From NCBI GenBank assembly GCA_963281255.1, contig OY725488.1, positions 9,087,524 through 9,151,523 of the forward strand: DNA of 64,000 bases, read 5' to 3'. The position numbers and the translations under genes are program-made. Every line of letters starts with the position of its first letter. Position 1 is the stretch's first letter. The notes under the pieces were generated by a model. It saw only the letters and a program-made list of their open reading frames with translations. It had not been told where the DNA came from and searched no databases. Origin of the DNA: Aphrocallistes beatrix (lineage: Eukaryota; Porifera; Hexactinellida; Sceptrulophora; Aphrocallistidae). Shown one piece after another: positions 1-64,000 of this stretch.

Positions 1-1088
1 TATTTCAACTTGTCAATCACAGTGCGACCGAAAAACAAAGCAGTACACACTACGTACAGTAACACAATTAGAACAAATACCACTAGGGAAAGGATTGCAC
101 TGACATGATATTGGATCTCATCAGAGAGTCGGAGTGCTTCAATCTGTTGTTGAGTTACGATCAGTGGCTGGTAATAAGGAGTTCTGTAGAGGTAATGGAA
201 CAGACACGGACCATAGAATGTAGCAATAGCGAATAGTGAGAAAAAGCTTTCGAGAAATTGACTCAAAGTTAGGCAGAAATATCCTATCCCCATACACCAC
301 ATGATAAGTTTGAACTGATAACAGCTAATGACAGCTCTTCTGACCAATCCTTCTCTGCTACCTCTCACTCTCAACTCTAAAGCTCTCCATCTCAGTGTTC
401 TGTAGACTATCCGACTGTGTTGAATCCAAATAAGGAAGTAGACGAGAGGGAATATCGATAGAACAACACTATGAAGGATCTTCAACTGTGCTACAGACCC
501 TGTGATGATGATAGAAACCACAACCAGGGATGAGATTGACAGAAAGCGCTTGATGTATCGAAATGGATTAGAACGGATGTCATGGAAGGTTTCATGGAGA
601 TACTTCATCAAACAAATGTTCAATGCTGCGGATAATATCAGTAGTGCTTGTCCAGTTGAGAGTACCATGGAACTGATTGGATGTCCATAGATTAAAGTGA
701 AATCCAAACTTGGAAACTGTGTAAGTGCGTTGGTACAGTTCGAAATGGTGTCACTACTATTCGAATGAATATATTTGTAACCATTTGACATATCAGATAA
801 TGCACTGCCAAGTGTACAAAACGATACGGAGACAAACTCACTAATATTAATGAGAAGTAGGAAAATGTATTTGATGATCTCCGATTTGTGATGAAGGGCC
901 TTTTCCGAAAAATTCCCGAAAGGATCGGATTTTGCTTTCGCAACAAAACTACGGTATGACCTGATAAACTGCTTAATCCTGTTTAGGAAATGAATATTCC
1001 AGATTGACCATGGTAAGATCAAAATAATGAAAGGAAAGAGCATTACACAATTAAGAAGTATTTGAATAGAAATATTGTTAAGCGTCAT
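1..1088 (-). CDS. Seven-helix membrane protein, partial (runs off left edge)
   Basis: An uninterrupted minus-strand frame begins at the ATG at 1088-1086 and is still open at base 1, giving about 362 codons without a stop. I do not recognise the family. The translation has seven strongly hydrophobic stretches, at about residues 8-30, 77-100, 140-165, 185-205, 210-226, 265-300 and 335-357. Arg/Lys-rich loops lie between them, and a predicted extracellular loop has possible N-glycosylation sites (an NSS and an NCT near residues 110-120). Seven helices suggest a receptor-like (GPCR-type) or multipass transporter-like protein, but I see no DRY or NPxxY motif. The gene is intronless as far as visible, and its C-terminus is outside the window. 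Confidence 0.6.
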   Translation of the reverse strand, partial: MTLNNISIQILLNCVMLFPFIILILPWSIWNIHFLNRIKQFIRSYRSFVAKAKSDPFGNFSEKALHHKSEIIKYIFLLLINISEFVSVSFCTLGSALSDMSNGYKYIHSNSSDTISNCTNALTQFPSLDFTLIYGHPISSMVLSTGQALLILSAALNICLMKYLHETFHDIRSNPFRYIKRFLSISSLVVVSIIITGSVAQLKILHSVVLSIFPLVYFLIWIQHSRIVYRTLRWRALELRVRGSREGLVRRAVISCYQFKLIMWCMGIGYFCLTLSQFLESFFSLFAIATFYGPCLFHYLYRTPYYQPLIVTQQQIEALRLSDEIQYHVSAILSLVVFVLIVLLYVVCTALFFGRTVIDKLK

Positions 1089-2031
1089 CTTTCAATTAAA
1101 TTGTTAGTTTAATTCCAAACATATCTGTTGCTTTATAGTCGTGGATGAGCTAGTCTGCTTACAGATTGTAATTAGAGAATCTGAATTGTTAGATGATACA
1201 AGTCTAACAGTGAAACTGAATAGAATCATGAAAGCATTTATTTTCAGTAATATCTTTCCACTTACATCTTACAATATATATTTTTGGAAGGGACGGATTA
1301 AGCCTGCTCGTAAGAACTCTCCTCTCACTGGCAAAAGTATCCAAAAAGAAGCAAAAATGACTGTCCTGAATCAGTAAGGAAAGTCAGTATTTAATTTCAA
1401 TCATGAATTTTTTTTGTTGAAAAAGGTAAGCTTAGATTTTCATTTGGGTCCCTCATGAAGATATTACCTTTCCTCCATGTACCTTCTGTCTTATGAAGTA
1501 TTTATGTAACCTAAGTATTGTTTTGGACTGGGAATATACAATGTCAACTATTCCACTGTCGAGACAGAAAAGAAACTACATTAATAAACGCCGTAAATTA
1601 TAGCTCTATTGTTTCAGCCAACCCGGACCCTATGGACCGATCGTCTGAATCAGAGTATTAGAGGATATTAGACAGCCTTCCAGAGATACGCTCTCAGTCA
1701 CCAACCAAGAGGTATCTGTCTGAATCAGAAAATATTGTTTGGTTGAAAAACAGAGGACGAGGTGTTGAATAAAAACATCGAATCAATGTATATAAATTAT
1801 ACACGCTTCCAAAACTGACTTTTACCCAATAAATCTACTTAAGTAAATCTAAACTTTTTCATGTGCCTAAATCGATAAATAGCATTATAATATAGGGTAA
1901 ATTGAAAAATATGTTTAATCATTGTAATTCAAATAGATTGAGTCTAGTTATTAATACGAACCAGGGAACCGTCGAATTTGTACCTATCATCTGGAATTCG
2001 TACTAACCAAAGTTAATTGTATGAATTTGTA
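1089..2031. other. Intergenic, no supported gene
   Basis: AT-rich DNA upstream of the membrane-protein gene. A short open stretch near 1630-1770 (plus strand) is interrupted by stops and not recognised. Bases about 1797-1920 contain a diverged repeat segment also seen near 4985-5035, 7405-7500 and 61720-61760. Confidence 0.5.
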
Positions 2032-4867
2032 CAATGGCGTATCCAGGAATATCGTGGGAGGGGGTGCTGTGGAGCGAGCTAAGCTTTCGACGGTAAGGGG
2101 GGGTCTGGGGGCAAGCCCCCAGAAAATCTTTTGAATCTTAGACGCTCAAACATCGATGTACAGCTATTCTTGTCACATAGGAGGAGGAGTGTAATATTGT
2201 GCAGCTGTACCAAAGATGTTTAGATGTTTAGGTGTTTATGTTTAGATAACATGATAATTTTGTTACATAATTTTATCAATACTATTTAGTGAATACAAAT
2301 TTAGTCTACTAATACATTCATTAGTCATCTGGAGTCTTCTGGGATATCGTCTGGAAAACTCAATAACTGACAGAAATATCGACAGGGATGTCATAGTATT
2401 TGAGCATGAGAGCTAATCCAGTGAGTCGATTCGTCCCCATCGATGATCGTAAGAGGTTTTTATTCGTTTCAAAGAACTAAAAGATCTCTCCGCCGTACAG
2501 CTGGTAACGGGCAATGTGCAAAGAATACAGAGCAACGTTGGAATGTTGGAAACATAGTGCTGGCGTGTTGAAGGGCATGGGGTTAGAGTGCTTGGTAGAC
2601 AAGCTTGTCCATGTTCTTCAGTTCTTCCATCCACTTCATCCACCAGCAGTGTATCTCGGCTTCAGTACAAACGAGTGATTGAAGGTCTTCTTGATACATC
2701 TCAGCCACTTGTAAGATCTTGGAGTGCACTCATCTAGAGATAGAGATACCATTATTGATGCTATTACTGCAAGTCCCTGCAAAGCAGTTTACTGGTGTTT
2801 AGTGAAAAACATCGGCAATAATATTCTGATGGAGTGTCAGCAGGCACATTATTCCTATGACTTTGACGACTGCATCGACGTGGTACAGATGGCACAATAC
2901 TAATGTCAGAGCACATCTGGTCGACATGACTAAACCAACGACTATGATATTCCTCACTATTGCCTCTAGCATTGATAAGTGCTGCTTTGACACTGTTGAT
3001 CTCTCGTACAGCTTCTACTAATCCTTAGCTTCAGTCTGAAGATTGGTAGTCAATGCTTGGATATACTTTAGGCTGGAATTTGTGATTACCAATGAAGCAA
3101 TGAAGTCGGTTGTGCTAATACTAATTGTAGACTCCCAGCATCTGTCAGAGAATCTGAAGACCACAAGCTAGGCCTATCACTGAATATTCCCTAAAAGCAA
3201 CCAACAATCGAGAAATGAAGTGACTGAAAAGTCTGCATAGCATCAATGCGTGGATCCATCTAGTACGACACAAGGCTTTTAACTTAGAAAACGCAAGTTG
3301 CGTTTCTGTTATGGCCTTATCTAAAGCAATTTACGTTTAGGATGAACATCAAAAATATACTATACACCCTGTCCACCACACCTATCATGTTTCGAATGTT
3401 TGGAATTTGAAGAGACTTAATGACTGCAAAGTTCAGGCAATGAGAAGAACAATGAAGCTACAAAGCCAGTGGGTACTGTTCTCTGATATAATTGCTGTAC
3501 CTTAGATTGAACCTGCCATATTACCAGCTCCATCATAAGCTTGACCTCTCAGGTTTATTAGATTTAGACCATAACTATGGAGAGTTCCTGTAATCTTGTC
3601 TGCTAGGCAGCGTCCAGGAATTCCTGAATCGCACTCTGCGAAGTTAATGAAGTCTTCCCTTATCAACCCAGTGTAAGAACCCACAAACCTCAACACAAGA
3701 CTCAACATTTCCTTGTTGGAAAGATCGGTAACTTCATCAACAATAACTGTAAACCATTTTGCAATTTTAACTTGTCAAGTAGTTTACACTGAATGTGATT
3801 GAGATTACATCAATACGTTTTGGATAACTGATGTATATGTTGCGTCTTTGGGCGAGGCTTTGAGTGCTCTTGGAGTATTGTGTCACCAGCATCAATTCTA
3901 CACTCCAATAAGGCTCAGAAGTTGCCATGATTCCCAAGTGTGTCAGCCTCTAAGTCAGTGGCACTGTCTCGGTGACCACGTAGTGCGATATTCTGACGCC
4001 TACATAACAATACAGTTTTATGATTGATGCTAGTTTCTTCCTATTGGAATAAACCCTGTCCGAAATAGTCTGATTCATCCGACAGAGTATGTCTGGTTGT
4101 ATATTTTTCATTACTTGAAGAACTTCATCAGCTCGGATTATTGCTGTTTAGGATATTCTTTGACTGTGTGTTTGGATAAAACATCCAAAGCCTTTGAAAA
4201 GAAAGAAGAGGTCGTCGAACAAGGATACGGGGATCTGATCCATGGTACCCAGAAGTAGCAAATAAAACACAATGCGCAGAATCCACTGTTTTCTTTCTCG
4301 CTGTATGCTAGCCAAGGATGAAGGATCAGTGATCGATACTGGAAACTTAAAGCTCGTCCAATTGCACTCTTTGGGAACTATATTCTACTCCGGGTCGGAA
4401 TGGATTAATAAGTAGATCATGCTTTTCTGCATCCGAGATACAAACTGCGGTTCCTGCATATCTTGCTAGATCATGGTCTTCAGGAAATTGTTAAGGTGAG
4501 GCTGCTTTGGAGTAAGTGGGACACAATCACTCTCGTCATCACGACAAATATCTTCGATACCATCGTCTGAAACAGTAGAGAGATCCTGTGAAATTAATTC
4601 CGTAACATCTGAAGTAGATGGTTGGGGGTTTCTCGCTTAGTTGGACAAGTTCCTTGCTGAATATAGACATCAATTCAGAATAAAATAAGCTGATTTACAC
4701 ACAATATCGGACAATGATTGTGAAAATTGGATAGCATTCTGTAAATAAGATTCCAAAAGCTCTGCACTTATTCAGGAAAATCGGATTATAAATAACAACA
4801 TATCCCTTTTGGAAACTAGTTATGAGGGGGTGTTTGAACACCCAAACCCCCCCTGGATACGCCACTG
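2032..4867 (-). mobile_element. Decayed hAT transposon (ZMYM1/THAP-type transposase)
   Basis: The ends are inverted repeats. The left end starts CAATGGCGTATCCAGG at 2032, and the right end, read on the minus strand from 4867, starts CAGTGGCGTATCCAGG followed by a G-run. This is the usual look of hAT termini. Inside, minus-strand fragments resemble the TTF zinc-finger/DUF4371/hAT-dimerisation class of transposase. The element is 2.8 kb and the reading frame is broken many times. No convincing 8-bp target duplication remains. Confidence 0.8.
2413..4320 (-). pseudogene. hAT transposase remnant
   Basis: Fragments in different minus frames line up in transposase order. A TTF-type zinc-finger piece at about 4260-4320 has a HPWL start and a CALC cysteine pair. 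A DUF4371 piece lies at 3502-3708, with the motif LRGQAYDGAGNM. The C-terminal dimerisation piece lies at 2413-2643, with LPVTSCTAERSFSSLKRIKT. Frameshifts and stops separate the pieces, so no functional enzyme is expected. Confidence 0.75.
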
Positions 4868-5478
4868 CTGGGGATTCAAACATTATTCGCTAAACCGGTA
4901 TTTCGGCTTATCCGTGTTCTATCAACAAGAGGCTACTGCACTTTATTATATGATTATTTTAATAAATTCATTGTTTTAAATGCATTTAAATTCTACACGC
5001 CTCCAAAACTGACTCAGAACCAATAAATAGTAACGGACATTGTATATTCAGTTGGGACAAATAACCAGTAACAAACTGCATGAGATAAGGAGACATCATT
5101 TATCATGAAAAGAGTGGATTATTTTAACTTTATATCAGTTGTAAAATTTCTCTGGTTTTCCAGAAAATTTGACTATTTCGCTTTATGCGCACTCTACAGT
5201 ACCATATACGTACCAGTAAAAACTAAATAATGATGCAAATTACTCAGTTCTTCAGCCTCTGTGATCATCTATTTACATAAGATATTACACATCACACAGG
5301 AGACTAGGTCGATATTCACGAATCAATTCTATCAAATTCATTGTAGCAGTACACTAGTTTAGTATCAAATAAAGCATCATTATGAATACACAGTCTATGG
5401 ATCAGAATAACAAAATACTGAACAGAATCAAAAACAGAAAAAACACTCCTGAATGGGGGAATAAATAAAAAATCATAT
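4868..5478. other. Intergenic, 3' side of an NHL gene
   Basis: AT-rich with no coding signal. It lies downstream of the NHL gene at 5479-6726 and probably holds its 3' UTR and poly(A) site. The A-rich tract around 5440-5475 is a candidate, but no site can be fixed from sequence alone. Confidence 0.4.
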
Positions 5479-6726
5479 TTAGAATACCAAAAGTCGATGG
5501 TTGTGACCTACAAGGATGATTCTCCCTCTTGCATCCAGTGTGACACCACGAGGATACTGTATGCTATCAGTGATTTTATGAACTAAATCTCCTTCTTGAT
5601 TGAATAGAACAATAGCGTGTTGGTTATAATCTGATATAATAAAGTTACCAGCACCATCTATACAGAATGAATAGGGTTGTTTCAAATGTTTGGAAATAGA
5701 AGTGAGAACAGCATTCTGTACCTGAGTTAGGTTATAGTTGAAAGAATAGAGGAAAGGGTTAGTGCAGCTCAGCACATAAATGTACTCGTTGGTTAGTTTT
5801 ATGTCAAAAGGATATTTCAGTATTTCTTTTCCAAACTGAAACTTGAATAGGAAATCTTTGGAGAATATTTGGATTCGATTATTATTACAGTCACACACAA
5901 ATATATCTCCATTCGATTCATTGATAGTAATGCCACGTGGGTTCTTCAATTGTCCATCTCCATTCCCTGGAGTTCCTATCTGTTTCAGAAATGTTCCATT
6001 CAAATCATAAACAAACAAACAACCACCATCGTACTGAGATATAAACACTTTATTTTGATAGAAATCAATGGAATGAAGAGTTTTCATCTTACCAGCTCCA
6101 ACTCTATCTCCAAACTTGTAAGAATATTTTCCATCTTTGTCGAATATTTGCACTCGATGGTTACTACAATCTGCTACGAAAATATTACCAGTCTGGTAGT
6201 GCACTGCTACTCCATTAGGATAGGAGAATTGTCCTTCCTTACCACCTGATGTCCCTCCTATACTGAGTACTGGAGTTACTTTTCCCTCATAATCTACTAC
6301 AGGTAGGTTAGATACTACAGAAGTAGAGTTAGTAACAGTAAGTTTACCAATAGTACCAGCTAACTCCAATATTGTCTTGTCAAAGTCAAGACTGATGTGT
6401 TTAGATTCGAACTGAGATTCAAATTCTTTTCGTTTCTCTGATAATTGTTTCATAATTGAATGTTGAAATTCTCTGAGATTTTCAGATTTCATTTTGTCTT
6501 TCGTACATTCCAACACTTGAACAAGTTCTGTTAAAGATTGTTTGTGTTTATCTCTTTCTCTTTTGTAAGAATTTAGAATCTCTTCTAGTTCACTCAACAG
6601 TTTTCTTTCCCTCTCTCTCAAACAATCCATCAATTCAAGAAAATGAGATTCAATTTTCTTTTTCACTTTGGAGATTTCATCCTCGAACCTTTCATCTTCA
6701 TTTGAGATAATATTTGCTGTTGCCAT
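5479..6726 (-). CDS. Coiled-coil/NHL-propeller protein, subfamily A copy 1
   Basis: Intact single-exon frame of 415 residues. The first ~115 residues are charged helix rich in Glu/Lys/Arg, predicted to be coiled coil. Residues about 160-415 form six NHL-type repeats, with recurring patterns such as NGVAVHYQTGNIFVAD and RVQIF, which would close a six-bladed beta-propeller. This matches the C-terminal two thirds of TRIM-NHL proteins (TRIM2/3/32/71), but there is no RING and no B-box, so ubiquitin-ligase activity cannot be assumed. NHL propellers bind proteins or RNA. The start is supported because paralogues at 12760 and 16348 begin at the same MAT(A) position. This is the best-preserved subfamily A copy. 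Confidence 0.9.
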   Translation of the reverse strand: MATANIISNEDERFEDEISKVKKKIESHFLELMDCLRERERKLLSELEEILNSYKRERDKHKQSLTELVQVLECTKDKMKSENLREFQHSIMKQLSEKRKEFESQFESKHISLDFDKTILELAGTIGKLTVTNSTSVVSNLPVVDYEGKVTPVLSIGGTSGGKEGQFSYPNGVAVHYQTGNIFVADCSNHRVQIFDKDGKYSYKFGDRVGAGKMKTLHSIDFYQNKVFISQYDGGCLFVYDLNGTFLKQIGTPGNGDGQLKNPRGITINESNGDIFVCDCNNNRIQIFSKDFLFKFQFGKEILKYPFDIKLTNEYIYVLSCTNPFLYSFNYNLTQVQNAVLTSISKHLKQPYSFCIDGAGNFIISDYNQHAIVLFNQEGDLVHKITDSIQYPRGVTLDARGRIILVGHNHRLLVF

Positions 6727-8932
6727 GAAAAACTCTAAATAAAACTTCTCATTAATTCAAACTTATGTGACATAACCAGAGTCTACAGTTATGGAGTTGA
6801 TGTGGAAATTAGAGGTGAGTGCAAAGTGAATTTCAACGGTTAGCGTTATTGTGAAGCTAAGGAATGAATTTCCTACTTTCTTAGTATCACTAATTCTGTA
6901 CTAGAACAGTCTGGATATTTAGAAACTATATATGGAATAATTCATCCTGAAATTCACATTTATACATTTTCACTCCTAAGACAGTAAGAAAGTTACAGCG
7001 TCTTCCCCAGCCATATAAAATGGAGTTTTGGGAATTAAATTGACTAAAAGTGGTCAAGTTGAAATAGGACCAACTGTACTGATGGCTACGGTCAGATCAT
7101 GAATATGATAAAGTCAAAGGTGTGAAAATATGATAATCTAAACATGACTTAGAACTTGGATCTAGATACAAATCTCCATACAAGAATTTGTCTTCACCAG
7201 CTGATAATTAGTAAGTTCGATCTTGCCTTCTCCAGCTCGATACATTCTTCTTGACAGTTCTCGGTTCCCATTTCATTGAGCAACGACTGGCCCAATGCTG
7301 CGGTTTTCGACAGATATTGCAGCTTTTACTGCCATTTATGCGATACTTGACGAGATGTCCTGCTTGGTAACACACTGGGTATTATACAGCTCTCAAGAGA
7401 TACGCTCCTAATCTCAAACACCTAAATTTTCATACGCCTAAATCGATAAAAAACATCATAATATAGAGTAAATTATGTATCATTCTGGATTTTCACGCTC
7501 CTAAACACTTTGAGGGTTAAAATCATACGCCTAAAGGAGCGTCTCGTGCTCCTAGATAATCCCTTGGTTACACATAGCAGTCATTCCCTGCCATCGCGAC
7601 GTATCTGTTCTGCTGCGCTCTTGAGTATTGCATTTCTTAAGAAGAACAACATTCACTTCATTTCCTCGTTCCCTGATTCCAGGGTCTCGGCTTCGCAGTC
7701 CTCATTTGGCTTTACAAGTGCCACCTGCTCACCGATGTCCTCTCAATCCTTCATACAAAGGGATGTCTTTGAGGAACAGGGATCTTCCACCTCTCTGCCA
7801 TCTTAATTGCTCCTCAGTGAGTCCATCTTCTTGCGTCCTATTTCACTTATTGAGTCTGGGCTGTGTCTCATTAAGCATCTGAGTGAAGGAAAGGTGCACG
7901 CTTGCTTTGGCGTCTGTCCTGTCTGAATTTCTTCCTCAACACTACGTACGAAAAAATCCATTACAAGTTCTCCTGGTGGCAAAGTCGTCTCCCGAAACCT
8001 CTCGGCTGAGGGAATACATCCTTTTCTGGATCTAATCTTTCTCTGAGGAATTCGAACGCAGCAGCTATAGTGTCCATCTCAAGTACTTTCTGGTTTATTT
8101 TCTTGTTTTTCCTCGGCATAAACGCTTCTTTAGTGAACTAACTCTGAACAGAGCTGTCGCCAGTCTTCTCATACCACTTTCACTTCTTGTAGACAACATT
8201 ACACTCCTTTCCGATCTCAGAAGACGAAGGAGGTCGCTCTAACTGAACAGGTGGCACAGCCACCCCTGGGGATACTCCTTGCACTTGTATAAATTGAGAT
8301 TACCCTCCACCCTCTCAAAGAACAGGAAGTGCCATTTCGGAACCTTACGTGATTGCTGTTCATTTCTGCCGTCTCACACAGATCAATAGCTGGCTAGCTG
8401 GATGTAGACTAAATAATTCATAAAGAAAAGAAGAGAGATATGTGCAAGGTTCTCGTTAATTTAATAAAGGATACAATTACATTATAAATTCGATAAATAA
8501 TTCTTAAACTGAACTTAAATATGAGCTTAGATGGAGTGACCATAAACGGAAGGATCGACCCACCCATCCGAACGAACTGAAATAAAAGAACGCTAGTGGA
8601 ATTGGATATACCTAATTTACGGAACGGAACCATTCCCGGAAATCTGAGTACCTAATTTACGAAATACTCCGTAAATTAGGCATTTATAATATCAGGAATG
8701 GAGTATTCCGTTAATTACGCATTTAAATTCCGGAACCGTTCCGTCAAATTCTGAAGGATTTGTAGTCTAATTCAGTTCAATTCGTCGCAGAACTTTCCAA
8801 GTAGACACACCGAAGACGAGAATTTTTGTTTCAGTTTTTCTCTTCAATTTTGCGTCTTAAATTCATGCATCAAAAAGAATAAAAAATAAGATAAATTATA
8901 TCAAAATTATAGTTCCATATATTTACGGAAGC
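6727..8932. other. Intergenic with decayed coding-like stretch
   Basis: Bases 7500-8120 contain minus-strand coding-like pieces, including one at about 7950-8115 that starts MPRKNKK, interrupted by several stops. The piece resembles degraded transposon or captured-gene sequence, but I cannot assign a family. The rest is AT-rich. Bases 8620-8760 contain short internal repeats of an ATTCCG/GGAATGG type. Confidence 0.4.
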
Positions 8933-9101
8933 CAGGGCCGCTGATAGAATCAAAAGGCTCCGGGGAAGCTCGTATCAATGGGCCCCCTCTAGTATACAAA
9001 ATTATAAAGGTTATGCGCAGCATAGTCGTCTAATTCTGGTAAAGTGGTAAATAATAGGAGGGAATGATTGAAAGTGATAGGTATTAGAGTTATATTAAGT
9101 A

Positions 9102-9880
9102 CAAGCGCGCTTCGCTTGCTTGCGCTGCGCGGCTTGCGGACACTGCGTGTCCGCAGATTTACCCAGTGGGAGCTTGGGGATATTAGAGAAACAATACGTC
9201 GCTTTCTTGTTTTATACTAAGTACGCTGGATTGTCATTTGTCTACGGTTACATTAATGAAATCAGAACTGTAGCAGAAATTTTATTTCTTGATAAATATA
9301 ATTTACTTCGTATTAAGTCAACTAATTCCGAATGTAAGCCCAATTTGAATACACGAAGTTCACATTACTAAAGATTATTATACTTAAATAATCAATTCCA
9401 GTCCATGTCGTTAAAAGTTATTTTATGATCGAATTGATTGATCGTAGCATATAACACACTTTAATTGTTGTTAACAATCAAATTATAGACTCAAAATAGC
9501 AGTATTCAATCATTTATATGAAATAGAATCGTGTGAATGGCATTATAAAAGGCTGATAATTGATTGGTTCACATAAACCAATGAATTTCAATCACAATTA
9601 GTTCTTTTGATTGTAGGCATAAGTCACTACTATTTTATTCCAATGTATTTGCATTATAAAATAATCGAATTTGATTGGTCAGCACATTTTGTCACCTATC
9701 TCGGCGAGGTGTGAACATTTCGCTTAGATCTTCGAACTTAATCCTAGATTCACCATTTGACACCTACATGCCAATTTTTGTATCTCTACGACTTGCCAAT
9801 TCTTCAATCAATTCGGACAAACAAACAAACAAACAAACAAACAAACAAACAAAAAAATCCTGGAGTTTTAATATATAAGA
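9102..9880 (-). mobile_element. Helitron-like non-autonomous element, copy A
   Basis: Read on the minus strand it starts TCTTATATATTAAAACTCC directly after a host A (9881 complement). It ends in a GC-rich tract whose last bases, CAAGCGAAGCGCGCTTG, form a hairpin, followed by host T (complement of 9101). No terminal inverted repeats and no target duplication are seen. A|TC...CTTG|T insertion into AT is Helitron-like, although the classical 3' end is CTRR. Copy B at 41219-41993 has the same two ends. Confidence 0.6.
9817..9856. repeat. (ACAA)n microsatellite
   Basis: About nine ACAA units inside Helitron-like copy A, close to its 5' end. The corresponding place in copy B (41950-41970) is a shorter CACA/A-run, so this internal tract varies between copies. 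Confidence 0.9.
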
Positions 9881-10179
9881 TATAACAAACATCAACTAGA
9901 CATTTAATAATGCTTTTCTCTCTTTCTTCTCTCGCGTCTTTTTTGAGCTCCACATTTGTGCATTTTCAGGAGAAATACGAATAGGATCTACGATACGAAT
10001 TTTTTTGAAATTTTATTTGAAAATACATTGCACATGTTTATATACAACACAAGTATAACAAAGTAATTAATGAAAAATTATCACATACACACTGTCAAAG
10101 TAATTTTACAATGAAATGACACAATACACACCTATGTAATAATTTGCATAACATATCATGATAATTACTACATAGTATA

Positions 10180-10640
10180 TCCTTGCTATTAAAACTCGAT
10201 TAATCTATAAATATATCTATCTATGTAACGAATTGATTGAAGAAATTGCCAGACGTAGAAAGCTGATTTTTGGTATTTTGGCTATGGCTCCACTAAGTTA
10301 TTAGTCCAGACGAAAATGTCGGAACATCATGGAATTATGACGTCATTGTCACATTTTTAAAGGTTAAGCAATACAGTTATTCTAGTATAACTCAGCCATT
10401 ATATGAGAAAGAAGGCTGAAATTTTAATAGAATGTGTATATTAATATACCTCACATATATGACCCAACTATTATCAAAAAATGATAACTCATCACTCTGT
10501 TATGACGTCATCATTACACATCAAAATTTAAAAAATTTAAAAATTTGGTGATTTTTCGTGGGATATCGATTATAACATAATTAAAAACGTATTTAGAGAT
10601 GTCATCTCCCATATAATTAATCAATAGTGACCACAGCATT
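10180..10640 (+). mobile_element. Helitron-like element, copy C (3' truncated)
   Basis: It starts TCCTTGCTATTAAAACTCG after an A, like the 5' ends near 36526 and 38671. Bases 10540-10630 match 36330-36420, just inside the 3' terminal part of copy D. The GC-rich terminal hairpin is missing here. The boundary near 10640 is approximate. Confidence 0.5.
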
Positions 10641-10877
10641 TCAGTTTTAATGGTTCTAGATTCTAGCCTTTGCAATTAAATTTTAACACTAATAGTTTCA
10701 TCACATTGTGGTAAGAAAGTATTAATACTATCGATTTGAGTTAAATTTGCAATTAGATTCAATGGCTTTTATGACAAATTTTAGCCTCTAATTTTAGGTT
10801 CCCTCGGGTTATGGGCCCCCATCTTAGTATGGGCTCCAGGGCAGTGCCCCGGCTGCCCCACCCTCTCGTAGGCCCTG

Positions 10878-11519
10878 ACGGAAGCCTTAAAACATATAGC
10901 TCTTTTTCCGCTTGCTCCACTCGCTCTTTGAATTAAAGAAAGAAGCGGTTACCACTACAAACTCGATTAAGCTAATTCAATAACACAATTCAATTGTCAC
11001 TGCTGTTATTCATTCTGCACTAGAAATCAACATTAACTTGGATCAGCGTGAAGAAGTGCAGCTGAGTAGTTAGATCTCATCAGTCAGAATTCATTAAAGA
11101 ACCAGTGCTAGCATGACGTATGAGGACAGTATGGTATCAATTGGTGTGCAATTGTATTCTATTTGAATGGTCACGTGTGCTTAAAAACTCACTAAACATA
11201 GCGTGGATGAACAGTATTAATTATCTGCATAGTGAAATACACTATGATTGTTGGTGGGATCTGGAATTGGATTTGGATTGCATCATCTTAAAATATTATT
11301 TGTGAAAAAAGTTGAGAGCAAAGGTTGAAAAGTTGGAACTTCTAATTATAAATTGCTGGTTGACCGAGCGAAAGTGTGGAGGGATCATCAAAAAATGAGT
11401 AAATACAAAAACATAGAATTGTAACTATGAAGTCAATCCAAACAAACTATTTAACAAAATAACTTAAACAAGAAAAGAAACAAAATACTTATCTGAATGA
11501 TAGTATATAAAATTACGCA
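10878..11519. other. Intergenic, no supported gene
   Basis: AT-rich spacer between the hAT element and the subfamily A copy 2 NHL locus. No conserved coding signal seen. Confidence 0.4.
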
Positions 11520-12760
11520 TTAGAACATCAAAAGATGATGGTTGTGACCTACAAGGATAATTCTCCCTCTTGCATCTAGTGTGATACCACGAGGACTCTG
11601 TATGCTATCAGTGATTTTATGAACTAAATCTCCTTCTTGATTGAATAGAACAATAGCATTTTGGTTAGATTCTGATATAATAAAGTTACCAGTTCCATTT
11701 AAACAGAATGAATATGATTCTTTCAAATGTTTGGAAATAGAAGTGAGAACAGCATTCTGTACCTGAGTTAGGCTAAAGTTGAAAGAATAGAGGAAAGGGT
11801 TAGTGTAGCTCAGCACATAAATGTACTCGTTGGTTAGTTTTATGTCAAAAGGATACATCAGTATTTCTTTCCCGAACTGAGACTTGAATAGGAAATCTTT
11901 GGAGAATATTTGGATTCGATTATTTTTACAGTCACACACAAATATATCTCCATTCGATTCATTGATAGTAATGCCACGTGGAGAATTAAATTGTCCTTCT
12001 CCATTCCCTGGAGTTCCTATCTGTTTCAGAAATGTTCCATTCAAATCATGAACTGACAGACAACCACCATTGTACTGAGATACAAACACTTTATTCTGAC
12101 TAAAAGCAATTGAATGAGGAGATTTCATCTTATCAGCTCCATCTCTATCTCCAAACTTGTAAGAATATTTTCCGTCTTTGTCGAAAACTTGCACTCTGCT
12201 GTTACTCCAATCTGCTACGAAAATATTACCAGTCTGGTAGTGCACTGCTACTCCCCAAGGATTAGAGAATTGTCCTTCCTTACCACCTGATGTCCCTCCT
12301 ATACTGAGTACTGGAGTCACTTTTCCCTCATAATCTACTACAGGTAGGTTAGATACTACAGAAGTAGAGTTAGTAACAGCAAGTCTACCAATAGTACCAG
12401 CTAACTCCAATATTGTCTTGTCAAAGTCAAGACTGATGTGTTTAGATTCGAACTGAGATTCAAATTCTTTTCGTTTCTCTGCCAATTGCTTAATAATTGA
12501 GCTTTGAATTTCTTTCAGGTTTTCACATTTCATTTCATCTTTGGCACACTGTAACATTCGTTCAAGTCCTGTTATTGATTGTTTGTGTTTATCTCTCTTT
12601 TGTGAGAACTTAAGATCTCTTCCAACTCTTTCATTAGTTTTTCTTTTCTATCTCTCAAACAGTCAATCAATTGACAAAAGAAAGTTTCTATTCCATTTTT
12701 CACTTGGGAGATTTCAACTTCAAAATCACTTTCACATGAAGCAACTCCTGCTGTTGCCAT
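11520..12760 (-). pseudogene. Coiled-coil/NHL protein, subfamily A copy 2, frameshifted
   Basis: Closely similar to the gene at 5479-6726 along its whole length: N-terminal coiled coil from the ATG at 12760, then six NHL repeats ending at 11520. The frame is broken near 12591-12600, where the paralogous fragment at 16088-16348 has a longer run of CT repeats. Four bases are missing here, so the first 62 codons and the remaining 345 are in different frames. Everything else is open, and adding four bases restores the family length of about 414 residues. The lesion is therefore recent, allelic, or an assembly error in a dinucleotide run. Confidence 0.85.
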
Positions 12761-14735
12761 TAAATACTAATTCGAAATAAATAGAAAAAGCTTTATTACG
12801 AGTAAGCATGCAATAAAAACCAAATTTCATATAAATATGATGAGATGCGGTTTTTGTATACAAATTTGAGTAATATTGTCTCGATTCTGGAAATCTTTCC
12901 GATGTTACACTGCCGCGTTTATAATATGTATATCAAAGCTAGGCACTAAACCGTTAATCGTGAATTAACGAAGTAAAACTTTTCATTAACGTTCGAATCA
13001 TCTATATTACCCTTAAGTATCATTAATTGATATATCATTGGCTAATTGATATATTATACATTCTCTAGCTTCCGTTCCAAGCCCGTAATCGCAAATATGA
13101 ACTTTTGAGAATTTCTATTATTTGCACATTTTCAATACAGACATTTATGTGATTTTGAATCTTGACCCTTTATTGGCCATTATGGCATCTCAAGAAACTG
13201 AATCTGTGACAACGTCGAATTGACACTGTCAGTGCAACTGGACCTCAGCAGAACAGACTCAAAACCGCTGGCGCCACCTGGACGACTCTTCTTGTTAAAG
13301 TCAAGAGGCGGATACAAGTTGGTTCTCCACTGCCAGGCGTGCTGTCCAAGAATGAGCCAATCAAGGAACACATGCCAAGCCTTAGAAACCCAATCAGCAC
13401 ACCAAGAGAACGACACAGCTAAGTTCAGCGGTTTAAGGAGAAAATCAAGGCAGTTCTCCACGCGGAAAGGTAAGTAGTGGGTTTTTCTGGTTCAAGCAGC
13501 GGCAGCAGCACTTCGGTAGTATCGATTTGGTTTTCCTCTTTCTCTGTCAAAAAGCAGCCACAAACTTTATGCGAGTCCTTCAGCCTCGGTGCTACTGCAG
13601 TGGAGTATGCTGTGGATAAAGGATCATGGACTGTTCTAGCCATCGCTGACTCCACGTTGTAGAGTCTGGCACGTGTGAAGAGATAAATACGCAGAAGTCA
13701 GTAAGAGCTCATCTCAAGGAGGAGAAAAACAATGAGATCATGTTACACTTCTACGATGCCTCAAGCCTCTTTCCTAATTATTCACTGATCTTACGTATCA
13801 TAGTGTGATAGCAGATGTTTAGCTTAATAAACTCAACAAAGACTAATTTTATAGTTCTAGCACATTTTAGGTCGTTGGGATTGGAATTGAATTGTACAAA
13901 AGGTTTGAATGCATAGTATCATATTAATGGACTTAGTGCAATTGTAGAATTAAATTAATGGTAGAATGGTTGGTAGCAATGGGTTTTCGAGAAAAACATA
14001 ATTTTCGTCCCAAATTCTCGGTTTTATTCAGTCAACTCGACAATTATGAAAATAAGGGTGATGAGCAAATGATGAATACAAAAATAATAACGACATCATT
14101 AATGGAGTGCAAGTATTTTGATAATAATGGGATATAATATTGGAAATGAACTCATATTTTCGAGGGCTTCAAACCTGCGAGGGCTCAAAATCGTGAGACC
14201 ATAATAAATTTTACGATTCACGATTACATAAAGGATTCTGTATAAGACACAATCGAATCAAATCAAGGCTCTCAACCAGAGTTACATTGCAAATCGTGAG
14301 ATTGGATTGAAGAGTGAAGGAATTTTGATAAAATCGTGAGATTTGGGGTCTATTATGAGATCGTGACATTCCACCCGAAATCGTCTAACAATGACGAGGT
14401 CGTGAGATTTGAGAAAGTGCTATGTCTCATTGCATTATGTTCGTCAAGGTTTCATCACATGAAAACAATTATAGGCGCCAGATGGGCGCTGGCTCCCTAA
14501 GGTCTGGAGCCTGGGGGTGGACCTATAAACCTAGTAAGCTCAAATTGATTAATTATAATAGAGGGAGGGCCGTCCTCACCTAGGTCTATTATGGACATTA
14601 TGGATACATTTGTAATTCACATTTCAAATCTCCAGCACACAAAATTGAATTTAATAACACTAAAAGTAGAACAAAATACAAGAATGGACTATTATAAATA
14701 AAAGTAGTTTAGTTCGAAAATAATAGTTAGTTCAA
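12761..14735. other. Intergenic with an unresolved open region at 13180-13670
   Basis: Bases 13180-13670 are less AT-rich than their surroundings and are open in both directions. On the plus strand, a frame ends in a good splice-donor context (AAAG|GTAAGT at about 13469). On the minus strand, 13425-13655 is also open. I recognise neither product. Bases 14100-14420 contain several scattered copies of a motif around ATCGTGAGA. Bases 14470-14580 look like hAT-type terminal sequence. Confidence 0.35.
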
Positions 14736-16001
14736 TCAGAAAGCTTGTAGACAAGTCTCAGGATTCCTCTGTACTACAATAATCCTATTTGAATTATCTA
14801 GTGCTACTCCAGCAGGATGGTAGAATTTCTCATTCTCAGTTAAGTCTTCATTGGTAATGGTGTGTATTGTATCTCCTTCATTGTTGAATATCTTGATTCG
14901 TTTAGCTAAATAATATGTTACTATGATATTCCCCACTTGATCGATAGTAAAGAAATAACTGAATTCAATCTCTTCTTTTGGTATCAAACATCTTATCAGA
15001 TCTCCTTCTAGAGAAAATATCTGGAGATGGAAAGTGGGACAGTAACCAAACATTACATACATGTTGTTCTGATAGAGTTTCATACTGTGAGTTTTAGTAT
15101 CTGATTGTAAATGAGAAGATTTCAGTTTGATTCTTCTGAGGAGTTTCAGATTCATGTCAAGTACAACTATTGATTGGTTATAAAGCTCACAGCCATAAAT
15201 GTTTGTTTGTTCATCAACCTCAATTCCCCAAATAGGATTCTCTGTTTTCACTGACTCAATTAAGTTGTTAGAAGATTTGTTTAGTTTCAACAAATAGTCT
15301 CCACTCTTCACGAAAAGGAATTCATTGGTTAGAGCTATTCCAGTAGATCCTACTATCCCATCAGTAATGGAGTATAGATGGTTTCCTTCTGAATCGAACA
15401 CTTGAATTCTAGGACAGTACAGATCTGTCACAAATATATTCTGTGTTGTATTGTCAATAGCTATCTGCATTGGATGTGAAATCTGATCAGGACCTTTCCC
15501 TCTAGTAACACGAGACCAGACAGGACGTACTTTCACAGAATAGTCCACACGTTGCACAGGTTTCTCTTTCAGACACACAACCTTACACACATCACTCACT
15601 GACACTTCTACTCCCTCCACATTCCACTCCACCTCTACCCACCCAACTGTCACTCCTTCTCCCCCTAACACTTCTCCAATACCATCTTCCAGACTACGTA
15701 GATTCTTCTGAAGCAGCTCTCTCAGCTTGTTCTCTGTCAGATCTCTCTCCAGACCCTCTCGAGCTGTGTTCAGCTGTTGGAGGAGAGCTCTCTTCTCTGT
15801 CAACTCTACTCTCACTCGATCTACAATCTCATCTAGCTCTCGCAACACACTTTCCTCTCTAGCTGCTAGCAGCTGGTGGAGCTGATAGAAATAGCTTCTC
15901 ACTTTCTCTTTCTCTCTCTGCACCTGACTCCTCAACTCCTCCAACTCTCTCTCCACCCTCTTCCCTCCCAGCAATGATTCTGCCGATAGACGCGTGGCCA
16001 T
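14736..16001 (-). CDS. Coiled-coil/NHL-propeller protein, subfamily B copy 1
   Basis: Single-exon gene of 421 residues from the ATG at 16001. The open frame continues upstream to 16088, but the paralogue at 18654-19919 starts at the same MATRLSAESLL, so I use that start. Residues about 10-130 are Glu/Arg/Leu-rich coiled coil. Residues about 175-421 are divergent NHL/beta-propeller repeats (for example QIAIDNTTQNIFVTD followed by RIQVF). No RING or B-box is present. The 5' flank runs into a subfamily A N-terminal fragment only ~90 bp away. Role unknown; a binding propeller on a dimerising coil is the reasonable inference. Confidence 0.88.
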   Translation of the reverse strand: MATRLSAESLLGGKRVERELEELRSQVQREKEKVRSYFYQLHQLLAAREESVLRELDEIVDRVRVELTEKRALLQQLNTAREGLERDLTENKLRELLQKNLRSLEDGIGEVLGGEGVTVGWVEVEWNVEGVEVSVSDVCKVVCLKEKPVQRVDYSVKVRPVWSRVTRGKGPDQISHPMQIAIDNTTQNIFVTDLYCPRIQVFDSEGNHLYSITDGIVGSTGIALTNEFLFVKSGDYLLKLNKSSNNLIESVKTENPIWGIEVDEQTNIYGCELYNQSIVVLDMNLKLLRRIKLKSSHLQSDTKTHSMKLYQNNMYVMFGYCPTFHLQIFSLEGDLIRCLIPKEEIEFSYFFTIDQVGNIIVTYYLAKRIKIFNNEGDTIHTITNEDLTENEKFYHPAGVALDNSNRIIVVQRNPETCLQAF

Positions 16002-16087
16002 TCCTCGATACAAATAAGAACTAATATCAATAAGAAAAGATAACTGAATAGATCGATCAGCGTGGATATATAAGCACTTTATACTCA

Positions 16088-16348
16088 TTATCTCTCTAGG
16101 ATCAAGTTACATTTCATTTCATCTTTGGCACACTGTAACATCCGTTCAAGTCCTGTTATTGATTGTTTGTGTTTATCTCTCTCTCTTTTGTGAGAACTTA
16201 AGATCTCTTCCAACTCTTTCATTAGTTTTTCTTTCCTATTTCTCAAACAGTCAATCAATTGACGAAAGAAAGTTTCTATTCTCTTTTTCACTTGGGAGAT
16301 TTCAACTTCAAAATCACTTTCACATGAAGCAACTCCTGCTGTTGCCAT
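16088..16348 (-). pseudogene. N-terminal fragment of a subfamily A NHL gene
   Basis: Encodes 80 or so residues nearly identical to the start of the copy at 12760 (MATAGVASCESDFEVEISQV, then the coiled coil as far as DEMKC), then enters unrelated sequence and stops. The sequence after the break point (about 16107) is the 5' flank of subfamily B copy 1, which is shared with subfamily B copy 2 at about 20000-20035. The fragment is thus a rearrangement scar. It retains the four bases missing from the copy at 12591-12600. Confidence 0.8.
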
Positions 16349-18653
16349 TAAATATTAATTCTAAATAAATAGAAAATGCTTAATTACGAGCAAACATAGT
16401 GTCATAACTAAGGATCAACCAATATGATGAGATGTGATCTCTGTATATATAAATATGTGAATTAGAGAATTGCCTCGGTTTGGAAATTTTTCAAATCTTA
16501 TACAGCCGCGTATTTATATGTATATTTCAGTTTATAAATTATTTATACTGCTATTATCATTTTTATCCAACTCCAATAATGCCATTATCAGACCATCACA
16601 TATTATATCAGCAACATCAAACTCTTGTCAGGAGATCGATCACGATTGGACAGAAGGACACCAACACTCATCCAAAAAGTTAGTTCATATCTCAAGAATA
16701 TATCCGAAATAGACAGTTTATCGATTTTTGTTCGTTTCACTTATAAATAGATATAGCTTCAGCTTAGAAATAGAAATAAGCTGTGACATAAAATCAGTTA
16801 CTACGTTTTGTTCAGTGTTCGAGGACTGATTTTGTAAAATAATGGTTCATGTCAATATGGTCGGTCCTACCTTTCAGTTTCAGTTTCAGTTTTAATTGAA
16901 AAAAACAGACCAATGTTATAACAATTTTTATACAAATTTAATCAATCAATTGATTGTAAAACTCGAATGTTAAATTGATGATTAAAAATACTTAGTGATC
17001 GATCGGTAACACATTTTCCAGCACCGGAGTAAGTTATATAATCCCACTACGTAACTAGAAATGTAATAGAAATACAAATAAAAGAAGTGATCGTACAAAA
17101 ACTCATATAAAGGATCTGAAGGTATAATTATACGTATACAGTAGTTTGTGGTAGTATTGCTAATAAAATAGGTTAGTAAGGGAATACTCTATACCATTGC
17201 AGTATACAGTCGACTCCCGTTAGTACCCCAGGGGACCTTGAAGCTTATATCCTTATGCGGGATAACTCAGGACAAAATAGCTGATTTTTCTGATACCGAG
17301 AACAATTTTGAGTCTATAATCGTGCTGAAATATTTTAGTTGAAATTTTAGTTTAGAAAATATATCAAAAACAATTTCAGTTCGATTTCAGTTCCAGTTAG
17401 CAGTCGTAATCTACTTTAGAGGAGACAGGTAACTTCGTCACAGAAATAACAACAGGGATATTCTTTGAGAATCATATAAACTAGAATCTCATTAAACAAT
17501 TGATCAATTCAAAAGATAACTACAAATACCAACTAACTCAGCTACACACGGAGAATATTAGTTAATTGTTCTCAGTGCCGTGGCTAGCAGTCAGCTCCAA
17601 GTTCAGTCCTGCTTTTTTCACTCTTCTATTGAGCTAATTTTCTCCAGTGTTCTGCTTTTACATGAAATTTCGCCATTATGTCCCGCATTTTCCATTTAAT
17701 GTATATTTCATTTCCATTGCGTCCCGCCATGTCCCGCCAAATTCAACGCTTTGACCGCTTTTATCACGGCTCAGGTTGTACGGTATTCATAAGCTGAATT
17801 CTCCTCCGAACTTCGCATCGGTTTCGCTCCATTTCTGAGTCAACATTCTCGGCACACAACAGACACATTCTTAGTTTACATTCAAACGTTCCTGGAGCAT
17901 CGATTGGCTGAGCTCGTAACTGATCCACAGTGTCTACTGTCTGACACTCCTCCACTCTTCCATCCTCCATCTCGATTCTCTGCACAGCTACAACATTGTC
18001 CTCGGGTGTCGATGTAAAGGTCTGCAGACTGGACTCATCTCTGATAGATATCTGCCAGACGGAATTCTTCACTTCTCAACTGTGACGTGAAGAACACTGG
18101 TCTGTATGCGTCAGTCATGTGGACATGTATCTCTGAGACGTGGTTTCCTCCAGCGTTAAAATTATATGACAGCACTTTGCTTGAATTTTTACATTTTCGC
18201 TGCTCATATCAACTTGGATTCGAAACGATCAAAATAATAAATTAAATCCAGTGGCGTATTCAGCTTTAGCCTTTTGGTGGTGCGTCTCCTCTCATAAACA
18301 CTTTAGAAACATAATTCGCTTATAAAAGATAAAAATTAAGGTCTCGGTTTCGCAGTCCCTTCGTGTAGTTAAGAGTACTACTTCTCCTCATAAACCGCAT
18401 GACACAAGGTTCAGATCAAAGATTTAAACTTCGGAAATTGAGAAATTTTTCTAAACTTAGAGTCTATAGCAGAAACAGATTATATGTAACAGTGGGAACC
18501 GACGGGACCTAAATGTCAATTATCTGATAATTACTCATAGAAAAGACAGCAGAAGACAAAATTCTATTTAGTAGAATTCAATAACACATAAAATAGAACA
18601 AAATAAACAATTATCAATAACAGTATTTAGTTTCAAAACAATAGTTAGTTCAA
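16349..18653. other. Intergenic with hAT/pogo-type ends
   Basis: Mostly AT-rich. At 17206 there is a pogo/Tigger-like end (CAGTCGACTCCCGTTAG after TA) with no partner found. At 18247 there is an hAT-like end (CAGTGGCGTATTCAG) related to the element at 2032. A coding-like fragment at 17764-18170 is listed separately. Confidence 0.4.
17764..18170 (-). pseudogene. Unrecognised decayed coding fragment, Cys-rich C-terminus
   Basis: A minus-strand frame of about 100 codons ends at 17764 and has ordinary protein composition, with several cysteines near its C-terminus (CKLRMCLLC). It has no ATG of its own. A second open piece directly upstream (about 18075-18170) is in another frame, so a frameshift or an intron separates them. 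I could not match it to a family. It may be a relic of a secreted or membrane gene or part of a transposon. Confidence 0.3.
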
Positions 18654-19919
18654 TCAGAAAGCTTGTAGACAACTATTAGGATTCAAATGTGCTACAATAA
18701 TCCTATTTGAATTATCTAGTGCTACTCCAATAGGAAAGTAGAATTTCTCATTCTCAGTTAAGTCTTCATTGGTAATGGTGTGTATTGTATCTCCTTCATT
18801 GTTGAATATCTTGATTTGATTACCAAAATAATCAGCTACTATGATATTCCCCACTTCATCGATAGTAAAGAAATAACTCAATTTAATCTCTCCTTTTGGC
18901 ATCAAACATCTTATCAGATCTCCTTCTAGAGAAAATATCTGGAGATGGGAAGTAGAACAGTGGACAAACATTACATACATGTTGTTCTGATAGAGTTTCA
19001 TACTGTGAGTTTTAGTATTTGATTGTAAATGAGAATATTTCAGTTTGATTCTTCTGAGGAATTTCAGATTCATGTCAAATACAACTATTGATTGGTTCTC
19101 ATACTCACATCCATAAATGTTTGTCTGTTCATCAACTTCAATTCCCCAAATAATATTATCTGTTTCCACTGACTCAATTAATTTGTTAGAAGATTTGTTT
19201 AGTTTCAACAAATAGCCTCCCCTCGCCACGAAAATGAATTCATTGGTTAGAGCTATTCCAGTAGATCCTCCTACTATCCCATCAGTAATGGAGTGGAGAT
19301 TTCCTTCTGAATTGAACACTTGAATTCTAGGACAGTTCAGATCTGGCACAAATATATTCTGTGTTGTATTGTCAATAGCTATCTGCATTGGACTCGAAAT
19401 CTGATCAGGACCTTTCCCTCCAGTTACACGAGACCAGACAGGACGTACTTTCACAGAATAGTCCACACGTTGCACAGGTTTCTCTTTCAGACACACAACC
19501 TTACACACATCACTCACTGACACTTCTACTCCCTCCACATTCCACTCCACCTCTACCCACCTAACTGTCAATCCTTCTCCCCCTAACACTTCTCCAATAC
19601 CATCTTCCAGACTACGCACATTCTTCTGAAGCAGTTCTCTCAACTTGTTCTCTGTCAGATCTCTCTCCAGATCCTCTCGAGCTGTGTTCAGCTGTTGGAG
19701 GAGAGCTCTCTTCTCTGTCAACTCTGCTCTCACTCGATCTACAATCTCATCTAGCTCTCTCAGCACACTTTCCTCTCTAGCTGCTAGCAGCAGATGGAGC
19801 TGATGGAAATAGCTTCTCACTTTCTCTTTCTCTCTCTGCACCTGACTCCTCAACTCCTCCAACTCTCTCTCCACCCTCTCCTCTCCCAGCAATGATTCTG
19901 CTGATAGACGCGTGGCCAT
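18654..19919 (-). CDS. Coiled-coil/NHL-propeller protein, subfamily B copy 2
   Basis: Intact single-exon gene of 421 residues, closely similar throughout to the gene at 14736-16001, including its start MATRLSAESLL and its C-terminus (CLQAF). It has an N-terminal Glu/Arg-rich coiled coil and C-terminal NHL-like propeller repeats. The two genes also share about 110 bp of 5' flank and their 3' flank, so the duplication unit was larger than the coding region. An in-frame ATG four codons further upstream (MNRG) is possible but is not conserved in the paralogue. Confidence 0.88.
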   Translation of the reverse strand: MATRLSAESLLGEERVERELEELRSQVQREKEKVRSYFHQLHLLLAAREESVLRELDEIVDRVRAELTEKRALLQQLNTAREDLERDLTENKLRELLQKNVRSLEDGIGEVLGGEGLTVRWVEVEWNVEGVEVSVSDVCKVVCLKEKPVQRVDYSVKVRPVWSRVTGGKGPDQISSPMQIAIDNTTQNIFVPDLNCPRIQVFNSEGNLHSITDGIVGGSTGIALTNEFIFVARGGYLLKLNKSSNKLIESVETDNIIWGIEVDEQTNIYGCEYENQSIVVFDMNLKFLRRIKLKYSHLQSNTKTHSMKLYQNNMYVMFVHCSTSHLQIFSLEGDLIRCLMPKGEIKLSYFFTIDEVGNIIVADYFGNQIKIFNNEGDTIHTITNEDLTENEKFYFPIGVALDNSNRIIVAHLNPNSCLQAF

Positions 19920-21086
19920 TCCTCGATTCAAATACGAACTATTATCAATTAGAAAATATAACTGAATAGATCAATCAGCGTGAACATATAAGCACTTTAT
20001 ACTAATTATCTCTCTGGGATCAAGTTACATTCATAACTGTAACATTTCATGGAACTTACCACATCGAACCAAGAAATCATTTTAGTGGTGAATCAATTGC
20101 ATTTAAATGTATTTAAAAATTTGAAAAATATCAAACAAACTTCATGAAGTATATAAATATTTGAGTATATATGGGGGAACTTCAAATCTGGGGGAATTTG
20201 AAGTTCCCCCAGGGGAAATTCAAATTGGAGTTTCCACTGGGGGGAATTTCAATTGGAGTTTCCCCTAGTGGAACTTTAAATTTCCCTAGGGGAATTTAAA
20301 TTTCCCCTGGGGGGACTTCAAATTCCACCAAATTTGAAGCTTCCCCATGACATATATATGCATTAGATTCTATGTACTTATGTACTGTTTTGGATTGGGA
20401 GAATACAATGTCAACTATTCTACTACCGAGACAATACAGGGTGGAACAAAAGCCTTGGCCGGTTGTGAATCTAATTAGTATTCATTCTTTACGAGTACCT
20501 CCTATCATAGTATCTAGAGTAGTACTACACCACAGTTAGTTACTATATAGATATGCAATTTAAATGGTAGTAATTTTAACTAGATCACACCTCTACTTTC
20601 GAGTTTATTTTTCTGAAAATCACTTTTTCCTGATAAAATTAATGTCAGCGATCTTGGAATTGAGGTCCGTTGTAAAGCAATTAGAATGTTAGAATGAAGC
20701 CTAACATGAAAAGGAACTGCAGAAAGGCTTCAGAAAGGTTTACTCGAATTTGGAACAAAGGATTTTGCATGAGATCTCGGGGGAATTTTGCATGAACGAT
20801 TGGATGAAATGAAGACCGGAGATAATTTTTAACCGTAAAAGGTATGGACGGAGGTCCAACCTACCTTGCTTTAAAATATGGTTGCTAATATCCCTAATAG
20901 GGTAAAATTAGTTGCAAGAAATAGTGAATATTTTGGTAGAAAGTAATTCGAGACAATACAAATAAGAAACATTAAATTCTACACACATACAAGTAAATCA
21001 CTAATTGGAATTAAATCTAGAATGGAAAGAAAGGATGGAGAATGGTAGATAAAAACTGCTGGAAAGAGAGAATAGAGACATTCTTT
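19920..21086. other. Intergenic
   Basis: Contains the shared 5' flank of subfamily B (to about 20035), the G-run inverted-repeat cluster at 20173-20346, and an IS630/mariner-like end (TACAGGGTGGAACAAAAG) at about 20435. A weak plus-strand coding-like stretch at 20640-20880 is broken by stops and may be a transposase relic. Confidence 0.4.
20173..20346. repeat. Cluster of imperfect inverted repeats, G4-5 AATTTGAAGT C4-5
   Basis: About eight alternating modules of the form GGGGGAATTT / AAATTCCCC are packed into 174 bp, many of them complementary to their neighbour, so the strand can fold into a chain of hairpins. The pattern stands out in otherwise AT-rich DNA. It is not part of any element I can bound. 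Confidence 0.75.
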
Positions 21087-23939
21087 CTAGTCTGAATCAG
21101 AGTCTGAGGGAGACTCCATCTCCACTGGGGCGGGATATCTGTCCAGTAGGGACAGGAGAGAGTGCTTGCTCTCCTCCATCGAGTCCCTCTCAACATTCTG
21201 TCGGATGGAGAACAGGTGCAGATGTGTTCTCTGCTCGAACAGGTTTGCACAGCTGCTCAGTAGCGAGTAGAGACCGCTGTTGTTCTCTATGGATGTGCCT
21301 ACCGGGATCTACATGGAAGCATATTTGGTAAAAGGAATTTGAGTTATTCTCGGAGTGTTCATATGGAAATAAATTTCCATTTAACACATAATGCCAAACG
21401 TCCCGTTTTTAAATTAAATTTTCCCACCCTGTCCCACTTTGTTTAAATTCCATATATTTCACCTTTTCAATGGTCTCATCATGTACCAAATTTAACGCCG
21501 CATCTCGCTTTTATTATGCCTCAAGTTGGCTTGTATGTACACATGTGTCATTCCGTCATTCCATTTCAGGGCTGGAGCATAACCAGGGTTAAATAGGCTT
21601 GATCAGTCCAGTGGGTTCTTAATGTGCATTTTTACATATATTCCCGCTCGAACTAATGATTATCTCAATTCTCAAGAATCTACCAATTTTATAATCGATT
21701 CACAAATTCAAACTGAATGCATTGAATCGAAAATATTCGTGATTGAAACGCGTCTAAAAAGCTGTCTAGCATGGTGAAGGAAGAATATCGGAATCCTTGG
21801 GGAAAATCAAAACTGGTTTGAAGAGTTTTTAGAGTAGGGAAATAATTTTTCTACATGGAGAATCCCGGCTACTTCCATGGAATATGCCTTAGTTATAAAT
21901 CCATAATCAAGCGATATAAATGTAACTAATTATAGAAATATTAGAATACTCACACTCTTGACGGTTGCAGAAGCTCCAGCCTCCGCCAGCTCTTCCCTGC
22001 TGACTGAGTGGATGAGTCCGAGGGGAGTTATGTCAGCTGTGAACACCTGTGGGAAGGGGTCTCTGAGGGAGAGCGGGGAACTAGCCACAAAAGAGAAACT
22101 GGTGCAGCCTGCATATCTGCCTCCGAACTGGTGGCTGAGGAAGTCACTGAGGGAAGTGGATGAGTCGTAGCATGTGTGGTGAGGGGAACCAGAATCGAAC
22201 AGTTCGTAGGAAGCTGGCACTCCCCTCACCACATGGCAGGCTGCGACGGAAAGGGAGCTCTGGTCGACACAGGGGGTGAGGCAGGAGGCAGAGGAGAAGG
22301 GGTGGAGAGACAAGGAGTTCACAAGAGTGGACTTTCCCACGAGTGGGAAGGGGATGTGAGCTGACAGAGCGGTGAGCTTGCGTCCACTCGGGGTCAGAAT
22401 TGCGCACAAATCCTGGATACCTACTCCAGCGTCTGGAATGCGGTACATGAGAGAGCAGGTGTCCACAGCTGCTGCCAGCACAGCGGAACTATGGTAGGGG
22501 GTAGGCTGGTACGACAGGAACGGAGGAGGAGGGGAAGGGGGGAGAGTTGATAACGGGGTAACCATGGATGCGTGCTCCAGCCAATCGGAGAGATTGAGAG
22601 CTGAGGTGATGGCAGAGGAGAAGGTGTCAGGAGGACAGGGGAAGGTGATAGGGGGCAGGAAGGGGAGACATAGCTTCCCTGATTTGTGGAAGTCGTCCGA
22701 GAGAGAGTGCAGCAGTACAGAGCTGAGACTGCCAAACCCGTCCTCTAAGTTGGACAGCAGCTGGAAACCTATAAATAGAAAATGTCAGTATCAGACTGAT
22801 AGTGCAGCTCCATTAATTGACTTGACTTGTAGGGCATTTGCATAATAGACATCCTTAATTAAAATTAGACACCACCAAATATATTGTAATTTAGTTTCTA
22901 TATCATTCTAGGATGTCTAACTCATCCGATAATGAGATATTTTGTGAATATAATGATTATTGATTTACTCATAGCCGGTCAAATTTAGTCTTTTTCATTT
23001 ATAATCCATTAATTTAAATTTTTAAATGTTTCATGTCAACCAATCAGATTTCAAGTTTAGAGAATCATTTTGATTCATTTATATGCATTGAGTCAGGTAT
23101 AATCCCTAAAATGAAAGTCAACTGTAATGGTACTATTAAATCCCTGGAAATTGATCGGCAATACATTTGATACTTTTGTAAAAATGTACGATAGTTTTCC
23201 AGAATTTGGATCCAGGTTTAAATCTCAACCGCATAGAGAATATATGGTCCAATTTTGGTGCAGTTTAGTTCAATTGAATTTCCAGGAGGGAACAGATCCA
23301 ACCTTGCAGGTTATCACAGTCTTCTACAAAGAAGTGCAGCTGGTTCTCCAGCCGTGAGGAGAAGTCTCTGTCTTCCATAGACACCGCTCCCATGTTGTAC
23401 GAGTTAGCGAGTGGGAATCCTAGCTCCACTTCCCTCGGGATACAGCAGACACTGCGTGGGTGGAGGTATGTGGTCAGGAAGTGGCTCCAGTTCTTGGAGA
23501 GTGGTTCTTCAGGTGATTTGCAGCAGGCTCCTACACAGCAACGAGTTCACAACTCCGTGCACAATGCCATTAAACTTGTATCATTACCCGAGGAGTTGTC
23601 CTCCTCCTGTCCAGCAGTACCTGAGTCTACCACTATCCCCTCCTCTCCTATCACCTCCACCGGGCCGCTCCACGTGCTCACCTCACTGCGCCCCCCGTCG
23701 CCCCTCAGCTCAGACAGGGGGCGGAGAGAGGAGCTGGCGTCGAACAGAAGGAGCCGAGGGGTGTAGGTCTCCTCTCCTGTGATCGTGCGTCCGAGTCTGA
23801 AGAGGAGATCGTTCTCCACCTCCTTCAGCGGGAGAAGGGCCGGATCGTAGATGAACCCGGCCTCCTGGAGGTTCCACCAATGTGTCCCTACGTGGTTGGC
23901 ATAGCTCCCGAGCTGTAGGGTCACCACTTCTCTAGGCAT
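21087..23939 (-). CDS. MSTO1: Misato/DML1 (tubulin-related mitochondrial protein)
   Basis: Four exons: 23588-23939, 23303-23530, 21954-22768 and 21087-21308, giving 538 residues, close to the usual length of the family. The N-terminus (EVVTLQLGSYANHVGTHWWN) is the diagnostic tubulin-like Misato start. Exon 2 holds the conserved HPRS...FVEDCDNLQG block, which splices in frame to GFQLL in exon 3. Introns: 57 bp (GTAATG...GTAG), 534 bp (GTTGGA...ATAG) and 645 bp (GTGAGT...GTAG). Misato proteins act in mitochondrial distribution, fusion and morphology. Introns 2 and 3 contain repeat sequence. An acidic C-terminus (SDSDSD) ends the protein. The exon lengths sum to a multiple of three, which supports the model. 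Confidence 0.92.
23205..23300. repeat. Dispersed repeat, copy 1 (in Misato intron 2)
   Basis: Shares a tract (CAGGTT[CT]AAATCTC, ATAGAGAATATATGG, TTTGGTGCA, TTCCAGGAG) with 27386-27510 and 56955-57095. The copy ends right at the Misato exon 2 donor. The class is not determined; the ACGGACGT-type tail of the other copies recalls non-LTR retrotransposon 3' ends. Confidence 0.65.
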
Positions 23940-24643
23940 CTAGCAGACAGGCAGCCTAACACGTCCTTGTTCAGTTTCATTCTAAACTACACTCATGCAT
24001 GTCATGTCATGATTCCCAATGGCAGATACAGTCTTATCCTACCGTAGAAACGGGAACCAGTCAACTTGTACCAATTACCAACTCGTCCAAAAGCACTAAG
24101 TCAATTCCGTACCACTGCCAAAATGGAGTGTCGATTTTATAGCATTTTGGATGAGATATTTGTAAGAACACAGCGAAAAACAGGATTTTCTGTCGACTTG
24201 GTACCAGTTGACTGGCATTCATAGAAACACGCACACGAATAGGATTGGATTTATGCATTGTTGGTACAGTAGAACCTCTCTAATCCGACATCGTTTCCAC
24301 CATAACTGGCGCTGGGGACTATCATCCGCATAGGCGTCGGACCCACCCGGCATCGTCGGTTATGGGCCGGATAGGCCCGGAGGGCCTACCTGGCTGGGTA
24401 CAAGCTTACCCGATACATTCCCAAAGTCCTAGAACCGTGTATCATGCAGTTTAACTGCGGAACAAGCGAGCAGGTAGCTCAGTAGGGAGTTTCCCGTCTT
24501 GGGAAAGCACTATCGCAATACAGTCGAGTAGATTATGATAATAGTCGATTTCTATAGAGTTTTAGTTATGTTAGTGAATTGTGAGTGTGATATTTATTTA
24601 TGCCGTGAATGTAGCGGCCCCGGAATCGATTGGGCTGACCCCG

Positions 24644-25390
24644 GCTTATAATAAAAAGTCGAGAGAGCATGCTCGTTATATACTCCATTGGGGTAAGCAG
24701 AACTTTCGTTCCTGCAATTTTCGTCCCCAGAATTTTTGTCTCATTAGAGACTAAAATAAACGGGCACTAATATGTAAGGAACGGAAATTGAGGCTTTTGG
24801 AGTGGAGTATGTTTGAAAAAAGGGTGAAAATGAGGCATTTTGATTGAGAAATCAATAGGTGCGAAAAGGGCATTTCAGGGGACGAAAGTTCCGCCATTCC
24901 TCCATTGGTTACCAGCATCATACCTACTTATAATAGTAGGAAGTTATTACATATATGAAACTTCTCGAACTAATTTAAACCAATTTTACATCAGGGTTTT
25001 TATAGGTGATACTCCGTACGGGAAGTACAGTATCTAGGGCGCATGTAGTAGATTCAAATCAATAAATACTTGCACCTTTTTTGAATATAAAGAAGGTATA
25101 AATGTAAGGAGCATGCTCTCTCGACCTAATGAGCATGCTCTCTCGACCTAATGAGCATGCTCTCTGGACTTAACGAGCATGCTCTCTCGACTTTTCAATA
25201 CCTCAAAGAAGAAGGTATAAATGTAAGGAGCATGCTCTCTCGACCTAATGAGCATGCTCTCTCGACCTAATGAGCATGCTCTCTCGACCTAATGAGCATG
25301 CTCTCTCGACCTAATGAGCATGCTCTCTCGACCTAATGAGCATGCTCTCTGGACTTAACGAGCATGCTCTCTCGACTTTTCAATACCTCG
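24644..25390 (+). mobile_element. Element with GAGCATGCTC satellite, copy 1
   Basis: It starts GCTTATAATAAAAAGTCGAG and contains a unique part (24890-25065) that reappears, inverted, at 35045-35215 within 34659-35457. The right part is the 22-bp satellite listed separately, and the element ends near CTTTTCAATACCTCG. It is nested inside the pogo-like element. Confidence 0.6.
25109..25381. repeat. 22-bp satellite built on the palindrome GAGCATGCTC
   Basis: Four units from 25109 and seven from 25228, each GAGCATGCTC plus a 12-bp linker (TCTCGACCTAAT, or TGGACTTAAC-type in the penultimate unit). The two blocks are separated by a copy of the leader AGAAGGTATAAATGTAAG, so the block itself is duplicated with a 119-bp offset. 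It is not a CRISPR: the linkers are identical, not spacers. Confidence 0.9.
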
Positions 25391-25485
25391 ACCCCGGAGC
25401 CTTCGGGCCAGCGGGCCCATTTCTGACGCCTATGATCATCCGCCAGTTTTTCCGTTTCCCAACGGGTGTCGGATTATGCAGGTTC

Positions 25486-26435
25486 TAGCCTACTCTACAT
25501 ATAAGGCCTCACAGTAACTTATTTTTTTTTTTTTTTTACTATGAATGCGGTAGAAGATGGTTGAACGAATACATGAGCTGCCTTAAATCATTGACCACGG
25601 ACACTAGAGCTTAGGAATGTATTACCAGCATATACAAATGTGGTGTCAAAGTACCCATATCCGTTGTTAAAATTTAGATTAGTCATCATATAGTTGCGCA
25701 ATGTGACAAATTTAGTGATTTTCATAGGCCATTTAAAGGCAGTTCTAAGTGTTTTTATTATGAAGTTATTCGTATAGAACTGAGCTATGAATGGGTTGAA
25801 GTGAAAATTTTGGATTTTTTATCGGAATGTTGCTACATTCCAGTGTTGCTATGGAAACTATTTTGGTCAGTTGGGGTCATATCTTGAAAACCGCCAGAGT
25901 TAGACATTCAAATTAAAGCGAATAGACTACTTCCTATTAAGCAACAATATACCTTTTCTGTCTAAATTCAATGGTTTACGAGATATTCGACAAATTACCA
26001 AATGTGACCAACATGATAAATTGTCTAATAACTCGTAACCCGTTGAATTTAGACATAGAAATTATATTATCGCTTAATAAGAATAGCCTATTGGCTATCA
26101 AAAAGAATTAAATTTGAATGTCTAGCTCTTGTGGTTTTCAAGATACCCTAACTGACCCCAACTGACCAAAATGCCATCCATAGCTGGAATGTAGCAACAT
26201 TTCAAGAAAAAGATCCAAATTTTTCACATCAACCTTTTCATAATGACAATTAACGCAATTAGGACAAATGACAACTTAGAGATTCGGACAAATGCTGCGT
26301 CCCCACGCTGGTAATACATTTCTATACTGCGTGGTTAATGGTTTAAGGCATCTCATGTATTTGTTCAACCATCTTCTACCGCATCCCTAGTCCAAAATCC
26401 GCAAGTTACTGTGAAGCCTCATATGTAGTAGGGTA
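25486..26435. mobile_element. Foldback (full-length palindromic) element, copy 1
   Basis: The two halves are reverse complements almost end to end. 25546-25599 pairs with 26331-26385 (GCGGTAGAAGATGGTTGAAC and its complement). The inner parts around 25800-25900 pair with 26120-26230 (for example GAATGTTGCTACATTCCAG). The centre is near 25960. No coding region. A partner copy lies at 39693-40473. Confidence 0.85.
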
Positions 26436-26733
26436 TGGTAGGTTCTACTGTATAGGTTTGTGATTTATACGGAATTTCGTTGTAGAGTAGCTGAATTTTA
26501 TATTTAAGAAACATTTATTACAACTCCATGCACAAAATATAAACAATGCAGAGTAGCTGAATTTCATATTTAAGCAACATTTATTACAAATCCATGTACA
26601 AAAATAGACAATGGACTACATCACTAAAAGCAGATATATAAGAATAATATCAAAGGGCACATTTTTAATTGTTCAAGATTATCTACAAGCTTAGGGTAGG
26701 GGTTGTATGAAAAGGCTGGGTTGGACAAACAGG

Positions 26734-28255
26734 CTAATTACGGATATGTACAAGCTTTCTAAGATGAGTGGTAGGTGCAGGCATCTGCTTCTGACCTTCG
26801 TCTGTCCTCCTCTCTGCCACTTCTCCGTTCACCATGGTTAGGATGGACATGAGGTCGTGCTGGTTGTGGTGGTCCTTCATCAGGTCGCAGAGGGACTTGA
26901 TGTACCAAGTCCCTTCGTTGTGAGACCTCCAGGAGACGTATCCAGAGGAGGTGGGGTAGGCGATCAGGAAGTCAGCCGTCTCTGGGAGGTCTTCAGAGTC
27001 GTAGTACTCTGTCTTGTCTGTGAAATCTTGAGGAACCTCATCGATCAGACCAGAAGAAACCCCTAAATCCTCCATATCCCCCCTGCAAGCCTGGATGAAG
27101 AATATCTTGGGTTTCCCGAATAGAGTTTTACAGGTACTCGCGTAGAAGTGAGACATCATCTCTTTGAGTTTTACTTCAGCTCCATCTGACCCGAAGAGAA
27201 CGTCATTCTCAGCTCCGTGCGTCAGAATACAGCAAATGAAGGAGTCGTATCCTGTGTGATCCACCTCTGACAGTTCCTTCATCATCAACCCCATTTTATC
27301 TGTCAATTCAGAATATATGTTAGAATGTCATTACACTTCTGGTGATTAGTTTGAATACAAATATAGAATAGAAATAAACCAGATTCAAATCTCCACCAAA
27401 TAAGGAATATATCATCCAAATTTGGTGCAATTTGGTTCAATAGTATTTCCGTGAAGGAGCAGACGGACGTCGCACGCCGATCATGACATACGGCATCTCC
27501 TCAGTAGTGCCCTTCCCAAATAAAGTTATGAAGTTACTTTCTACTTTTGTATATATTTTAAGCATCAAAATGAATGAATAATGAGATAAATCAGATCAAA
27601 ATTATTGCTCCATGGATAGATGATTAGAATAGTTGTAGATCGATATTTCAGCTTCTAAGATCTGAAAATTTTCTGGGGGCTTGCCCTTGCCCCCAGAACC
27701 CCCTGATCCAAAATCCTAGCTACATCCCTGCATTACCGCTGGTCTTCTAATTCTAGGATAGTCCAATTTAAGTTGCCCCCTCCCTTAATTAAAATTTCTG
27801 GAGCTGCTACTGCATCTCCTATACTAGGAGCTGCAACGGAATGATAGCAATGCTATATTATGAAAATGAATCAAACGAGATCCTCAAATATCACATTTCG
27901 TGTCTTACGAGTCGCTAATGGAGCTGCACTATCAGTCTGTCGACTGACATATTTCATTCCTAATAGTCCGTAATGAGCTACTCATCACCTTTACTGAGGT
28001 CGTTGTACACCCTGACTTCGTAGTTGAGGTAGGAGAACAGCTCACAGAGTCTGTCTCTGTCCATTTCAGATCCTTTCCTCTTTCCCAGCTCATCAGTGTC
28101 GAAGTTCTGATTGTTGAAGATAGCGCAGATTCCGTGAGGCACCTTGTCCATTGGGTAGGAGTGAATGCCACCTGTTTCCACCTCAGGGGGCTCGCGAGGT
28201 TCATCTTTAGTCCGCTGACTCTGAAACAGATATTGTCCTGGCGGAATTATTTGCT
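26734..28255 (-). CDS. Caspase catalytic domain, caspase-8-like
   Basis: Two exons: 27989-28255 and 26734-27299, joined across a 689-bp intron (GTGATG...ACAG) in frame. All hallmarks are present: DSFICCILTHG with the catalytic His, the pentapeptide QACRG with the catalytic Cys, VSWR with the substrate-binding Arg, and GTWYIKSLC. The FICCIL and GKPKIFFIQAC phrases and the C-terminal KQMPAPTTHLRKLV are closest to caspase-8/10. An Asp-rich linker follows the large subunit. The 28255 boundary is an acceptor (TTCATTCTAG). The open frame continues to 28346 but reads like intron. Its phase fits the donor at 30470, so this is probably the 3' half of one gene with 30471-32232. Role: initiator-type protease of apoptosis. 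Confidence 0.93.
27386..27510. repeat. Dispersed repeat, copy 2 (in caspase intron)
   Basis: Matches 56955-57095 and 23205-23300: TTCAAATCTCCACCA, AAGGAATATAT, TTTGGTGCAATTTGG, then GCAGACGGACGTCGCACG and GGCATCTCC. It helps explain why this intron is 689 bp. An hAT-type right end (complement of CAGGGATGTAGCTAGG) lies further along the same intron near 27735. Confidence 0.65.
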
Positions 28256-28510
28256 CTAGAATGAAGGAAATGATTTGAATGAAAAGAGACTGCATATTTA
28301 TATCAGAATTTATGTGGATTTGTATTAATTTGTATTGAAATTCCACGTTTCTTATGGAATTATAGTCTCAAATGAATTTTCGCTTAACACCATATCATTA
28401 GTAGCTCAAAATAGAATCGACAATAAATTAGATACGTAATTGGTGGGAGTAACCGAATATAAATTATCACTAAATCTCTATTAAACTATTGAATTGATTG
28501 GCTAAGGATC

Positions 28511-29269
28511 TCATAGTGTGGGAGAGGGTGAGGGGAGAGGGAAGGTGAAGGTACAGGTGAAGAGGAGGTGTTTATCAGTGGAGACAGTCACTACACCACT
28601 TCCATCCAGCTGATTGCTCGTACTAATCAGCCCACCAAACTTCATGCACTGATTCTCCACATTCCATTTCAGTCCAGTGGTTGTTACGGAGGAAGCAGGG
28701 CCTGCAATGGGGACGAGACCGCAATATCCGTCGAGGAGCGGACTGGAAAGCTCCAGGACGTGTCTCCCTGGGGGAAGCAGGAGGCAGAGGGAGGAGTCGG
28801 AGAGGAGATAGGCGGGAGTCTTGGGACGCAAGGCTTCCCACTCGAACAGAGAGTTGAGGCAGGCCAGAACCTGGTCGAACCTGCCGCTGAGGGAAGAAAG
28901 GATGTAGACGGAACAGGCCGGACCAGGGATGTGACGCAGGGACTTTAAGAGGTCTGTGGAGTCCTGGTCTCCTACTTCAATTACCGGCACTCCTCGAGAC
29001 CGGTAGAACTGCAGCACGGCAGGAGTAGCGGAGTCTAAGTCCCCGACGATGCAGTCAGGGGTAAAGGCCGGGTCCGATCCTCCGGTCAGCTCATGCAACC
29101 GGTTTGCACCGCCGTCTGCGCAGATCCGGTACCGGCACCGGGAGAAGAGGAGGAGGGAGAGGGCAGGAGGGAGCGGCTGGTTGACGAGGATCAGAGCGGA
29201 CTCTGGCGAGGAGAGAGCATCGGCACTGAAGATACGGAACGGAGAGAAAGTGCTGGACTCAGAAGCCAT
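28511..29269 (-). CDS. TPK1: Thiamin pyrophosphokinase
   Basis: Single exon of 252 residues, near the family norm of about 245. It transfers pyrophosphate from ATP to thiamin to make the cofactor TDP in the cytosol. Motifs: CADGGANRL (about residues 50-58), CIVGDLDS, DQDSTDLLKSL and GRFDQVL in the N-terminal catalytic domain, then the beta-rich thiamin-binding domain with TGLKWNVENQ and the closing TSNQLDGSGVVTV. The ATG at 29269 gives the right N-terminus. It lies between the caspase exons and the DED exons on the same strand, probably nested in that intron. A mariner-type MITE sits 28 bp upstream of the start codon. GC content is much higher than in the flanks. Confidence 0.95.
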   Translation of the reverse strand: MASESSTFSPFRIFSADALSSPESALILVNQPLPPALSLLLFSRCRYRICADGGANRLHELTGGSDPAFTPDCIVGDLDSATPAVLQFYRSRGVPVIEVGDQDSTDLLKSLRHIPGPACSVYILSSLSGRFDQVLACLNSLFEWEALRPKTPAYLLSDSSLCLLLPPGRHVLELSSPLLDGYCGLVPIAGPASSVTTTGLKWNVENQCMKFGGLISTSNQLDGSGVVTVSTDKHLLFTCTFTFPLPSPSPTL

Positions 29270-29296
29270 GGACGATCTAGAACCTGAGGAGTGCTA

Positions 29297-29811
29297 CCAG
29301 GTTGGACAATAAGTTTTGAGACTCATGTAATTACATACAATCTTGACATTTAATACTTCTTATATTGATAGCACTATTGGCATATTAGTTCCCTTCAAAA
29401 TATCTATTTGTTTGCTTTGGAATTGTATCACTTGTGAGGATTTATTTACTTGCTATTTGATATTTTATTGAAATCATGGAAAAGTTGGAATATCGGGCAG
29501 TAAGGCTACAATTCGTGATTGCAAGTTCGAGGAACTTAATCACACCCTTACTTCCCTAATATATCACCATTGACTATTACCTATTCTCCAATCTCAAAAG
29601 ACATCTGCGGGGAAGAATTTTTGGATACAATCTAGAGTTGAAAGAGGCCTGAGTCCAAATATTATAATTTTGAAAAAATTTGAATTTTGAGTCTTCGTGA
29701 TCGATGGTCTCGTGTGATTCATGTTAAGGGGCAATATATTGAATAACTGGAGTTAGATTGTTTCTAATAGTTATTAAGTTGTCAGGTCTCAAAACATATT
29801 GTCCAACCTGG
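29297..29811. mobile_element. Mariner-like MITE with TA duplication
   Basis: The terminal inverted repeats CCAGGTTGGACAATAAGTTT and its complement (one difference, ACATA for ACTTA) are flanked on both sides by TA (29295-29296 and 29812-29813). Length 515 bp, no transposase. The sequence of the ends is mariner-like. It lies directly upstream of TPK1. Confidence 0.85.
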
Positions 29812-29882
29812 TATGTGTGCTGTTCAATTAATCGGTACTAAGCCTTAAATGATCGTAATCGTTAGTGTGGCCTTTATAAATA

Positions 29883-30056
29883 CAGTCGACTCCGCTTAAT
29901 AGGGCCACCGGTTAATCGGGACACCTTTGGCAGGACCGGAATAGTTCTCACAAATAGAAGCTAATGCAAAATACTTTCGGTTATTAATAGGGTTCTGCGC
30001 TTAATCGGGTCAAATTGTCCTCTGACCGATGTGGTCCTATTAAACGGAGTCGAGTT
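29883..30056. mobile_element. Pogo-like MITE, copy 1
   Basis: TA, then CAGTCGACTCCGCTTAATAGG at the left; complement of AACTCGACTCCGTTTAATAGG at the right, then TA. 174 bp. The same family occurs at 50966-51152 and 63558-63685. Confidence 0.85.
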
Positions 30057-30470
30057 TATATGTATTTCACTGCAAAGAATTGAGTAAAGCACTTCTAAGT
30101 CCAAAAATATATTTTCGATGTTTGGCAGTACTTCGAGCGATTTCAGACTCGGACAAACAATATTTTGAGACATCTTTAGACAGATTTCTGTGTCGTAACC
30201 CGCAAAGGGGAAAGACGTGTTCATTCAAAATAATGGTTAATCTAAACAAACTCGGAATAATCGTTCGTAAAAAGGGCTCAATCAGAGTCTTTCAAATTCT
30301 GAATCGAAATTGAAAATCACATTTTGAGTAGTTTTGTAGAGACTGTATTTTGATCAGAAAATATGTAGAATTTTGATACTAATTAATGGAAAACCCACAT
30401 TTCTAATCATAATTCTAATTATTTTCTGATTAAATATACAGTTTCGTTTGTAAACAAGCGACTATCTCAC

Positions 30471-32232
30471 CCAGGCTTGATTCGTCGATCTTCCCATCGC
30501 TCGAGCTCCTGAACAGCTCAACTCTCTTGCAAAGCTTCTTGTGGGATATTCGGAGGTAGGCTTCCAAGCTGTCCAGGTTGTCCTCTCCTAAGAATTTCTT
30601 CTCCATCATCTTGTTCAGGATCGTGCCGACATCTTTCATCTAATGGAAGACAATGGGAATTATCGTTGTAATGCAGCGGTGGGCAACCTGGGTCCGCGAG
30701 ACTCAATTTGATGGCCCGCGACTCTTTCAAAACTCTCTATTATGTCCCGCGTGTTAGAGATTGTAATACAAAATGGGCCCGCCTAATTTTGGAATGAAAT
30801 TGATGCTGAATATCAATATATTTTCTATAATCATTATATAATGATTCAATTTATTTTATTATTAGTTATTTTTGCTTTCATAAGTATAATTATAGTTGTT
30901 ACATTGCTTCCATATAGGTTTCTAATGTCAGTTCTTACTACGGCCATGGTGGCCCCAATTGTGGCCCACTTAAGTATCAAGGCTGCCCACCACTGTTGTA
31001 TGAGATGTTCTATAAATAGTACAACTCACTGCTTTCAGTTCCTCCTCCGAATAGTTGTCATTGAGAATGAATTTCAGCTCATCCACAGCTCTGTTATCAT
31101 CCTTGAGAGCATCCACGATAAAGTCTATCAGTTTCGTGAACTCTTGACTCACAGAAGAGGCATTCGCAGTCACGGCGTCTTTGGACTGATTGGGAAACAT
31201 CTGTGGGATTAAGTGAGGTCCCATTTGGTTGGGTGGGTTGAACTCTTCGGAAAAAGATTGGTAGTTAGTTGGAAATCTGTTAGGGCTGGAGTAGTTGGCA
31301 GGCAGGCTGGGGTTATTAATAATAGGCGGGAAAGAGCTGTTATTAGGCGGGAATGAGCCGATATTAGGCGGGAAAGAGCCGATATTTTGCGGGTTGGGGT
31401 TGAAATTAGGCTGCGAATAATAGTTGGCGGGCCCAGGTGAGTAGTTTACGGAACTAAAGTTATTAGGTTGTTGCGGTTGGTTATTCGCTCCTGGAGTTGA
31501 ATAGTTATGAGCCATTTGGTTGTTAGGAAGAGTTGAATAGTTTTGAGCCATTTGGTTGCTAGGAGGAGTTGAATAGTTTTGAGGCATTTGGTTGCTAGGA
31601 GTTGAATAGTTTTGAGCCATTTGGTTGTTAGGAGGAGTTGAATAGTTTTGAGGCATTTGGTTGTTAGTTGAGTAGTTGCCAAAAGCCGTTTGGTTGTTGG
31701 GAGGTAAGGCAGTGCTGTTAGGAGGTAACGAGCTGCTGGTATGGACCGAGTAGTAATTAGACGTTGGGTTACCAGGAGGGGTGGAGTAGTTAGAAGGTTG
31801 AACGAGTTGAACAGAGTTGCCACTTGACGGTGGGAGAATGGTTTGCTGTGAGTGGTAGTTGCCAGGCTGTGAGGGCTTCTCACTGGGCTCACTAGGAGGC
31901 GCATTGGCTCTATACACCTGCGGACGGTAGGGAAACGGAGAAGGCTGAGGTGTAATATAGTAGGGCATCGGGTACGATTGATATTGTTCGACCCCTGGGA
32001 ATCGCTGCTGCATTTGGACAGGGATTTGGATCTGGCGAGGTGGGGGGTTTATGACGTAGGATTGAGCAGGTCTTTGGTACGGAGCGTTCATAGTAGATCG
32101 AGATGGGACAGAGGAGATTTGGTATTCTCCTGGGACCCCGGGGACTGGAAAACGCGGAGACATCGCAGGAATCGAGTAAGTGGTAGCTGGAACCAGTTTT
32201 GCATCATCTTCTAAGTTTTGTTCATCGCCCAT
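30471..32232 (-). CDS. Asn/Pro/Tyr-rich region plus DED-like domain (probable N-terminus of the caspase)
   Basis: Exon 1 is 31030-32232 from the ATG at 32232 (401 codons). Exon 2 is 30471-30639, with a 390-bp intron (GTGAGT...TTAG). Residues about 20-355 are low complexity, rich in Pro, Asn, Gln, Tyr and Ser, with several NNQMAQNYSTPP-type repeats. Residues about 362-447 look like a death-effector domain: helix-rich, DELKFILND, then EKKFLGEDNLDSLEAYL and HKKLCKRVELF, the spacing and pattern of FADD/caspase-8 DEDs. If exon 2 is read through, it stops at 30430. However, a strong donor, CTGG|GTGAGA at 30470, joins in phase to the caspase acceptor at 28255, giving 734 residues in all. DED identity is from pattern only. 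Confidence 0.75.
30674..30995. mobile_element. hAT MITE inside the DED-gene intron
   Basis: The ends are CAGCGGTGGGCAACCT at the left and the complement of CAGTGGTGGGCAGCCT at the right. The flanks TTGTAATG and TTGTATGA are a near-match 8-bp duplication (one indel). Without the 322-bp insert and duplication the intron would be about 60 bp. Confidence 0.85.
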
Positions 32233-33542
32233 GCTAATGCTAAGTTATAGGAACAAACGTAAGTAAAGTGTACCTAAAAATAACTTCCAATCCAGGGCCT
32301 TTTCCAGCGGTACCAACCGAGCCACCGAGACCAATTTAAAACCCCCAAAAAAGGACAATTTTGTACGGTCGGACTCAACCGGATTTACCTTGAGTTCTGA
32401 TATAATAGACACACACAGCCTCTCAACATGTAATCTAACCAAGTCGTGTGATGGATGTAGCTAATCGTGAGATTATAGTGAGTAATGGTCTCATATAACA
32501 GCGAAAATCGTGAGACACACGAGATCGTTAGAGTTGTATAAGCAGATGATCGCTTGATATCATCATACATTAATAAAGGTACTATTTATATTTCAGCAAT
32601 AGTGGAGCGTAGGGATAAAGCTGAAGGGAAAGTACAGTGGATTTCATTTCACTAAAAATGTAATTAAATCGTTTCAATATATATTTCATTCTATTTTTTT
32701 AATCAGTCTGTGGCGAAGTTCTATATTTAGAAATAAGATTAAAGAGGATTAACAAAATTTTGCTGATTCAATTCAGCATGACTTCATTCTACATAGATTG
32801 TCAATCCACCATTTTAATTGATGTCACATTGATGTCAGAATAAATAATTGAATTTCAGCTTATCGTGATCAACGTTTCAGTATGGTGGCTATTGGGTTGG
32901 TACTGGAGTTATATGGTATGCAGGATAACTAGGTAGAGGAAACTGTACGTGAGAGATTCTAGCAGCACAGTTCAATATGTCCAAACCAGGGAAGTTTAGG
33001 TATAAATAAAAAATATATGTTTCATAGATGATGCAAAATGGAGGCAGTACAATCACTATAGACTTTATCCCACTACTCTCACGGCTCCTACAGCCGGAGG
33101 ATGACAGGGGGGAGGGGGGCATATGAGGTATTGCAGTGCCGGCGCCACGGTTTTAGAGGTGGTCCGGTTCTTACCTAACCAACCGGACCACTTTTGAGTT
33201 GTCCGGTTTAGCATGACCAATATGGGGCCACTTTTGAAAAGTGGTTCGGTTAAAACCGTACCAATCGGACCAGTGGTGGCCCTGCATTGGACCTGGGGGT
33301 GTCAAATTCCTGAGACTGTCCCTGCTTACAGCTATGATCGAAATAATACCAGGGATATTCAGGATTGTAGAATCGGTAGTATAAAGGCGAGCCACTAAAA
33401 TATATTTTGGTTTATGAGATAGAAGATCTTTAGAACGAATTCAGAACGAATTAAAACTCGCTTTAATAAATCTCTTCAATTAAATATCTTTAAATTTGCA
33501 ATGAGAAATCAGGCTAGCTAAGAGGTGGAAGGATGACTCCTG
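32233..33542. other. Intergenic between the DED gene and BDP1
   Basis: AT-rich. Probable promoter region of the DED/caspase gene near 32240-32600 (no TATA box or other element can be fixed). A segment at 32738-32760 reappears at 36568-36592. An hAT-type MITE lies at 33134-33284. Confidence 0.4.
33134..33284. mobile_element. hAT-like MITE (CCGGACCACTTTTGA family), copy 1
   Basis: The left end CAGTGCCGGCGCCACGG and the complement of the right end CAGGGCCACCACTGG are related. The interior has repeated GTGGTCCGGTT/AACCGGACCAC motifs in both orientations. The copy at 63338-63497 is closely similar. No clear 8-bp duplication remains. Confidence 0.7.
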
Positions 33543-34607
33543 CTAATCCTCGCTGTTCAAGTCCTCCAGGTGAACGTACTCCATGACTGGGATTCTCCGG
33601 GCGAGGGCTTTGTTGACTCTGATCGGATGCAGCCTCTCCTCCCTCTTGAACTTATTCTTGATCTCCGCCCTGGTCCGGTTAGGGAGCAGGGAAGTCTGAA
33701 TGATGGAGAAGTCCGTGCCGAACTGACTGAGAGCGCGGAAGAGTTTCTTGTTTTCGTTATCGGACCATTTCCTCACTTTATAGCTCCTCTTGTGTCTCCG
33801 CTGGAAGCCCTGTACCTCCAGACCGGACTCGTACACCACGTCCTCTGTGCCAACAGACGTGTCCTGTCGCTTGGTGCGGAGTAGCATACTATCTTCGTCC
33901 ACCACCATCTTCCCGTTGACTAGCTTCACCCGCGGGGCGTTATTCTTCGGCGGGGGCTGTGTTTCAGTGGTAGATTCTTGGGTCTGTGAGGGGAGTGCAG
34001 GGGTGAGAAGGGGGCTAGGGCGGTCTTTTGGTGCGTTCGGTTGTCTGAACTTGATGCCGGATATCCTGATGAGTTGGGACATGGTGACTGTGTTCCGGTC
34101 CAGCGGTTTATCCGGGTCAAACAGCTCGGGTCGCGAGAGGAGATTGATGAGCTGGGGATCTTTCCTTCTCTTCGCAGACTTCAACCTCGAACTAATTTCC
34201 TTGCTCCGCGGGTCTTTGCTGCTCTGACTCTCTCCAATCCCTGCGTCCTCGTCCGAAAGCTCCTCTCCTCCACTCGTCCTGCGGGGAGAGTTGCTGCTGA
34301 GGTTACTGGTGCGGTCTAGGTCGAACTGAGAGTCTGGGAGCGGGGAGGAAGAGGAGTCAGTTTGTATCTGTAGGAGACTCTGTGGGAATATCGGGTCCAT
34401 CTCCTCCCTTTCATGAGATGTGTTTAATTCGGAACTGTTAGGATTCGTTACAAGCGCTCTCTCGTCTCTATTTATACTCTCAGACTCCATGTCAGGGGAC
34501 CTGGGAGGTGTGTCGAGGATGTGAGACGTATCCGTCTGAATGTCCTCCTGAGGCTTCCTGGAAACACGAATGTTCGTAGGTTTGAATTTCTTCTTGCTAC
34601 CGAGCAT
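33543..34607 (-). CDS. BDP1: TFIIIB subunit B'' (BDP1), Myb/SANT domain
   Basis: Single exon, 354 residues. The C-terminal third has the Myb/SANT domain that defines BDP1: RKWSDNENKKLFRALSQFGT, then DFSIIQTSLLPNRTRAEIKNKFKREER (from about residue 275), with the flanking helix before it (VSQLIRISGIKF region at about 180, KMVVDEDSM at about 240). BDP1 binds TBP-BRF1 on RNA polymerase III promoters and stabilises open complexes. The basic N-terminus (KKKFKPTNIRVSRK) is also typical of the family start. It is short even compared with yeast BDP1 and lacks the long C-terminal repeats of vertebrates. Most of residues 20-160 are acidic or Ser-rich and disordered. Confidence 0.88.
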   Translation of the reverse strand: MLGSKKKFKPTNIRVSRKPQEDIQTDTSHILDTPPRSPDMESESINRDERALVTNPNSSELNTSHEREEMDPIFPQSLLQIQTDSSSSPLPDSQFDLDRTSNLSSNSPRRTSGGEELSDEDAGIGESQSSKDPRSKEISSRLKSAKRRKDPQLINLLSRPELFDPDKPLDRNTVTMSQLIRISGIKFRQPNAPKDRPSPLLTPALPSQTQESTTETQPPPKNNAPRVKLVNGKMVVDEDSMLLRTKRQDTSVGTEDVVYESGLEVQGFQRRHKRSYKVRKWSDNENKKLFRALSQFGTDFSIIQTSLLPNRTRAEIKNKFKREERLHPIRVNKALARRIPVMEYVHLEDLNSED

Positions 34608-34658
34608 CTAATATATTCTGAAATAAATGTTCTATCATTGAAAAGAGTGAGGCTATTT

Positions 34659-35457
34659 GCTTATAATAAAAAGTACTGAGAGCATGCTCACTAACTAATA
34701 CTTGTAAGCGTAAATTTTTAAAGGATCGCTATATATCGCCTTAAATTTCTAAATCAAAGTCAAATCTATGTGTGTGAATGATAAAACATATATACATTCT
34801 GACACGAAATTATTTACAATTTTAAATTGGACATTTTTTAGATTTAGGCTTTTAAGTAGAAATCGCAATATTGGTGATGTGCCTAAGTAATAGATACTTC
34901 TTATATTAGAACTAGTAATTAATCTTTTTTCCTCTAGAGGCAATGACCAGATCATATCTTTTTTCGAGGTATTGAAAAGTCGAGAGCATGCTCGTTAAGT
35001 CCAGAGAGCATGCTCATTAGGTCGAGAGAGCATGCTCGTTAGGTGCTGATTTGAATCTACTACATGCGTCCTAGATACTGTAATTAGTATCACCTATAAA
35101 AATCCTGATGCAAAATTGGTTTAAATGAGTTCGAGATGTTTCATATATGTAATAACTTTCTACTTTTATAAGTAGGTATGATGCTGGTAACCAATGGAGT
35201 ATACCAAGGGCTAATAGAAAACCTATCAATTATGCTGTGGTTTATAGAAGCCTCTTAAATGCTTGTTACTCATATATGGCAGGAAGAATTTACAATTGAG
35301 CAATGGATGTCTCCCATCACAATATAATGCATATATTATAGACATATCTACCGCCCTGGTAACGGTAATAGCATTAGGGATTGAATAAATGTGATGAACT
35401 TGTAGAACATCTTATTTCGACCTAAGGAACATGCTCTCTCGACTTTTTATTATAAGC
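34659..35457 (-). mobile_element. Element with GAGCATGCTC units, copy 2
   Basis: The ends are inverted: GCTTATAATAAAAAGTACTG at the left, and the complement of GCTTATAATAAAAAGTCGAG at the right. Three GAGCATGCTC units lie at 34975-35045, and 35045-35215 is the reverse complement of 24890-25065. 799 bp; no protein. Confidence 0.7.
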
Positions 35458-35990
35458 TTTTTTCATCGATTTTGTGAACTTTGTCAGAAAATCCGGATCA
35501 AAAGTTTCCCACTGCGAATATATCATCGTTTCCACTTCCTCGATTATATTTGGAGAGCTAACCATTATTCTTGGCTTTAGTACTCCCATAAATGTTCAGT
35601 AGGATTCAGATCGGGGCTAGATCGAGGCTACCTGACGTTCTCTTTGAAAGCAAATGAAATTTTTGATTTGTGGATACTCGAGTTATCCTCCTGCAATTTC
35701 CAGCTATCAGGATATAATGTTTCCGATGTTAAACAAAATTTCATTTAAAACATTGCAGCAATGTTCTGAGTTGAATTGAATTGAACTCCTTTATGATGCT
35801 TCAAACTTTGAGATTTTGAAAGCTTAGTTAGTCGTGACGTTATAGACTGTCTTCAAAGAGACACCACAAAGCTTTGCAATTTCGTTTACAGTGGTTGTTT
35901 TCGATCTTAACGAATCAGATACTTTCTCACGCTTGCTCTGTTGCATTTTGTGAAGAATTTGAATTAGGAATTTGCAAGCATGCGAGTACA
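35458..35990 (-). pseudogene. Tc1/mariner transposase relic
   Basis: Minus-strand translation gives the Tc1-type catalytic phrases QEDNSSIHKS (about 35680) and RSSPDLNPTEHLW (35588-35625), in the order and spacing of the DDE domain, followed by a decayed C-terminal tail. N-terminal helix-turn-helix sequence may extend to about 35990. It has stops and frameshifts and no recognisable inverted repeats. Confidence 0.7.
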
Positions 35991-36329
35991 CCTGAAAACA
36001 TTTGAAAACTGTGCACTAATCAGGCAAGATACGCTACAAAAGTTTCTGAATACAAATTTCTAAAATAAAAAATCGAAAACGTAAAATTTGGATCTGTAGC
36101 GTATAAAGTGATTCAGGAATAGTTATTTAGTTATCTTACATAATTACGGGTTTCTATTAAACAACATTAAAATTGTAAATAATTAATTGTAAGACTGTAC
36201 ATGTACATTCCATTTGGTTTAGAGGGGATGTCAACAAAAAAGTATGCCTCTAGAACTCCTTATTGGGCTCTTAGGAGTTATACTGATCAATCTATAATAC
36301 AAAAATCAATCTATAATATAAAATTGACA

Positions 36330-36484
36330 AATTTTGTGATTTTTCGTGCGATATCGACTATAACAGTAGGACAGACGTATTAGGGATGTTATCTCCCTTA
36401 CAATTAATCAATGTGACCCCAGGCGCTTCCGGCGAACACAAAGTGTCCGCCAGCCGCGCAGCGCAAGCAAGCGAAGCGCGCTTG
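36330..36484 (+). mobile_element. Helitron-like element, copy D (3' part)
   Basis: 36330-36420 matches 10540-10630 of copy C and leads into the GC-rich terminus ending CAAGCGAAGCGCGCTTG at 36484, followed by T. This links the C-type 5' end with the A/B-type 3' end, so all belong to one family. The 5' limit of this copy is unclear. Confidence 0.55.
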
Positions 36485-36526
36485 TATATAAATATATACA
36501 CATTAATCGAGTTTTAATAGTAAGGA
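36485..36526 (-). mobile_element. Helitron-like 5' fragment, copy E
   Basis: On the minus strand it starts TCCTTACTATTAAAACTCG after A. Only about 42 bp remain before copy D. Copy D appears to have inserted into or beside this copy. Confidence 0.5.
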
Positions 36527-36571
36527 TTACCGACAATATTTCATACATTTTCTTCCTAATTCCCAATAAAA

Positions 36572-37177
36572 TTAAAGAGGATTAACAAAATTTACACTAA
36601 ACTTAGAGCCTTCTGCTAGATAAATCAGCTGATTAGTGGGATCTATACATATTGCTGCAGGGCTGTATACATATTCCTTAACTGCATGCCAGATAGATAG
36701 AGTCCTGAAACGGTGTGAATTAGAGATTTTCATAATATGACACTTTTCTTTCAGTGTCCTCTCTATCTCTTCCATCTGAGAGTTGATCGACACGTCAGGG
36801 AACGAAATCTGTTCTGAAAGGATCTTCTTCATCTCTTCTTCAATGCTCTTGAGCTGTTTTTGTAGGAACTCATTCAGTTTGTTAGCATTCAGTTCCCTCT
36901 CTGTATAATATCTGTTCTTTGTCAGTTGTTTCAAGCTAACTCTTCGCTCTTGGATTTTAGCTTTGATTTCAGCTGGGATGGCATCCAACTCTGCCAAGAG
37001 TGTCACTTCTCTTCTTGCCACAATTTGGTGAATCTGTATGAAAGTGTCGCAGAGTTGTCTCTTCTTCTCTGCCACTTGTAGAGTCAGATCTTCTAGAGCT
37101 CTTTCCAATTCTGTGATGGAGACGTGTCGGGGATTTTGTATGGATGCTACTGGTGCTTGTGGGTACCTTGCTGCCAT
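36572..37177 (-). pseudogene. Coiled-coil/NHL protein, subfamily C copy 1, truncated
   Basis: 201 residues from the ATG at 37177 (MAARYPQAP...), closely similar to residues 1-195 of the gene at 42220-43506: the coiled coil and the first propeller strand. It then loses homology at about 36600 (after LIYLAEGSKF) and stops eight codons later. The remaining NHL repeats are missing. The sequence beyond the break (ATTAAAGAGGATTAACAAAA) also occurs at 32738, so an unclassified repeat may lie at the break. A short coiled-coil protein could still be made. Confidence 0.8.
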
Positions 37178-37550
37178 TCTTTTCTTTTGTTCGTTGTAGA
37201 GTGTTTGTTAGATATATTAGTGAGTTTGTGAGTCTATTTATACATTTCTCTTAGATTAGTAATAGAATTAACATAGTAGTAAAATATAGGATTGAAGTCT
37301 CCTTAGCTATCCCATTACACATGTGGTATGTAATTCCTTTTATTATCGTTAGACTCAGTCCAATTTAGCTGGAATCAATTTCAAAATGGGACAATGGTGT
37401 TTCAGTATTGTCTAATTCTTGCAAAATAATACTATCTGAAAGCATATTTTCTCCAAACTAGGAAACTTCCCGATTGATGTATCTAAATTTAGATTATTAG
37501 TATTAAATACATGGTGGAGACATCCTACGTATTTGGGCATGAACCTAGAC
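37178..37550 (-). promoter_or_regulatory. 5' flank conserved between subfamily C loci
   Basis: About 350 bp directly upstream of the ATG are recognisably shared with 43507-43856 and 47191-47577 (TTTTCTTTTGTTCGTTGTAG next to the ATG, then GAGTCTATTTATACATTTC). It was probably copied with each gene, so it is likely to include the promoter and 5' UTR. No specific factor site is identified. Confidence 0.55.
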
Positions 37551-38084
37551 ACTATTAGAAAATTAATATGATAGATCAGGTGCTACGCTTGCATGCGCTA
37601 GGCGGCTTGACCTGAACCCAAACCAGAACCAGAGTCAATGTGCTATAAACTTCCCTCCATTCCAGCATGAAAATTAGTGGCATAAGGCGTATACGACACT
37701 TTACAGTTACAGTCAGTCACATTACAGTTACTTGCATCTAAATTACTGTGATTGAAATATACAGATGTTCAGTAGTTTCTCAATAAGGGATAAATGATAT
37801 CATACATGTTTATAGGATGATGGACTGAGGGAACATAACTTTAAATACAATATTGATTGTATTGTAATATCCAAAAAGTCCACTTACTACTTCATCACTT
37901 TTTTGGCATGAAAGAAGGAAGTTATATGAATGTCCACTCTAAGCTAATTATTTTTTAAATGCTACCATACAATTTAAATGCTACCATACATGTTCGTAGG
38001 GTGATGGACTGAGGCAAATAACATTAAATGTAATATTGATGTATTGTAAAATCCAAACGGTGATGCGTCGAGGTCCACATGTAT

Positions 38085-38234
38085 ACGTTAGTCCTAATTC
38101 AGACTTGTAGACGTTATTACTACTCCTAAATTGGCATTAGTCCTACGTTTTCAGGTGTAGGCGTTAATCCTACTCCTAAGATTGGCATTAGTCTTACCTT
38201 TTCAGAAGTAGGCGTTAGTCCTACTCCACAATTG
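38085..38234. repeat. 51-bp minisatellite, three units
   Basis: Units starting at about 38085, 38134 and 38185, each with TTAGTCCTA...TAGGCGTTA...CCTACTCC and diverged by several bases. No coding role seen. Confidence 0.7.
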
Positions 38235-38589
38235 TCCAGGATTTCAATGAGATATATGTAAGAAGAAAGCGAAGAGCAGCATTTTGAATTGAGAAGATTA
38301 GCCAAATACTATGAAAGAGGCATTTATGAATGAAGAAGTGGGTGAGTGGTATTTAAAGTGATTGATAATGTATAAAAGGGACAAGTGGTACTTTTTGGCA
38401 ATGGTCGATTGAAATAGTATGATTTGCGCAACATTATGGAGGATAGATGTGAAGGATACGCGTAAAGGAGCATTTTAGAACGAAATTTAAGAATAGAACT
38501 AACACCAACATGCGAAAAGGAAGGACTAGTGACCATTTATGTGTAGGTTTGACGACAAAATCTGAAAAAAGTAGGACTAGTGCCCACTT

Positions 38590-38671
38590 TGACAGTTTCT
38601 TCAATCAATTCGTTACAGATATAATATATATATATATATTATATATATTAATCGAGTTTTAAAAGTAGAGA
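38590..38671 (-). mobile_element. Helitron-like 5' fragment, copy F
   Basis: On the minus strand it starts TCTCTACTTTTAAAACTCG after A, then a TA-rich microsatellite and CGAATTGATTGAAGAAA as in copies A-C. It is lost beyond that. Confidence 0.5.
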
Positions 38672-39106
38672 TATATGAAGGTGTGAAAACCGCGGAATCA
38701 AAAAGGTCAGACATAACTAAGATCAGTCGATACACTCAAATGACACCTTATGTATGACTTCCTATCCAACAATAGTACATTTGACATGTCTAACTCTAAC
38801 CAATTACGAATTATTAACGGGATTACCATATAAGGGAAGGTGTTGAAACCGCAGAAACTCAAAAACCACAAATATTTCAAGTATTCCAATATGGCCAATG
38901 AAATCAGCATATGCTACTTCTTATTCACCAATAATACATATATCACCAAAATGTGATGCCAAATGTACCAAACGTAACTCATCGATATTAATTTTCAGCC
39001 TACGCTAATTTTACCGTAAAATGAAGTTGAAAGTCCGTGTATTTAAGAAGTCCGTGACTATCTACAAGGCTGAACATTCTGTAACAAAATATACATACAT
39101 GATCAT

Positions 39107-39295
39107 CAGGACCGGCGCAACAAGGTGTCCTGGGTGTCCCGACTACTGACTCAAAGGCAGGACATGATGCGGTGCTTGGACAATTACTAGGTTAGTTTAT
39201 TGTATTTAAAGTTATCTGAAAATGTATTGTCTTTGGGTGTCCAGACAAGCACTAAGCTAGTCGGTGACCACACCTCATAATACGTGGCGCCGGCC
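39107..39295. mobile_element. hAT-like MITE with 8-bp duplication
   Basis: The left end CAGGACCGGCGC and the right end (complement GGCCGGCGCCACG) are inverted. The 8-bp ATGATCAT flanks both sides (39099-39106 and 39296-39303). Confidence 0.7.
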
Positions 39296-39692
39296 ATGAT
39301 CATCGCTTGGAACAGGTATTGTAAAATGACATAGGTGGTATTCTACGCAAATGCCCGTTTTATGAAGTGGTTATTAATGAGGTTCGACTGTAAGAGAGCT
39401 GATGTACGTAGTAGTAGTAAAATTCAAAATAAAAACTAAAATAAATTTCGAAATACCTACAACCTCAGCTATCAGAATAAGTAATAGTTTTCTAGTGCGA
39501 GAAAATCATATAGTAAAAATTAAAAAAACTTTAGGGCACGCATTGATTGAAATTTGGCGCATGGAGGATTGTTTAGAAAGATGGATTTGTTATTTTCCCT
39601 AATACTGCCTGGGATTATCCAACTCCGAGGGATACCCCCAACTCACTGGAAGAAAAAGTTTCAAATTTTTGAAGATCTGGGAGGAAGAAGGG

Positions 39693-40473
39693 AGAAAACT
39701 TTTCGCATAGAACTAAGATCTGAATGGGTTAATACGAAAAATTTGGATTTTTTTCATGGAATGTTGCTACATTCCAGTGTTGCTATGGAAACGTGTTTTG
39801 GTCAGTTGAGGTCATATCTTGAAAACAGCGATAGCTAGACATCCAAATGTGATTCCATTTGATAGCAAATATACTACTTCCTATTAAGCGATAATATAAT
39901 TTCGACGTCTAAATTCAATGGTTTACGAGATATTCGAAAAATTACCAAATGTGACCAATATGATAAATTATCTAATAACTCGTAAACCATTGAATTTAGA
40001 CAAATAAATTATATTATCACTTAATAGGAAATAGTCTATTGGCTATCAAATGGAATTACATTTGAATGATATGACTCCAACTGACCAAAACACGTTTCCA
40101 TAGCAACACTGGAATGTAGCAACATTCCATGAAAAAATCCAAATTTTTCGTATTAATTAACCCATTCACATCTTAGTTCTATGCGAAAAGTTTTATAATA
40201 AAAACACTTAGAAGTGCCCTTAAACGACCTCTGAAAATCTCCAAATTTGTCACAAATGTACCCTTTTGCGCAACCATATGGTGACTAATCTAAATTTTAA
40301 CAACGGATATGGGTACTTTGACACCATATTTATATATGCTGGTAATACATTCCTAAGCTCTATTGTGCTTTGTTAATGATTTAAGGCAGCTCATGTATTA
40401 GTTCAACCATCTTCTACCGCATCCCTAGTCCCAAATCCGCAAGTTACTCTGAGGCCTTATGTATAGTAGGCTA
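39693..40473. mobile_element. Foldback element, copy 2 (left arm truncated)
   Basis: 39693-39955 is nearly the exact reverse complement of 39960-40195 (for example GAATGTTGCTACATTCCAGT with its partner). The right arm runs on to 40473, with the same terminal part as the right arm of copy 1 (GAACCATCTTCTACCGCATC). The matching left 280 bp are absent. Confidence 0.8.
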
Positions 40474-41218
40474 TGTACCAATGTATTATTTCCTGTGGTT
40501 ATGGAACTTCTCGCAGAACATTTGGTACATGATGCTCACCAACTGATAAACCTTTAGAATCCTATTGAAGATGTATGGATAACATGGGGGGGGGCAATTT
40601 TAACGGAGTCCAATTGATAATACGTATTCAATAGATCGTTTCTTTACGCTCTTAAGTCTCCATCGTAGGTTAATATTAGCCTCATTCAAACTAGCGGGAG
40701 AGATCCCAATAATAAAATTAATCTATCTTCTTAATGATCACTGAATAAAATTTCGAAATTCCCTTCTTTATTCAATTGTTCAAGCAAAGAATTTATTCTA
40801 CAACGTGACGAAAGAATCGCTTCAATAGCAAGATCATGGAGTTACTACGGTTTGAAATGACCCTGTGGCTAGGAACTGTAGGACAACAGCTAGTTGGGTA
40901 GTGGTAGGTATCGAATAAATTCATATTACTGATTTGTGGAGAAATTTTGCGATCCTTCGATGAAGTTTTATGAAATTATGCGTGTTACTCTTATCGAGCA
41001 ATAAACTCAGTGTCATTGTAGGCATCTAATGGATTCAATCGATCACGAAAGACTCTCTATCTTGCTAAACTTCTTACAGTTTGGATCTCTTTAAGAGGCG
41101 AGAAAAAGCCATCATTCAAGGAAATTAAGAAATTTATTTCGAAGATTATTTGAATTGCATTTTTATGTGTACTTATACTAAATACGTAGGATGAATTTAA
41201 TAAGCATTTAATAAATAA

Positions 41219-41993
41219 CAAGCACGCTTCGCTTGTTTGCGCTGCGCAGCTTGCGGACACTGTGTGTCCGCAGTGTCGCCCTGCAGGCGCCTAGAGTCAC
41301 TCAATCAAACATATTTTGGAATTGTTTTCCTTTAAATAAATATTGTAAACAAAGGTCGACGAATAATTTCTCATATGGATCCGAAAATATAATATTTAAA
41401 AGCTACAGCACTAAAATCCCATGTCAACCGTTGGAAGCTAGACTCTAGCCCATTTTTGTAATTTGTTTACTTTATGTATCTATTGTAAACAAAAGTAAAC
41501 AAATAATTTATCATATAGATCTGAAAATATGTATTTCGAAATCTACACCCCTGAAAACCCCAAGTCACCCGTTGGAAGCTAGTCTCTAGCATTACTTTTA
41601 AAATTCATCAAATGGTGCGAAAATATGTATATAAAGGTGTGAAAATATGCAGATAATCTTTTTTATAGCCATACACTATAATACATTTAAGATATCAAAC
41701 ATAAGTTGTGGCTTTGAAGTATTAATAACAATGACGACCTATTTATTGTAGTGTCGTACTTGTACAATAATTTCTATTGTGATAGTGTAGTCATTTATTT
41801 TGTATAGAAAAAGTGCGAAAATTGTTTTCCATTTTTTTGCAGAGATGTGAAAATTTCGCTTAGATCTTAGAACTTAATCGTAGTCATATCATTTGACACC
41901 TACATGCAAATTTTCAACTTCTATGACTTCCCAATTCTTCAATCAATTCGGACAAACACACACAAAAAAAACCTAGCATTTTAATATATAAGA
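41219..41993 (-). mobile_element. Helitron-like non-autonomous element, copy B
   Basis: Minus-strand 5' end TCTTATATATTAAAATGC after host A (complement of 41994). The 3' end CAAGCGAAGCGTGCTTG is followed by host T (complement of 41218). 775 bp against 779 bp in copy A, and the stretches next to both ends align well. No protein. Confidence 0.6.
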
Positions 41994-42219
41994 TTATACT
42001 AATATGTACTCACAAACACAAAATTACTCAGCTTCACAGAGGATGGCAAATCAAAATATATTAGGGGGGATAGTTTTTGTAGGGAGGAGACAGTTTTATA
42101 AAAACAAATCTCCAGGATACCAAATAATAACACTACTAAACACTAATTGAGTACAATTGATAGACAGACTAATATGACATGAACAATAATGAATAAACAC
42201 ATATATTATTAGTTGAAGG

Positions 42220-43506
42220 TTAGAAGGCATGGAGTCCCGAGTAAGTATCCATAATAAGAATTCTTTGTTTGGAGTCTACTGTTATACCCATAGGTTCCCT
42301 TAACTCTCTACTCCATCCCTCATCCTCTTCACCAAACTTCTGTATCAGGATTCCCTCTGGAGAGAATATTCTGATACAGTGACCTTCACGATCACTCACT
42401 AGAATATTCTCAAAGGAATCTAGACAGAAGTACCAAGCATTCTTGATGTCGTTTCCTGTTACTAGGGAGCGTATGAGGGTACCATCAAGTTTGAATACTT
42501 GGATTGGATTTGGATGGTAGATATCGGTATAGTAGCTGAACAGAACAAACATTTGTTGTTTGTGTAAGATGATGTCTCGAGGAATTGTATCTTCGTTAAA
42601 CGAGATAGCCTTCAGAATGATCTTCTTAGTAGGTTTGAGGTTGAGATCAAATATCTGTACTGTTAGAGACTTCTCGAGACAAGTGTAGATATTCGATCCT
42701 TCTATAGATATCCCCCACAATGGAGTTTTAAGTTCCAACTTTTTAACTGTTTCTCCTTTCTTGCTTAGTTTGCGTGAACCCGTGCGCGTAGGGAGCATAT
42801 AGAAGCCTTTCGTGGCTGTCAGATAGATGTGGTCTTTATGAATCTTCATGCTGTGGCAGTATCTCATCAGTGGATTGCGTAGAGTTGAGTGGTGATTGCC
42901 CTCACTCGTGAAGACTTGTATTCTACCAAATCCAGCACCCTCTCCTACATAAATCAGCTGGCTAGTGGGATCTATACAGATTGCTGTAATGAAGTATACA
43001 AATTTTTTAACTCCATTCCAGATAGGTAGAGTCCTGAAACGGTATGGATTAGAAATTTTCATAATATGACACTTCTCTTCCAGTGTCCTCTCTATCTCTT
43101 CCATCTGACAGTTGATCGACACGTGAGGGAACGAAATCTGTTCGGAAAGGATCTTCTCCATTTCTTCTTCAATGTTCTTCAGCTGTTTCTGTAGGAACTC
43201 GTTCAGTTTGTTGGCATTCAGTTCCTTTTCTGTATCATCTCTGTTATTTGTCAGCAGTTCCAAGCTAGCTCTTCGCTCTTGGATCCTAGCTTTGATTTCA
43301 GCTGGGATGGCATCCAACTCTGCCAAGAGTATCACTTCTCTTTGTGCCACAATTTGGTGAATCTGTCTGAAAGTGTCGCAGAGTTGTCTCTTCTTCTCTG
43401 CCACTTGTAGAGTCAGATCTTCTAGAGCTATTTCCAATTCTGTGATGGAGACGTGTCGGGGATTTTCTATGGTTGCTACTGGTGCTTGTGGGTACCTTGC
43501 TGCCAT
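42220..43506 (-). CDS. Coiled-coil/NHL-propeller protein, subfamily C copy 2 (intact)
   Basis: Single exon, 428 residues. Residues 1-150 are coiled coil (EKKRQLCDTFRQIHQIV, KLNEFLQKQLKNIEEEMEKI). Residues about 185-428 are NHL-type repeats (AICIDPTSQLIYVGE, RIQVFTSEG, and near the end GITVDSKQRILIMD). No RING, B-box or transmembrane segment. This is the only complete subfamily C copy and serves as the reference for the broken copies at 36572 and 46114. Its role is not known. In TRIM-NHL relatives the propeller recognises protein or RNA partners. Confidence 0.9.
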   Translation of the reverse strand: MAARYPQAPVATIENPRHVSITELEIALEDLTLQVAEKKRQLCDTFRQIHQIVAQREVILLAELDAIPAEIKARIQERRASLELLTNNRDDTEKELNANKLNEFLQKQLKNIEEEMEKILSEQISFPHVSINCQMEEIERTLEEKCHIMKISNPYRFRTLPIWNGVKKFVYFITAICIDPTSQLIYVGEGAGFGRIQVFTSEGNHHSTLRNPLMRYCHSMKIHKDHIYLTATKGFYMLPTRTGSRKLSKKGETVKKLELKTPLWGISIEGSNIYTCLEKSLTVQIFDLNLKPTKKIILKAISFNEDTIPRDIILHKQQMFVLFSYYTDIYHPNPIQVFKLDGTLIRSLVTGNDIKNAWYFCLDSFENILVSDREGHCIRIFSPEGILIQKFGEEDEGWSRELREPMGITVDSKQRILIMDTYSGLHAF

Positions 43507-43856
43507 TCTTTTCTTTTGTTCGTTGTAGAGTGTTTGTAGTTTGTTTGTTAGATAAATTAGTGAGCCTGTGAGTCTATTTATACATTTCTCTTGATAATGG
43601 AACTAACATAGCTAAATATAGGATTGAAATCCCCTTCGCTATCCTATGTAGTTACTTTCATTATTGTTATATTTAGTTCCAATTTAGTTGGAATCAGTTT
43701 CAAAGTGAGACAATGTTTTTCAGTATTGTATAATTCTTGCTAAATAATACTAGTTGGAAATGTATTTTCTCCAAATTAGGTAACTTCTGATTGATATATC
43801 TAAATTTAGATTATCAGTATTAAACACATGTTGGAGACATCCTACATATTTAGACG
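43507..43856 (-). promoter_or_regulatory. 5' flank of subfamily C copy 2, shared with two other loci
   Basis: Aligns with 37178-37550 and 47191-47577. It probably contains the promoter and 5' UTR. This copy carries an extra short direct repeat (GTTTGTAGTTTGTTTG) near the ATG. Confidence 0.55.
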
Positions 43857-44016
43857 TGGTTCATCCAGTATGCAACACAAATGATTGGAATAATAAAATA
43901 CGACAAGTAATAATAGAATACTATAGGACATATTCATGATTGTACGCATTGCTATGTATTTAGGATTAGTTCCACTGAAATGTTGAGAGTGATTTCGTCG
44001 TTTCGAGAATACTCCT

Positions 44017-45440
44017 CTAATAGATCAGCATTCGAAAAAAATCAAAGGGACCAAAACCATCATTCCCCTCAGTAATTGGTTTACGAAAGCACACAGAAAA
44101 CTTCTCCAAAGTTTCATCTGTAATTTCATCATTCATTTCGTAGTTATTTTTAGCATCAAGCTGATTGACAAGTGCTATGGAGTATCTGTACTTGATAGGC
44201 CATTTGAGTTTGTCATCCCATTCCCCTTTAATGATGTGAAGAAATATGCCGAGATAATATTCTGTTTCATTCCATTCCACACATCCTTGAAACTTGTATA
44301 ATCCAACATAGAACGGAACACTATATGCGCTTATATTTTCTGATATATTATTCTGTATTTCATTGATTTTCCATTCAAGGCTACCTCTTGTCATTAAATT
44401 GCTAAACACTTCATTCTCTTTCTCGAGTTTCACCATTTTGCTTTGCATAGTCTTCATTGCAAACTCCAACGCATGGGTAGCTTCTTTCTCCTCCTTTAAC
44501 AAGGATTGAAATTCTGAAACATTATTTCTTAAAACTTCATTTTCTCCTTGCAATGTTATTATATCACTTTGCATAGGAATTATTGTCAGTTTCATATGTT
44601 TGTGCATTTCTTCTTTCTCATGTTGTTCTAAGTTTCTTCTCTTCACTTTAACTTCACACCCGCATTGAGAATAAGGACACTCTGTTTCTTGTAGAGGACA
44701 CTCCTGAATGAGATGAATAGATTTGTCCTTCCTTTTCACTCGAAATTCTTCACTGCATTTGTTCGGACATGGAATAACAAACTCTCCACATACTTCTAGA
44801 TGTCCATTCATGCCACATGCTTTCACACTATTACAGCAGTATTAATGTGAAAGCATTACAGCAGTATTCACAGTTGACAGTTCTCATGGGACAAAATGTC
44901 CTGTGTGACTCTACTCCCCTTCTCTCCATTCTGCTCACTTCTCCTCTCTCATCTCTACATCCCAGAGGACATGCCACAGGAAATAACTCACACTCTTCCA
45001 GATGATGGAGTAGCTCACTCACTTCATTTGTCCAATCACAGCCTCTGTTCTTCAATGGGCAATTAACCTAATTATTTGTATATGTAGAAGTTAGGTTAAA
45101 ATAAAGAGCTATTGATGCCCACCTAGCCACCTAGTAAATTTAAACTCACTTGTTTATCATTGACTGTTTCACGATTCAATTGAGCTATTTGTTTGTTTAC
45201 ATCTTTCGGAATACAAAGAGAACAAGCTACTTTGTGTTTACCATCTTTCTCAAACAAACACGCATCTCTCAACATTCCTACGCAGTAGTTGCAGAGTAGA
45301 AACCTTCCTTCTCCCTTTTCTGTTATCTCTTCCACTAACAACTCTGTTTTCCATCCTCCGTATCTACCATCATCTCGTAACACATACACTAACTCGTGTA
45401 TTTCTGAGTTAGGTTCTGGTACAGAGGTTTTCTCTGCCAT
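44017..45440 (-). CDS. TRAF-like protein, frame broken by a 25-bp duplication
   Basis: Exon 1 is 45150-45440. An 82-bp intron (GTGAGT...TTAG) joins in frame to 45067 and the second exon runs to 44017. Order: an N-terminal Cys-rich region (LLCNYCVGMLRD, possibly a degenerate RING), TRAF-type zinc fingers (VNCPLKNRGCDW, CELFPVACPLGC, CEYC...HLEVC, FVIPCPNKC), a coiled coil at about residues 235-300, and a C-terminal MATH/TRAF-C-like domain (FYVGLYKFQGCVEWNE, WPIKYRYSIALVNQ). At 44830-44868 a 14-bp sequence is repeated 25 bp apart; removing 25 bases restores a C-x2-C-x11-H-x3-C finger and a 438-residue protein. As written the frame stops within the finger. TRAFs are cytoplasmic adaptors in receptor signalling. 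Confidence 0.78.
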
Positions 45441-46113
45441 TATTCACTATTCAGAACAGGACTAGTTTCTCTAAAGACTTAGTATTAATTACTCAAAGAG
45501 TGATTTTATACTATTCTAATAGATTCTATTTGTTGAAACAAAATATATTACAGTTCTTCTCCTAAGACTTTTTATATTGCTTTTAAATTGTCATTTCTAA
45601 AAAACTACGTATTAACTCAACCAACTATCCTAACTAGTTGAGAGATTAGAGAGCTATAATTATGCGGGAGATTATTTTGAAACATTAAAATAAGGAACAT
45701 AAAAAGGGATACATTTAGACAATCTCCATTGGTTGGTATTAACGAGGTTGTACTCAGATATAAATTCACCAAAATAGAGTTCTGATAGTATATATTAGCA
45801 ACGACCGAGAAACAATTCCATAAATTCTCATAATAAGTATATAAAAGCTTCGGGAATATGCGATTGAAATGTCAATCAGAAGTGTGAAAATTCTTTGTCG
45901 ACACAAAAACATTCGAAATAAGATTTTTTCGATATTTTAAAATTTACCACTTATTCTCATTGGTTCGACTTGTGTAATTTAATTACATTCTAGAATGTGA
46001 TGAATCACCTAATAAAGTCTAATATAAACACTAATTGAGTACAGTTGCTAGACTAAGATGACACAAACAAATAATGAATATTAATTACATAAACATTTAT
46101 TATTAGTTGCAGC
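45441..46113. other. Intergenic
   Basis: AT-rich. Putative promoter of the TRAF-like gene on the left, 3' end of a subfamily C pseudogene on the right. No further feature seen. Confidence 0.4.
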
Positions 46114-47190
46114 TTAGAAGGCATGGAGTCCTAAGCTATCCGCTATAATAATTCTTTGTTTGGAGTCCACTGTTATACCCATAGGGCTCCGTAACTCCCA
46201 ATTCTCTCCACCAATTGTATGTATCAGGATTCCTTCTGGAGAGAATATTCTAATACAGTCACCTTCACGATCACTCACTAGAATATTCTCAAAGGAATCT
46301 AGACAGAAGTACCAAGCATTCTTGATGTCGTTTCCTGCTACTAGGGAGCGCATGAGGGTACCATCAAGTTTGAATACTTGGATTGGATTTGGATGGTAGA
46401 TATCGGTATAGTAGCTGAACAGAACAAATATTTGTTGTTTGTGTAGGATGATGTCTTGAGGAGTTGTATCTTTATCAAACGAGATAGCCTTCAGAGTAAT
46501 CTTCTTAGTAGGTTTGAGGCTGAGATCAAATATCTGTACTGTTAGAGACTTCGCGATACAAGTGTATATATTCGATCCTTCTATAAATATCCCCCACAAT
46601 GGAGTTTTAAGTTCTAACTTTTTAACTATTTCTCCTTCCTTATTTAGTTTGAGTAAATGTTTGGGAATATTGAAGCGGTTCGTGGTGATAGTCAGATAGA
46701 TGTGGTCTTTATGAATCTTCATGCTGTGGCAGTAATTTTTTTAAACTTTAGGTGGTCAAATATCAATGTACAGCAATAGTAGCATACTCAAGTTTTCACC
46801 TCTATCGAATCTAAATGGAAACTCGAAGCTAATGTTGGAGTATTCGTCTCAAATAAAGGAATAATTGTTACACTTATGGATTAATGTAAATCAGATCTGA
46901 TGAAATCATTAAACACGGAATGATTGAATTGAAGAAAGAAGTATCTTAGTAGATTGGAATTGAGAAAATAAACTCATATAATTGAGGGCTAAAGTTCACA
47001 AATCTGGGGGGCTAGGCCCAAATAGCTCCCCCGTAGATCAATTCGTAAAATTTTCAGGGGGGGCCATGGCCCCCCTGGACCCCCCCTGTATCCGCCCCTG
47101 CTTCTAAAGCTCTTTCCAATTCTGTGATGGAGACGTGTGGGGGATTTTGTAAGGTTGCTACTGGTGCTTGTGGGTACCTTTAACCATTCT
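46114..47190 (-). pseudogene. Coiled-coil/NHL protein, subfamily C copy 3, split pseudogene
   Basis: The 3' part (46114-46734) encodes the last ~200 residues of the propeller, closely similar to 42220-42855. The extreme 5' part (47101-47190) matches the first ~30 codons, but the start codon region is damaged (the ATG context reads TTAACC). Between them, about 570 bp of coding sequence is replaced by 366 bp. That replacement ends at 47100 exactly with an hAT terminus (complement of CAGGGGCGGATACAGGGGGG). Not functional as a full protein. Confidence 0.85.
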
Positions 47191-47336
47191 TTTCTTTTGT
47201 TCGTTGTAGAGTGTTTGTAGTTTGTTGTTAGATAAATTAGTGAGTTTGTGAGTCTATTTATACATTTCTTTTATAGATTCAGTAATGGAACTTACATTGC
47301 TAAAAATAGGATTGAAATCTCCTTAGTTATCCGGGT

Positions 47337-47434
47337 CAGGGCTGTATCGACTTATTTTCTAGGCACCAACTCATTCAACTCATTCAGAAAAATGAGTTGA
47401 TTTTACCAACTCAAAATGAGTCGATACAGCCCTG
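47337..47434. mobile_element. 98-bp hAT-type MITE with an empty-site comparison
   Basis: Ends CAGGGCTGTATCGACT and its complement. The flanks AGTTATCC and ACTTATCC are a near 8-bp duplication. The paralogous flank at about 37295-37310 has the same surrounding sequence with no insert (GCTATCCCATTACAC). Confidence 0.75.
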
Positions 47435-47577
47435 TGACAACTTATCCCATTACACATGTGGTATGTAATTCCTTTATTATTGTTAGATTCAGTTCCAATT
47501 TAGCTGGAATCAGTTTCTAAATGAGACAATGTTGTTTCAGTATTGTAAATTTTTGCTAAATAATACTAGTTGAAAGT

Positions 47578-48100
47578 GAATATCCGTTTATTGTAGACGT
47601 GCGTTTAATACCCAACAATGTGCAGGAAGAATTCATTGAATTTTTGAACGATTCTACAGTACGAGATGCATTTGAAACTTTGCCATTGATGAAGTTCTGG
47701 TCCAGAAAGAGTCAACATTTCCCTAGCTTCGCTGCTTGGCTGTGCGTGGGTTGCTGATGTTTCCAAGTACAAAATTTGCGAACAAGGATTCTCGGCACTT
47801 TATATATTAAAAACAATATCGTGCTCGTTTATGCGTAGAGCCTGACCTCCGTGTAGCTTTATCTAAAACCGAACCAAGAATTGATGAACTTGTAAAAGCA
47901 AAGCAGGCCCAGCCATCTCATTAAACTGTCCTAATTATTTAACTTTTTCTAAATACGTAAATTATGTTGTGTTCATCATATTACAAATTATATCAACATA
48001 TAATAATTTAGCGGAATCTTGATAGATTTGAATCGAGGGTACCTGGACTTTTGCTTTCGCCTCAGGGGGTACGCAGTTCGTAAAAGGTTGAGAACTCCTG
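47578..48100 (+). pseudogene. hAT (Charlie/ZBED5-type) transposase remnant, 5' truncated
   Basis: The plus strand encodes the C-terminal part of a ZBED5/SCAND3-like transposase (EEFIEFLNDSTVRDAF, LPLMKFWSRKSQ, then PDLRVALSKTEPRIDELVKAK ending in QPSH and a stop at about 47923), with internal stops. The right terminus at 48100 is the complement of CAGGAGTTCTCAACCTTTT, typical of this hAT group. It interrupts the subfamily C flank at about 47577. Confidence 0.8.
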
Positions 48101-48514
48101 CTTTAGGGCACCTGATGATCTGCTACGTTACAGAACTACCTCATTCAGATTTTCTATCCTCTCTAAACTTGGGTTATATCTTGTCAAGAAAGGACCAATA
48201 TTGCAACAAAATTTTTGGATGAAATAAAGAGAATTGATCTGAAATCTGATTTAGAACGTAATTATCAATTCCTACAGTAGAATTTGTCTATTATCTATAT
48301 GTTGAACGATACGGAATAATTCCTATTAATAGAAGTAATGCACAATTCCATTGGTCAATTGGGAACTCCGCTTATTATTCGGAGCAAAATACCGAGATCA
48401 GATGTCGTAGCTACGTTTGTTAAACAACCAAATCGTGAAGAAATAAACCATTGAGTGAATTATATACAAATTAGTACAGAATAGTTACAATGTCTACACA
48501 GAATGTGTCACTCC

Positions 48515-50164
48515 TCACTTGGAAGAGGACTCCGTCTTGCTAGGACCTGTCCCCTCCTCTCCCCGTCTCAGCCCCCGCAGCAGCTTCCCCGCGCTGCCCC
48601 CAGGCGCCCCTCGGGAGTCGGGACGGATGGGGCTGGGGAGAGCGGACGTGGGGGTGGGACTGTTCCGAGGGGGCGGGGGGGCTGGCAGGGTGGACCTGCG
48701 GGTGGCAGCTGTGGCGGTGGAGATGCGGGGGATGTAGGAGCTGGAGCTGCGCTTGGTCTCCTTCGTGAGTCGCTGCAGGATCGCCTCGACCCGCTTGATC
48801 TGGTCCGTCTGTCTCCGGGACAGGTACAGGTCCTTCAGACTCCGGCCGCACTGCACCACGATCGGCAGCGCCCCCTGCCACGCGGCGGAGTCCCCGTGTC
48901 CCTGGGCCTCTCTCTGCAGCTCCTCCCCGCGGGACAGCACCTGCTGGAACAGAGTCTCCGCCTCCTCCGCCTTGCCCTGCTGCGCGTAGCACTGGCCCAG
49001 CTCCGTCATGGTCTTCAGCACGGACCTGTCCTTCAGGCCGAGCGCCGTCTCGTAGATGTCCCGCGCGCGCGTGAAGTGGAACTCCGCCTCTTCGCACTTC
49101 TTCCTGCTCACGCAGATCAGGGCCAGGTTGCTCAGCTGCTTGGCCACCTCCACGGAGTCGGCGCCCAGGGCTTTCTCCTTCACGCGCAGCGCCTTCTCGC
49201 AGCTGTCCTCGGCGCGCTTGTACTGCCGCGTCTTGGAGTAGAAGATGGCGAGGTTGTTGGCCATGGCCGCCACGCCCATGTGTCCGGACCCCAGCAGCTC
49301 CTCCCGGATGCTCAGCGCCTCCTCCAGCAGCGGGATGCTCTCGCCCGGCTTCTCCATGTCGCGGTAGAGGAGGGCCAGGGTGTTCAGGAGCACCGCTCTG
49401 TCCGATCGGGCCTGGGCGGAGCTGCCCGTCTGCTCCTCTAGCGTCTTCTTGGAGAGGTTCACGGCGATGTCGTAGCTGCCCTTCTTCCCGTAGTCTATGA
49501 TGATGGCCATCTGCCGCTTGGTGGCTTCCGAGACCTCCGGGACTGGCAGTCCCCCTTCCGACCCCAGCACCGTACTCTCCGCGGCGCTGCTCTCGGTGGA
49601 GTCGTCCATGTGCATGTGCGCGCTTCTGTCCTCGCCCCCCTCCTCCCCACGCCCCCCTCCGGCCCCAGGCGTCCCCTGGAACACCTCCGCCCCCTCGAGA
49701 CCCCCGCTCAGGGCGGACTCTGCCCGGGCGCTGAGGGAGGCCAGGAACTTGACGTGCTCGTGCTCCTCCTCCAGCTCCACCACTCGCTCCTGACTCTGCT
49801 CCAGCTTCTCTCGCGCCTCGTCCAGCTGTTCCCTCAGGTTCTGCGCCTCCGTGACCACCAGCTTCATCTGGTCCTCCAGCTCCCCCTTGCCGGCCTCCAG
49901 CTGCGTGATGCGGGTCATGGCCAGCAGGATTATCTCCGCCTGCGTCATGCTGCTCACGATCTGGTTCCTGTTCTGCTCCAGCAGACTCCTCTTCTCCGCG
50001 CACACCTGGATGCGGTACACGGAGTCTTCGTCTTGGGAGTCCAGGTCCTGGTCGGAGATCTCTCTGTCCAGGTTCCGCATGGCCGTCTCGTGCTCCTGTT
50101 GGAGCGTAGCCAGGGAGGAGAGGGTGCTTTTGGTCTGGGATGTGAATTCCAGCAACGAACTCAT
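48515..50164 (-). CDS. KLC: Kinesin light chain
   Basis: Single exon, 549 residues from the ATG at 50164 (MSSLLEFTSQ). The frame is open eight codons further up, but this Met fits the family better. Residues about 20-150 are the heptad-repeat coiled coil that binds kinesin heavy chain (GKGELEDQMKLVVTEAQNLR region). Residues about 225-430 are TPR repeats (LLNTLALLYRDMEKPGESIPL, ANNLAIFYSKTRQYKRAED, LSNLALICVSRKKCEEAEF, MTELGQCYAQQGKAEEAET), which bind cargo. The Ser/Pro/Arg-rich tail is variable in the family. The light chain is part of the kinesin-1 tetramer and links cargo to microtubules. The gene is very GC-rich against AT-rich flanks. Because of the third-position GC, long antisense frames exist, but they are shadows. 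Confidence 0.95.
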   Translation of the reverse strand: MSSLLEFTSQTKSTLSSLATLQQEHETAMRNLDREISDQDLDSQDEDSVYRIQVCAEKRSLLEQNRNQIVSSMTQAEIILLAMTRITQLEAGKGELEDQMKLVVTEAQNLREQLDEAREKLEQSQERVVELEEEHEHVKFLASLSARAESALSGGLEGAEVFQGTPGAGGGRGEEGGEDRSAHMHMDDSTESSAAESTVLGSEGGLPVPEVSEATKRQMAIIIDYGKKGSYDIAVNLSKKTLEEQTGSSAQARSDRAVLLNTLALLYRDMEKPGESIPLLEEALSIREELLGSGHMGVAAMANNLAIFYSKTRQYKRAEDSCEKALRVKEKALGADSVEVAKQLSNLALICVSRKKCEEAEFHFTRARDIYETALGLKDRSVLKTMTELGQCYAQQGKAEEAETLFQQVLSRGEELQREAQGHGDSAAWQGALPIVVQCGRSLKDLYLSRRQTDQIKRVEAILQRLTKETKRSSSSYIPRISTATAATRRSTLPAPPPPRNSPTPTSALPSPIRPDSRGAPGGSAGKLLRGLRRGEEGTGPSKTESSSK

Positions 50165-50620
50165 GACAACAATCAAGATATACAACAGCTCAGTTCTCTA
50201 TATACACTTCAGCTCAGTGAGATTGGCTACGTTGGTATAATTAATCATAACGTACAATCCTTCAGCACAATACTGTGTACGTACTTGTGTGTGCATTATT
50301 GTGCAAAAGATATGTGTATGAGGTGAGCATCAAGGTACGAGGTTGTCATTCAAAGAGGATTATCTTCAGAATATATGCATATTATTCACTTAAATCTTAA
50401 GTTTATACATCCATATCCGTATCATTACACCCATTCACCTCTTGTATATAATGAGCTTATGTTGAAATATCGCAAGTAGATATTAATTACCAATGAATTA
50501 TATATAGGTGTGTGTAATGCTCTATTTCCTCGTGAAATAATATACTCAGTGATTCCCCTCGTAAATTTAGTTCTTCAGAAACATTGTTACAACGTAGTTG
50601 CATATTTGTAGTCATATTTA

Positions 50621-50775
50621 CAGGCCCGGGGGAGCATACGGCAGTACGGCATTTGCTGTTCCAATTTTTCACAGGATTTACATTACAGGTATGGCAAAAC
50701 GACTATTTTGCCCTTCAACCTTTTTTCAAAATGATTTTTGCCGTACCATAAGTAAGTTTGCTTCCGCCGAGCCTG
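50621..50775. mobile_element. hAT-like MITE
   Basis: Left end CAGGCCCGGGGGAGCATAC and right end (complement CAGGCTCGGCGGAAGCAAAC) are inverted. 155 bp. Target duplication not clear. Confidence 0.65.
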
Positions 50776-50965
50776 TATTTTCTTCAAATTCGCTTTCTAA
50801 TAGGCGATATTATAACGAAATTGTTGGGACCAGAAGGTAACCTGCTAATGACGAATCTTGCTATTCAAGTATTTTCAAAGTGAGAAAGCATACTTGCCAT
50901 TCCCTTTAGATAATTTCCTTGGATTTTGACAGCAAATCCCTAGATGCTAACCATTATTGTTAACA

Positions 50966-51152
50966 CAATCGACTCCGCTTAATAGGTCACATCGGTTAGA
51001 GGACATTTTGCCCCGATTAAGCGGAGAACCTTATTAACCGAAAATATTTTGTATTAGCTTCTATGTGTGAGAGCTATTCCGGTCCTGCCAAAAGTGGCCA
51101 AATTAAGCGGTTGACCCGATTAAACAGTGGCCCTATTAAGCAGAGTCGACTG
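50966..51152. mobile_element. Pogo-like MITE, copy 2
   Basis: Left CAATCGACTCCGCTTAATAGG; right complement CAGTCGACTCTGCTTAATAGG followed by TA. Same family as 29883-30056. The interior shares TTCGGT/ACCGAA-type and GGACCGGAATAG motifs. Confidence 0.85.
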
Positions 51153-51647
51153 TAATTCAATTCAGGAATGTTTCTACGATTCTTGAAGCAGATTATTCGC
51201 CATTATTACGCATGAAAAGCGATTAGTACATAAATCAATGGACTCTAAATCCATGTGGATAATCCATGGCTTCAGGGAGAGTTGACAAGTATGGAACCCA
51301 AACGTTATTCTTGTTTGTAGAACTATTCTTGTATAGAAACCATGCTTCCCAATGTTAGGAGAAGATTTCTCTGTTTTCGGTGGACGAACTTGCTCAAGGA
51401 CAACATTCCCTCAAGTGAAATCGTATCCACAGGGAAACAGGATTCACAACGAGTAATGTCAGAAAGCCAACTAAATTCAGGTCAATAATCAATATATTTC
51501 TTTCCATAGCAACAACAGTGAGTGATTCAGAGTGCAGATATTTACTCAGTGACAGTATCAAATTAGTCAGACAGAGGATACAATAATTTATACACCAATT
51601 GAGTATTTGAACTAAAATAAAGTATAAAATATTTCAACACCGATTCC

Positions 51648-54600
51648 TCAATTCGGAATGGAATGTACCACGTCTGTACTCGTAATATCTTTGGTTTTCT
51701 CCTTCCCAAGAGAACGCGACTTCTGTTTAAATTCAAATCCTAAACTCTTCGTTCTGGCAGTGCTACTCTTCTTCTTTTTCTTCTTGTTCATGTCTCTAAC
51801 GAACAGAGCGTCTTCTAGGTCTCTAGCGGACACTCTGAAGTTGTCGAGTTTGTCGTTCTCTACCATCTCTCTTTCCCGCCTGAACCCAGCCAGCCACTTC
51901 TCCTTAGTCTTGACATCCTTGGTGTAGATGATGTACTCCTTGCACTTCACGCGGTTTATAATCTTCCACGCATTCTTGAGTGGAATTCCGTTGTGGTGTT
52001 CCTGCTCGTCCTCTACGTCTTGGATGATATTCTTCTCGTTCAGGTAGATTCGGCCCTTCAGCTTGAGAGTCCGCAGGGCGTCCTCTTTGCAGTAGACGAG
52101 GAGATTGTCGAAGAGAAAGAATTTCCGTTCCTGGGAGTGTCCCTTAGAGATCTTGTACAGTTTCCCGGAGTGCAGGAGAGTGGTGCTGGTGTCCAGGATA
52201 TCGGGACCCGTCCAGTTGTCCACGGAGTGCTGGAGGTCCAGGATCGTGGGGAGGTTGTCAGTTCGGCGCTTCTTCTCGTTGATATTATTCGTCACTTCTC
52301 GCATCACTTCCAACGCCTGCTCCACATGCGGGTAATCGGGGTGTGAGGGCTCAGTGTTCTTGAGTAGCTCCTTCATCTGAAGGTGGTACTTGCAGATCTT
52401 CTGTACAGGTTTAAGCAGGTACGCTTCAATGGGGAGTTTGTCCTCTGTGGTGAGGACGGTGAAGCTACGGAAGAATTGGAGGTGTCGTGGATCCTCTAAG
52501 AGGAGACACAGCCTACAGCTGGAGACTGTCTGGTTGGTGCAGTAGGGGGTGTAGATGTCCTTGAACTTCTGTTCATGGCGGACGAAGAGGTTGCCTAACA
52601 AAGAAGTCTCGGGTTTCTCTTGCTTCACACATTCCCTCAGCTCTTGCATGAAAGAACTCTCAAACGCGTGGAGCTCCTCGACATTCTTGAATATCTGTTC
52701 TATCTCCAGGGAAGTGAACAGACAGGAATCAGGTGCCAATGCACTCATCCGCTTCATGCACTCCTCGCGGCATTTGATGATGATCTCCAGGGACTGGAGG
52801 TACGTGTTCTCTGTGCTCACGAGCTCCTGGATCACGCGACACCTCATTTCATCCTGAGTCAGCTTGGGAGCGCCACTCTTCTGTCCTAGCTCGGAAGAGT
52901 TGGACTTGGATCGTTTCATCGCACTCCTGCGCTTCAGCAGGGACTTGTTCAGCTTCTGCGGACTGACGCTGTCCCCGGGGTTTATGTCCATGTAGATCGC
53001 GTCCTCGTCGAAGGAGGAGTCGAACAGTTCCGGGGTGCAGAGCTGCACGTAGGAGCAGGGGAAGTAGCCCTTACGCGAGGAGTTGGGCAGCCGTCCAATC
53101 CACCACATGGGGTCGTTCATGTCCAGGACGTTCATGATGTCTCCCTCCTTCAGGGAGATGTCGTTGGGGAACTTGGCCTCGTACGAGTACATCACCTTCA
53201 CCACGGAGAGGACCTCCTCCATGAGGACGGGAGAGGAACAGGTGGAGCGGTCAAGGTAGGAACATTCCTGACAGGTGTCCTCGTTGTCACTGCTGTCAGA
53301 AAAGCTGTCATCGCCTGAATCGCGGCGAGACGGGGGTCTCCTAGGGTAGGGGGATCCCGCCCTCTCCCTGCCACCTAACACCTCCAGGGTGCTGGTCTCC
53401 ACGGGGGGATCCACCGAGATTTTGGGCGCCGAATCGCTCTTCTTCTTGCACGCGATGGTGGCCTCCAGGATGACCGCCTCCACGGATGCGATGTCCGTGG
53501 CTCGGTACAGGGAGGAACTGTCGGTGGTGAAGATGGTGGAGGGCCGCTTGGGGAGGTTCGAGGCTGCGTGGGAGGGCGGGATCCTCTCAGGAAGGCTGTC
53601 CGTCCGATGCGAGACGCTAGGGGGAGCGGAGGTCAAGGGGCGGACTGTGCCACGGGGCATGAGAGAGGAGACCTCCACCGACTCGTAGAGGTCCCGCTCT
53701 AGAGAAGTCTCCAGGGGGGATATCTTGAAGAGGGAGGGTCGAGGGTCGGCGGTGAGGGTTCGCCGCTTCTCTCCCTCCTCGTAGGGGAGGTCGTACATAT
53801 CGGCGGGGGTCTGTGCCCCCTTGGCAGGGGAGAGGTCCTCCTCTGCGTTCTCGTAGAAGAGGGAGGGGCTGACAGAGCGGTCCAGGGGGGTGACGGGGGT
53901 CAGAGTCTTGCTGCAGGAGGGGTCCTTAGCGGACTCCTCCCGCCCCATCAGGATGTCGTCGTAGAGGGGCTCAGGGGCGGCGATGAGTGGATCAGTGGCG
54001 AAGTCCACTTCGAACTCAGAGCGGCTCGGCTCGTCCTCCGAGTTGAAGGAGTTCTGGTCCTCGTCCGTGATGCTGATGGGCGTGGGTCTGTCGGAGAGCG
54101 GCGGACTCTCGTACATGTCGTTCACCACCACCAGCGAGCTGCGGGAGATCCCCACCTGCTCCAGGATCTCGTCCGCCAGACTGGAGCTCTTGAGGGAGCA
54201 CCGGTACGGCTCCTGTGTCACGCTGTCCCCCCGCGACTGCTCGCTGTCGTAGGCGGAGTCCCGCTTGGACCCGGGGCGCTTTTGGGAGAGGGGAGAGTCG
54301 CTGGGGTCGAACCAGGAAGTGCGGTGTTTGCCGATATCGTCGAGGTCTGTGTAGTTGACGTCCGTCTGCAGTTTCTGCAGAGACTGGGACTTCTGGGACA
54401 GAGAGCTCAGTCTCTCCTCCAGCAGGAGCTCCTTCTTCTTCTTGATACTCGCGTCCATGGTCCGAGCTCGTCTCGTCAGGTCTATCTCCACCGTGTTCTC
54501 GAACTCAGGCTTGGGCCCCGAGACGCTCTCCGTCTGTCTCCGTTTCTTCTTGGCCTGGGCCTTCTCCTCTTTTGGGGGCGTGCTCTCTCCGTCCTCTGCC

Positions 54601-55751
54601 TCCTCACGAGGGGACCCAGTCTTCCGGTAGGTGCGCAGCACGTGCTTCATGATGTTCCGCCCCTTGCTCTTCTTCTTCTTCGCCTTGCCCTCCTGGGGGG
54701 CGAGGTCTGTGCTCTCCTCCTTCTCGGGGGGGACGGGGGGGCAGTCCGGGAACTCCATCGTGGTGCTCTTGGGACTGCCGGTGATGAAGTTGAGGAAACT
54801 CTCCTTCCGGCGCCGTCCCTTCTTCACGTGGGAGCGGTCCAGGGACTTGCTCTCGTACAGACTCTCCGTTCGCTCCAGGATGGGCGACTCGACGGCCGCT
54901 TCTCTCCTGGAGGGGGGAGGGGTCTCCTCTTTCTCCTCAGAGCCAGAACGGGGCTTGCTGGAGATCTTACGCCGCATTGCGAACTTTGTCCGTCTCGGTT
55001 TGCCGTGCGTCTGCTCCGGTTCCGGCTCCTTCTCCTCGATGCACGCGTGAGTTGGCGCCTGAATCAGCGAGTGCTCCTCCCGGTGAGTCATGGCGCTCAC
55101 ACACCTCCGCGGAGACCGGGGACCACCCGGCGCGATTAGTCTTCCGCGGGAGTTGTTCACGGAGATGGCGTCGAACTTGGAGACGAGGTCCTGCACGCGC
55201 GGCCGCTTGTCCCCTAGGGGGAGGGGGGAAGGGGCGGTTTTTGGGTTCGGGCGGGGTTTCGTCCCCTGAGGGAGCTCAGAGGGGTAGACCTCCTGGCTGG
55301 ACAGGGAGCGTTGGAGGGAATCGCGGGCTTTGTCTGACGCAACAAGCTCATCCGGCGTCAGACGGCGGTCCAAGGCGGCGGGAATGGGCCTGGACTTGAA
55401 GCCCGGGTACTGGTGTGTGTGGATAGGGGGTGAGGGTGGTTTGCTGCTGACCACATCTCCCAGCTGAGGGGCGGGGACACCAGGGGATGGGAGAGAGGCC
55501 AGCATCGACACAGCGCGAGAGGACATGTCAGATCCAAGGCCCGTCTCCTGGACAGGATTCTTGGTCAGCCCCCTGAGAACGGAGGGGGGAATGTTCTTCG
55601 GTTTCGGTTTGAGAGAAGGTCTGTCCGGCTGGGAATTCAGCTGGGAGTGGTTGGGCGTGGGGGAGGGACTGGTGGAGGAGTCCCCCTCAGACAGGGAGGA
55701 CAACATTTCATGATCAATATAGTCTGTACGGTTAGCTGACACCACTTCCAT
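51648..55751 (-). CDS. Rho guanine-nucleotide exchange factor, SH3-DH-PH (ASEF/collybistin group)
   Basis: Single long exon. From the Met at 55751 it has 1367 residues; the frame extends to 55811, but an acceptor-like TTTTCCTACTTAG at about 55790 suggests an upstream exon may exist instead. Positions below count from 55811. Residues about 20-860 are disordered, Ser/Pro/Glu/Lys-rich. SH3 at about 870-925 (VMYSYEAKFPNDISLKEGD, DPMWWIGRL, GYFPCSYVQL). DH at about 990-1180 (IQELVSTENTYLQSLEI, LPIEAYLLKPVQKICKYHL). PH at about 1210-1320 (SGKLYKISKGHSQERKFFLFD, KGRIYLN). The domain order and details such as NINEKKRRTDNL, NWTGPDIL and WLAGFRREREMV match ARHGEF4/ARHGEF9/SPATA13. It is predicted to activate Cdc42/Rac. 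The Lys-rich C-tail ends at 51648. GC-rich coding sequence. Confidence 0.92.
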   Translation of the reverse strand: MEVVSANRTDYIDHEMLSSLSEGDSSTSPSPTPNHSQLNSQPDRPSLKPKPKNIPPSVLRGLTKNPVQETGLGSDMSSRAVSMLASLPSPGVPAPQLGDVVSSKPPSPPIHTHQYPGFKSRPIPAALDRRLTPDELVASDKARDSLQRSLSSQEVYPSELPQGTKPRPNPKTAPSPLPLGDKRPRVQDLVSKFDAISVNNSRGRLIAPGGPRSPRRCVSAMTHREEHSLIQAPTHACIEEKEPEPEQTHGKPRRTKFAMRRKISSKPRSGSEEKEETPPPSRREAAVESPILERTESLYESKSLDRSHVKKGRRRKESFLNFITGSPKSTTMEFPDCPPVPPEKEESTDLAPQEGKAKKKKSKGRNIMKHVLRTYRKTGSPREEAEDGESTPPKEEKAQAKKKRRQTESVSGPKPEFENTVEIDLTRRARTMDASIKKKKELLLEERLSSLSQKSQSLQKLQTDVNYTDLDDIGKHRTSWFDPSDSPLSQKRPGSKRDSAYDSEQSRGDSVTQEPYRCSLKSSSLADEILEQVGISRSSLVVVNDMYESPPLSDRPTPISITDEDQNSFNSEDEPSRSEFEVDFATDPLIAAPEPLYDDILMGREESAKDPSCSKTLTPVTPLDRSVSPSLFYENAEEDLSPAKGAQTPADMYDLPYEEGEKRRTLTADPRPSLFKISPLETSLERDLYESVEVSSLMPRGTVRPLTSAPPSVSHRTDSLPERIPPSHAASNLPKRPSTIFTTDSSSLYRATDIASVEAVILEATIACKKKSDSAPKISVDPPVETSTLEVLGGRERAGSPYPRRPPSRRDSGDDSFSDSSDNEDTCQECSYLDRSTCSSPVLMEEVLSVVKVMYSYEAKFPNDISLKEGDIMNVLDMNDPMWWIGRLPNSSRKGYFPCSYVQLCTPELFDSSFDEDAIYMDINPGDSVSPQKLNKSLLKRRSAMKRSKSNSSELGQKSGAPKLTQDEMRCRVIQELVSTENTYLQSLEIIIKCREECMKRMSALAPDSCLFTSLEIEQIFKNVEELHAFESSFMQELRECVKQEKPETSLLGNLFVRHEQKFKDIYTPYCTNQTVSSCRLCLLLEDPRHLQFFRSFTVLTTEDKLPIEAYLLKPVQKICKYHLQMKELLKNTEPSHPDYPHVEQALEVMREVTNNINEKKRRTDNLPTILDLQHSVDNWTGPDILDTSTTLLHSGKLYKISKGHSQERKFFLFDNLLVYCKEDALRTLKLKGRIYLNEKNIIQDVEDEQEHHNGIPLKNAWKIINRVKCKEYIIYTKDVKTKEKWLAGFRREREMVENDKLDNFRVSARDLEDALFVRDMNKKKKKKSSTARTKSLGFEFKQKSRSLGKEKTKDITSTDVVHSIPN

Positions 55752-56954
55752 GTTCCTGAACCATGGAAGAGAAGAGGAAATATCCACAGCTAAGTAGGAA
55801 AATAAAATCATTACTGAACAGATCAGAATGTGAAATATATAAAGTCAGGTGGCTGTGGTATGAAGTGGAACCACATATTTCATAATTAGTACAAATACAC
55901 TGTACAAACCTAAAAGAAGTTCTGTTTATGGAAGTGAAATAATGAATTTATCCTATTGCACATGAATCGAGTCATTGATATTTCTAATTGTTTCAATCGA
56001 GGTTTTGTGGAGAACAAAGAATTAGCGGATTAGGAGTGAGACAATTGTGAGATGAATAATATCAAACAGACAAAGAGATGACTTATAAGCGAGCCATGCA
56101 GTGGATTGTAACATGTGTCATTTAGGTCAGAGGTGGCAAGTTCGAATAGTGTTCTTGTGCAATCAAATCTGCTAGGATTTGCTGCTTCAGAGAAGCATAT
56201 ATGCCGATTGGGAATTAGGAAGGCTTTATGAGGTTGCTTGTGTCTTGCAAATCTGATCGAGATAGTAAACTGGCTTCGAACCATGGTGCAATGCTGTTAT
56301 GCTTCCTCGACGATATTATCCATAACGTAACACACGGAGTAGAAACAGTTTTGGAGGTGAATAATGCATAAATGGAATTAGCAAGATGTCGTAGTGGCAG
56401 TATGGAATGAAAAGTAATGCTACTATCAAAGAATACATTATAAGTCTTCTGTCCAGGCCTATAATGGAATGGTGTAAGATCTTTGTTCATCTGTGGAATG
56501 AGGAAAATTTAATATTTAAATGGAATCATTAATTAATATTAATCCATAGTGAATTAGTCACTATACTGATACGTATGTTACATCGAAAATCTCACACCAC
56601 GTTGAAGTAATGATGAAAATAATTAATAATTATGAGAAATGATTATCATTGGTCAGGTAATAGCCACAGGATTGTCGTTCTACAGATTTCCTCGTTATGC
56701 TCACTCAACCAAATAATTCTAATTCTAATGATTACGAGAAATGCCATTTCAACTTCAATAGAAGCTTGGTTAATTATTAAAAACCATTCATTAGCCTCAT
56801 TTCTTGTCTCATTTACCATCTGATGGAAATCAATATTTCGGGAATGGCTATTCTAAGAATATAACCGCACGAGTGATTCGATACATCGGTGGGGGAGAAG
56901 AATTTGCTGTAAAAATTCTAGTTGGTAAGCAAAAAAATGTCAGCCGACATTTTT

Positions 56955-57095
56955 TCAGAATTTGGACCCAGGTTCAAATCTCCACCATATAAGGAATATA
57001 TGGTCAAAATTTGGTCTGATAGAAATTCCAGGAGCGAGCAGACGGACGTACGGACGTCGCACGTCGATAATGACAGAAGGCATCTCCTATACTAT
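56955..57095. repeat. Dispersed repeat, copy 3
   Basis: Best-preserved copy of the family also found at 23205-23300 and 27386-27510: GGACCCAGGTTCAAATCTCC, ATAAGGAATATATGG, ATTCCAGGAGCGAGCAGACG, then GGCATCTCC. Confidence 0.65.
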
Positions 57096-59479
57096 GAACT
57101 GCACTAAATATGCACCCACTTGAGGGGTGAGTATCCGATTGGAGGCTAGTATTGGAGTATATAACTGTGAAACACGCGATATAGGATAAAGCTATAGGAG
57201 AGTTAGAATGGACCAATCGAACCGTTTCGTTCGAACCTGAACAATCGACACATCCCACCATTGCTGAGAGAGTTAGAACAGACACCTTCTCATGATACAA
57301 ACATGAAGATTCATAAATGACAGAACTGAGTGAAGAGATATTAAACTCATTTTATAGAACTGGTAATGTACTTTTGAGGTCGGAAGTGATTTGTATAGGT
57401 CAAACAATAGACAGGTTTCTCAATAAAGAAATTGAAATTAGATGATCGCTAATATTCAATAATATTTCCTAGGAGAGCGAAGCGTTTTCATCAGAATTCA
57501 CTAACTTACCTGGAAACAAAAAGTCGGAAGTATCCATACAGTGAAAATATCTAGTTCGGATTGCTCAGCTGATTTGATAATAACTGCGTAATTTTTTATA
57601 AATCAACTTCACGCGAAGAGATAAGAGGAACTATAACATATGGTAATTATCCTAACATTGTATTGGTTTCAAGATAAGTGGAAGGTTGAAAAAGTAGAAA
57701 CAACAAGTAATCACTTCATATAAAAACTGCGAGACAGTCGCATATGTTCTATCAGACAGATCATACACGACATACAGGTATGTATTCTGGATTGTCAACC
57801 TGATCATGTCTGTGTCAATAAATAAAGCGAGTTTGCCTGATCAAATTAATTCTGAATTTAGTGTAAGAGTGTATAACTGTACTTCAAAGATAATTCTCCA
57901 TTCCTGAGTTCTCCAGTATCACTCTCTACTGGAAACAGCTGTGTTTAAGCATACAGTAGATATGTACCACACAATCAGCTGACCAATAACCGAGCTAGCG
58001 ACAATTTGACTATTTTAGAAATAGAAGAAGACTAATGTAAGACTGATAGTAATGTAAAACAACCACAAAAATGTACTGAAATCAGAAAATAAACAAATAT
58101 GCATGTATTTGTTTACCTGTAGATGCCAATGTATTGTTGGTGAGAATTAGCAAGTGCTGTGGTAATTTTGAAGGATTTACCACACAATGTATATACTCTG
58201 TACTATGTAATATAATGGCTTACTTATGTCCTGGCAAGATAGCGATTCAAATAAAATAAACTTGGAATACGGAACTTGGAGAGCAGATAATTATATATAT
58301 ACATAACTCCAACTCCTGTACTGCAGAATCAGAATGGATAATCTCCGTAAATAGAATCATCCGGTGAGTTCGAAATATTTCAAGAAATTGCACATCGTAA
58401 GAGAACGAATTACTAAATTTGGTAATAGCCCGAACGCGAAAGTTCAAATTGTTAATATTATGTTATCTCGATCGCATCTAAAGCCATTAGCAACGCGATA
58501 GGACTATAGAGTATGGCTGCATGTTAATCATATGAAGTAATCACCAGGCTGATTGCCCAACAGATTTGTGTTATGATCGAATGGATCATATGGCAACTGA
58601 TAAAATGCGGCGATATAGTGATTACACATGCATAACTACGAGTGAAGAAATCCGATGTCTGCTACAACAGGATTTTAACACAGACATTCAGTAATGATAG
58701 TCAATATTATTTTCGGGAGCCTTACAAGGGCTTTTGAACTTTATTAATTAACCTCTTTCTATCCATGATCCATTCTATGACTTGTAAGCCGTTAGACTCG
58801 ATCAAGCTGTGAATAAGGATTATAAAGAGTAGAGTATTGAGGCATTTATTTTTCTAGATTAGTATATAGACTTCCCACTTACGTATCAAATTGGAAATGA
58901 TGTAAATAAAAAAACATACAAAAATGCTTCCCCAATCACTTCTTCCTGAGATTAGATCTAATTAAGCTATAATATACACCCATGCAGCATAAATAAGCAA
59001 TTTCACAAATGTTATGAAAAGTAGCACCTAGGTGTCAAGTGGTCAGTCTACTGCCTTTAAAAATATTTAAGCAAAATTGCAACAAACAGCTTTGCAAGGA
59101 ATAAATTCCTACCTTTTCCATGCAAAATTATACAGGGTGGTCTAGAGCCTATTTCTTGCTCTCATTTCAAAACGAATAACGACAAATTAATATTATAAAA
59201 TATACACTTGGGAGGTGTAGAATCCATCCTCAATAGGGGCTAGCCATCTATTATACGCTTTATCCAGGTTTCCGATTATTTATGTACCGGGAGTTTTAGT
59301 ATTTTCTAGAGTCCTGACCAGAGTTGGATTCGGATTCTGAAAGTAGGCCTGATTCCAAATAGCTTCTGGCAGCAGGAGCAGATTTACTATTATAATTTCT
59401 TTTGTAAGCTCGTTGAGATTGATAATGCGATTTCTGTTTTCATAATACCAGGAAATGACCTTTGTTGTCTTGGGTACCT

Positions 59480-59556
59480 CATTATATCTTCATTATATCC
59501 TCATTATATCTTCATTATATCCTCATTATATCTTCATTATATCTTCATTATATCTT
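59480..59556. repeat. 12-bp tandem repeat (CATTATATCYTC)n
   Basis: About six units of CATTATATCTTC/CATTATATCCTC. Simple repeat, no role inferred. Confidence 0.85.
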
Positions 59557-60210
59557 GCCAATATCCTGGTTAGAACAGATCCAAAGTCTCAGCATAAAGG
59601 TTAAGGATGGCCCATTAGAATCTGACCACCAGAACAGAACCTATTGCAAAGGAATTATGCACTACTCATCATCCCCTGTATATGGATTGCTTGTTCGACA
59701 AAAAAAAATTTGATGGTAGTGGCTATTTCTAACCACATTTCATTGTTTCTGATGGCTAAGAACCTACAGCCCTAAATGTACTTAAATAAAGAATAATATT
59801 TGATAAATTTGATGGCTTAGTTAGCAACCACGTTCAGGATTTTGGCTTATCGCCACCAAACCACTATATTTGTTGAGCCTCACAACATCAGACATCATTG
59901 GTTGTGTAGAACATCAGTTCAACATATCCAATACATCCTGGTTCAAAATAATATCTAGAGTAACATTGTTAACCCGCCAATGACACGGGGTCCATTCTAT
60001 TTATAGCTTGGACCACGTCTTTCTAAGGTTTCCCCTCCCAAAATGACTTAATCGGAAATGAGTTAGCAAAATCCATAGTACATTGATGGGTTTTAATATG
60101 TACTACATGCAGATTCCTCCATGCTGTTATACCAATCCCACATCGTTTATGGATTTCAAACATTCGTATTGTAGAAGCAGAACAGGGGTGGAAGCAGGAT
60201 GGGTAGCTAT

Positions 60211-60417
60211 CAGGGGTTTATCTAGGTGCTCGGCCGGCGCTTATATGTGCCAGTCTGGCATCGTCCGAGGAGCCAAGGTGCTTAGAGTGTGATTCGATTT
60301 TGGTGCCGGGTTTCCACCACCCCTGGAATTACAAGATAATCTCTGTTTGGGTGCCAGATACGTGTAACTTTATCATCTTCAAAAAGTGCCGGACTGGAGA
60401 ATCCTAGATAAACCATG
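60211..60417. mobile_element. hAT MITE with 8-bp duplication
   Basis: Left CAGGGGTTTATCTAGGTGCT; right complement CATGGTTTATCTAGGATTCT. Flanks GTAGCTAT (60203-60210) and GTAGCTAC (60418-60425) match at 7 of 8. 207 bp. Confidence 0.8.
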
Positions 60418-60695
60418 GTAGCTACTCACCCTGATTCCTACCTTCAGATCTCCCATCAAGAATTGGGAGAGCAGGAATACTCTCGTTAGCCAACTCTCTC
60501 AAGGTCCACTAGCGGACATCTGTGGTGAAGAAATCAAGTATCAATGCTTTGTATGTTCGAAAGTGTAAAAAAATGTTGTTGATTGTTTTTATTTAAAATA
60601 CCTAAGTGAATAATGTAAAAAATTCAAAAATATGCTAAATAGTAGAACTCAATGATTTATCTTGGGTCTCGAGGGTCTAGATTCTGAACATAGTA

Positions 60696-60862
60696 CAGTG
60701 AGGTCGCTTAATATGAACATTCGTTTATTATGAAATAAGCTCCTGGTCCCAATTTCATTTTAGATAGGATTTGTATTGGATCAAGTTCGCTTAATATGAA
60801 GTATCTCTATTATGAACAGATTTTTTGGTCCCCTGGTGGTTCACAATAAGCGACCCTGACTG
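60696..60862. mobile_element. TA-targeted MITE (pogo-like)
   Basis: TA, then CAGTGAGGTCGCTTAATATG; right complement CAGTCAGGGTCGCTTATTGTG, then TA. 167 bp. The interior is built of repeated TTAATATGAA/TTATTATGAA motifs. Confidence 0.8.
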
Positions 60863-61826
60863 TATTTTTGAAGTTATTCGATAATGTTCTACAGGATTTC
60901 CATCATTGAAATAATTACTGATTATTTGTCCTGTTCTGACCACTTTTCTGCTGATAGAAGAGAGGCGCCCTAAGGAATGCTTGGATACAAATGTTTAATG
61001 AGTTTAGTTCATAGTAGATTGAGAACAAAAAGGTAATGAAGTGGGTAAGACACACTCATCGACATTACACGATATCACTATACAAGGTGCAAACTGAGAT
61101 AATAAACTCAAGTAATCTTCTGAACTAAAGAATTACTACTTTAAATACGTAGGAGGATCAAATGTTAGAGGTAACTAGATCAGTTTTATACCTTGTCGGA
61201 TAAATAATTGATTGTTGATCCGATGTCCTAACATCCAGATGTCTGGCTTTTAGTCATTAAAATCTCCATCATTGATTCGATTGCATTAATAGTGAACTTG
61301 AATAATTTGATATTTTATAAGAACATTCTCTTAATTAAAATCATTTTATTTTCTCTCTGAAAGGAATAATTAAGTTAATGGACTTTGGAAAACAATTTAG
61401 TTTTGAGATCAGGTTGAATATCTATTGTTTAAAGGAAATTTAAGATCTACTTACATATATTCTGCATTGTAACAACATACTCGACTACTCGAAATTATTG
61501 TGAACATCTCCATAGCAACCTGTAAATGTAAGCAGATCAGATTGCAAAACATGATTGAGCAATACTTGCGTAGAACAGCTCATAGCAACTAAAAGAACAA
61601 GAAAGTATGTTGGATTACAGCCTAGTTTTTAAGATGAGCTTAACAAAATTATTTTATACAAAATAGGGATTAAATTAAAATGATTACGTATACAGCATCA
61701 CGAGCACCCTATCTTATGCGTAATTAATACTTCTTGTCCACCAAAACTGATCACGAACCAAAATTATATAGGACTAAATACTGCATTGCTGAGTAGATTT
61801 ATAAAAAGATTTCATGCTTTTTTGTG

Positions 61827-61872
61827 TGTTTATTATACACGTATGCGTGACAGTATGCGTGTATAATAAACA
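61827..61872. repeat. Perfect 14-bp stem hairpin downstream of the bZIP-like gene
   Basis: TGTTTATTATACAC (61827-61840) pairs with GTGTATAATAAACA (61859-61872) around an 18-base loop that holds the direct repeat GTATGC. It lies 119 bp past the stop codon of the gene at 61991. It may be a small element or a 3' UTR structure. Confidence 0.7.
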
Positions 61873-61990
61873 TTAATATCCCATTATAGTGTAGGTTAAA
61901 ACGAGAATTGGAAAAATTTAAATTTGTTTATTAGATGTGATTTAAAGCAGCAAGAGTGTAAAATGCATTTGGAATAGTTTTTTAAAATAA

Positions 61991-62326
61991 TTAAAATTCT
62001 TGTTCTAAGTCGTCTAGGATATCCATCAGCTCATAGTGCAGTTTTGCATCTTTGAGCACCTGGACTTCGTGCAAGATATATTCATATTCTTGCTGCAATT
62101 TCTCCTTTTCGACTTCCAGAGACTTCTCAATTCGCTTTTTCTTTTCGCGTTGAGCCTTGTTGTACTGACTCATTTTCTTTAGTCGCCGAGAGTACTTCAA
62201 AGCCTTCGCGTCTTCTAAACTCATGTTATTATCTTTTATAAAAAGATTTAAAGCTTTTATGTCGATTTCTGCAATATTTTCAATTTTCGATCCCATTGAT
62301 TTATTTTTGAAGATTTTTAAAGACAT
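61991..62326 (-). CDS. Small basic coiled-coil protein, bZIP-like
   Basis: Single exon, 111 residues. A basic block (residues about 45-68: SRRLKKMSQYNKAQREKKKR) is followed by a heptad series of Leu/Ile (L, L, I, L at seven-residue spacing) to about residue 100 and a short acidic tail. This is the layout of a bZIP transcription factor. However, the invariant Asn-x7-Arg of bZIP basic regions is not clearly placed, so DNA binding is uncertain. It could instead be a small structural coiled-coil protein. The ATG at 62326 is the first in frame. There is no close neighbour gene. Confidence 0.5.
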   Translation of the reverse strand: MSLKIFKNKSMGSKIENIAEIDIKALNLFIKDNNMSLEDAKALKYSRRLKKMSQYNKAQREKKKRIEKSLEVEKEKLQQEYEYILHEVQVLKDAKLHYELMDILDDLEQEF

Positions 62327-63337
62327 GTACTCTGATCGCTATTTATACTCCACCAATCATGTACGTAGGAGGATGCACCCTCAAGATTATTCATCACGCT
62401 CTCTTCTATCAATTCAATTATATGTAAGTTGTATAATCTTGACCTTAAATATATGTAGCAGAATAGTATTTCGCTTTATAAGCAATCAGATGCATTATAT
62501 TCAATTAAAGTTTGACTTTTCAAACGCTTATAATTTGTGAACGGGGAGAGAATTAGGAGACATACTAATTGGGTGGATTTGGTGCTAAAATATTTAAGTA
62601 AGCATAATTAAAAAGGAATGATAATAATAATAATGCACAAGAAATTTATCATAATTTAAATAAACAGACCGCCTAGCAGACTAGTGGGATCCGTGTTACA
62701 ATTACAATAATGACCAGAGCCACGTTTCATTATGGTGGGTGTCCTCTCTCGTGGTGGCTGCAATTATCTGGAGATAGTGGGTGTACGCCAGTTCCAAGCT
62801 GACGCCAGCACCACTATATTATCATAAAAATTGATAAGACCTTCCTCTGAAAATGTTAAGTCCCACCTTCCCATGCTTTGGTATCGCACACGGGTGAGGA
62901 GAATATGTTCTGATCATTCTTACGTAAGGGTTTTGAAGAATTTGGACCAGACTCAGACTTAGTGCATATTTGTAGTTCTCTTGCCTTGTCTCAGCGAACC
63001 TTGTCCTTAACTCGAACTTTCCATTCCATTACCATAATGCAGTGGTCTCAGCCTGTTTCTACTTGCAGCACCCCTAGAGGGAGATAATGGCATCCTTTTG
63101 AGAATTACTGTCTTGATGTTATACACCAACACAGTGATACAGTGCAACCTCGAGTATCCGAACCTTTGATTATCCCAATTTTCCATTATCTGAACCTTTT
63201 TGCCTGATTCCGGTAGGTCAGATAATCAAACTTATCTTGTATTCGTTAAATATTTAAATATTTACTTAAATCATAATTATCCAATTAAAATCTTCAGGGC
63301 TCGCACGCTGGACATAACTCTATTTCGAATACGTTTT

Positions 63338-63497
63338 CAGCGCCGGCATCACAGTTTTAGAAGTGGTTCGGGGTTTTTTACCGAACCAACCGGACCACTT
63401 TTGAAAAGTTATCCGGTTTAACAGGACCAATAAGGGGCCGCTTTTGAAAAGTGGTGCGGTTAAAACCGTACCAACCGGACCAGTGGCGCCAGCCCTG
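63338..63497. mobile_element. hAT-like MITE (CCGGACCACTTTTGA family), copy 2
   Basis: Left CAGCGCCGGCATCACAG; right complement CAGGGCTGGCGCCACTGG. The interior closely matches 33134-33284 (AACCGGACCACTTTTGA, AGTGG[TC][TG]CGGTTAAAACC). Confidence 0.7.
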
Positions 63498-63557
63498 GTT
63501 CCGCTTTCGTATACGGAATCGCTTCTCTATTCCCAGGTACCTGATGCCATGAGTTAA

Positions 63558-63685
63558 CAGTGCAGCCAACTCCGCTTAATCGGGACAAGTCTCCAGGAAC
63601 GGAATGGTTCTCATAGATAGAAGCCAATACTAAATTTCATCGGTTAATTGGGAACTCCGGGTGTCCAGATTAAGCGGAGTCACTG
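63558..63685. mobile_element. Pogo-like MITE, copy 3 (internally shorter)
   Basis: Left CAGTGCAGCCAACTCCGCTT; right complement CAGTGACTCCGCTTAATCTGG followed by TA. 128 bp against 174 and 187 bp in the other copies. Keeps the GGAACGGAATGGTTCTCA core. Confidence 0.75.
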
Positions 63686-64000
63686 TATGTTAATTTACCA
63701 AATGAAATACTATGTAATTTTCTTTATTGACAATTATAAATATAATTACATGAATCTTATATGGAACTGGGATTTTTGAAAGAGATTTCTTATCTCGTAG
63801 CGACACCTAAAATGCATTGAAACTAAACTTAAATTCCATGAAACATAGAAGCATAATTATACAACATTCCTGCCATCCAAGTATTTCATTGTTAGTGTGG
63901 CTCCTGTGGGAGATTTCCATTTGGCATGGAAGGTGTGTAAGTCCATTCATTCGTGCAACCCTGCGAAATCTAACATTTCAATTTCCATCAAATTCTATAA

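Follow-up and report, generated by a model that had tools for sequence, protein, structure and literature searches.

A thiamine pyrophosphokinase gene that probably lies inside an intron of a same-strand, putative DED caspase gene in the glass sponge Aphrocallistes beatrix

Introduction

Caspase-8 and caspase-10 carry DEDs at the N-terminus, two in tandem. According to the description that PMC11251625 gives of its caspase tree, the clade with dual DEDs holds Protostomia, Deuterostomia, Medusozoa and Anthozoa, and the Porifera, for which one sponge genome was used, stand in another clade with CARD or bare caspases. In the part of PMC12909245 that deals with them, seven DED proteins are given for the demosponge Dysidea avara, so DEDs are already known in sponges.

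Nested genes are frequent in animals. Figures quoted in PMC4394429 are about 10% of genes in Drosophila and 1% in human, with two-thirds of the nested genes on the opposite strand. For the glass sponge Aphrocallistes vastus, the account of nesting in PMC10282587 gives 2432 nested genes among 19,578 (12.4%, against 5-10% typical elsewhere) and 12,409 single-exon transcripts; it adds that about 10% of nested exonic bases looks normal in several animal phyla and that the annotation method matters. Given these figures, a nested single-exon gene is ordinary.

The window analysed here is a stretch of 64,000 nucleotides from the glass sponge Aphrocallistes beatrix (contig OY725488.1). In it, a gene for thiamine pyrophosphokinase, TPK1, lies between exons that appear to encode a DED and exons that appear to encode a caspase domain, all on the minus strand. 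If a single intron surrounds TPK1, the locus resembles other nested genes of animal introns in that a complete gene sits in the intron of an unrelated gene, and it differs from most of them in that both genes are on the same strand. This is an ordinary kind of nesting and no new kind of system. A partial literature search, made with one spelling of the enzyme name, found nothing on a TPK1 nested in a caspase gene. If the junction around TPK1 is real, a DED joined to a caspase exists in a sponge, and an enzyme gene that lies wholly inside an intron of a same-strand cell-death gene would offer a convenient test of the effects of nesting on the host.

Gene model of the locus

The features of the proposed gene and of TPK1, in the direction of transcription, are as follows.

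31030..32232 (1203 bp), minus strand: exon 1, an open frame with the start codon, about 370 residues rich in P, S, N and Q, and the first part of the DED
30471..30639 (169 bp), minus strand: exon 2, remainder of the DED, ending in a phase-1 donor
28256..30470 (2215 bp), minus strand: intron 2, proposed host of TPK1, GT...AG, phase 1 on both sides
28511..29269, minus strand: TPK1, thiamine pyrophosphokinase, intronless, intact open frame of 252 aa
27989..28255 (267 bp), minus strand: exon 3, encoding the linker and the first part of the caspase domain (Peptidase_C14, 31.5 bits alone)
26734..27299 (566 bp), minus strand: exon 4, encoding the remaining caspase domain, in which the motifs THG and QACRG lie, and the stop codon (Peptidase_C14, 144.3 bits alone)
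26669 (ATTAAA), 26585 and 26519 (both AATAAA), minus strand: candidate poly(A) signals downstream of the caspase stop codon, three of the ten AATAAA/ATTAAA words in 7.1 kb

When spliced, the four minus-strand exons gave a single open frame of 2205 bp, encoding 734 amino acids and a stop. The introns measured 390, 2215 and 689 bp, and all three had GT...AG ends. A first-pass annotation had proposed this model, and its coordinates, exon lengths (1203, 169, 267 and 566 bp), splice dinucleotides and sum of 735 codons were all reproduced. It had placed TPK1 in the third intron, which was wrong: of the three introns that separate the four exons, the one of 2215 bp comes second.

A composition count showed that residues 1 to about 370, encoded by exon 1, are rich in P, S, N and Q. 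Tandem arrays with units of 21, 36, 42 and 69 bp were present in exon 1 at 31319-31411 and 31493-31667 (minus strand). This repeat-bearing part looks like a disordered tail on the predicted caspase.

Domain homology supports two of the three predicted junctions, exon 1-2 and exon 3-4. The DED reached 40.3 bits as a 99-aa region (Pfam cut-off 35.9) once exons 1 and 2 were joined; exon 2 alone, read through to its stop, scored 24.4 bits, and the tail of exon 1 alone, read on into the intron, had no DED match in Pfam. Within the whole 734-aa protein the DED scored 34.6 bits, slightly below the cut-off. The joined protein had one continuous caspase domain over exons 3 and 4, covering positions 2-231 of the 233 of PF00656 (186.8 bits). 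The junction between 30471 and 28255 falls in the linker, so that domain homology gives it no test.

The junction around TPK1

Minus-strand splice sites were scored over 7.1 kb with a generic table that was not trained on this genome. By this table, the donor CTGG/GTGAGA (last exon base 30471) came second among the 316 GT sites. Among the 387 AG sites, the acceptor TTCATTCTAG/AG, with 28255 as the first base of its exon, came ninth. The other proposed donors, 31030 and 27989, ranked 8 and 5 of 316, and the other proposed acceptors, 30639 and 27299, ranked 24 and 51 of 387. Since the acceptor of exon 4, which is backed by domain homology, ranks just 51, the rank of a site is a rough guide.

A comparison within each reading frame set the two sites apart. 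In the open frame of exon 2 (30636-30428), the donor at 30471 scored 3.66 and the next best of seven GT sites scored -2.73. In the caspase open frame (28367-28150), the acceptor at 28255 scored 4.72 and the next best of 13 AG sites scored 0.03. Both sites are in phase 1, a match that would occur by chance in one case in three. The strong donor at the end of exon 2, the strong acceptor of exon 3 and their equal phase, on which the single-gene proposal had been built, were thus confirmed. From them, as the sole strong donor and acceptor of two frames in equal phase, we infer the 30471-28255 junction. The locus is therefore quite probably one gene of four exons with TPK1 on the same strand within intron 2. 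The original proposal of one gene with a nested TPK1 holds as the best-supported model, and its decisive junction is the part that we infer.

In this model, the four exons would encode one initiator-type caspase, in which a long P/S/N/Q-rich tail is followed by a single DED, a linker and the complete caspase domain. If it works as other DED caspases do, its DED would gather zymogens on an adaptor or receptor for mutual activation. TPK1 would be transcribed from its own start inside intron 2, and splicing of the caspase transcript would remove the TPK1 stretch together with the intron.

Some observations weigh against one gene. The closest paralogue, a single-frame caspase on C14 that is 41% identical, has no Pfam DED match in its N-terminal part, and the DED of the whole protein is under the cut-off. 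No second DED caspase was found in the genome. A DED in the C14 paralogue and tandem DEDs in a caspase on C10 had been picked out by eye and found no support: they had no Pfam DED and no PDB match, single-sequence hhalign comparisons were weak, and the C14 part had no clear relative in the genome. These candidates were not counted for the one-gene model.

Repeat elements and alternative readings

Intron 2 contains three dispersed inverted-repeat elements.

29295..29813: dispersed element 1, with 28-nt inverted ends and arms 96% complementary, lying 25 bp ahead of the start codon of TPK1
29875..30064: dispersed element 2, arms 82% complementary, very abundant (at least 78 matches with 40 of 1702 candidates scored)
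30339..30445: dispersed element 3, repeated and self-inverted, containing the in-frame stop of a DED-only model (at least 97 matches with 40 of 140 candidates scored)

Genomic copies of element 1 elsewhere were 93% identical across nearly the full length and 95% identical across a part. The element has two AATAAA words on the gene strand; the five other aligned copies all had two as well, and the spacing of 23 bases was kept in four of them. Between exon 2 and TPK1 there are AATAAA words at 29469 and 29446 and an ATTAAA at 29354, and intron 1 also holds such words, at 30860 and 30855. A DED-only transcript could end at the AATAAA words of intron 2, a further point against one gene.

These words bear on the reading in which two genes flank TPK1, namely a DED adaptor encoded by exons 1 and 2, with its end in intron 2, and a short caspase transcribed from a start directly upstream of exon 3. 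We consider this unlikely. The adaptor would have its in-frame stop, TAA at 30432-30430 as first annotated, and the three poly(A) words just mentioned downstream of it; however, stop and words lie within dispersed repeats, the stop in the element at 30339-30445. For the short caspase, an ATG at 28295 is open, unspliced, into exon 3 in frame, the caspase domain is complete without exons 1 and 2, and the lack of a Pfam DED in the closest paralogue would fit. Against this, the frame from that ATG crosses the pyrimidine-rich stretch ahead of the acceptor, and the caspase promoter, the 5′ leader and the 3′ end of TPK1 would all be squeezed into 255 bp. A scan of the intron for ATG-to-donor segments that fit exon 3 (donor score of at least 1), which covered coding first exons, found two, both using one donor inside TPK1. 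Two separate genes would also leave the strong donor and acceptor of the same phase unexplained.

The poly(A) words might instead serve a locus that makes both forms, a spliced DED caspase and a DED-only decoy that inhibits its own caspase, with the DED-only transcript ended by poly(A) signals brought by element 1. This reading is compatible with the one-gene model, and as a statement about the locus it is also unlikely, if anything a shade more so. The AATAAA of all five other copies is in its favour, and work cited in PMC7290577 is said there to have found that nested genes cause premature ends of host transcripts. However, AATAAA words are common in A+T-rich DNA, as the ten AATAAA/ATTAAA words of the 7.1 kb indicate, and the DED-only product is a guess. 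Quite improbable is the further proposal that the locus toggles between the full caspase and the DED-only decoy by means of the poly(A) signals of a transposed element, and so ties the only intact TPK1, the gene of an essential vitamin enzyme, to the transcription of a death protease.

Rather than being an independent unit, TPK1 could also form, as an alternative, the 3′ part of the host transcript, made from the host promoter through acceptors at 29283 or 29276; this is the least probable of the readings and, in our estimate, very improbable. Element 1 speaks for it: this repeat stops 25 bp short of the start codon of TPK1, so that the place of an own promoter would be occupied by the element or lie within it. 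The two acceptors are there, with ranks of 30 and 37 of 387, but they are weak, and chance alone is expected to give such ranks. The stretch from TPK1 to exon 3 has no canonical poly(A) word, which we rejected as a sign of shared transcript ends. Among 22 open frames of at least 350 aa, 8 had a canonical word inside an equal 255 bp, in a control that is rough, as the exon-1 frame of the present gene is among the 22, together with no fewer than two that are antisense or alternative to a likelier gene. The missing word thus tells little. The reading as one gene of four exons is followed below.

Type of caspase

The catalytic domain of the joined protein is complete and has the motifs THG and QACRG, which we take to be those of the catalytic His and Cys. 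Among PDB chains, caspase-7 scored highest (181.4 bits), followed by caspase-8 (168.2) and caspase-3 (165.6); the match to caspase-8 already starts in the DED, at query residue 50, ahead of the catalytic domain. In BLASTP with the catalytic part, caspase-3 scored 171 bits, caspase-8 157, caspase-6 156, caspase-9 144 and caspase-2 106. A tree of 12 rows paired the catalytic domain with the C14 paralogue (support 89/91, below the tool's star) and with no particular human caspase, caspase-1, -7 and -10 being outside the tree.

One DED stretch was found, at residues 381-445 of the 734, and Pfam found no second DED in tandem. For the DED region alone, the first PDB rows were caspase-8 prodomains, at a non-significant E of 0.057. 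The active-site pentapeptide is QACRG here and QACQG in the PDB chains of caspase-8; caspase-10 also has QACQG. The stretches FICCIL and KQMPxP that had been flagged in the catalytic domain are real: FICCIL and KQMPxPTxxLRK are common to caspase-8, and KQMP and LRKKL are present in caspase-9 too.

The label "caspase-8-like" in the first-pass annotation could therefore be kept in part. These stretches agree with it, as does the order of DED and caspase domain if the exons are joined; the single DED and the QACRG do not, the scores are mixed, with caspase-7 or caspase-3 ahead of caspase-8, and the tree favours no one human caspase. Provided that the proposed junction is right, the protein is like caspase-8/10 in having a DED N-terminal to a complete caspase domain, a likeness that rests on caspase-8, as caspase-10 was outside the comparison. 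It differs from them in its one DED, its QACRG and its long P/S/N/Q-rich tail, and the tree did not group its catalytic domain with caspase-8. If the junction holds, the protein would be a DED caspase by architecture, and not a proven caspase-8.

TPK1 and its origin

The identity of the gene at 28511-29269, its intactness and its lack of introns were confirmed. Both TPK domains were above their Pfam cut-offs (TPK_catalytic, 91.6 bits against 30.7; TPK_B1_binding, 71.6 bits against 22), and the TIGR01378 equivalog model gave 133.8 bits (cut-off 76.4). The best PDB matches were chains named Thiamine pyrophosphokinase 1 (9hjc, 3s4y and 1ig3; top score 180.3 bits), which are alike in both domains; the alignment covered residues 24-240 of the 252. 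The coding sequence of vertebrate TPK1 is spread over several exons, whereas the sponge gene is a single exon.

Besides the TPK1 of the window, a whole-genome search up to E 10 yielded four fragments, which belong to two broken copies on C3, so the window TPK1 was the sole unbroken TPK found by that search. The fuller C3 copy aligned at 70% identity to most of the coding region of TPK1 (29199-28505), and the alignment contained no intron-sized insertion. The two copies (L032 and L033, G000:C3:754500-768500) are about 9 kb apart and have flanks common to both (86-98% identity), which makes a local duplication likely. No caspase remnants were found in about 4.5 kb around each, so these copies are no evidence of an earlier nested arrangement.

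The 252 uninterrupted codons are those of an intronless copy, as a retrogene would have. The search of the sponge's own genome up to E 10, which a divergent multi-exon parent could escape, found no intron-bearing TPK parent. Because TPK1 is intronless, it is likely to be a retrogene, derived from a processed copy, or to have lost its introns.

Related proteins and neighbouring genes

The genome searched comprised 100.5 Mb in 28 contigs and gave 58 caspase-domain matches, counted exon by exon. Of these, 25 lay within 109 kb in a dense caspase array (G000:C17:338779-447685). Elsewhere, one frame of 1739 aa (L042:800-6019, G000:C18) had NACHT, Roc, CARD and caspase domains, each above the Pfam cut-off, and its predicted product resembles a whole death-signalling platform in a single protein. 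Another frame, of 1973 aa (L041:783-6704), had Roc and caspase domains. The term "Roc-COR" was not found in a partial literature search.

One long frame on C13 (L009, G000:C13:63455-66664) joined a DED-like part to NACHT; its DED scored 35.7 bits, against the cut-off of 35.9. Comparable DED matches recurred on C13, C3 and C4. The proteins with these DED-like parts are possible upstream partners of the putative DED caspase. Wnt genes, which to our knowledge are missing in glass sponges, had no match in the genome; the search was equally silent in control genomes, so that their absence does not follow from it. In Dysidea avara, a legend of PMC12909245 lists CASc and COR among the domains linked to NLRs.

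The locus is flanked in the window by seven long single frames on the minus strand (5479-19970 and 36572-46740) that apparently form one family. Its members have a coiled-coil-like head, a propeller-like tail, or both, and the two that were scanned matched NHL repeats.
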